Virus record (IMG/VR): IMGVR_UViG_3300047471_001049
Span: 1 to 31,833 of that record
Origin: a virus
DNA length: 31,833 nucleotides
Strand: one strand, 5' to 3'
The position numbers and the translations under genes are program-made. Each line of letters opens with the position of its first letter. Within the stretch, counting starts at the first letter, position 1. Below, one piece after another: positions 1-31,833 of the stretch. The notes below the pieces were generated by a model. It did not search any database. It saw only the letters and a program-made list of their open reading frames with translations, and was not told where the DNA came from.

Positions 1-2
1 TT

Positions 3-71
3 GAGCGCATGCTACGAGATTCCGCTCTAACCATTGCTGAGGTGGCCTATGAATCACATCGTCCCTGCTAA
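3..71 (+). pseudogene. Possible broken C-terminal end of an AraC-family regulator, cut by the window edge
   Basis: The reading frame open at the left edge encodes about 22 residues before a stop. Its middle, LRDSALTIAEVAYES, resembles the second helix-turn-helix of AraC-type regulators (pattern L..S.L.IAEVAY..GF). After that the expected Gly-Phe and following helix are missing and the frame stops, so if the resemblance is real this is a truncated or frameshifted remnant. The stretch is very short and chance similarity is possible. Confidence 0.2.
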
Positions 72-108
72 TGAGCAGGACCGCGAGCAATCGGTCATGA
101 AGGATTAA
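49..108 (+). CDS. Possible 19-residue leader peptide
   Basis: A short frame starts with ATG at 49, preceded by GAGGTG at a good distance, and ends in TAA two bases before the next start at 111. It encodes MNHIVPANEQDREQSVMKD. Its stop lies inside the same kind of stop-CG-ATG junction that links later small genes here (for example TAACGATG at 505-512), which is the main reason to list it. No function can be assigned; it may simply be spacer. Confidence 0.25.
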   Translation: MNHIVPANEQDREQSVMKD

Positions 109-110
109 CG

Positions 111-281
111 ATGATGCACGATGACATCTTGCTTGAACGGGCGCTTGCCATCCTGCACCGCATGGCGACTGAACAGACAGGGTGGCGACGGCTTTTTGCC
201 CGCGACCAAGACCCAAGCCGCGCCCCATACCGGACGGCTGGCCCTGGCGAAGGTCCGGCATCAAATGATTGGCCTCACTAG
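111..281 (+). CDS. Small protein of unknown function (56 aa), tail frame uncertain
   Basis: ATG at 111 follows AAGGATTAACG. The N-terminal part (MMHDDILLERALAILHRMAT) looks like a genuine amphipathic helical start. From about residue 31 the DNA is the first copy of an 80-bp direct repeat, read here in a different frame from the second copy inside the 644-775 gene. In the frame used by that gene the first copy is also open, from an ATG at 121 to a TGA at 286-288, and ends in the same kind of junction before 292. The gene may therefore be a recombination product whose original tail is now out of frame. Unknown function. Confidence 0.4.
   Translation: MMHDDILLERALAILHRMATEQTGWRRLFARDQDPSRAPYRTAGPGEGPASNDWPH
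200..279 (+). repeat. Direct repeat copy 1 (80 bp)
   Basis: Bases 200-259 are identical to 675-734, and the match continues to 279/754 with four differences (at 260, 263, 272 and 275). The offset between copies is 475 bp. In this copy the gene starting at 111 reads it in another frame than the gene at 644. Confidence 0.95.
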
Positions 282-291
282 GGAATGAACG
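280..291 (+). promoter_or_regulatory. Ribosome-binding junction AGGGAATGAACG before the gene at 292
   Basis: AGGGAATGAACG directly precedes ATG 292. The same sequence, with only T/G variation in the middle, precedes the starts at 510 and 935. AGGGA supplies the Shine-Dalgarno element and the TGA inside it can end an upstream frame. Confidence 0.6.
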
Positions 292-507
292 ATGAAGCAC
301 GATCCGGTTCAGTTTGTCAGAGGAACGATAGTCGGCGGCAATAGTGAAGCCGAGCGTATGGATTTAATCCGCGACCGTGAATGGGGAACCATTAGCAGCC
401 AGAAGCCACGACGCGGATTAGTGACGGTGCACTGGCATGGGACCGGAACTTACGAGACATGGCATACCAACCTCCTGGAAATTATCGACCATTCAATAGG
501 GAATTAA
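292..507 (+). CDS. Small basic/aromatic protein of unknown function (71 aa)
   Basis: A 71-residue protein beginning MKHDPVQFVRGTIVGG. It contains a patch rich in His, Trp and Thr (VHWHGTGTYETWHTNLLEII) near the C-terminus, in the style of small single-domain beta proteins that bind nucleic acid or another protein; that is only an impression. The start is set by AGGGAATGAACG immediately upstream. Its stop TAA at 505-507 sits inside the ribosome site of the next gene, so translation is probably coupled. It belongs to the rightward run of small accessory genes. Not recognised as a named family. Confidence 0.65.
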   Translation: MKHDPVQFVRGTIVGGNSEAERMDLIRDREWGTISSQKPRRGLVTVHWHGTGTYETWHTNLLEIIDHSIGN

Positions 508-509
508 CG
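498..509 (+). promoter_or_regulatory. Ribosome-binding junction AGGGAATTAACG before the gene at 510
   Basis: AGGGAATTAACG precedes ATG 510. It encodes the last codons and the TAA stop of the 292-507 gene and at the same time holds the Shine-Dalgarno sequence of the next gene. It is one of three near-identical junctions in this run. Confidence 0.6.
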
Positions 510-641
510 ATGCACCCCAGCAATCCATTTGGCCCATTCCTTCGGCGCTACCCGACGACAGCAACGACGGTTGAAATTTGGCGCTATTGCTATGTCTTTT
601 ACGATACCGAGGGCCGCGAAGTTCTAATCGAGTGGCACTAA
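510..641 (+). CDS. Small protein of unknown function (43 aa)
   Basis: Encodes a 43-residue protein starting MHPSNPFGPFLRRYPT and ending in a likely beta hairpin, CYVFYDTEGREVLIEWH. The ATG at 510 is chosen over an in-frame ATG at 459 because the latter lies within the 292-507 gene and lacks a ribosome site, whereas 510 follows AGGGAATTAACG. Two bases separate its start from the upstream stop. Function unknown; it lies among small accessory genes. Confidence 0.55.
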   Translation: MHPSNPFGPFLRRYPTTATTVEIWRYCYVFYDTEGREVLIEWH

Positions 642-643
642 TA

Positions 644-775
644 ATGATGAATGAACGATATCGGCAAGCAAAAGCCGCGACCAAGACCCAAGCCGCGCCC
701 CATACCGGACGGCTGGCCCTGGCGAAGGTCCGGCGTCGAATGATTGACCGCACTGATGAGGGAAATAACGAATGA
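644..775 (+). CDS. Small basic helical protein (43 aa) carrying direct-repeat copy 2
   Basis: The frame starts with tandem ATGs (MMNERYRQAKAATKTQ) two bases after the previous stop and ends in DRTDEGNNE. The protein is basic and helical. Most of its coding DNA is the second copy of the 80-bp direct repeat also found at 200-279. The TGA stop at 773-775 overlaps the ATG of the next gene in an ATGA arrangement, which supports translation of both. No strong Shine-Dalgarno is visible, so expression may depend on coupling. Unknown function. Confidence 0.5.
   Translation: MMNERYRQAKAATKTQAAPHTGRLALAKVRRRMIDRTDEGNNE
675..754 (+). repeat. Direct repeat copy 2 (80 bp)
   Basis: Second copy of the repeat at 200-279, with 76 of 80 bases identical. 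Here it is in frame with the 644-775 gene and encodes ATKTQAAPHTGRLALAKVR and the residues after it. Confidence 0.95.
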
Positions 776-924
776 CGTGCGGAAGCTGTAACCAACCAGC
801 CGACACCTCCCCGGACTATAACGGGATTAAGTTGCCCGCTCTGGTCTCAGGAAACCGCCGCTGTCGGGGAAAAAGAAGCGGCGTTGTCGGGTTGCGCCCG
901 ACCCGCACGGCCAATCATTTCTAG
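772..924 (+). CDS. Small Cys-containing protein of unknown function (50 aa)
   Basis: ATG 772 overlaps the stop of the preceding gene (ATGA) and is preceded by AGGGAAATAACGA. The 50-residue product begins MTCGSCNQPADTSPDYNG, so it has an N-terminal C-x-x-C pair, plus a third Cys followed by a very basic stretch (NRRCRGKRSG). This is compatible with a small metal-binding or nucleic-acid-binding peptide, but no second complete Cys pair is present. Its TAG stop lies just upstream of the junction that starts the 935 gene. Confidence 0.5.
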   Translation: MTCGSCNQPADTSPDYNGIKLPALVSGNRRCRGKRSGVVGLRPTRTANHF

Positions 925-934
925 GGAATGAACG
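923..934 (+). promoter_or_regulatory. Ribosome-binding junction AGGGAATGAACG before the gene at 935
   Basis: This sequence is identical to the junction at 280-291. The TAG stop of the upstream gene (922-924) overlaps its first two bases and ATG 935 follows directly. Confidence 0.6.
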
Positions 935-1096
935 ATGCGGGAAATAAGTCACGACGAGGCTTTAGAGGCTGTGCGCCGATTTGAAAATCATTTCTGGCGA
1001 CGTGAGCCGGGGCCGCACATCGAGATACCCGCTAGGCCGGATCAGGACGACGATCTGATCCTACACACCTACATCGAGCAACAGCGTAATCGCTAA
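935..1096 (+). CDS. Small acidic protein of unknown function (53 aa)
   Basis: Encodes a 53-residue protein starting MREISHDEALEAVRRFENHF, a probable amphipathic helix, followed by an acidic segment (RPDQDDDLILHTYIEQQ). The start follows the recurring AGGGAATGAACG junction, which makes the gene call fairly secure despite its size. It ends in TAATGATGAATGA, a sequence that also occurs with slight variation at 642-654. Family not recognised. Confidence 0.6.
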   Translation: MREISHDEALEAVRRFENHFWRREPGPHIEIPARPDQDDDLILHTYIEQQRNR

Positions 1097-1120
1097 TGAT
1101 GAATGACCGATGAGGGGGAA

Positions 1121-1549
1121 ATGACTGCGGTTTGGGAAGCTTTTCTGGCTACCATGGTCATCGCTGTTTGGCTGATGACCGTCGTCTGTACCGCGATCAT
1201 CGTCTGGCTTTTCCTGACAGCGCAAAGCCATGCTGCCGAATGCCTTAATAAGAGCGAGGCTCGCGCCAAGTATCATAGCAGCCACATCTGGTGGCATGGG
1301 GATGAACACTGCTGGGATAATAGTCCGGGCAGGAAGCCCGAGATCAGCGTCGAGAAAGCGACCACCGAGACCAAGGCGGCGACGGTCTACTACCCCGATA
1401 TGCAGCCCGGATTATTCGGCTTTGCGCCAGTAATTCCGCTGTCATGGGCTTTGCCGCTCTACTCGCCCTATTCGATCGCGACCTGGCCGCCGATGATCGA
1501 CGTTGACCGGGTGCCGTTTACGGCTTGGAGCAAGCGGATTGGGGAATAG
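1121..1549 (+). CDS. Secreted or membrane-anchored Cys-paired protein (142 aa)
   Basis: The first 39 residues are strongly hydrophobic and end in a plausible signal-peptidase site (AQSHAA before E40), so the protein is probably exported or anchored. The periplasmic part begins with C41 and a second Cys at about 64 in the pattern ECLNKSEA...HIWWHGDEHCW. That spacing recalls small periplasmic proteins common in Bradyrhizobium-like bacteria whose two Cys probably form a disulphide (recall, not searched). ATG 1121 is preferred over the in-frame ATG at 1103 because GAGGGGG lies just upstream of it. The gene ends four bases from the convergent 1554-1955 gene. Confidence 0.65.
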   Translation: MTAVWEAFLATMVIAVWLMTVVCTAIIVWLFLTAQSHAAECLNKSEARAKYHSSHIWWHGDEHCWDNSPGRKPEISVEKATTETKAATVYYPDMQPGLFGFAPVIPLSWALPLYSPYSIATWPPMIDVDRVPFTAWSKRIGE

Positions 1550-1553
1550 GAAT

Positions 1554-1955
1554 TCATTTCGGCGCATAGGGATTGCGCATCAGTTCCTGTTCCCGCTGGT
1601 TGGCGCCGTCCAATGCTGCGATATAGGCGCTCGCCGCCTTGCGGATGCCGTTAAGCGCCCGATCCGGCTGCCCGGTTTCGTCCCGCATCCACGTCGCAAA
1701 CAAGAGTTCTACTTGATGGCGATAGGCGGCCTCGAGCGCATCCCTATCCACGACCAACAAATGCGCGTCGTATTGCGACCGCTGCAGCGGCGGCGGATCT
1801 CCCGCTCCCTCGCTGACAAAGAACATGGCGAGCAGAAGCACCGCCAACCCACCAAAGACGATAAGACGGCCCAACCAGATAACTGGCGAGGATGAACCGA
1901 ATCTGGCCGTAATGTATTGACGTAATATTCGCATAGCATTACGGCGCTTCGCCAT
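1554..1955 (-). CDS. Small single-pass membrane protein of the lysis region, spanin-like candidate
   Basis: A 133-residue protein with a basic N-terminus, one membrane segment at about residues 25-46 (IWLGRLIVFGGLAVLLLAMF) and a soluble C-terminal part of about 85 residues that is largely helical and charged. This N-in/C-out layout directly after the amidase and hydrolase genes suits an inner-membrane spanin or another lysis accessory. No partner lipoprotein gene was found, and it could be an unrelated envelope protein. ATG 1955 has AGGAG 13 bases upstream; an alternative ATG at 1934 lacks a ribosome site. The start overlaps the previous gene by 17 bases. It is the last gene of the leftward chain. 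Confidence 0.5.
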   Translation of the reverse strand: MAKRRNAMRILRQYITARFGSSSPVIWLGRLIVFGGLAVLLLAMFFVSEGAGDPPPLQRSQYDAHLLVVDRDALEAAYRHQVELLFATWMRDETGQPDRALNGIRKAASAYIAALDGANQREQELMRNPYAPK

Positions 1956-2634
1956 GGTGCAGCGTCATCTCCTGCACGCCACGCCGTATCATTCCGACGC
2001 CAGTCTTAACCTTGGCCGCACCGCGCCGGACCAGCGCGCCGCCGTGGCCGTAATGCAATCGATCGGAATCGAAATTCGGTGACTCGCCGCCCGCAGTCCA
2101 TTTGATCGCGCGCAACACGTCGGCTTGGTAATCGGGATCGGTGTCGCTTTGACCATGCGTCTCCGGGCGATAGATGTTCAAGATGCGCCCAGTAAATCCC
2201 GACCCCGCCACCAGCTGCTTGCAGCCAAGGCCACTGACGCAGCCACCATAGGTGACCTGGCCGTAACCAACATTGGCGCCAAGATCGAAACCGCCGCAGT
2301 GCTCTGACATTTGCATGCCGGCAATGGTGTCGATGTGGCGCGTGGCATCGTGCGCAATGACGGTCGCTTTGTTCATCCCGCACGAGTAGCCGATCACCAC
2401 GACCTTGTCCTCTGGCGGAACGCCATCGATGTCCCGTTCGGTGCGCCGCCACTCGGACTGATTGTAAACCGCGACATGGGTGATGCCGGGAATGTTGCGC
2501 GCCTGCTCGACGATCTGATCGATGCCGACGGACGTCCGCTGACCGCCGAGGCCATAGAACGCAAATAGCCGCGTCCCGGCAGCAGCCGGCCCGCACAGCG
2601 CAGTCGCCATCAACACAATAATCAGCTTGCGCAT
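1939..2634 (-). CDS. Secreted alpha/beta-hydrolase-like protein in the lysis module
   Basis: 231 residues. Residues 1-19 form a classical signal peptide (MRKLIIVLMATALCGPAAA) with cleavage expected before G20. The mature part starts with a beta strand and a Gly-rich turn (LFAFYGLGGQ), and residues 82-86 read GYSCG, the nucleophile elbow G-x-S-x-G with Ser84 after a hydrophobic strand (KVVVI). His160 in ETHGQSDTD, with nearby aspartates, is a candidate for the catalytic His; several Cys (113, 132, 138) could form disulphides. The start overlaps the amidase stop by one base (TGATG). An esterase or lipase acting on the cell envelope during lysis, analogous in position to mycobacteriophage LysB, is an inference; the substrate is unknown. 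Confidence 0.65.
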   Translation of the reverse strand: MRKLIIVLMATALCGPAAAGTRLFAFYGLGGQRTSVGIDQIVEQARNIPGITHVAVYNQSEWRRTERDIDGVPPEDKVVVIGYSCGMNKATVIAHDATRHIDTIAGMQMSEHCGGFDLGANVGYGQVTYGGCVSGLGCKQLVAGSGFTGRILNIYRPETHGQSDTDPDYQADVLRAIKWTAGGESPNFDSDRLHYGHGGALVRRGAAKVKTGVGMIRRGVQEMTLHHGEAP

Positions 2635-3611
2635 CAGGCCATTTCCTCGTCCCAGGGGAAAATAATCTCGACCTCATCATCGGTCCGCAGCTTCAAGTCA
2701 TCCATCAGGCCGGGCGAGAGATCGGCGATGCGACCGGTATCTTCATGCGGCCCCCAATCAGCGGGAAATGCTTTGAGCGCCACGCCCGTCTTGTTATTGC
2801 GGACCAATGCCACTTCCTCGCGCAACATCTCGCGCGATGTCACGTCATAGTCCCAGCGGCAGGCGAGATAGTGAATGAACGGATTAAGCCGCCGCGCCAG
2901 CCCGGTCGTGCCTTCCGGCTGATAGGGCAGGAATAGCTGCGGCATTTGCTCGATGTCGTCGATAAAGGCTAAGCCCTCGTCGGCCGACACACCATCGTCG
3001 TTCGGCCCGCCGAAGTGCGAGCACTTGCCGACCGCGTAGAATTCTTGTTCAGGTCCCAGCTGTTCGGTAAATGGCAGCACCGTCTTTTCGCCGGATAATG
3101 CATCGGCGATGGCGGTACAGATGGCCTCGAAGTGTTTGCGATACAAATCAGCATCCGCCTTGCTATCGACAAAACACGTCTCGATCAGGATCGACGGCAT
3201 ATCCGTTTTGTTCAGAAAGAATAGATCAGTGCGTTTCTTCGGCCCGCGATCGAGGAAATGCCCGGCATCGGCGATCGCGCTTGCCACATCGGCTGCCAGC
3301 TCGCTCTGCGTCAAATAAAGGCATTCGGTCCCCATCGCCTTGCTGGTCTGCTCGTAGGCGTTGAAGTGAATACTGACATCGAGATCGCGGACCTGCGCGT
3401 TATGGAAATCGACGATGCGATTTAGATTCTCGTTCTGCGTCGTGCTCACATCGTCGTTGAAAGTCTTGGTTGGCACGCCAGAGCCGTTCAATATCGTGGC
3501 CACCAATGCCACGACACGGCGCGCCTCGTTGACTTCATCGAGGCCCCACGGCGATGGCCCGGCGGCGCCGCGCACGAATTTGGAGTGGCCGGAAGAAATT
3601 ACAGTTTTCAC
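2634..3611 (-). CDS. Endolysin: N-acetylmuramoyl-L-alanine amidase (Amidase_3) with a double-psi-barrel-like C-terminal domain
   Basis: Residues 1-172 match the zinc amidase Amidase_3. The expected metal ligands are H9 (SSGHS), E29 (NEARR) and H82 (VSIHFNA), and the catalytic Glu is E144 in ILIETCFV. These enzymes cut the amide bond between N-acetylmuramic acid and L-alanine of peptidoglycan. The remaining 150 residues are not a usual wall-binding repeat. They run from YAVGKCSHFGGPNDDGVS to IADLSPGLMDDLKLRTDDEV, which reads like the closing strands of an RlpA-type double-psi beta-barrel. There is no signal peptide, so a holin or similar release is expected. The start is GTG 3611 with AGGA somewhat far upstream. 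Confidence 0.85.
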   Translation of the reverse strand: MKTVISSGHSKFVRGAAGPSPWGLDEVNEARRVVALVATILNGSGVPTKTFNDDVSTTQNENLNRIVDFHNAQVRDLDVSIHFNAYEQTSKAMGTECLYLTQSELAADVASAIADAGHFLDRGPKKRTDLFFLNKTDMPSILIETCFVDSKADADLYRKHFEAICTAIADALSGEKTVLPFTEQLGPEQEFYAVGKCSHFGGPNDDGVSADEGLAFIDDIEQMPQLFLPYQPEGTTGLARRLNPFIHYLACRWDYDVTSREMLREEVALVRNNKTGVALKAFPADWGPHEDTGRIADLSPGLMDDLKLRTDDEVEIIFPWDEEMA

Positions 3612-3629
3612 TGGGTTTGTTGTCCTACT

Positions 3630-4469
3630 TCATGGTGTTCGTATGGGCGTGCCGCGTGCCAGCGTCAAGACACCGGCGCCAGGAACTAACGACTTGAATA
3701 ATCTTGGTGCGCTTCCGGAAAGCAGAAGCGCCGCAGAGCTTGGCTGTACGGCGGGATTTATCGCAGATTGCAATCGGCCGAATAGATCCCACTCATTGGT
3801 ACCGATCTTTTTCAACGTCACCACAGCGCCAATCACGGCCGTAATCGGTGCGCTGTCCAGAGGATGATTCAGTATCACACCGCTAGCGGCTTGAAATATT
3901 AGTGCGTCGCCGTTTTGGCGAAAGCTGATTTCTGAATTCAGTGGAATGGATACATCGGCCAAGGCCGGAATTGTAATGATGATGCTCCCCGACGCCACCG
4001 ATGTGCAGCGATAATATTTAAGATTGTCGCTTCCTTGCAGCGTATAAGTCGCCGCCGACATCTGGGCCGATTCGGTCTGACCCATCGGTCCAAAAATGAA
4101 ATCATAAATATTATTGCCGCCGATCTGCGCGCCAGCGTCAAACGTGAGATTGCTAGTATGGGCAATCTTGACCAAATAAAGATTGGATGACGCGATAACG
4201 AGATCATTGACTGCATAAGTCGTCGACGGTTGCCAATCGCCACGGCCATGCCACTGTGCCGTCGGGATGGTGACGGTGTCGGAGCCGCCGCCGGCCGCAG
4301 TGGTGTAATGAAACGTCAGTTGATTGCCGGCAATTGTTATGGCGTCGATTGGATTGCTGACGCTGATGTTCTCAAGCCCGACGACTCGGCCATCCAGATC
4401 GCTAATGTTGCCGTCTTGCTCGGCAAACGTAAGTGCCGAGCCTTTGACGAGTCGATATGTGAGTGGCAT
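3630..4469 (-). CDS. Tail fibre / receptor-binding candidate with a CBM5/12-like motif
   Basis: 279 residues. The N-terminal 70 residues are beta-rich. Residues 73-108 (WHGRGDWQPSTTYAVNDLV, then YLVKIAHTS) have the Trp, Tyr and NDLV pattern of the short carbohydrate-binding modules (CBM5/12-like) often built into phage fibres. Next comes a beta-rich shaft with LKKIGTNEWDLFG near its end. The last 37 residues contain the motif PSSAALLLSGSAPRLF, which matches the 22-residue repeat of the 782-residue protein at 13820-16168. Its ATG directly follows the stop of the 4470-5210 gene. Role inferred: binding a surface glycan of the host. Confidence 0.6.
   Translation of the reverse strand: MPLTYRLVKGSALTFAEQDGNISDLDGRVVGLENISVSNPIDAITIAGNQLTFHYTTAAGGGSDTVTIPTAQWHGRGDWQPSTTYAVNDLVIASSNLYLVKIAHTSNLTFDAGAQIGGNNIYDFIFGPMGQTESAQMSAATYTLQGSDNLKYYRCTSVASGSIIITIPALADVSIPLNSEISFRQNGDALIFQAASGVILNHPLDSAPITAVIGAVVTLKKIGTNEWDLFGRLQSAINPAVQPSSAALLLSGSAPRLFKSLVPGAGVLTLARGTPIRTP
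3633..3743 (-). repeat. Stray copies of the P-A-x-x-L-x-L-x-G-x-A-P protein repeat at the end of the fibre
   Basis: Residues 243-279 of the fibre read PSSAALLLSGSAPRLFKSLV followed by PGAGVLTLARGTPIRTP: one good and one degenerate copy of the repeat unit seen about 18 times in the protein at 13820-16168, about 10 kb away. The spacing here is 20 rather than 22 residues. Confidence 0.65.
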
Positions 4470-5210
4470 TTACGCGCTCATTGATGGCAGCAGCGAATCC
4501 GAAACCGGATTATAGAAATACAGCGATTTGATTATCACCGGGCCGCCGGGCGTTCCCGCACCGTTGAAATCGTCCACGTTAATTCCTCCGAGATGATAAT
4601 TGTTGAAATGCGTGAACGAAACATGTGTCGCACCGCCATCATAAGACGCGCCGGTGTCGCTCGGATCCGGCAAGTGAACAAGAAGATTGCCGAAGCTGCC
4701 ATCCGTTCCTATTGGGAATCCATCCAGCGAAATTCGCAGCTTGGCGTTGGTGCGTGTCAACGCGATCTTGTGATGGCCGAATGCAAAAGTCCCATTTGAC
4801 GTGTCCTTGGCGCTCCGGCCGCCATCATTATTGTTCGAATCCGTCACTTGGCCATCGCCAAACCAAGATGACGCTTGAACCGAAGCCCCGGTAGCCCATT
4901 CTGCTAGTTCTAATAAGACCGAGCGTTGGGAATCGCTAAGGGTCTGGAAGTCAATAACTGCGGTAAAGCTACACAGGTCAAAGTAGTTCTTGAATGCCGA
5001 CGAGATGATGCTTGGCGCAACAGTATGGCCAGCATTTCCAACCTCTAATCCATTTACTGTGATGTAGCTGGGATTTGAAATCAGAGCGGCTGCTGTTATC
5101 GCAGTGCCGCCGACCGCATAATCGCCGGTCAAGAAGTTCATGCGCGCGACGTCCGATGGTCCGCCGGAGGTTGTCGGCCCGGCAATCTGGGTTTCAACGC
5201 CAAAAATCAC
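4470..5210 (-). CDS. Virion surface protein with probable LamG/concanavalin-like fold
   Basis: 246 residues with alternating strands, including FTAVIDFQTLSDSQRSVLLE, HHKIALTRTNAKLRISLDG and a final strand IIKSLYFYNP. These resemble the sandwich strands of LamG/concanavalin-A-like lectin domains often found in phage receptor-binding proteins. No enzymatic motif is visible. The start is GTG 5210, with only a weak ribosome site; an intergenic gap of 19 bases precedes it. It lies among fibre genes between the tail tip and the endolysin, so a host-binding or fibre-associated role is likely. The fold assignment is by eye. Confidence 0.5.
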   Translation of the reverse strand: MIFGVETQIAGPTTSGGPSDVARMNFLTGDYAVGGTAITAAALISNPSYITVNGLEVGNAGHTVAPSIISSAFKNYFDLCSFTAVIDFQTLSDSQRSVLLELAEWATGASVQASSWFGDGQVTDSNNNDGGRSAKDTSNGTFAFGHHKIALTRTNAKLRISLDGFPIGTDGSFGNLLVHLPDPSDTGASYDGGATHVSFTHFNNYHLGGINVDDFNGAGTPGGPVIIKSLYFYNPVSDSLLPSMSA

Positions 5211-5229
5211 TTTGAATCATCCCGATTTG

Positions 5230-6306
5230 TTATGATGGCGGCACGAAAGTCGCGTCCGCCACCACTTCAGTTCCCTTGGACTGAAGCGGATCAAGTGTTT
5301 TAATGCTTGATATAAAAGTTGTAGCCAGAACAAAATCGACGCCGTCAACAGTGACCGCAACGCCAGCCAGACTAAACAGTGCTACATCTCCCGTCGGAAC
5401 TTCTGGGGAGTCAGGCGGGCTAAGCGGCGTCCCAAATATTGCAACGCTAAGCGTGGTTCCACTGGTTTGGACAGGCGCCTCGCCAAGAGTGCCCCACGGC
5501 CCGCCGGTCGGCGAAAAGCTCTGCGGTGACACCGTCGCATCGTGCGTTATAACTACCGTTCGCGTTCCCGCGCCGCCGATAGATGACATGCGGATCCAAG
5601 TAGCCGAGGATATTGCGGGAATGCCTGTCGTTTCGCGGACAAATGACCACGAGACGGAAACGCCGCCCTCTTGGCCATGCCAGTTCACAATATTCTGCAG
5701 CGGATCAATTCTATAGGGCGGATCGAAGCCGTCTTCGGAATCGGCCAGGTCTAAACCGGGATCGCAAAAGCCCTTTGTGACATCATAAGGAACCTTAGAG
5801 TTATCGACCGGATCGCCCTTATCGTCATTGCGGATATATAACTCATATTCCTGATACTGCTCTTGCGGCAGCGCGGCGTTCAATTGATCGATCTGCTCTA
5901 CGTCAACCCAAACTTCGGAGCTTTCGTCATTATCCTTGAAAAATCGAACGACATGCTTTTTCTGGTGCGCGGGCGAATCTTCGCCCGACGGCTGAACTGG
6001 AGCAGGATCTTTATTGATCAAAACCCATTCGGTTTCTTGATATTGATCGGCCGCCGATCTGGTAAAAAAACTCTGAATGCGCTCGACATCGATAAACTTG
6101 TCCGTCGTAAGGCTTTTGACCTGCTGCACTCTAGTCTTGCGTGATGACTTTGACGAATTATCAAAGAAAAAATGACCCTCCTGGTATTGCTCGGCCGCAG
6201 TTATGAAGCTCGCATCGTAATTTACAGGAATATCAACGAAAAGCGTATTGTCGGGCGGAAATTTAATGCGTTTTCGTTTCTGTTTTCGGTCGGCATTCTG
6301 CGCCAT
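5230..6306 (-). CDS. Probable tail-tip appendage protein with three QYQE repeats (358 aa)
   Basis: After a basic start (residues 1-14) come three divergent repeats of about 50-60 residues. Each holds an acidic strand such as FVDIPVNY, FIDVERIQSF or VWVDVEQIDQ and closes with QYQE at residues 40-43, 88-91 and 150-153, followed by an aromatic strand (HFFFDN, EWVLIN, YELYIRN). Residues 195-358 are a different, beta-rich domain with a Gly/Thr-rich surface (WIRMSSIGGAGTRTVVITHD). The start overlaps the stop of the upstream gene (TAATG). Family not recognised; position suggests a structural part of the tail tip or fibre. Confidence 0.6.
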   Translation of the reverse strand: MAQNADRKQKRKRIKFPPDNTLFVDIPVNYDASFITAAEQYQEGHFFFDNSSKSSRKTRVQQVKSLTTDKFIDVERIQSFFTRSAADQYQETEWVLINKDPAPVQPSGEDSPAHQKKHVVRFFKDNDESSEVWVDVEQIDQLNAALPQEQYQEYELYIRNDDKGDPVDNSKVPYDVTKGFCDPGLDLADSEDGFDPPYRIDPLQNIVNWHGQEGGVSVSWSFVRETTGIPAISSATWIRMSSIGGAGTRTVVITHDATVSPQSFSPTGGPWGTLGEAPVQTSGTTLSVAIFGTPLSPPDSPEVPTGDVALFSLAGVAVTVDGVDFVLATTFISSIKTLDPLQSKGTEVVADATFVPPS

Positions 6307-6521
6307 TATTGCTTCGGCTTCTCGCGCATCTTCTTGATGGCGTAGTAAGTCTGATCGATTGTTTGCGAGCCAAACATCAGCTTGACCGATGTGCCCTTGC
6401 CAAAATCCAGCGTCGTGGTATTGCCCGCGCTATCGCCGCCGGAAGTGCCGCTGTTCGGCAATGGCGTCGGCGAAATATCGCCGAGCTGCGCCGGCCGGAC
6501 AACCTTTTCAAAAACGCTCAT
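6306..6521 (-). CDS. Small tail-tip-associated protein (71 aa)
   Basis: A 71-residue protein whose centre is rich in Gly, Ser and Thr (PLPNSGTSGGDSAGNTTTLD) between two short ordered segments, ending KKMREKPKQ. It sits between the large tail-tip gene and the QYQE-repeat gene with ATGA and TAATG overlaps on its two sides, so it is surely translated with them. It could be a linker or a small assembly component. Family not recognised. Confidence 0.6.
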   Translation of the reverse strand: MSVFEKVVRPAQLGDISPTPLPNSGTSGGDSAGNTTTLDFGKGTSVKLMFGSQTIDQTYYAIKKMREKPKQ

Positions 6522-8638
6522 ACGGCCGACGCCTCGAGATTGATAGTCTGCGGCACTAGAAGCGGCTGTACGTTCAGATCGCTGACATCTTCGAGCGCCA
6601 GGCTATCGACGTTGCGCAACACGATCTCGACGTAGATGTCATGGCCGCGCATCGCGGTCTCGACCAGACCACTGGCATTGGACGTCGCGTTGCGTTTGCC
6701 TTCCAGATCCCGCGCCGCCGAAGCGGCAAGTTCGAGCGCGCCCTGGATGGCATTGGCCTGATCGGTGACCGAGCCATGAACGTGAGCCGAGACCAATACG
6801 TCAGCCTTTGTCAGCGGCATCGGATTATCGATCGCGCTGGCGACAGGTGGCGAATAGGCCAGATCGAAAAACCCGCCCGCAGTCGACGTTCCGGCACCGC
6901 CGAATAGCGGCACCTGCTGACCGGGCTGGGCAAAAAAGCCGTCGGCAACATAACCGGCATTAACATAAAGCTCGCCGGTAGCTGCACCATGCTGAGTGGT
7001 TTCGGAAACACCGCGACCAACGGTCGCCATGATCGTCACGTTACCGCCGATCTTGCCGTTATTGCCATCGGCGATGATCGTGTATTGGCTGATCTTGCCG
7101 CTGGCCTGGCCACCCGGCAGTTCTTTCCAAATCAAGGTTGCATTCTTCCGGCAAGTGAATTGCATGGCGCGACCAAACGGCACCGACCATGACATCTCGA
7201 CCAGGCGCGCGCCATTGAGCAGCAGCGCCCGCGCCCGCAGCAACAAATATTCGGTCGATTGCTGGCCGCGCGGCGTCGCGAAATAGTTGGCGACTGACGG
7301 GTCGCTAAGTGGTGCTACGCCGTCGATGGCCACCGTGACGTCGGCGCCGTTGAGCTCGAGGATCGTCTCGTCCGGCGGATTGGCATTGCTGGAAGTGTCG
7401 AAATCGCTCGGATCGGTCAGCACCGGTTGAATGTCCGAGACCATAGTAAAATTCATGTGCTCGGTGCGGCCGCGGCCCTGCTCATAGGTAATCGCCAGCG
7501 AAGCTTGAATTTCCGATACTGGCGCGACCGCCCAGGCATTATCGTAATGCATGGGAATATTGATGACGTCGCCGGCCTGGTCCGGACTCGGCAGATTGTC
7601 CCATTCAGGAAAGTCCGGCGGCCGATCGCTCGGTATATCCATTGATGGCGACCAGATAATGCCCGGTTGTGCATCCTCGTAAAGCAATTGATTGATGAAC
7701 GGGCCGCGCACCACTGGACTCGACGTGTTGACCGAGGTCGACATCGGGTCGCCGGTGTTGTGTTTCTTCGCCGTGTTGTGCCAGGTGAAATTATAAGTGC
7801 TGTTCGCGTCGTTGGCGACGTCGGCAAGATCGAAAGCAGATGAGCCCTTCGCGGCTGCCCAACCGCCGCCAATGCTGGTCCCTGGCTTTGGCCAGCTTGA
7901 TAGAATGGATCCTCCGGTAAAAGTATTAAACGACCATGAGCCGATATTGATCGCCGGTCCGGTCGGCATTTTTTGGGTCCAGCCAACCGATGCCTTGACC
8001 GTGACGTCGGTCATCGGCGCACCGGCAATGCGAAGATTCACGCTGGTCGGATCGACGCCGGCGGGAGCAGCGGTCGAACTCTCGAAAGTCTCGGTGCCGT
8101 CTTCGCCGATGCAAATATCGCTGATCGAAACCGTCAGCGGCCCGCCGTCCTCGCCGCGGCTGCAATGCCAGCGCGCCGAGCGAGCTTCGAGCGCGGTATC
8201 GACATCACCGACATGGGTCGACGATTCAATGCGCAGCTTCTCGTCGATGAAAAGCTTATCGTAGAATGGCAGGATCGCGAGATCCTCGGCCAAGGTCCGC
8301 CGCTGCGCCGCAAAGTCGATCGGCTTCGCCACGAATATCAGCGTCAGCAATTCGGCAAAGCCCGTCGCCGAACCCCCCATGTCCGGTATGCCAAGCAAAC
8401 GGCCAAAAAATAACGGCTGAGCCCCAGCGGTCCCACTGTCGCTGAAACTCAGCCAGCCCCAGACTTTGCGGCCTGCGGCCAATAAACCGATTTTCGGATT
8501 CTTTATGGTCAGCGACAGCTGCGCGCATTCGCCCTCGCGATGCGTGATCGTGAACGAAAATACCTTCTCGTCATAGCGCACATGGCTCCCCGAAAACGTC
8601 GTTTCCGAGCTGTTAACCCATGCAAAGTAAAATTGCAT
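6518..8638 (-). CDS. Large tail-tip / tail hub protein (706 aa)
   Basis: The N-terminal 130 residues have the conserved opening of a family of phage tail proteins downstream of the tape measure: VFSFTITHREGECAQLSLTI, then KNPKIGLL and PLFFGRLLGIPDM. The middle contains SDICIGEDGTETFE and long beta-rich segments; near residues 455-480 there is YFATPRGQQSTEYLLLRAR. The C-terminus has a helical stretch (DQANAIQGALELAASAARDL). Its size and place after the tape measure and a conserved small tail protein fit a baseplate hub, the role played by central-tail proteins such as lambda gpJ, but sequence similarity to gpJ itself is not claimed. Two bases separate it from the upstream stop. Confidence 0.7.
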   Translation of the reverse strand: MQFYFAWVNSSETTFSGSHVRYDEKVFSFTITHREGECAQLSLTIKNPKIGLLAAGRKVWGWLSFSDSGTAGAQPLFFGRLLGIPDMGGSATGFAELLTLIFVAKPIDFAAQRRTLAEDLAILPFYDKLFIDEKLRIESSTHVGDVDTALEARSARWHCSRGEDGGPLTVSISDICIGEDGTETFESSTAAPAGVDPTSVNLRIAGAPMTDVTVKASVGWTQKMPTGPAINIGSWSFNTFTGGSILSSWPKPGTSIGGGWAAAKGSSAFDLADVANDANSTYNFTWHNTAKKHNTGDPMSTSVNTSSPVVRGPFINQLLYEDAQPGIIWSPSMDIPSDRPPDFPEWDNLPSPDQAGDVINIPMHYDNAWAVAPVSEIQASLAITYEQGRGRTEHMNFTMVSDIQPVLTDPSDFDTSSNANPPDETILELNGADVTVAIDGVAPLSDPSVANYFATPRGQQSTEYLLLRARALLLNGARLVEMSWSVPFGRAMQFTCRKNATLIWKELPGGQASGKISQYTIIADGNNGKIGGNVTIMATVGRGVSETTQHGAATGELYVNAGYVADGFFAQPGQQVPLFGGAGTSTAGGFFDLAYSPPVASAIDNPMPLTKADVLVSAHVHGSVTDQANAIQGALELAASAARDLEGKRNATSNASGLVETAMRGHDIYVEIVLRNVDSLALEDVSDLNVQPLLVPQTINLEASAV

Positions 8639-8640
8639 CG

Positions 8641-9090
8641 TTAGATTTCTTCAAGATCAATAGTCCAACTGACCGTCGCATCCCATTCGCTTTCCTGCGA
8701 CGACCAAGCGGTGATCATCATTTGCAGCTGCGGTCGGTAATGGTGCAGTCCGCCGGCATCGGTCCATTGCGAGCCGGCAACAACAGGTCGCAATGGCGAT
8801 CCCGCAGTGATTAATTCCGACACGCAATGCACAGTAAGTGCTTGGCCGGGCCAGATGCCATCGAAGGCCAACGGAAAGCGCGTGTCGTTATCCCCGCATT
8901 CGATATGTGAAGCATATTTGAAAAACGGAACATCGGCCTCAAGGTTGACCAGCTCGCCGTTGATGTCGCGCTGGATATTGGCGCCTGCCGCGGCAATCGG
9001 CGTCAACGTCTGCTTGAGCCCGCGCGCCGCGTAAAGCGGGATGCCGAGTGCCGAGAACACCAATAGAGTTTGGAAATCGCCCGACGGCAT
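8641..9090 (-). CDS. Conserved tail protein between tape measure and tail hub (149 aa)
   Basis: The sequence carries YAARGLKQTLTPIAAAG, then DINGELVNLE, the phrase FDGIWPGQALTVHC and a final TVSWTIDLEEI. This reads like a conserved small phage tail protein that I recall in alphaproteobacterial siphophages next to the hub gene. It may serve as a distal-tail adaptor; that is inferred from position. The start is placed at ATG 9090, which overlaps the tape-measure stop (TAATG), instead of the in-frame ATG at 9102. Confidence 0.65.
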   Translation of the reverse strand: MPSGDFQTLLVFSALGIPLYAARGLKQTLTPIAAAGANIQRDINGELVNLEADVPFFKYASHIECGDNDTRFPLAFDGIWPGQALTVHCVSELITAGSPLRPVVAGSQWTDAGGLHHYRPQLQMMITAWSSQESEWDATVSWTIDLEEI

Positions 9091-10982
9091 TAGCGCACCC
9101 AACCCGGCGCCCGGCCCATGCGCGACAGGTTGTGCAAGTCGGCAGCGCGCTCGAGATCATCGACGACGTTCTTGGCACCGGCCACGGCAAAGCTGCGGCC
9201 GTCGAGCACCAACGTCAACGACCGGGTCTGCCCTGCCATCGCCAAGCCCCCTTGTGCGAACCGTGGCGGTGACGGAAATGGCGGCAGCACCAGGCCACCG
9301 AGGTTGAAGCCGCGGAAGAAATCTTTGGGCAACCGCAGCGCATTAATAGCGTGCATGAAGTCCACGCCGTAGAACTTCACCGCGGCAGCGCGCATCACAT
9401 ATTCAAAGTTCGAGAGCCGCGCGAAAATGCTGTCGCTGGTTGTCGAACCCGGACCACTGACAAAACCGCCGCCGGCAAACTCGGTCACGCTCGGCGCGCC
9501 GCCGACGCCCGGCTGCGGCGGCTGGAATTTCGTGCTGTTGATGAGATTAACCAGCGCTTGCCACGCGGTTTGAATGGCCTGGAATGCCGTCTGCGCGGCG
9601 GTAACGAGGCTCTGCCAAATTGTCGAAAGCCCGGCAGAGAATGCCGCAGACATGGCAGCAATCAACTCATTTGCCCCGTCAAGCACGAGGCCGAAATCGA
9701 TACGGGCATAATCGACGAGAGGCCTGAGAAAGTCAGGAATATGAATTCCGTCCAACGTTTGCTGAATGTTTGTCGCAAGCGCTTCGAAAATGCCGATGCC
9801 CTGCTGATCTGCGGCCGGCTTGACGAAACTTGCTGTCAGTGCGTCGTGTATCGATTTTCCCGCGCTCTGCGCGAGCGCATTCAGATTATTAAGCTCGGTC
9901 GCGGCGTCTTGCGCACCCTTTTTAATGCCGGCAAACTCGGCGCCTCCGGCAAACGAATCGAATGCGGTTTTGAGCGACCGCACGCTTGCGGCCGCATCAT
10001 CGAATATCTTGCTGAGACCTAGCTCTCCAAGCGAGGCAAGAAGAGCTTCCGCAGACTTCTTCAGATCCTCGAACGATTTCGCGACGGTCACAGGAACCGG
10101 ATCGGCGATTTTCACCGCCGCCAGCGCGCGCATTACTTCCAGAAAACCAATCGGGCCCCTTCTCAGTCTTTCGAATATATTACCGCCTAGATTTCTCTCC
10201 AGCGCATCGCCAACAAATTGAGCAACCTCCGGCGCGGTGCGGCGAAGCTGCTCGAAGGCCTCGGCCGTCAAGCCGATGTTTTTGCCGGTCTTCGGATCGA
10301 ACCGGTTAAGCACGTCGAACAAGCTGTTAACCTTCGGCGAAGCTTGGGCACTGGTTTCGCCGAGGACCTCGAGTTGTTTTTCGAGATTGGCAATCGCCGC
10401 AGTAACCTGCTCTTGCTGCTGGGGACTGCCGAACGTCACCCTGCCGGATAGATCGACGCCTTTGAACGCTGATATCCGTTGCAATATTTGCTCGGCGGAC
10501 GTAAGCGCCGGTGCCAATGTTTCAGCCGATGCGCCGAGACCCTCGAGGCCCTTGCCGAGACTATCGACCGCAGCTTTGCCCTGGGCGCCGAATAGGAAAG
10601 CCATCGAGCGCTGCAGGTTGGCCATTTTGTCGGCCGCATTGGTGGCCGCAATGACGAGTCCGGCGCCGACCGCAACGGCAAGACCGGCAATGCCTTCGCT
10701 CGCCAGAACGGCAAACGAACGGAATTCGCCGGTCGAAATGCCGACTTCGGCCAAAATCGGATGCAGGATATGATAGGCTGCGGACAATTCATTCGTAGAT
10801 CGCGTCAGCCCCGCGGTCGCATTTTGCGCGCCTTGCAAACCTGCCGTAAAATTAGCAGGGATAAATTGCTGCCCGCTTTCCTTGAATTTTGCCAGTGCTT
10901 GCTCGCCGGCATCCGAAATCTTCTTCAGACTGGCGACGACCTGCTCGGCACCTTCCAGCGTGATGAATTGCTTAATTGCCAT
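9090..10982 (-). CDS. Tape measure protein (630 aa)
   Basis: A long, Ala-rich, mostly helical protein. The first 130 residues hold heptad-like stretches (GAEQVVASLKKISDAGEQAL). A hydrophobic segment at about residues 95-115 (GIAGLAVAVGAGLVIAATNA) is typical of tape measures that enter the host membrane. Further helical regions are followed by a Gly-rich, aromatic C-terminal tail (FAGGGFVSGPGSTTSDSIFA). At 630 residues it would set a tail of roughly 90-100 nm by the usual 0.15 nm per residue rule. It follows the tail chaperone and a DUF6441-like gene. ATG 10982 has GAGGA five bases upstream. Confidence 0.85.
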   Translation of the reverse strand: MAIKQFITLEGAEQVVASLKKISDAGEQALAKFKESGQQFIPANFTAGLQGAQNATAGLTRSTNELSAAYHILHPILAEVGISTGEFRSFAVLASEGIAGLAVAVGAGLVIAATNAADKMANLQRSMAFLFGAQGKAAVDSLGKGLEGLGASAETLAPALTSAEQILQRISAFKGVDLSGRVTFGSPQQQEQVTAAIANLEKQLEVLGETSAQASPKVNSLFDVLNRFDPKTGKNIGLTAEAFEQLRRTAPEVAQFVGDALERNLGGNIFERLRRGPIGFLEVMRALAAVKIADPVPVTVAKSFEDLKKSAEALLASLGELGLSKIFDDAAASVRSLKTAFDSFAGGAEFAGIKKGAQDAATELNNLNALAQSAGKSIHDALTASFVKPAADQQGIGIFEALATNIQQTLDGIHIPDFLRPLVDYARIDFGLVLDGANELIAAMSAAFSAGLSTIWQSLVTAAQTAFQAIQTAWQALVNLINSTKFQPPQPGVGGAPSVTEFAGGGFVSGPGSTTSDSIFARLSNFEYVMRAAAVKFYGVDFMHAINALRLPKDFFRGFNLGGLVLPPFPSPPRFAQGGLAMAGQTRSLTLVLDGRSFAVAGAKNVVDDLERAADLHNLSRMGRAPGWVR

Positions 10983-11640
10983 TCGGGTCCTCGTATTCGT
11001 CGAGGTTTTTCAGATAGGCTTTCTCGATATTGTCCTCCGAGGCGACCTGCTTGATGATTCCATCGACGTCGAACTTCGGCGGAATGGTCACCGCCGGCAC
11101 ACCGACAAACAACGGGATCGTCTGAAACTTTTGGCCGCGGCCAAACGCAATACCTCGCCTCAGCCTCTGTCTCGTAATGCGCCGGCCAGGACTTGGTGTT
11201 GAACCGAAGGAAACTCGCGCCCCGAGCATCGGCGGCTTGCCGGCGCGATGCATGGTGATCAGCGGCCCGATGGTTTGAACATATTGCTTTGGCGTCATGT
11301 GTGGGCGGCCGAAGCCAGGCGGCACGTTCGGCAGCGGCAACCAGATGAACGGCTTGCCGACGATGGTCGCGCCACGCTCGAAAATGTCGGCGTAATTGAT
11401 CGTCGTGTGGATATAGGCCGAAGGATCAAGCGAATAACCGCTCGACGGATGGAATTTTACCACTAGCGAATTAGCGAACTTGTTGGAAAAACCGGCCGCG
11501 CTGATCGCCGCACGTCCGCCATCGCGCGCTTGCTTGGAAACGTCGCGCACCGCAAGAGTTTCGGCTTTGGCAATGAGCTTTTCGTAGGCGTTGGTCGCCT
11601 TGAGCCATTGTCCCGCCGGTGCGGTGGTAACGAGTTTCAT
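10972..11640 (-). CDS. DUF6441-like phage protein (222 aa)
   Basis: Begins MKLVTTAPAGQWLKATNAYE and includes an N-terminal helix, then YIHTTINYADIFERGATIVG and KPFIWLPLPNVPPGF, and a basic segment (GRRITRQRLRRGIAFGRGQK). The combination of a tail-module position and the AxIFExGAxIxGKPxLWLPL-type phrase recalls the DUF6441 family of phage proteins, which may act at the tail end or as a minor tail protein; this is recall, not a search. ATG 11640 is chosen because it overlaps the upstream stop in ATGA; the longer in-frame extension lies in the chaperone gene. Confidence 0.6.
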   Translation of the reverse strand: MKLVTTAPAGQWLKATNAYEKLIAKAETLAVRDVSKQARDGGRAAISAAGFSNKFANSLVVKFHPSSGYSLDPSAYIHTTINYADIFERGATIVGKPFIWLPLPNVPPGFGRPHMTPKQYVQTIGPLITMHRAGKPPMLGARVSFGSTPSPGRRITRQRLRRGIAFGRGQKFQTIPLFVGVPAVTIPPKFDVDGIIKQVASEDNIEKAYLKNLDEYEDPNGN

Positions 11641-12199
11641 CGCCGCGCTTTCATCTCTTGTTCGAGCCGCCTGTTGCGCTTGGCAATCAGGAACCCGTAG
11701 GCGGCGAGCTGTCGGGGCGTGAGTTGCCAGACGGCGTCGTAGGCGCCGCCCCAGCATTCGATGAGAGCTGTGACTGCTTCCGCATAACTTTCGCTAACGC
11801 TTTGTCGCGAATCTGATCCGGCGTCGGCGGAAACAGTGTGGTCAGCACCGTTGCCAGATCCTCGGCGAAAGGGCCGAAGCCCCGCGGCATGGTCAGCGAT
11901 ACGATCGGCGCCAGGAATTTGACCTGATACTGCGCCGGCAAGGCTGCCGCATTGGTTTCCCATTTCTCGTCGTTGGCATGGCCGCAGCCGGCAGCGATGA
12001 TGGCGCCGACCGCCGGGTTGCCGGCGTTCAACAATTCCCCGACAGCTGCTGGCCCCTTGCCGGAAAAAATAGTGTCCAGCAGCGGAAACCGGGTCAACAG
12101 GCCGGCAAATTCGGCCAGGCTGAGACCGTTGACGGCAAAGCTCTTGCCGTCGATCTCGACCTGTTTCGGGCCGGGTAGCAGATCAGCAAGTCCACTCAT
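11637..12199 (-). CDS. Tail assembly chaperone, predicted -1 frameshift product (GT-type)
   Basis: The frame below ends at 11687, but the -1 frame is open from 11963 to 11637 and encodes a C-terminal domain, ALIECWGGAYDAVWQLTPRQ and then AAYGFLIAKRNRRLEQEMKA, in the style of the T domain of lambda GT-like chaperones. That domain has no start codon of its own near its beginning, and its stop overlaps the next gene by ATGA, so it is best explained by ribosomal frameshifting from the upstream frame. With slippage at 11867-11873 the product would be 187 residues. GT-type proteins coat the tape measure and recruit tail tube protein during assembly. Confidence 0.55.
11687..12199 (-). CDS. Tail assembly chaperone, unshifted product (G-type, 170 aa)
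   Basis: Starts MSGLADLLPGPKQVEIDGKS at ATG 12199, overlapping the tail tube stop by ATGA. Typical features are the short beta opening that ends in a conserved gene-order position and the helical core (LSLAEFAGLLTRFPLLDTIF). The last 30 residues are Pro/Ser-rich and low in complexity. The position between tail tube and tape measure is the classical place of the G/GT chaperone pair. The real start excludes about 28 upstream residues that lie in the tail tube gene. Confidence 0.7.
   Translation of the reverse strand: MSGLADLLPGPKQVEIDGKSFAVNGLSLAEFAGLLTRFPLLDTIFSGKGPAAVGELLNAGNPAVGAIIAAGCGHANDEKWETNAAALPAQYQVKFLAPIVSLTMPRGFGPFAEDLATVLTTLFPPTPDQIRDKALAKVMRKQSQLSSNAGAAPTTPSGNSRPDSSPPTGS
11867..11873 (-). 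promoter_or_regulatory. Candidate -1 slippery heptamer C CCT TTC
   Basis: Read on the minus strand in the zero frame this is GGC CCT TTC, a perfect X XXY YYZ heptamer where both tRNAs can re-pair as CCC TTT. It is the only such heptamer in frame within the 277-base overlap of the two frames (11687-11963). Doubt remains because the zero frame still looks coding for about 35 residues after it, so slippage at a non-canonical site nearer 11790 is possible. Confidence 0.45.
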
Positions 12200-12684
12200 A
12201 CGGTGTTCGGCACAAACGTGACCGTACCCTGCGAGATCGTATAATTTTTCGTGCTGGGCGCCGTGATGCCATTGGTAGTCCAATGGCCATAGCCACCGCC
12301 TGAGAACAGCACCTTGGCGCTGACCGGCAAGAAAGCGAAATCATCGTTGTCGGCAAGCACCGAGAAGTCACCGCCAGGCTGCAGCTGCACCAGGCCGTTA
12401 AAAGTCAATAGAGCGCCGATGGCGTTGGTGCCGGTGAAGACCAGATCGCCCATGAGCTGCGGCGCAGTGAGCCCGGTTAGATGGGCCGTAGCGCCGACCT
12501 GCGCCAACAAATAAAGCGCCAGATTATATTGATTGATTTCCTCCAATTCCATTTTGATATTGGCGCCGAGTTGGCTGACGATCGAAAAGTCGAGAGCGCG
12601 GACCGAACTCATTTTGCTGTAATGATCCTTGGTCTGCACCGATGCCGAGTAGACGAACGACTTACAGTTACCGAGTATTGTCAT
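12196..12684 (-). CDS. Major tail tube protein (162 aa)
   Basis: Starts MTILGNCKSFVYSASVQTKD after AAAGGAAATAAGCC, a good ribosome site. The protein is mostly beta with a central helix (EEINQYNLALYLLAQ) and ends in QGTVTFVPNTV, matching the usual tube-protein layout of a beta-sandwich with long loop. It directly precedes the chaperone gene. The alternative, a tail-associated non-tube protein, is less likely given the order terminator-tube-chaperone-tape measure. Polymerises into the tail tube in the virion. Confidence 0.65.
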   Translation of the reverse strand: MTILGNCKSFVYSASVQTKDHYSKMSSVRALDFSIVSQLGANIKMELEEINQYNLALYLLAQVGATAHLTGLTAPQLMGDLVFTGTNAIGALLTFNGLVQLQPGGDFSVLADNDDFAFLPVSAKVLFSGGGYGHWTTNGITAPSTKNYTISQGTVTFVPNTV

Positions 12685-12697
12685 GGCTTATTTCCTT

Positions 12698-13150
12698 TCA
12701 CAGAGCCGTTGGGACAAATTCATAACCGACCGAGAACTGTGCGGTCAGCATCACCTGCGTGGCGCGACCGGGATGCAGGCTGGTCGAGCAGCCAAGATAT
12801 CGCGGGCCACCGTGACGACCGCCGCCGCATAAAGTCTTCAGGGTGGTATCGAGCAGCACTTTTTTGAGCAGTTTGACGCGCCAAGCATTGGTGCTGGTGC
12901 CGACAGTTTCCGGCACTTCGCCGAGCGAGATCACGATCTCCGGCGTCATGTGAACAATGTTGCCGGCACCACCGATCGCGTTGATGTTCTCGGCGGCAAT
13001 CTCATCGCCGTCATAAAGCACCGCGATAGCGCCGCCGGGCGGCACTTCGCTGATTTCCTCGAGGTTGCGTGCGGCAACGCTAACACCGTCGATCTGACCG
13101 AGCAGGACCGCTAACTGGGCCAGGATTATTTCACGATTATCAGTGCTCAC
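12698..13150 (-). CDS. Tail terminator / tail completion candidate (150 aa)
   Basis: Begins at GTG 13150 (STDNREIILAQLAVLLGQID) overlapping the previous stop as GTGA; the longer in-frame extension to 13240 lies inside the neighbour and is rejected. The phrase LGQIDGVSVAARN, a central AIAVLYDGDE strand and a mixed alpha/beta body resemble tail terminator proteins, which cap the tube and join it to the head. Gene order, directly before the tail tube gene, agrees. A sequence or structure search would settle the family. Confidence 0.5.
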   Translation of the reverse strand: MSTDNREIILAQLAVLLGQIDGVSVAARNLEEISEVPPGGAIAVLYDGDEIAAENINAIGGAGNIVHMTPEIVISLGEVPETVGTSTNAWRVKLLKKVLLDTTLKTLCGGGRHGGPRYLGCSTSLHPGRATQVMLTAQFSVGYEFVPTAL

Positions 13151-13494
13151 GCTTCGCCTTCGCTGAGCAGAATGAGCATGGTTTCGCCGGTCATCTCGCC
13201 GGTCGGCGCCGGCATTTGTCGGTAGGCTTTGATACGCCAACTCGCGCCGTTGAAGGTGATCTGGCTATTCGGCAGATCGGCCATCTCAATGCCATTGGCG
13301 ACGAGCTCGGCCGTGCGTACGCGGGCGACCGGGCGGATGCTTTCGACATTCATGCGATCCGACAATGCCACGCCTGCAGTCTTGTCGACCACGGCGACAG
13401 TGATCTCCGAGCCATCCGGGGACGTCAGCGTCGCATCAACAGCGACGGCAGCATAGACCGGGTTATAGAGCACGCCTTGATAATCGACTGTCAT
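13147..13494 (-). CDS. Head-tail joining (neck) protein candidate (115 aa)
   Basis: Starts at ATG 13494 (MTVDYQGVLYNPVYAAVAVD), which overlaps the upstream stop by ATGA; the longer frame to 13530 is upstream coding. The pattern of a short N-terminal strand, VVDKTAGVALSD, then a central NSQITFNGASWRIKAYRQMP close to the end matches small beta-barrel neck proteins comparable to lambda gpFII. It stands between two conserved structural genes ahead of the tail terminator candidate. Confidence 0.5.
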   Translation of the reverse strand: MTVDYQGVLYNPVYAAVAVDATLTSPDGSEITVAVVDKTAGVALSDRMNVESIRPVARVRTAELVANGIEMADLPNSQITFNGASWRIKAYRQMPAPTGEMTGETMLILLSEGEA

Positions 13495-13820
13495 TTGACG
13501 CGCGTCCTTGCCGTGAATGTGAATTCCCAATGGCCGATCCGCTCAGCACTGGTGTCACTGGCATCTGCATCAATGAAAGCCGTGTATTTGATATCTTTGC
13601 TAAAAACCAACAGATGCGAAAGCCCGGCGACATAATTGCCTTCCGAGCCGGCAATGTAGGCCATCGGTTTTGGCCAGGTCTCGCCGGCCACTGGAACGCC
13701 GGATAAATTCTTGAGCGTCACCGTGACAACGGCATCGTCGAGGAATGTCCCTTCGACTTCACTTTTAAGCCCGGTCAAAAGCAAATCGTTGGTGTTGCCG
13801 ATAAAAGCGACGGCCGTCAT
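13491..13820 (-). CDS. Small Ig-like structural protein of the neck region (109 aa)
   Basis: Starts MTAVAFIGNTNDLLLTGLKS at ATG 13820 (TAATG overlap with the stop of the 782-residue gene), rather than two codons upstream at 13826. The sequence reads as a single beta-sandwich: DAVVTVTLKNLSGVPVAGET, then GNYVAGL and YTAFIDADASD, ending HWEFTFTARTRVK. I recall similar small beta proteins beside neck genes in other alphaproteobacterial phages. Exact role unknown; possibly a decoration or joining component. Confidence 0.55.
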   Translation of the reverse strand: MTAVAFIGNTNDLLLTGLKSEVEGTFLDDAVVTVTLKNLSGVPVAGETWPKPMAYIAGSEGNYVAGLSHLLVFSKDIKYTAFIDADASDTSAERIGHWEFTFTARTRVK

Positions 13821-16168
13821 TAGCATTCCTTCACGTTTGGCTTACCGGCCAGCGTAGCATTGATCTCGACTAGGCCTTGCAGCTCGGCGGCGATCGAGGC
13901 CTCGCCGCCAATCTCCGGATTGATACTGATCGAAGTGCAGACCAGCCATTTGTGCTCGGCCGAGCTCGCCCGGACAACGGAGGGCGCGTCGGACGATAGC
14001 AAGAGGCTGCCTGTTGCAGCTCGTAGAATAATATCTCGACGCGCGACCGGCGGAGCGGCAACCAGCGCCAGCACGGCACTGGCCGGAACGCGATTGGCGC
14101 CAAACGAAAGCGTGGGTGGAGCAGACGAGAGCGCGAGACTGGCCGCCGCCGGCTTGACGGCACCGCTGACCTGAATTGCCGGTGCCGCACCGGCGACTGC
14201 CAACGTTCCAACTGCCGGCGTCCGAGACTGATTAAAGGTCTGAGCGGCAGTCGGAACATTGCCCGACAGCGCCAGATTGGCCGCCGTCGGTTGCTTGGCA
14301 AGCGCGATCAGTAGGCTCGGGGCAGCGCCAGATAGCGCCAGGGACGCGGCCGCAGGAGTCTGGAGAAGGCTCTGGGTAAGGCTTGGGACGTTCCCCGTTA
14401 GGGCCAGCGCACCGGCGTTTGGCGCAACCTGGAACGTCCGTAATAGGCTGGGCGCGGCACCGGTTAGCGTTAAGCTCCCGCTAGCCGGGATCGGCTGTAG
14501 ATTACCTCCTAGAGTCGGTGCATTGGCCTGCAGGGTTAGAGCAGCTGCGGCCGGAATATCGATAACGGCCAAGGTCAGCGACGGCGCCGGCCCAGTAAGG
14601 GTCAGGCTCGCAGCCGCCGGGACCTTCGGGAAATCAATCCCGCCGACGGTCAATAACGGCCGCGGCGTAGCGAACGATTCGGCGAAAATCTTCGGCCGTA
14701 GCTCAGGCCGGCGATGATAAATCGGCGAGCGGAAAACGGTCGGAAGCGCGGCAATGCTACTTGGAGCAGCGCCCGAAAGAGTCAGACCGGCCGCCGCCGG
14801 AACGTCGAACAAACTCTGCCCGGCGAGGGACACTTGACCGGTCAGGGTCAGCGTCCCGGCGGCGGGCGAATCCCGCAGATCCTGAACCAGAACCGGCGGC
14901 GTAGTCGATAACGCGAGACTGGCGACCGCCGGAGTGTCGGCGACGTTGACGGTCGCACTTGGCGCAACGCCAGTCAGCGCCAGTCCGCCAGCGGCGGGCG
15001 AATCCCGGAGATCCTGGACCAAGATCGGCGCAATGCCGGTCAGGGCCAGAGATCCAGCCGCAGGAACTTCAAGCGCGCCAGCAACAGCAGAAGGCGCGGC
15101 GCTGCTCAGCGTCAGCGATGCTGCGGCGGGCGCGTCAAGAAACGCCGTTGAGACAATCGGCGCAGCACCCGCAAGCGCGAGATTCGCCGCCGCCGGGACT
15201 TTTAGGAAATCAACCGGGAAAGCCGGCAACAGGTTGACTACGTCGTCAACGCTGGCTTTTTGCGTTCCGGGTATTTTGTGATGGATCGGCCCGCGCAGAA
15301 TGTAGTTCGGCGTACCGATGATTGCGCCCGGAGCACTTCCCGATAACGTCAGATTTCCCGCCGCCGGAATTTCCGGGAAATTAACCGCCGCTAAAGTCGA
15401 TAACAGCAGATTCGGATAATCCGTCTGCTGCTTAGCCGTCCGCAGCCGCAGTTCCGGCAAGTCTTCGTTGGTGCTGTCGGCAGCATCAGGGATCGTACGA
15501 AACGCGGTGACGAATACCGCAAATTGCTGCGCGGTGCTCGACAGCGTCGGAGCGTAAACGGCGGTTGCGATGGCACCGCTTTGCTGGATAAAGCCGCCAT
15601 TGACACGCGAGCCAGCCGCACCTCCGGTCGTCGCTTCATTCGGCGGCGTGCTCCAATTCGCCGCTTGTGTGAATGTCGCGCTGCCACCGGCAGTCGAGGT
15701 GCCACTCGAACACAGCGCGCCGATAAACAGATCGCCGGCATTGGCCGGCGTACCAGACGTTACAGTGATCGTTCCTGTCGTACCGGTCGCATTGGCGCGA
15801 GCCGCAGTGTCTTCAGGATTTGCGCCCTGCAGAATGCCGCTGAAATAACTGACCGAGATCGAGCACGACGACGCCGTTAAATTGCGCGTATAGGTAATAG
15901 TATTGCCGGAAACCAGTGCCTTCGAATTGAAGGCAAAGAAGACCATGCCGCGGCCATTCGCGGCCAGGCCGGCAAGGTTCGCCGCCTGCGATGCGTTCCA
16001 AGTATTGCTGGCGGTATCGGCCAGCGTCCCGCTGGTGCCGGACGTGGATTTCTCGGTAACAGCAACGACGATCAGCGAACCGGCAGGAATGCCGCCGGCC
16101 GGAACGGTGACGGCGAGCGTGGCGCCGCTGGCCCCGGTAGCGGTGCCGATATTGATTCGTGAGAACAC
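13820..16168 (-). CDS. Repeat-rich virion surface protein (782 aa)
   Basis: Three parts. Residues 1-230 form a beta-rich globular domain (GSLIVVAVTEKSTSG, MVFFAFNSKALVSGNTITYT) of a kind often found at the N-terminus of phage appendage or adhesin-like proteins. Residues 267-738 hold about 18 copies of a unit with consensus P-A-A-x-x-L-x-L-[ST]-G-x-A-P, 22 residues long almost throughout (prolines at 325, 347, 369, 391, 413, 435, 457, then 517 to 695). Two longer inserts follow copies 1 and 8 (RGPIHHKIPG and RSPIYHRRPE), so the array itself is made of two similar halves. The last 40 residues are a small separate domain. The GTG start at 16168 has only a weak ribosome site. An extended surface fibre is likely; target unknown. 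Confidence 0.65.
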   Translation of the reverse strand: MFSRINIGTATGASGATLAVTVPAGGIPAGSLIVVAVTEKSTSGTSGTLADTASNTWNASQAANLAGLAANGRGMVFFAFNSKALVSGNTITYTRNLTASSCSISVSYFSGILQGANPEDTAARANATGTTGTITVTSGTPANAGDLFIGALCSSGTSTAGGSATFTQAANWSTPPNEATTGGAAGSRVNGGFIQQSGAIATAVYAPTLSSTAQQFAVFVTAFRTIPDAADSTNEDLPELRLRTAKQQTDYPNLLLSTLAAVNFPEIPAAGNLTLSGSAPGAIIGTPNYILRGPIHHKIPGTQKASVDDVVNLLPAFPVDFLKVPAAANLALAGAAPIVSTAFLDAPAAASLTLSSAAPSAVAGALEVPAAGSLALTGIAPILVQDLRDSPAAGGLALTGVAPSATVNVADTPAVASLALSTTPPVLVQDLRDSPAAGTLTLTGQVSLAGQSLFDVPAAAGLTLSGAAPSSIAALPTVFRSPIYHRRPELRPKIFAESFATPRPLLTVGGIDFPKVPAAASLTLTGPAPSLTLAVIDIPAAAALTLQANAPTLGGNLQPIPASGSLTLTGAAPSLLRTFQVAPNAGALALTGNVPSLTQSLLQTPAAASLALSGAAPSLLIALAKQPTAANLALSGNVPTAAQTFNQSRTPAVGTLAVAGAAPAIQVSGAVKPAAASLALSSAPPTLSFGANRVPASAVLALVAAPPVARRDIILRAATGSLLLSSDAPSVVRASSAEHKWLVCTSISINPEIGGEASIAAELQGLVEINATLAGKPNVKEC
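13955..15370 (-). repeat. Coding tandem array of about 18 units of 66 bp
   Basis: DNA encoding residues 267-738 of the protein at 13820-16168. Units are 66 bp with one of 72 bp and two long inserts. Most are diverged, but some neighbours stay close at the DNA level: the region encoding LVQDLRDSPAAG occurs twice, near 14870 and 15005, with only a few differences, pointing to recent duplication. Confidence 0.85.
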
Positions 16169-16181
16169 GGGCGTTCACCCG

Positions 16182-16946
16182 TCAAAGAGAGGCCTGGGCA
16201 AACAGGATGCTTGTTGGCGGCGGCGGCGGCGGTTCACTAAACTGCGGCCAGCGGGGGGTGAAGGGCATGAGGGGCGGGCCAGCCGTCAAGGCGGCTCCAG
16301 TCACGACTCCATTGAGAGCATTGCCAGAAAAATCAGGCTCGGGTGATTGGATGCCGTCCAGCGGCCAATACCACTGAATTGACCGTGGACGAACGGTGAA
16401 AGGACGCGCGCCTTTTGCTAGAGCCACAATCTCGGCCACCGTGAGATTGGTGTTATAAATAACGGCGTCTGCCATTCTGCCGTTAATGTTAGCGTTACTA
16501 GTGCCTCCAATGCTGTTCTGAAAACCAATGCCCATCCTTGGCAGCGCCCCAGAATAGATTGCCGCAAAACTGCCCGCACCGCTGTTTGTTGTATCGACTT
16601 GCGAACCAGCAACGTAAATAGTAATGGCGGCATTGGTCGCCCCGCCATTCCAAACCATTGCAAGATGATGCCATAGCCCATCACCGGAAATTGCCGCCGC
16701 GTTCGAGGATCGACCTATATAAACTGTATTGATAGTTTGAATAATGCGCGCGTTAATAGTGCCGTCGGTTGCGCAAAAAAATTGCATCGCCGCGCTTGTT
16801 GAACCGATTACATGAGATAACCACACCGAAGTAATAGGGATCGTATTCAGCGACAACCAGGTCGCACAGGTGCAAGCCGTTTGGGGAAACTGAACAGCAG
16901 CAGTTAAAATGTTATCAGAGTTGGCTTGAATAAAGGACCGCGCCAT
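16182..16946 (-). CDS. LamG/concanavalin-like virion protein (254 aa)
   Basis: Residues 1-200 follow the LamG pattern: an opening strand (CTCATWLSLNTIPI), a central DGLWHHLAMVWNGGATNAAI with ITIYVAGSQVDTT, then ADAVIYNTNLTVAEIVALAK, the usual last strand and helix. The tail has WYWPLDG, a Gly/Pro-rich linker and a run of six prolines. Such domains in phage virions bind glycans or other surface molecules. Its start overlaps the upstream stop by one base (TGATG), and it lies next to the repeat protein; both probably serve the same appendage. Confidence 0.7.
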   Translation of the reverse strand: MARSFIQANSDNILTAAVQFPQTACTCATWLSLNTIPITSVWLSHVIGSTSAAMQFFCATDGTINARIIQTINTVYIGRSSNAAAISGDGLWHHLAMVWNGGATNAAITIYVAGSQVDTTNSGAGSFAAIYSGALPRMGIGFQNSIGGTSNANINGRMADAVIYNTNLTVAEIVALAKGARPFTVRPRSIQWYWPLDGIQSPEPDFSGNALNGVVTGAALTAGPPLMPFTPRWPQFSEPPPPPPTSILFAQASL

Positions 16947-17242
16947 CAGATCAACCCAAACCGTTTCATAATGGCGAAGCAGACCAGCTCGGCTTTCTGC
17001 TGGTTGGTGGCGCCAGAAACAGGCACGGGGATGACGGAGTTCAGCGCCTGGATGACGGTCTGGGCACCGTGACCAGCCGAGACCGCGGCGTTGAGCGTCA
17101 GATCGAAAGCGTTATCGATCTGTGCTATCGCAGCGTTCAGGTCATCGGTGGAATAAGTAGCGGTCATGCCTTGCCCGACAAACCATTTATTCGCCCAGAA
17201 GGCGGAAGTGTCATGGAGTTGTTGCGCGGTAAGAGTTGTCAT
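16946..17242 (-). CDS. Small helical protein of the appendage block (98 aa)
   Basis: Encodes MTTLTAQQLHDTSAFWANKW and then a helical body (DDLNAAIAQIDNAFDLTLNA) ending CFAIMKRFGLI. ATG 17242 is chosen because AAGGGGCAACAA precedes it; the in-frame ATG at 17284 lies inside the upstream gene. The protein is not recognised as a family. It is surrounded by beta-type structural proteins, so a role in assembling or anchoring them is possible. Confidence 0.6.
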   Translation of the reverse strand: MTTLTAQQLHDTSAFWANKWFVGQGMTATYSTDDLNAAIAQIDNAFDLTLNAAVSAGHGAQTVIQALNSVIPVPVSGATNQQKAELVCFAIMKRFGLI

Positions 17243-17252
17243 TTGTTGCCCC

Positions 17253-17750
17253 TTATTCGTAGACCAAACTGAATTGCCAAACACTCGCTTGCGCGAGGGT
17301 CCAACCGGCGGTGTTGAAGGTCGCGAGGATGGTTGTGATTTGATTGGCCACGGGCGCGGTGGCGGTGAGGGTTATCTTGTTCTCGACAAGGATATCCGCG
17401 GTGGCCCAAGTCTGCGTTAGCGGGTTCGCACTCGCTTCAGTGGTGAGCGATGTAACGCCAATGTTGGCACCGGCGCTGGTGCTAGCGTCCTTAATCGTTA
17501 ACTTGGCGTTGCCTGTGGTGGCGTTGGCCATCGCCAAGATGCGCAGCTTCAACACCCCACTGGGGATCACCTCCGGCATGTTGAACTGCAAGACCGCAGG
17601 CGCATCGGCAGTCAACGATGCAATGACCCCGATACCTTCTAATGCCGAGGCGGCATTAGTGTTGACCCCTGAAATATAATACGACGGATAGATCAAGCCT
17701 GACCCGCCGCCGAGGTAGATAGAACTGGGAAGAAGCGGGCCGCCGGCCAT
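17253..17750 (-). CDS. Beta-rich structural protein of the appendage block (165 aa)
   Basis: Starts MAGGPLLPSSIYLGGGSGLI after CAGGAGAACGAA. The body is beta-rich with Ala/Thr-rich strands (VLKLRILAMANATTGNAKLT) and ends in VWQFSLVYE. The low charge and strand pattern resemble jelly-roll-like or fibre-tip proteins. No catalytic motif. It lies downstream of the 17764-18285 gene with a 13-base gap. Function not recognised; virion surface protein is the most likely guess. Confidence 0.55.
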   Translation of the reverse strand: MAGGPLLPSSIYLGGGSGLIYPSYYISGVNTNAASALEGIGVIASLTADAPAVLQFNMPEVIPSGVLKLRILAMANATTGNAKLTIKDASTSAGANIGVTSLTTEASANPLTQTWATADILVENKITLTATAPVANQITTILATFNTAGWTLAQASVWQFSLVYE

Positions 17751-17763
17751 TTCGTTCTCCTGC

Positions 17764-18285
17764 TTATAGTGTTTCGTAAATGATATGCGCGCCGATCGCG
17801 GCCGCCGCAGTCGAGCCAGTAAACGAACTTAAGCTGAGTTCGCCGAGCGAAGCGGTATTGCCGAGAATGCCAAAGCGATCCTGGGTATTGGCATAATTCG
17901 CGCGGACAATTCCGCCGAACGCATTGAACGTGAAATTCTTCTTTGCGAGTGAAACCGAATTGGAACGAATCGGCTGCGTCGTAGCGGCAGCGACGAAACC
18001 AACTGCCGGCGCGGTCAGCACGCCGGCACCGGGATGCGTTGGGCCGTTGGAATTCGGCGTCGCAAGCGCGCTGCCGCCAACCGTTACAGTCGAGTCGCGA
18101 CCGAGCAACATGATGAGCGGAGCGCTCGAGGCTGCTTGCCCGCCCATGTAGATTTCTTCAACGAAGTTCAACTGTGTGGCAGTGCCGCCCTGCAACACCA
18201 TATAGGTCGCCGTGGTGAGGGAGGCGTTGTCAGCGGTTCCAGCACCCGGAGTGATTGTGCCGACGGCAAAAGCAAATGTAGACAT
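17764..18285 (-). CDS. Beta-rich structural protein, possible decoration protein (173 aa)
   Basis: Begins MSTFAFAVGTITPGAGTADN after GAAAGGAAGGCTGCA, a good ribosome site. The protein is beta-rich with conserved-looking phrases FNAFGGIVRANYANTQD and GELSLSSFTGSTAAAAIGAH. I recall similar proteins in structural regions of Hyphomicrobiales phages, where they are annotated only as hypothetical or structural. A capsid-decoration or fibre role is plausible. A 21-base gap separates it from the Cys-rich gene upstream. Confidence 0.55.
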   Translation of the reverse strand: MSTFAFAVGTITPGAGTADNASLTTATYMVLQGGTATQLNFVEEIYMGGQAASSAPLIMLLGRDSTVTVGGSALATPNSNGPTHPGAGVLTAPAVGFVAAATTQPIRSNSVSLAKKNFTFNAFGGIVRANYANTQDRFGILGNTASLGELSLSSFTGSTAAAAIGAHIIYETL

Positions 18286-18306
18286 TGCAGCCTTCCTTTC
18301 GCGTCC

Positions 18307-18627
18307 TTAGCGCGTGAGTTTATTGAAAATGTCCTGCACTCTCTTTAGCAATGGGACGCAGGAACCAGTTAGCTTTCGCATCAATGCGCAACGGTCGCAC
18401 ATGTAAGCATCATGTTCCATGCACCATTCGCGCTCGCGCGTCCGGCCCGGATTAAGGATGATATCGCTGCCGCAGCAATGACAGACCGAAATTGCCGACT
18501 CAAATACTTGCCCAGCACCAACCGCAGGAACATCTAATTTATTGGCCTGGACAAATTCCTGACTGATGCCTGGCGAATTGCGATGATCAATTAAAAGATA
18601 GGCCTCGTTGGAACGTTTCGTTCTCAT
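18307..18627 (-). CDS. Small zinc-finger-like protein (106 aa)
   Basis: Residues 49-80 hold the candidate metal ligands: C49, C51/C52 (CHCCGS), then C69 and H72 (WCMEHDAYM) and C77-x-x-C80 (CDRC). The block reads as one treble-clef-like or paired zinc site. The rest is a short N-terminal part and a C-terminal helix (LLKRVQDIFNKL). The start overlaps the upstream stop by TAATG. It could be an assembly or regulatory factor; a structural role seems less likely because no other beta signature is present. Confidence 0.6.
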   Translation of the reverse strand: MRTKRSNEAYLLIDHRNSPGISQEFVQANKLDVPAVGAGQVFESAISVCHCCGSDIILNPGRTREREWCMEHDAYMCDRCALMRKLTGSCVPLLKRVQDIFNKLTR

Positions 18628-18779
18628 TATCCAACACCAAATCCTGCCGGCGGCGGATTGAGAACGATCGGACCGCTATCCTTCGGATCCGATTGCCGCG
18701 ACTTGATATCCACGGTAGGCGGATCTGAGCTCAACCTGACGCGCTTTCCGTCATCGCGTTGGATCACTTCCTCTGCCAT
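18627..18779 (-). CDS. Small charged/Pro-rich protein (50 aa)
   Basis: A 50-residue frame starts MAEEVIQRDDGKRVRLSSDP and ends VLNPPPAGFGVG. It is chosen over the longer frame reaching 19022 because that extension runs through the 18782-19237 gene, and ATG 18779 lies two bases after that gene's stop. Its stop overlaps the next start by TAATG. It looks disordered; unknown function. Confidence 0.55.
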   Translation of the reverse strand: MAEEVIQRDDGKRVRLSSDPPTVDIKSRQSDPKDSGPIVLNPPPAGFGVG

Positions 18780-18781
18780 GG

Positions 18782-19237
18782 TCAACCCGCGAGATTGAAG
18801 ATGCCCGTCGCTGACGGCGTAATCGTCAACGTGTTGTTGATCGTCAAGTTGAACTGTGACGTTGACAACTGGCTGTAGCAAATCAACTTGCGGGCGATGG
18901 CCGATGCACCGGAGGCCCAGATCACCGCAAACTTGATATTGCTGATCGTGCCGCCGGTGCCAGTCCACACTGTCGCCGCGGCGTTGAAGCGCAATTGTCC
19001 GCCCGATGCGCCAGCGGTCCACGTCTTCGAAGCCAACGGCTTGCCGGATGACGAATAGCCGTTCGCCTCCGTCACCTCGCTGGTCACGCTCGAAATGATC
19101 GAGAGTGTCGCGGTCGCGGCGTTCGACGCCGACGTGTACAGGGCAATACGGAAGTTGCCCGTACCAAGGTTGATCGGGAACGCTTGCCCAAGGTTACGCT
19201 TGAATTTGTTGTAAAACGTCCAGGCGCCGACTGCCAT
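18782..19237 (-). CDS. Beta-rich structural protein (151 aa)
   Basis: Starts MAVGAWTFYNKFKRNLGQAF after AGGAGGCCTAA, the strongest ribosome site in this block. It contains NFRIALYTSASNAATATLS, a middle part with GGQLRFNAAATVWTGTGGTI and ISNIKFAVIWASGAS, and ends in a strand pair. The pattern is familiar from phage structural regions. I take it to be a virion protein (decoration or fibre-base), product abundance being suggested by the strong ribosome site. No enzymatic motif. Confidence 0.6.
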   Translation of the reverse strand: MAVGAWTFYNKFKRNLGQAFPINLGTGNFRIALYTSASNAATATLSIISSVTSEVTEANGYSSSGKPLASKTWTAGASGGQLRFNAAATVWTGTGGTISNIKFAVIWASGASAIARKLICYSQLSTSQFNLTINNTLTITPSATGIFNLAG

Positions 19238-20125
19238 TTAGGCCTCCTCTATTTCCAATTCCGCGCCAGTGCGGATCATGGTTGCGATAAGTCCGAGACC
19301 GTGCACGTTCAATTGAAACAACTCGCCACGTTCCTTTACGAGCTGAAGGAAGTCTTCCGCCTGCTTGGCCTGCCACACCGAGCAAACAAAACGTTGCGCG
19401 AGATCGTCGCGCCCCTTGGGGCGGCACCACACACTCATGGTTTTCTCGTTGTTGTTCTCTATCTGCTCATAGGCGTGATGCTCGCCATCGAGCCAGCATG
19501 AATCCAGGCCGAATATTTCAAGCCGCTGAAAGCCGAGCATCCGCATCAGCGATATGGCGCGCATCGAAACCGTGACGCCAATGGTTACCGGATTGTGCCG
19601 CTTGAAATAATATTTATCGAGCAACTTGATCTCATCGTCGCCGGCGCTCAACGCGTGCCAGATGGTAACGATGCGATCGCGGCACATCTCGAATGTCTTT
19701 GGATGACACTGCGAGGCCAACAGATAGTGACAATCATGCACCGGCGTTTCGATAAACCGCGCATTAAACTCGCGCGCGTCCATGACTACCGCGGCGACCG
19801 GGCGAATATTGTGATCGATGCACCATTGATAGGCGCCGTTGACGGTGAACACCTTACCGCCGGTCCGCCAGATCGTTTCAACGAGCTCCTTCTCGGTGCT
19901 CTTGAGCGATGGCCCGCCGGCAACCAAAATAGCGACATCAGGATTGGGATCGTAAGGCATCGCTTGCGGCAGGCCGCGTTTGATATTCTCCGCCACCTGC
20001 ACCAGCAATTGCTCGTCGGTGACGTTGACCCGACAGTCCGGCGAGAATTCAATCTCGCGAACCTTCTTCGGATCAAACGGAATGACATGCGTCTGCGCCG
20101 CGTCATGCCGGCCGCGACTGCTCAT
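19238..20125 (-). CDS. DUF115/MptE-like protein, putative sugar-transfer enzyme (295 aa)
   Basis: The Rossmann-like domain opens with VAILVAGGPSLKS (G-G-P-S at residues 70-73). It continues with KVFTVNGAYQWCIDHNIRPV and VVMDAREFNARF, and later FQRLEIFGLDSCWLDGEHHA. These are the marks of the DUF115/6-hydroxymethylpterin-pyrophosphokinase-like family, which includes Maf-type proteins needed for flagellin glycosylation. The product may transfer or prepare a sugar for a virion or host component; activity is inferred. ATG 20125 overlaps the methyltransferase stop (ATGA). A longer in-frame start at 20206 lies in that gene. Confidence 0.75.
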   Translation of the reverse strand: MSSRGRHDAAQTHVIPFDPKKVREIEFSPDCRVNVTDEQLLVQVAENIKRGLPQAMPYDPNPDVAILVAGGPSLKSTEKELVETIWRTGGKVFTVNGAYQWCIDHNIRPVAAVVMDAREFNARFIETPVHDCHYLLASQCHPKTFEMCRDRIVTIWHALSAGDDEIKLLDKYYFKRHNPVTIGVTVSMRAISLMRMLGFQRLEIFGLDSCWLDGEHHAYEQIENNNEKTMSVWCRPKGRDDLAQRFVCSVWQAKQAEDFLQLVKERGELFQLNVHGLGLIATMIRTGAELEIEEA

Positions 20126-20700
20126 TGTTGCACCACATAGAGCCCGGTCCCGCACAGATCGCGCGCCTCGATCAGATTGCCCAATGTCGCGATTCGATCG
20201 CGCCACCAGGCGAAATTCTGCACGGTCAGATGCAACGGCTTGCCGATGAACTTGCCGTACCCGTCGTCATGCAAAGCGATCTGCAGCCAAGTCGTCCGAC
20301 AAGCATTGAATATGCGGTCCAGCGCAAGCATGGTGTATTCTGGCGGCAAGTGCTCCATGACATCGCAGCAAAAACCGTAATCCCAGCCCATCCTTCTATT
20401 GACGCCCCAATCGTCCCACAGCGCGGCTTGAACAAAGCGCCTCCTATCAATCTGCGGATCGAGTGCGGCATCGGTCAGGTCGAGCCATGAGACCCGAAAA
20501 CCGAGATTGGCGAATTTCATGCCGGCGCAACCGGAGCCGCAACCAATGTCGATAAGCGTCGCCATCGCAATCGGCTCGAGCACTTCGATGAAGCGCTCGA
20601 CGTTTTCCAGCCCAGGCGAGTAATTTTTATATTCTGGATAGCTCCAGATTTCCTCATACTTGAGTCTTTCCGGCGCCGTGCTGTCGCCGATGTGCAACAT
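20122..20700 (-). CDS. SAM-dependent methyltransferase (192 aa)
   Basis: Class I fold: motif I is LIDIGCGSGCAG (residues 49-60), the acidic end of strand 2 lies in VSWLDLTDAALD, and the strand-4 region reads YGFCCDVMEHLPPE, the form often seen in small-molecule and sugar methyltransferases. No DNA-methylase DPPY/NPPY motif is seen. It lies in the sugar-transfer cassette and is followed by a DUF115 gene with ATGA overlap, so it may methylate a sugar or sugar precursor. ATG 20700 has only a weak ribosome site. Confidence 0.8.
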   Translation of the reverse strand: MLHIGDSTAPERLKYEEIWSYPEYKNYSPGLENVERFIEVLEPIAMATLIDIGCGSGCAGMKFANLGFRVSWLDLTDAALDPQIDRRRFVQAALWDDWGVNRRMGWDYGFCCDVMEHLPPEYTMLALDRIFNACRTTWLQIALHDDGYGKFIGKPLHLTVQNFAWWRDRIATLGNLIEARDLCGTGLYVVQQ

Positions 20701-20708
20701 GGATTCAA

Positions 20709-20798
20709 CTACCTTGCCCCAATAATCGTGGACCCAATCAGTATGATGACGAGCCCAACTATAAGAAATGTGGCAGCTTCTCCGTAAGCGATGCTCAT
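20709..20798 (-). CDS. 29-residue single-pass membrane peptide
   Basis: Encodes MSIAYGEAATFLIVGLVIIL and nine more residues (IGSTIIGAR). Residues 10-27 form one strong membrane helix. ATG 20798 immediately follows the upstream TAA and is preceded by GGAGAG at five bases, an excellent ribosome site, so it is likely translated. It sits between two methyltransferase genes. It could anchor the enzymes, act as a holin-like or regulatory peptide, or be accidental; no family is recognised. Confidence 0.5.
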   Translation of the reverse strand: MSIAYGEAATFLIVGLVIILIGSTIIGAR

Positions 20799-21503
20799 TT
20801 AAACTCTCCGGCGAAATGCAAACGTGCCGATATCTTCCCGGCCAGCGCGGATTTCCATGTCGCTCTCGGCGATCAATTCAAAGCCGAAATTGTGCAGGAC
20901 CGTAATCAATCCAGACCTCGTAAAATACCAAAAATGTTCGTCTTTCCTGAAATGCTTCGAACGCAACACATGCTCGACGTCGCGGAATATCGGCAACGAT
21001 AGAAACAGCAGACGCCTCACCCCGCCCAGCAACAACCGAAAATCATGCATGTGCTCTAGCACGTCCCACATCGATAACGCCGGAACATCGCCGTCATAAG
21101 GATTGTACCAGAGATTCCGCTTTTTCAGCCACGCTACGCCCGCTGGATTTATGTCGAAACCAAATGTTGAACCTGGCCGCAAATCGTTTCGTTTCTCAAT
21201 GAAAGCGCCAGAACCGATACCAACGTCGAGCAATGCACCGGAATAATGTTTGTCAACAAAGCTGACGCGTGCCCGCAGTAATTTTTGCCCAATCGGCTCC
21301 AGCGCCTGCCTGGCAAACCGGTCGAAATAAGCCTGATCGTAAGGCGATCCTATTACGGGGAAATAGCCGACGCCGAGTTCTGGAAACCACTGCAGCCTAC
21401 TTGCGGCAACAATATCGTGCAACGTTGGCTTTCGAGAAAACGGCAAAATTGTTCCATCAGATCCGGAATCGTCTTCTCGCAGTTGTGGCGCATGTTCGTG
21501 CAT
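20799..21503 (-). CDS. SAM-dependent methyltransferase (up to 234 aa)
   Basis: Class I motifs: LLDVGIGSGAFIE (residues 91-103), then FGFDINPAGVAWLKKRN with the strand-2 acid, and ALSMWDVLEHMHD, then a hydrophobic LLLGGVRRLLFLSLPIF. The lead-in LQWFPELGVGYFPVIGSPYD is a conserved-looking N-terminal segment, so the start must lie before it. ATG 21503 (GGAAAAG eight bases upstream) gives a 151-base overlap with the glycosyltransferase gene; a TTG near 21420 would shorten it. The likely substrate is a sugar or nucleotide sugar, as for its neighbours. Confidence 0.75.
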   Translation of the reverse strand: MHEHAPQLREDDSGSDGTILPFSRKPTLHDIVAASRLQWFPELGVGYFPVIGSPYDQAYFDRFARQALEPIGQKLLRARVSFVDKHYSGALLDVGIGSGAFIEKRNDLRPGSTFGFDINPAGVAWLKKRNLWYNPYDGDVPALSMWDVLEHMHDFRLLLGGVRRLLFLSLPIFRDVEHVLRSKHFRKDEHFWYFTRSGLITVLHNFGFELIAESDMEIRAGREDIGTFAFRRRV

Positions 21504-22306
21504 TGGCAGAACTTTTCCGGTTTGGCGAAACCAATTCGCGTCAGATCCATGACCGGGTCGGTGACAACAGTCGGACCGTTGTGCGCGCCATGGCCGCCGA
21601 GGATCACAAAGGCCTTGATCTTGAGCGCAATGGCTGCAGGCACGATCCAGCCGACGCCGCCGACCACAATGTCGGCATGATGTAAAAGCGTCAGCAATTC
21701 CCGCACCGTCAGTTCGCCGCCGTGAAACTTATCGTGACAAGGCGGCTCGGGACCGACTAAGGGTTCACTTGCATCACAATCAGCCACTGAGACGACCCGA
21801 TGCGTGGTCATAAACTGTTCGGCGATGGCGCTAATGTATTCCGGCTTCGGATTGCGCGCGCTGTTGAACCATTCATGACGCACGGTTACCGGGCGAATAA
21901 CTGCAATCGGCCGGTCCGCAGCCACCGGACAGGGCAGACCCCAATCCGGCAGATCCCATTTTGACCAATCCGCCCGCACGCCAAAGGCCAATTGCAACGC
22001 ACCGGGGATGTTCTGGTGCGGGAATGCACGGCCGCCATAATTAACGGTCTTGATTTGCGATGGATACAGCGCCGGCACGTTGCACCATCGCCCCCCGGGC
22101 TGGCGGGCGATGTTCTTGTTCTGCGTGCGCAGCGATTTCCGGCCGAGCACAAATTTCACGTTCAGATCGGCGTAGATTTCCGGCCACGGCGTTTCCAGGT
22201 AAAGCTCGTTCGTCTTGACCAACTCCTTGACGAATGCGCGAGCGTAGATGTTATCGCCGAGACCCCATTGGCCGCGGATGAGAAGCCTAGGCGGCGGCGA
22301 GGACAC
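21353..22306 (-). CDS. GT9-like glycosyltransferase (317 aa)
   Basis: The N-terminal RLLIRGQWGLGDNIYARAFV, with GLGDN, is the signature of heptosyltransferase-type GT9 and related GT-B enzymes. The C-terminal half holds LTVRELLTLLHHADIVVGG (the sugar-nucleotide-binding half) and a Cys-containing end QCTNMRHNCEKTIPDLMEQF. The last 25 or so residues (after FLESQ) run in an overlapping frame of the next gene and look like read-through. GTG 22306 has GAGGTG upstream. Transfers a sugar from an activated donor; acceptor (virion protein or host surface) unknown. Confidence 0.7.
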   Translation of the reverse strand: MSSPPPRLLIRGQWGLGDNIYARAFVKELVKTNELYLETPWPEIYADLNVKFVLGRKSLRTQNKNIARQPGGRWCNVPALYPSQIKTVNYGGRAFPHQNIPGALQLAFGVRADWSKWDLPDWGLPCPVAADRPIAVIRPVTVRHEWFNSARNPKPEYISAIAEQFMTTHRVVSVADCDASEPLVGPEPPCHDKFHGGELTVRELLTLLHHADIVVGGVGWIVPAAIALKIKAFVILGGHGAHNGPTVVTDPVMDLTRIGFAKPEKFCQCTNMRHNCEKTIPDLMEQFCRFLESQRCTILLPQVGCSGFQNSASAISP

Positions 22307-22910
22307 GGCCGAGCACCTCGGTCAAGGCAACGGTCGGCCAGAACTCATAGGCCGAGCCGGGCGTGCCATGACAGACTTCGATACCGCGAGCCTTCAACGG
22401 CTCGACCAACTGGATCAGATCTGTCCTATGCTTGGCCTCCCAGCCGGGCAGTGGCCGCCACGGCTGCGACCGATGGTGATGGGTCTTGCCATCTGGCCCG
22501 CTTTTGCCGTCGAGACCTAACAGCACAATTTTGACGGCCCCGAGCTTGACCGCCAATTCGATCGCCGCCGTCGCGGTGGTGAACTGGACGAACAAGGTAT
22601 CGCGCGCATCATCGGTCGGACGGTTGCGCCGCGCCACACGCAACAGCTGCGGCGAACGCGACGATTGCGAGCAGCAGATTATGCGCCCCTTCCAGTCGAC
22701 CAATTGCGAGCGGTAATTTTCATACCAGCGCGCATCGGCAAAGATTATGAAATCGGCGAACGGCACCGCCTGATAGGATGTATTGATCGCAATGATGCGC
22801 TGACCACGCAGCGCTTCCAAGTCGATCAATCCAACCGAAGGACCGCCGGCAACAATGAATGCCGTTTCGCCGGTCCATTCCGGCGGGATATCCCAATATT
22901 GCGCACTCAC
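22287..22910 (-). CDS. DUF115/MptE-like protein (207 aa)
   Basis: Shows the same opening as the 19238-20125 product: AFIVAGGPSVGLIDLEALRG, then RIIAINTSYQAVPFADFIIF and ADARWYENY. The second half has VKIVLLGLDGKSGPDGKTHH, a His-rich loop, and GIEVCHGTPGSAYEFWPTVAL. It is a compact Rossmann-like protein about two thirds the length of its paralogue. It begins with ATGA overlap to the connector gene and overlaps the glycosyltransferase by 20 bases. A sugar-related role is inferred from the family and from the cluster. Confidence 0.7.
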   Translation of the reverse strand: MSAQYWDIPPEWTGETAFIVAGGPSVGLIDLEALRGQRIIAINTSYQAVPFADFIIFADARWYENYRSQLVDWKGRIICCSQSSRSPQLLRVARRNRPTDDARDTLFVQFTTATAAIELAVKLGAVKIVLLGLDGKSGPDGKTHHHRSQPWRPLPGWEAKHRTDLIQLVEPLKARGIEVCHGTPGSAYEFWPTVALTEVLGRVLAAA

Positions 22911-23560
22911 GCCGCGGCCGGGAACTTGTATGGTGCCAGGAGACGATCGACCGCGGGCGGCAATGCGCCCTGGCCGGCGCCGATGCCGGCTGCGGTTTGT
23001 TGATAGAAGATCGTCACGTCACCATGCGAAAGGCTGCGGATACTCGGATCGCCGCGCGCCTGCATGAAGCGCTGCTCTTTCATCAACAGCAGGCAAGCAA
23101 GCGCCAAGTCCGCCGGCGCGCCCGTAGGCAGGTCATAACCGCCGGTGTAAGTCACGGCGATGAGATTGTTGCCGTAACCGTAAGGATAGGGCGCGGACGT
23201 CCACGGCAGAAAGTCGCAACGCCGCCAAATGAAACCCTTGTCCAGATCGGCGTCGTAAAAATCCGGCGTCAATGACTGGCCATTCTGGACGATCGAAGAA
23301 ATCGCAATGACTGGCGGGCGATCGAGATTGAGCACCTCGCCGTATTCGCCCGACCGCATGAAGAAGGTCTCGACCACGTCCTGCATGGCGAATACCCGGT
23401 CGCATTGATTGGCGATAATCTGCGATGCCGAAGTGATATGCGCCGCTATGTTCGCATCATTCTCAACGGACGAAGTCAATCCGAGAAACGCATTGGCCGC
23501 AGCGACCGTGGTCAAGTCGTAAACGCTTGCGGTTTGCTGCACCACAACGATGGAATGCAT
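22907..23560 (-). CDS. Head-tail connector, gp6-like adaptor (217 aa)
   Basis: Begins MHSIVVVQQTASVYDLTTVA and shows AAHITSASQIIANQCDRVFA, the beta segment LNLDRPPVIAISSIVQNGQS and NLIAVTYTGGYDLPTGAPAD, typical of HK97 gp6-like adaptor proteins that form a ring under the portal. The start ATG 23560 lies one base after the collagen-like gene; the longer in-frame frame to 23692 is that gene. In most siphophages the neck genes follow here, but the sugar cassette is found instead. Confidence 0.75.
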   Translation of the reverse strand: MHSIVVVQQTASVYDLTTVAAANAFLGLTSSVENDANIAAHITSASQIIANQCDRVFAMQDVVETFFMRSGEYGEVLNLDRPPVIAISSIVQNGQSLTPDFYDADLDKGFIWRRCDFLPWTSAPYPYGYGNNLIAVTYTGGYDLPTGAPADLALACLLLMKEQRFMQARGDPSIRSLSHGDVTIFYQQTAAGIGAGQGALPPAVDRLLAPYKFPAAA

Positions 23561-23561
23561 T

Positions 23562-24182
23562 TCAGTAACTCGCGTCTTTACCGGGCGGACCAACCGGACC
23601 AGGTGGCCCGCGCTCGCCATCCCTACCATCGCGGCCCTTGCGAACCCACAATTGCCAATCCTTGCCGTCGCCGGGCTTGCACTTCGGCGCATCGACCATC
23701 GCCATCCAGCTGGAGCCGCCGGAGGTCACGCTGTCCTCGAAGAAATACTCGCCGTCATGTTTCCATGGTCCGTGATGGCGGCTGCGAATCCGCCGCTTCA
23801 AAGTCTTGACCACGTTGCCCTTGGCATAACGCTCGATGACGCTGGTGCCATTATCGACCAATTCAAACGTCACATCGTCAAAGCCGAGGCCATCGGCGCC
23901 ATCCTTGCCGGAGGCGCCATCCTTGCCGTCCACGCCATCGCGGCCGTCCTTGCCGTCACGGCCCGGCACTCCGGACAGGCCATCGCGGCCGATAATGCCT
24001 GGATCTCCCTTGTCGCCGCGATCGCCCTTGTCGCCTTTCTCGCCGTTTAGACCGCGCTCGCCTTTTTCGCCGCGCTCCGGCTGGCGCAGCTCCAACACGC
24101 CTATGCGGCTTTTGAGACCCGCAACTTCATCAAAGCATTTGGCCAATCGTTCATTGACAATGCTGGCGAGTTCTTTCGCCAT
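23562..24182 (-). CDS. Collagen-like virion protein with CBM5/12-like segment (206 aa)
   Basis: Layout: a helical N-terminus (1-37), an uninterrupted 20-triplet Gly-X-Y run (residues 38-97, charged, mostly GKD/GRD/GDK types), a globular middle (100-176) and a second 7-triplet run (183-203). The middle contains FDDVTFELVDNGTSVIERY and then GPWKHDGEYFFEDSVTSGGS followed by SWMAMVD, which resembles a short carbohydrate-binding motif. GAGGA precedes ATG 24182; the frame up to 24281 belongs to the portal gene. Collagen-like phage proteins usually form trimeric fibres; here the gene lies between portal and connector. Confidence 0.75.
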   Translation of the reverse strand: MAKELASIVNERLAKCFDEVAGLKSRIGVLELRQPERGEKGERGLNGEKGDKGDRGDKGDPGIIGRDGLSGVPGRDGKDGRDGVDGKDGASGKDGADGLGFDDVTFELVDNGTSVIERYAKGNVVKTLKRRIRSRHHGPWKHDGEYFFEDSVTSGGSSWMAMVDAPKCKPGDGKDWQLWVRKGRDGRDGERGPPGPVGPPGKDASY

Positions 24183-24189
24183 GCTTTCC

Positions 24190-25545
24190 TCAAGCTGCAC
24201 AGCCAAACTCCTTGCGCAAAGCCTCGAGCATTGCCTGCGGATTGAACGGCCGCTCGCTCGGCGCCGCGGCGGGAGGGCCACCGGGCGCCGGCGCTGCGGG
24301 CAAGGCCGGCGCGTTGCCGCGATTGGCCAATGCCTCGAGCGAGAACATCTGCTGCTGCGCCATCAGCACGTCACCGCCGGGCTCCGGCGGCAGGTCCAAA
24401 ATCTCGCGCGCCTCGTTATGGGTCATGATGCCCTTATCGACCGCTGTGCTTAGCGTCGCAATCTGCGTCTGGCTGTCCATGCGGAACAGACCGGTGAGGT
24501 CAAATTCGGCATGATAGCCGGCGCCATCGAGTGCAAGACCTTCGGTGAGAATGAGTTCGATGTGCTCGATTAGGCTCTGCAAGCATTGTTTGTAATATTG
24601 CAGATCCAATAATTCGGCATTGTTGTAGTTCGGCGGGTCCTTGACGCCGACCATGAATGCCGGAATGCCGAATGCGGCGCAGATGCTTTCGTCGCTATGC
24701 TTGAGTTGCTCGATCAATTGGCTATCAACCGCATTCTGCTGCATCGCCTCGAATTTGAGGCCCGAGCCAAGCACGGCGACGCGGCCGGAATTACCTTGCG
24801 AATATTCCTCGGTCCAATGATTTTTCAATCGGTCCGCCGTCGCCTGCGGAATATCGCCCGGCGCCGTCAACACGCCGGACGGCCGCGCCGCATTGGTGAA
24901 AAAGCGCGCCGAGAATTCTTGCATCGACAATCCTGCCGAGGCGGCTTGCGAAGTCGAATAAAGCGGCGACATGCCGAACAGCGGATGAAACAGACAATTG
25001 ATACGATCGTGCATGATCTCGCTGTCGGGCACCATCACCTTGTCCGCCGGCACGCCAGCCAGCGCATCCGCATTCAATTCATAGAACACCGAACCATCCG
25101 GCGCGACCAGGACGCGCACGCGATACGGATCGAGCACATATATCGCGGCCACGACATTGCGTGCATCGCGCTCCTTGAGAACGTAGGCATTGCCGGTGCG
25201 CAGCTTGGAAATAATCCAACTCTCGTAGAACTGGATGCGGGTCTGGTAACGATTCGGCTTGTTAAGGATCGGCGAGAATGCCGCCGCGGTGGTTTCCTTG
25301 GAGATGTCGCCGATATCCGTCATCAGCTTCAATCGCATCTTGGCGATATCAGCGGCCGGCATGGTCACGCAGCGATAGAGCGTCGCGTTCTGTAAGGGAT
25401 TGCCGATGACCAGCGGACGGTTCTGTTGCCAGGCGCCGGCGAACGGCTCGCGAACAACCGGAAACCAGCCGCGGTCATAGAGCGAATTCGATGGCAGCGC
25501 CGGCATCTGCTTGCGCACCGTGACCTCGAACCCGAACAGCTTCAT
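24190..25545 (-). CDS. Portal protein, HK97 family (451 aa)
   Basis: Recognised from LYRCVTMPAADIAKMRLKLM, QFYESWIISKLRTGNAYVLK, AARPSGVLTAPGDIPQATAD and SICAAFGIPAFMVGVKD, the core phrases of HK97-type portals; the C-terminal 60 residues are Ala/Pro-rich (PALPAAPAPGGPPAAAPSER). It forms the dodecameric ring at the capsid vertex through which DNA is packaged. The length is usual. The ATG overlaps the upstream stop by ATGA. Confidence 0.93.
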   Translation of the reverse strand: MKLFGFEVTVRKQMPALPSNSLYDRGWFPVVREPFAGAWQQNRPLVIGNPLQNATLYRCVTMPAADIAKMRLKLMTDIGDISKETTAAAFSPILNKPNRYQTRIQFYESWIISKLRTGNAYVLKERDARNVVAAIYVLDPYRVRVLVAPDGSVFYELNADALAGVPADKVMVPDSEIMHDRINCLFHPLFGMSPLYSTSQAASAGLSMQEFSARFFTNAARPSGVLTAPGDIPQATADRLKNHWTEEYSQGNSGRVAVLGSGLKFEAMQQNAVDSQLIEQLKHSDESICAAFGIPAFMVGVKDPPNYNNAELLDLQYYKQCLQSLIEHIELILTEGLALDGAGYHAEFDLTGLFRMDSQTQIATLSTAVDKGIMTHNEAREILDLPPEPGGDVLMAQQQMFSLEALANRGNAPALPAAPAPGGPPAAAPSERPFNPQAMLEALRKEFGCAA

Positions 25546-25748
25546 TCCTCGGCCACCATGTCGCGACGTTTATAGATTCGTTTCTTTTTCGGTTCCGTGC
25601 CGTCCAGATCTTCAGCCAGTTGCGCCGAAAGCAAGACATGGCGATGCACATCAACATCGCCATGCTCGTTGACGAGCTTGAAGACGTCACCCGCTGCAAG
25701 GTTACGGTTGTTGTACCGCAACGTCTTCAAGGCTCGCATCATCATCAT
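25542..25748 (-). CDS. Small head protein between capsid and portal genes (68 aa)
   Basis: Starts with four tandem Met codons (MMMMRALKTLRYNNRNLAAG), the first overlapping the capsid stop (ATGA). The phrase NLAAGDVFKL is similar to the small conserved protein often found after capsid genes (K-A-G-D-x-F type). The C-terminus is very basic (PKKKRIYKRRD). Role unknown: perhaps a minor head protein or a packaging helper. Confidence 0.65.
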   Translation of the reverse strand: MMMMRALKTLRYNNRNLAAGDVFKLVNEHGDVDVHRHVLLSAQLAEDLDGTEPKKKRIYKRRDMVAEE

Positions 25749-27976
25749 CCGGTGACGGCTCCGGCATAGTTGGCGGCATTGATATAATAAACGCCCTTAT
25801 CACGGCCGCGCGCCCAGGTGATGTATTGCTCGGCCCGCACGAACAGCAAGTTTTGCTGGAATGCGGAGACGAGATGCCAATCGGTCGAGGTCGGGTTGTC
25901 TTGCATCTCAACCGAGGCCTCATTCGACAGATCGATCTGGATGCCACCGTCATCGGCCAAAAGAACCGACGGCGGATGGATCGCCGTGATCTGCCCCGAT
26001 GGCGAGTTGTTCGAGGTTATGACCTGCACACCGAGAATCGAGCCGCCCTGGCCGTTAACCTCGGGGAATTGGCGAACGCCGAGCGTCGTCATCATAGTAC
26101 CGATCGAAGTCGCCAGCACCGGCTGCATAATCAGCACGAGGCCATCGGTCGGAATATTGTACTCCTGGAAGTGGAACAGAATCTCACGAATGTCGTGAAT
26201 GACCGCCGTGATATCCGTGCCCGACGCCGCATCGTGATCGCAAGTGTTCGTTATCGATGCCGGATTCTGGCCAACGACAGCAGCCACCGACGGATCGATG
26301 AACTGGACATCAAGAAACTTGGCGATGCCCTTGGCCAAATTGTTACGCACCAACGTTTCGATCGACGGCGACGAGAACCGCACCAGCTCATCGGTGACGC
26401 CCATGATGCAGGCGGTCTTGGCGAAGCTGAGCGACACAAAGTCGAAGCTGCCGGCAGCGACCGGCTTGGACCGGCCTTCCCCAACCCACTGCGCGGTGAT
26501 CACCGAGTTCTCGCGCGGCACCCGCGAGTTGAACGGCACCCGCGTCAGACCGGGAATGCGGCCCATGAAAGTTTGCGGCACCAAAAACTCGAAGAAGTCA
26601 GCGACTAAATTTGCCGGATACACCAGGGGACTGGCCCAAGTCGTCCCCGTCGTCGTGCCGGTCGCCACTGCGGCCTTGGTCCGCAAATGGTTTTCCACTT
26701 GCGGCCATTGTCCGCAGAATTGCCGCGCCACTGAGTAAACATCGCGATGGTATTTAATAGCATGCCCTTCGCAAGCCAGTGCCTTGATCAAGCCGAGGCC
26801 GTGCTCAAGCACTGGCGCCCTGACCTGGATGCTGCCCGGGCTGTGGATTTCCATGCTGCCGTCGCCGATGACTGGCTGCGCCCGCATGATCATTTCTTTC
26901 TCGATCGTTCGACAATCGGCTAATTCGCGGTCGATCGCCTTGATGGTTGCCGAATGCTCGTCGAACGCGGTCTGCTCGGCCTCATCTTTGGTACGATCCT
27001 CATCGGCAACCTTGGTTTGAATGGCATCGCGCGCAGCCGCTTCCGCCCCGCGTTTTGCCTCGAGATCCTTAATTCTTTCTGAGTTTGTCTTCGTAGCCAT
27101 TGTCGTGGCTCCAAGCTTGATTGATCGGGATGCCAGGACGCTGGCGGGTTTTTCCTTCTTCTGGCTCGACGGAGCCGGCACGGTTTCGATCAGCTTGCAA
27201 TCGCCGGACGCGGCGCGCAGCACCTGATCGATGGAACGGATAGCGGTGATGGTGGCTTCGGCATTGGCTGGGATGGTCACGGCGCTCAATTCGAGCCAGG
27301 ACCATTCGTCGTATTGCAGGCCGCCGCCCTTGAGCAGCTTCACTTTGTCAGATGCGGCAGTGAAGCCAATGGACGCAAAACGAACTAGACCGGCCTTGAG
27401 CGATTGCCAGGCCTCGTCGAGACGATCCTTCAATCGGCCTGGTTCCGCCACGTTGGCGATCTTGGCGCGAAACGGAATGCCGGTCTCGCGTGCCTCGGCC
27501 CACACCACCTGGCCGATCGGCGATTTGCTGTCGTGTTGCCATAGCAACGGCATCGGCAAAGCGAACTTGGCACCGAGCGGATTCATGACATCGCCGAGAC
27601 GATCAGCTGTGGGCGTTGACGCGATGCCCTCGATCACCCGCTGATCGTTATCGAACGATTTGATTTCGATCGTCGCGTAAGCATAGCCGGCCAGCGAGCC
27701 GGCCATCGGTTTCATGGGACAATCGCCGCGCGGGCAATCGGCTATCGCGCCGGCCTTCGCCTGCATCGGGCAATCGCCCATCATCGGACAGTCGGCCGCG
27801 GTCGGGCCGGCCTTCGCCGGTTTGTCGCGGTTGCGCCAAACGTCGAAGCACATTGCCGCCGCCTGGGCGCGGCCGTTCTCGGTATTGGGCACCGTCGCAT
27901 CGCCAACAGCGCCGGCGATGCAGCGCGAGACAAAGTCTTGCTGAGTCTCGTTTTTGTGCGGATCAGGTAAGGGCAT
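25745..27976 (-). CDS. Fused prohead protease and major capsid protein, HK97 type (743 aa)
   Basis: One uninterrupted frame. Residues 1-50 carry the usual head-protease opening (DFVSRCIAGAV...). Residues 60-90 hold four D-C-P motifs (C63, C69, C81, C86), unusual for the family. The S78 protease domain spans about 98-250: His148 in LLWQHD, Ser202 in RFASIGF and the conserved WLELSAVTIPAN. Residues 293-365 are a charged coiled-coil, the scaffold-like delta region. From about 380 the HK97 capsid fold follows (TTGTTWASPLVYPANLVADF; GVTDELVRFSSPSIETLVRN). AGGAGG is four bases before ATG 27976. Protease and capsid are usually separate genes; a separate capsid product could also start at an internal ATG (27100). 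Confidence 0.88.
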   Translation of the reverse strand: MPLPDPHKNETQQDFVSRCIAGAVGDATVPNTENGRAQAAAMCFDVWRNRDKPAKAGPTAADCPMMGDCPMQAKAGAIADCPRGDCPMKPMAGSLAGYAYATIEIKSFDNDQRVIEGIASTPTADRLGDVMNPLGAKFALPMPLLWQHDSKSPIGQVVWAEARETGIPFRAKIANVAEPGRLKDRLDEAWQSLKAGLVRFASIGFTAASDKVKLLKGGGLQYDEWSWLELSAVTIPANAEATITAIRSIDQVLRAASGDCKLIETVPAPSSQKKEKPASVLASRSIKLGATTMATKTNSERIKDLEAKRGAEAAARDAIQTKVADEDRTKDEAEQTAFDEHSATIKAIDRELADCRTIEKEMIMRAQPVIGDGSMEIHSPGSIQVRAPVLEHGLGLIKALACEGHAIKYHRDVYSVARQFCGQWPQVENHLRTKAAVATGTTTGTTWASPLVYPANLVADFFEFLVPQTFMGRIPGLTRVPFNSRVPRENSVITAQWVGEGRSKPVAAGSFDFVSLSFAKTACIMGVTDELVRFSSPSIETLVRNNLAKGIAKFLDVQFIDPSVAAVVGQNPASITNTCDHDAASGTDITAVIHDIREILFHFQEYNIPTDGLVLIMQPVLATSIGTMMTTLGVRQFPEVNGQGGSILGVQVITSNNSPSGQITAIHPPSVLLADDGGIQIDLSNEASVEMQDNPTSTDWHLVSAFQQNLLFVRAEQYITWARGRDKGVYYINAANYAGAVTG
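27098..27112 (-). promoter_or_regulatory. Possible internal start for a free capsid protein
   Basis: In frame with the fused gene, ATG at 27100-27098 (Met293, MATKTNSERI) is preceded by GGAG (27112-27109) at eight bases. It falls precisely at the junction between the protease linker and the coiled-coil, where a stand-alone capsid gene would begin. Use of the site is inferred only. Confidence 0.4.
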
Positions 27977-28142
27977 CTCGCCTCCTATCGCGCGGCCGCG
28001 ACGGCGCTTTATCGACTTCCATGACGGCGTTGAGCAGACAAAGGCCCAGCAGCAGCGAACTGACGGCCATCACCGTGATGCCAATCAGCCAGGCGCGCTC
28101 GGCGATCGACAAGCTGTCAATCATTGCACCCGCTGGCGTCAT
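27963..28142 (-). CDS. Small single-pass membrane protein (59 aa)
   Basis: Starts MTPAGAMIDSLSIAERAWLI at ATG 28142 (ATGA overlap with the next gene upstream) with one membrane helix (IGITVMAVSSLLLGLCLL) and a basic C-terminal tail (KAPSRPRDRRRDALT). Overlaps the start of the protease-capsid gene by 14 bases. Small membrane proteins in this position are often unannotated; it could be a holin or a phage-encoded membrane factor. The upstream extension to 28295 is another gene. Confidence 0.6.
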   Translation of the reverse strand: MTPAGAMIDSLSIAERAWLIGITVMAVSSLLLGLCLLNAVMEVDKAPSRPRDRRRDALT

Positions 28143-28309
28143 CGGTGCAACGGCGGACCAAAAATTTGCCAGCCCAACAGCAAGAACAAAACGAACAGCA
28201 GGACCGTGTTGCCAGCAGCGGCATAGACACCGCCATAACCGAAGTGAACAAAGATTCCGAACACCAACCAGATCAGCATCAGAATCCAATAACAAAGCCC
28301 GAGCGTCAT
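28139..28309 (-). CDS. Small two-pass membrane protein (56 aa)
   Basis: Starts MTLGLCYWILMLIWLVFGIF, followed by HFGYGGVYAAAGNTVLLFVL and a further hydrophobic stretch; ends GWQIFGPPLHR. It has two membrane segments joined by a short Gly-rich loop. AGGGAG lies nine bases before ATG 28309. The stop overlaps the next start by ATGA. It sits between terminase and protease; a holin pair with the 59-residue neighbour is possible but not shown. Confidence 0.65.
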   Translation of the reverse strand: MTLGLCYWILMLIWLVFGIFVHFGYGGVYAAAGNTVLLFVLFLLLGWQIFGPPLHR

Positions 28310-28322
28310 CTTGGTGAACTCC

Positions 28323-29978
28323 CTAGGCGAAAATCATCTGATATTCGGGCGCCGCCTTGACCTGCCACATCACGGTGGCGGCGTTGAACAACGCCATCAC
28401 CGCGTCGATCTTGGCGTCACCCGCGTTTTGTTTGGTCGCTCGGATGGCGGTCGCGGTTGGCTCGATCTTGAGATTGCCGACACACCACGCCATCAACTCC
28501 GACCCATTGTGCCGCAACGTCCCGTTGAGCAGCTTGCGTTCGCAGGTCTTTATCGCGTTCATCAACGCATAACCCTGCGGCGCACCGACGATGTTCTTGG
28601 CTTCCGGCGTAACGCGGATCTCAGCAAGCGCATCGACGAATTCGCCAATGCCGGCGGGATCGACGGCGACGCTCGCCAATAGGCCACGGTCCTTAATATC
28701 CGCAACAATGGCGACGATCTCCGAAATGTCGGCCAGTTCATCGTCGACAATCGTTAATTCTCCACGCGCGGCGAAATCCTCGAGCCTCGATGCGATTGTC
28801 TGCCGCCGTTGCAGCACACCACGATGGCACCAGGCGTGCGACCAGCACAGCCAATCCTTGGTTTCCTTGCCGCGGCCGAGCATGACCACGCCGAACAGAT
28901 CGTCCAACCCGCCGCCGTCTATGCCGACGACAACCGTTTCGGACTGATCGAGCAACCGCTCGAGGTCGAGCTCAGGATCGGTCGCTTTCTGCCAGAACTC
29001 GGCGCCGGCCCAATGATCCGAGCGCAGCGATAGCCCGATCTCGACATTGAAATGCTGCGAGGCAAATAGCGCGAGATCGCCGCGGCCCTTGCGATCGGCA
29101 TCGATCAACGAGCTGCGCAAGAACTCGGCATCGACCGACCGGCCCAAATTCGGATTGACCAGCGGCCAATTCTTCTCATCGCGCCAGTCGCGGCCAGGCG
29201 GCAATTCGTAAAGCACCGGCAACAACGGCTTCGGCAATTTAAGCTTGCCATCGCGCACATCGCGCGCCCGCTGCAGCTCGGACTTGAAAACGCCAGCCGG
29301 CGGTGCCTTCGACTGCGTCGTGATCTGCATCAGAAAGCCGTCCGGCCGCGACGCCAAGGCTCCGCGCATCTCCAAAAACAAATCCGAGGCATGCATCTTC
29401 TGCGAAAACAGATGGGTCTCGTCGATCAACGTCCCGACCGGCTTGCCGCCGGTGATCACATCGGCATCGGCCGCCTTGATCTGCAAGAACGCATCGGTCT
29501 CGCGATGCGTGATGCGCCGAATATTGTCCTGCACATGAAACAGATCACGCAGCGTAGGATCTAGTTTTATAATTCCACGAGCTTGGCGAAAACTAATTCC
29601 CGCAACCTCGATGGTCGGCGCCAAGAAATTAAACTCGGCGCCCGGCCGCTCGTTGACCAAGATCGCCGTGACCATGATCGCGGCAGCGCTGGTCGACTTC
29701 GAATTCTTCTTCGGCACCAACAGAAAGAATTCTTGTATCCGCCGCACATGTGCAACCGGATCATAGGAACCGAATACCGCCTCAACGATGCGGAACAGCC
29801 ATTCGCCGGAAATATCGCCAAATGTCGGATTGGCGATAACATCGGGAAACCGCAGCCGCTTGAATACCCGCAGCCCGCGCGCCGCCTCATCCGCATAGAG
29901 CGGCAACTTGGGAACCAATGGCTTACCGGCTAATAACCGCACTTCCCAATCGGTTAGCGAGGTGTCCCATTTGGTCAA
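28323..29978 (-). CDS. terL: Terminase large subunit (551 aa)
   Basis: ATPase: Walker A-type segment VPKKNSKST (residues 88-96) and Walker B GTLIDETHLF with D186/E187. Nuclease: VVGIDGGGLDD with D354 and the late acid D525 in GDAKIDAVMALFNA, as in the HK97-type (Terminase_1) large subunits. It cuts and pumps DNA through the portal using ATP. The length is normal. The start overlaps the small subunit by ATGA; 13 bases separate the stop from the next gene. Confidence 0.95.
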   Translation of the reverse strand: MTKWDTSLTDWEVRLLAGKPLVPKLPLYADEAARGLRVFKRLRFPDVIANPTFGDISGEWLFRIVEAVFGSYDPVAHVRRIQEFFLLVPKKNSKSTSAAAIMVTAILVNERPGAEFNFLAPTIEVAGISFRQARGIIKLDPTLRDLFHVQDNIRRITHRETDAFLQIKAADADVITGGKPVGTLIDETHLFSQKMHASDLFLEMRGALASRPDGFLMQITTQSKAPPAGVFKSELQRARDVRDGKLKLPKPLLPVLYELPPGRDWRDEKNWPLVNPNLGRSVDAEFLRSSLIDADRKGRGDLALFASQHFNVEIGLSLRSDHWAGAEFWQKATDPELDLERLLDQSETVVVGIDGGGLDDLFGVVMLGRGKETKDWLCWSHAWCHRGVLQRRQTIASRLEDFAARGELTIVDDELADISEIVAIVADIKDRGLLASVAVDPAGIGEFVDALAEIRVTPEAKNIVGAPQGYALMNAIKTCERKLLNGTLRHNGSELMAWCVGNLKIEPTATAIRATKQNAGDAKIDAVMALFNAATVMWQVKAAPEYQMIFA

Positions 29979-30220
29979 TCTGACTGCCCGTTCGAACTCG
30001 TCCGCAGATCATTGCCCCACGCGACCGAGCCGCCAGTGACCGCCCGCCTCGCCGCCTTCTCAGTCTGCTGCTTCTTCGAGACCCGCCGACCCTCGACCCG
30101 ATGATGACAATACGGCAGCGCCGCGAGCGCCAAGCGATCGCGCCGGCTCGGCGTCGCCTCCGCATCGTTGATCACTTCCAGCAAGTAGGCGAGTGGGTCT
30201 AGTTTCTCTTTATGCTGCAC
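29975..30220 (-). CDS. terS: Terminase small subunit candidate (81 aa)
   Basis: Recognised from LDPLAYLLEVINDAEATPSR, then RDRLALAALPYCHHR and VSKKQQTEKAARRA, a pattern I recall for short terminase small subunits of alphaproteobacterial phages (D-P-L-x-Y-L-L...R-R-D-R). It would bind the packaging start site and load the large subunit. GTG 30220 is preferred because the frame from 30301 runs through the HNH gene; GAGG lies just upstream. It overlaps the large subunit gene by ATGA and the HNH gene by 11 bases. Confidence 0.65.
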   Translation of the reverse strand: MQHKEKLDPLAYLLEVINDAEATPSRRDRLALAALPYCHHRVEGRRVSKKQQTEKAARRAVTGGSVAWGNDLRTSSNGQSD

Positions 30221-30743
30221 GGCCTCGTCGTCCCTTTCGCATATTGCAGCGGTGATGAGCACATTGGCAATTTGCCTCGGTATGCTCGCCGCCGTCCGCA
30301 ACCGGAATGATGTGATCCAAACTCGCGCTAAACGGATGCGGCCATTTCAGCGCGCGATCAATAGCAAGACCACAGATCCCACAATTCCATTCATCGCGTT
30401 CGAATATTTCCTTAGCCGAAAACTTGTCGACCTTTCGCGTCGCGACAACGGCACGGCGCTTGTACAGATAGAACCGATGGCGGTCAGCCTTGGTCTCAAA
30501 CTTCTGTCTCTTCTTGGCAGATGCCGCTGATCCTTTGGCTGCCCATATTTTCAACTCTGGCAAGCAAGCCTTGCTGCAATATGCAGCCTTGGCTTGGTAC
30601 GTCCTGAACGTTTTTCCACATTTAACACATGTATGATTCTTGAAATAAGACTTGCGAGCGCAATTCAGCGAGCAAAAACGGGCGACAGGTCCACGCTGCC
30701 TCCTCTCAAAATTGTTGCCACAAGTGTTGCACTGTAAGATCAT
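30210..30743 (-). CDS. HNH endonuclease with two N-terminal zinc fingers (177 aa)
   Basis: Two Cys4 fingers come first: C5-x2-C8 with C24-x3-C28 and C39-x2-C42 with C56-x3-C60. A basic linker (residues 65-105) follows, then the HNH core: C121-x2-C124, DHIIPVADGG with D143/H144, N158 and the final HHRCNMRKG. The nuclease could be a packaging partner, as HK97 gp74 stimulates its terminase, or a homing-type endonuclease. Place next to terminase favours the first; the DNA-binding fingers leave the second open. GGAA precedes ATG 30743. Confidence 0.8.
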   Translation of the reverse strand: MILQCNTCGNNFERRQRGPVARFCSLNCARKSYFKNHTCVKCGKTFRTYQAKAAYCSKACLPELKIWAAKGSAASAKKRQKFETKADRHRFYLYKRRAVVATRKVDKFSAKEIFERDEWNCGICGLAIDRALKWPHPFSASLDHIIPVADGGEHTEANCQCAHHRCNMRKGRRGRAA

Positions 30744-30871
30744 GCAATTCCATAAAAGATATGTGAATGAGCGGCCATGCGGTCATAGCGATTTTGGATT
30801 GATAGTTCGCAACCACCCCCCGGATGGCGTACGCGCGTTTGTATTGCTTCAACCATCCATCGACCGCGACA

Positions 30872-31165
30872 TCAGCGACGCTTGGCGCGTTCGTGCATCG
30901 TCTTGGTCGTATGGCATGAGCCACACAGGCATTGACCATTGCTGAGGTCGTGCGGCTGACCACCATCGCTTAGCTCGATGATGTGGTCGGCAAACATGCG
31001 ACCATCCTTCCTGCCACAGCGCTCGCATTGCCAACCTGCACGCGTGCGCACGGCGCTCGACCAAGCAACGTGCTCATCGGTTGCATAGATCTCCGCGCGT
31101 TCTTTCGGCGGAAGCGCAACGGTCCGATAGGCCAACTTCGGGATGGGTGGTTTGATTAGTCTCAA
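30872..31165 (-). CDS. HNH endonuclease (97 aa)
   Basis: Compact HNH domain: C47-x2-C50, ADHIIELSDGG with D60/H61, N76 and C81-x2-C84-H85 followed by TTKT. This is the usual form of the small HNH proteins that act with terminases in cos-type phages. The start is TTG 31165, overlapping the upstream stop as TTGA, with no clear Shine-Dalgarno, so coupling is expected. A gap of 128 bases without a convincing gene separates it from the next gene. Confidence 0.8.
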   Translation of the reverse strand: MRLIKPPIPKLAYRTVALPPKERAEIYATDEHVAWSSAVRTRAGWQCERCGRKDGRMFADHIIELSDGGQPHDLSNGQCLCGSCHTTKTMHERAKRR

Positions 31166-31785
31166 GCCATTGCTCGTCGGCGACGCTTGGCGTTGCCGCG
31201 TTCTATCTTGCGGATTGTGCGGTTGCGATCTTTGATAATCGCCGGATTAGTCAAGTCGCTGCAGGGCTTAGAGCCGCTTGCAATCCAGTATTCGGGGCTG
31301 GAAATGAGGTCGTGGACGGAATTCCACTCATCCAACGAAGAAGGGCATTTTGGCGGACATTCGTGACAAGGGTCAAGCAATAATTTGTTGATCTCCGGTT
31401 CGAACGTATGTCCGATGGTATCGGCGACACCGTCGATCTTGCGCCGCAGCGTTCGTTCCGAACATGAAAACCGTTTCGACAACTGCCAATATTCGTAGCC
31501 TGTTGCCCAGGCCATCACGATCCTAACGGCATGGCCGCCTTGCGGTATCTCGCGGTCGTACCAGGATAGCCAACCGAGCACCTCGAGATAAACCGAGCAG
31601 TCGAACGGTGTGGGAAAGAACCGCAGGCGCGCCGGCGTCCAGCCGTAGGCTTCCGCGGCATCGCGCACGACCGAAATGTTCGGCGTCACGTAGCGCAGAT
31701 AGCGCTGATCGGGATCGGGCAGGGCGGCGAGGGTGAGGATCGCGCGTCGGAGGGCTTCGCGGGTCACGACGGCCAGATCGTTCAT
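31162..31785 (-). CDS. DUF6362-like protein with helix-turn-helix (207 aa)
   Basis: Shows the phrases LPDPDQRYLR, VVRDAAEAYGWTPARLRFFP, TPFDCSVYLEVLGWLSWYD and a predicted HTH at about 98-118 (EYWQLSKRFSCSERTLRRKI). These match a family recalled as DUF6362, common next to packaging genes of alphaproteobacterial prophages. Residues 140-147 hold three Cys (CHECPPKC), a possible extra metal site, then a basic tail (NAKRRRRAMA). ATG 31785 is preferred to 31818 because AGGAAG lies seven bases before it. A transcriptional or packaging regulator is likely. Confidence 0.7.
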   Translation of the reverse strand: MNDLAVVTREALRRAILTLAALPDPDQRYLRYVTPNISVVRDAAEAYGWTPARLRFFPTPFDCSVYLEVLGWLSWYDREIPQGGHAVRIVMAWATGYEYWQLSKRFSCSERTLRRKIDGVADTIGHTFEPEINKLLLDPCHECPPKCPSSLDEWNSVHDLISSPEYWIASGSKPCSDLTNPAIIKDRNRTIRKIERGNAKRRRRAMA

Positions 31786-31833
31786 GCGACGCTTCCTATT
31801 CTGCGGCCACCATAGCATGACGCGCTGTTATGC

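Follow-up and report, generated by a model that had tools for sequence, protein, structure and literature searches.

A chain of very small genes at the left end of a soil virus genome is probably a modular set of accessory genes, put together through recombination at short linkers. The genome, hereafter called the window, corresponds to the whole of an IMG/VR virus record (31,833 bases). Four related forms of the linker, each combining a stop codon, a ribosome site and a start codon, were found in arrays of micro-genes in at least nine soil virus contigs, most of which are otherwise unrelated. In the window, the chain occupies the + strand from 49 to 1,549 (Table 1), and the structural genes of a tailed phage (endolysin, tape measure, portal, major head protein and terminase) follow on the - strand from 1,554. 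Amid the latter, at 20799-22910, lie a methyltransferase gene (phrog_6564) and a sialyltransferase-like gene (phrog_4603), possibly with a role in capsid or surface modification.

Table 1. Genes, linkers and repeats of the micro-gene array in the window.
Feature	Position	Strand	Remarks
First small ORF, 19 aa (MNHIVPANEQDREQSVMKD)	49..108	+	identical in sibling phage
Linker form 3 TCATGAAGGATTAACGATG	95..113	+	L123/L157 identity ends exactly at 113; form also in L165 and L184
Micro-gene, 56 aa	111..281	+	3' half is the 80-nt repeat, in a frame differing from gene 644
80-nt direct repeat, copy 1	200..279	+	right end adjoins linker
Linker form 1 CACTAGGGAATGAACGATG	276..294	+	all three frames stopped
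Micro-gene, 71 aa, orphan	292..507	+	stop within next linker
Linker form 1 CAATAGGGAATTAACGATG	494..512	+	
Micro-gene, 43 aa, orphan	510..641	+	
Linker form 2 TAATGATGAATGAACGAT	642..659	+	
Micro-gene, 43 aa	644..775	+	contains repeat copy 2
80-nt direct repeat, copy 2	675..754	+	
Linker, degenerate form 1 GATGAGGGAAATAACGAATG	755..774	+	
Micro-gene, 50 aa	772..924	+	
Linker form 1 TTCTAGGGAATGAACGATG	919..937	+	linker and next 16 nt also in sibling, elsewhere in array
Micro-gene, 53 aa	935..1096	+	first 19 nt and 3' linker common to a sibling gene with unrelated middle
Linker form 2 TAATGATGAATGACCGATG, then AGGGGGAA and ATG	1094..1123	+	
Last array gene, membrane/secreted-like	1121..1549	+	sibling homologue, dN 0.16, dS 1.0

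The original prediction had pointed to a recurring junction before the starts at 292, 510 and 935, and this was an understatement: an exact AGGGAAT[GT]AACG (280-291, 498-509 and 923-934) is immediately followed by each of these ATG codons, and no further exact copy occurs on either strand of the 31.8 kb, the chance expectation in Markov-shuffled sequence being about 0.01. The upstream stop codons at 106-108, 505-507 and 922-924 do lie in or at the junctions. As to the looser versions of the motif proposed before 111 and 772, the second holds, with a single mismatch at 759-770, and the first is in fact a recurrent linker type in its own right (TCATGAAGGATTAACGATG); the only other one-mismatch copy, at 2870, is unrelated. 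The separate linker type before 111 had been missed, as had three other features. One is a sister linker, form 2 (TAATGATGAATGAACGAT), at 642-659 and 1094-1111. Another is a direct repeat of 80 nt (200-279 and 675-754, 95% identical), whose right boundary is a linker and whose left boundary lies inside genes. As to the third, alignment with the sibling homologue described below places the probable start of the last array gene at 1121, 1103 being also possible. The fourth form, CCTCGCCAATGAGCAGGAGGGGAAATGA, encodes the ALANEQEGK* C-terminus of a protein and also provides the start of the one that follows.

The linkers are confined to the arrays. Counted with at most one mismatch, GAATKAACGATG occurs six times inside and once outside the array of the window, five times inside and never outside in G005, and four times inside and never outside in G004; form 4 is found twice in G005, both times inside. 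A single form-4 match outside an array (G024:19928) looks like chance. It had been proposed that the motif would lose its significance if it were equally common before unrelated host genes, reflecting just a local Shine-Dalgarno preference. Within the array phages the motif is not equally common before other genes, and GGGAATKAACGATG, again with at most one mismatch, is present in none of 16 further virus records that the endolysin had retrieved.

At 43 of 47 array starts, at least two upstream frames are stopped within 26 nt around the ATG, and at seven of them all three are. The corresponding values for at least two frames are 22% at random positions and 8/30 at the other gene starts of the window, a comparison in which a high rate at linkers is partly expected because the genes abut. 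Association of stops in two to three frames with a ribosome site and an ATG suggests why joins can tolerate any frame. The benefit is visible in the window itself, where the 80-nt repeat is used in two frames, in ORF 111 and in ORF 644, each of which ends at or just past a linker.

Evidence for exchange at the linkers comes from a near-twin of the window, a sibling contig of 34,768 bp (L123, also L157/L167) located in IMG/VR via the endolysin. From 1,935 to 16,132 of the window, the two are 99.8% identical over 14.2 kb. Upstream of 1,935 the situation changes: DNA identity is 73% in the last array gene and the one next to it, and the segment from 114 to about 1,100 has unrelated contents, with six micro-genes in the window against one in the sibling. 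Positions 1-113 are again 100% identical, and the match ends at ...GAAGGATTAACGATG, that is, with the linker and its start codon. Hence identity breaks at the linker ATG itself rather than at a gene end, and other micro-genes follow. In the sibling, the gene order is a repressor-like gene, a GIY-YIG nuclease gene, the array (+) and the structural genes (-).

Further arrays were collected from IMG/VR with longer linker patterns (G001, G002, G003/G004, L186, which is G024, L187, and the 185-kb L184/G023). L036, retained from the first motif scan, is the most distant array and has the linkers alone in common with the others. Exact matches to a single motif in viral contigs amounted to at least 119 stretches, mostly background-like, and the analysis was restricted to contigs that have several linkers or longer ones. 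Forms 1, 2 and 4 co-occur in the sibling and in G004, and forms 1 and 4 in G002. Within the fetched stretches of the array contigs, tblastn with the terminase, portal, head and tape-measure proteins of the window returned nothing beyond the sibling, and the endolysin matched, besides the sibling, G002 only (55%). In G002 (L162 19500-20000), the array is immediately preceded by a nucleotide-sugar epimerase-like gene (368 aa), the end of which extends into the linker (..AATNRE*).

Linker-bounded cassettes nevertheless recur between these otherwise unrelated phages. A 159-bp cassette, delimited on either side by a linker, has 97% identity between the AT-rich, 185-kb L184 and the 30-kb G004. G004 and L187 match at 99.3% for 140 nt, as far as a linker, and then diverge. 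The left end of a 1.3-kb block common to G001 and G004, contigs otherwise unrelated, is the ribosome site of its first gene. A cassette shared by G002 and G004 begins at a linker and ends on the right at an internal patch coding IAKLRAAL, hereafter the LRAAL patch. Over nine arrays, 87 of 130 clusters of homology ends fall in linker zones, for an expectation of 26.9 +/- 6.1, and none of 5000 shifts reaches 87; this statistic is inflated by linker-to-linker matches, so that the long blocks matter more. The latter offer about ten free ends, roughly seven of them at linkers and two at the LRAAL patch. Thus, gene content between junctions does vary and small genes appear to be shuffled like cassettes, as had been anticipated. 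In contrast, there is no sign that the junction itself is mobile; it acts as a homology seam rather than as a mobile element.

Cassettes with homologues have dN/dS values of about 0.06-0.21, and the shared ones are 83-98% identical with synonymous-biased changes. Such purifying selection implies that several of them are real proteins. Some array cassettes may nevertheless be non-functional or non-coding. For instance, the ORF at L165:15763-15888 has 97% DNA identity with 1865-1990 of L184 (reverse strand), and a 2-nt indel shifts the frame, so that, judging from the sequence, this cassette may be decayed or non-coding. The out-of-frame repeat in gene 111 points the same way. Predicted RNA folds of cassettes were no better than those of shuffled sequences, and a search against Rfam returned only tRNAs, in L184.

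On the above basis, the following mechanism appears probable. Positions 1-1549 of the window would be the accessory end of a rightward, probably early, operon, in which genes of 40-150 aa abut via linkers. Each linker unites a ribosome-binding stretch with an ATG and with stop codons that cover two frames or more, and ribosomes terminating in a linker would restart on the next gene by translational coupling. As identical linkers of 17-30 nt are found between successive genes and in different phages, the comparisons above support a second role for them, as short stretches of homology where a phage annealing recombinase of the RecT/Red-beta type, or the host, would recombine co-infecting genomes. 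Entire genes, or fragments fused in a different frame, could then be swapped without damage to translation downstream, and a second patch within some genes, coding EIAKLRAALE, would allow exchange of gene halves. The shortest segment that can be paired has been given as 23-27 bp with Red-beta and 31-34 bp with RecA (PMC3945230), and the 17-30 bp shared by linkers would therefore suit an annealing recombinase. Exonuclease VIII and RecT are encoded in the array-bearing record G004; no recombinase was recognised in the early region of the sibling, a region that the window does not contain. A run of micro-genes in L186 (7860-9890) has variable ends, an internal EIAKLRAALE-like segment and ALANEQEGK C-termini, its products being apparently chimeric coiled-coil microproteins.

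Several other explanations were considered. The linker might be only a favoured context for translation start, selected or tandemly duplicated, in which case mosaic borders would fall there since selection acts on whole genes. The AGGG or GGAG stretches found 7-9 nt upstream of the ATG in linkers agree with this idea, the start-associated sequences (SAS) of mycobacteriophages have been read likewise, and a local duplication such as that of 80 nt in the window could copy a linker. However, bases with no ribosome role are conserved too (CACTAAT, AACG and the ALANEQEGK-coding DNA), form 2 has no real Shine-Dalgarno sequence, the remaining genes of these phages are not preceded by linkers, and the identity with the sibling stops at an ATG. 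We thus regard a start context by itself as an unlikely explanation.

Another possibility is a shared cassette pool, in which common linkers would be the standard plug for micro-genes among unrelated soil phages (30-45 kb and 185 kb), possibly with a linker-recognising enzyme leaving a target duplication of about 25 bp. This we hold to be rather improbable. In L184, at 1828-2344 of the reverse strand, a two-cassette block of 467 bp begins with AGGGAATTAACGATG and ends with GGATTAACGATG. Its G+C content is 55%, against 39% and 43% for the flanks, and a 25-bp direct repeat, imperfect by one mismatch, lies on both sides of it; the whole resembles an insertion with duplication. When the flanks are joined, a gene is restored that ends in ...KDVEEYKTI* and overlaps the next start. 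The sequence thus provides good evidence that the two cassettes entered L184 as a unit. Related loci (56-60% in the neighbouring gene) were found without the site, but no natural empty site, so that an empty-site allele is supported by the flank join only. Eight tRNA genes are clustered in the same locus (L184 1-2400, - strand).

All data being metagenome contigs, the exchanges could also be imagined to be chimeric assemblies joined at repeated linkers. Several contigs do end inside the array (the window, G001, G002, G003 and L187), and linkers repeat exactly. However, the final k-mers usually employed are longer than the linkers, two contigs whose names refer to different samples carry the G003/G004 array without a single difference over 16,094 bp, and breaks recur across contigs named for several samples. 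Moreover, the L184 block lies inside a 185-kb contig, where a k-mer join leaves the 25-bp duplication and the restored frame unexplained, and the cassettes have diverged with the synonymous bias given above. Assembly artefacts are therefore very improbable. As for a dedicated mobile-cassette system, integron- or transposon-like, with an enzyme that recognises the linker or the ends and inserts cassettes, it would fit the direct repeat around the L184 block and the host gene that is intact without it, but is hardly to be credited given that inverted repeats of at least 10 nt are absent at the linkers of the G005 and G004 arrays and none was recognised at those of the window, that no integron integrase or transposase was recognised near the arrays, that four unlike linker forms are in use, that the neighbours of the inserted copy differ, and that a homology-driven crossover with a donor already carrying the 25-nt segment accounts for the repeat.

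Recombination at the linkers, our preferred reading, has parallels elsewhere: the array resembles several known systems in its working and is by sequence a member of none of them. The nin genes of lambda make up a chain whose members are closely packed and overlap by ATGA (Kroger & Hobom 1982, as quoted in PMC8022706). Like those of lambda- and P22-like phages, the array genes are small, mostly nonessential accessory genes, probably lying late in an early right operon and mosaic between phages; stops lie in or at the linkers and TGA/ATG overlaps occur in the arrays. In the sibling, the array stands between the early and the structural genes, at what would be the operon end, early expression being deduced from position. 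On the other hand, the host group is another one, no sequence relation to nin gene families was detected (scanned micro-proteins had no match in Pfam or PHROG beyond weak coiled-coil ones), and the linkers are longer, come in several interchangeable forms and stop two to three frames.

Short conserved boundary sequences have been proposed as recombination points, although most mosaic borders are said to be without them (refs 21 and 22, as quoted in PMC3029335). As in that proposal, where homology at module borders drives shuffling, mosaic breakpoints coincide here with a conserved boundary. The difference is that this boundary is a stop/ribosome-site/start unit present many times per array, in phages without other detected homology. 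SAS and ESAS of cluster K mycobacteriophages are start-adjacent repeats restricted to non-structural genes, with stops within some (PMC3203893). They share with the linkers an asymmetric repeat of about 13 bp in one orientation before the ATG of small non-structural genes, rare or absent elsewhere and joined to different gene families. However, the SAS consensus GGGATAGGAGCCC is unlike the linkers, the hosts differ, the 17-bp inverted repeats are absent here, and SAS are not known to have been reported as breakpoints between near-identical siblings. In T4-like phages, PeSLs are promoter/stem-loop cassettes (Arbiol 2010 and Comeau 2014, as cited in PMC4503421), also recurring intergenic units through which small early genes are shuffled. 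They combine an early promoter with a terminator stem-loop, whereas the linkers of the window have neither and would act at the translation level. Affiliation to PeSLs was rejected because no promoter-like site or junction terminator was found in window 1-1600, scanned with a sigma-70-type consensus only. An assignment to integron cassettes was rejected because the junctions have no attC-like inverted repeats and no integron integrase was recognised near the arrays.

Searches with the micro-proteins against Pfam, PHROGs, NCBIfam and PADLOC gave nothing above noise, with weak coiled-coil matches only, and an AlphaFold model of the 71-aa protein (pLDDT 49) was set aside. The anti-host activity that had been suggested for such genes is thus neither supported nor refuted by these results. 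The arrays and linkers have no nucleotide match in GenBank phages (50,697 records) and plasmids. One 31-nt match to an archaeal virus record was observed for L186. An endolysin-based search of genome contigs returned no prophage relative, and the form 4 linker had no match in genomes. The nearest relatives of the terminase are from Labrenzia and Agrobacterium phages (about 50%), a similarity that only hints at an alphaproteobacterial host.

In these phages, the seams are visible, repeated and common to otherwise unrelated genomes, and a near-identical pair shows exchange stopping at a seam. This offers a testable case for how phages gather many small unknown genes. The linkers are, in addition, DNA tags for finding accessory islands in metagenomes.
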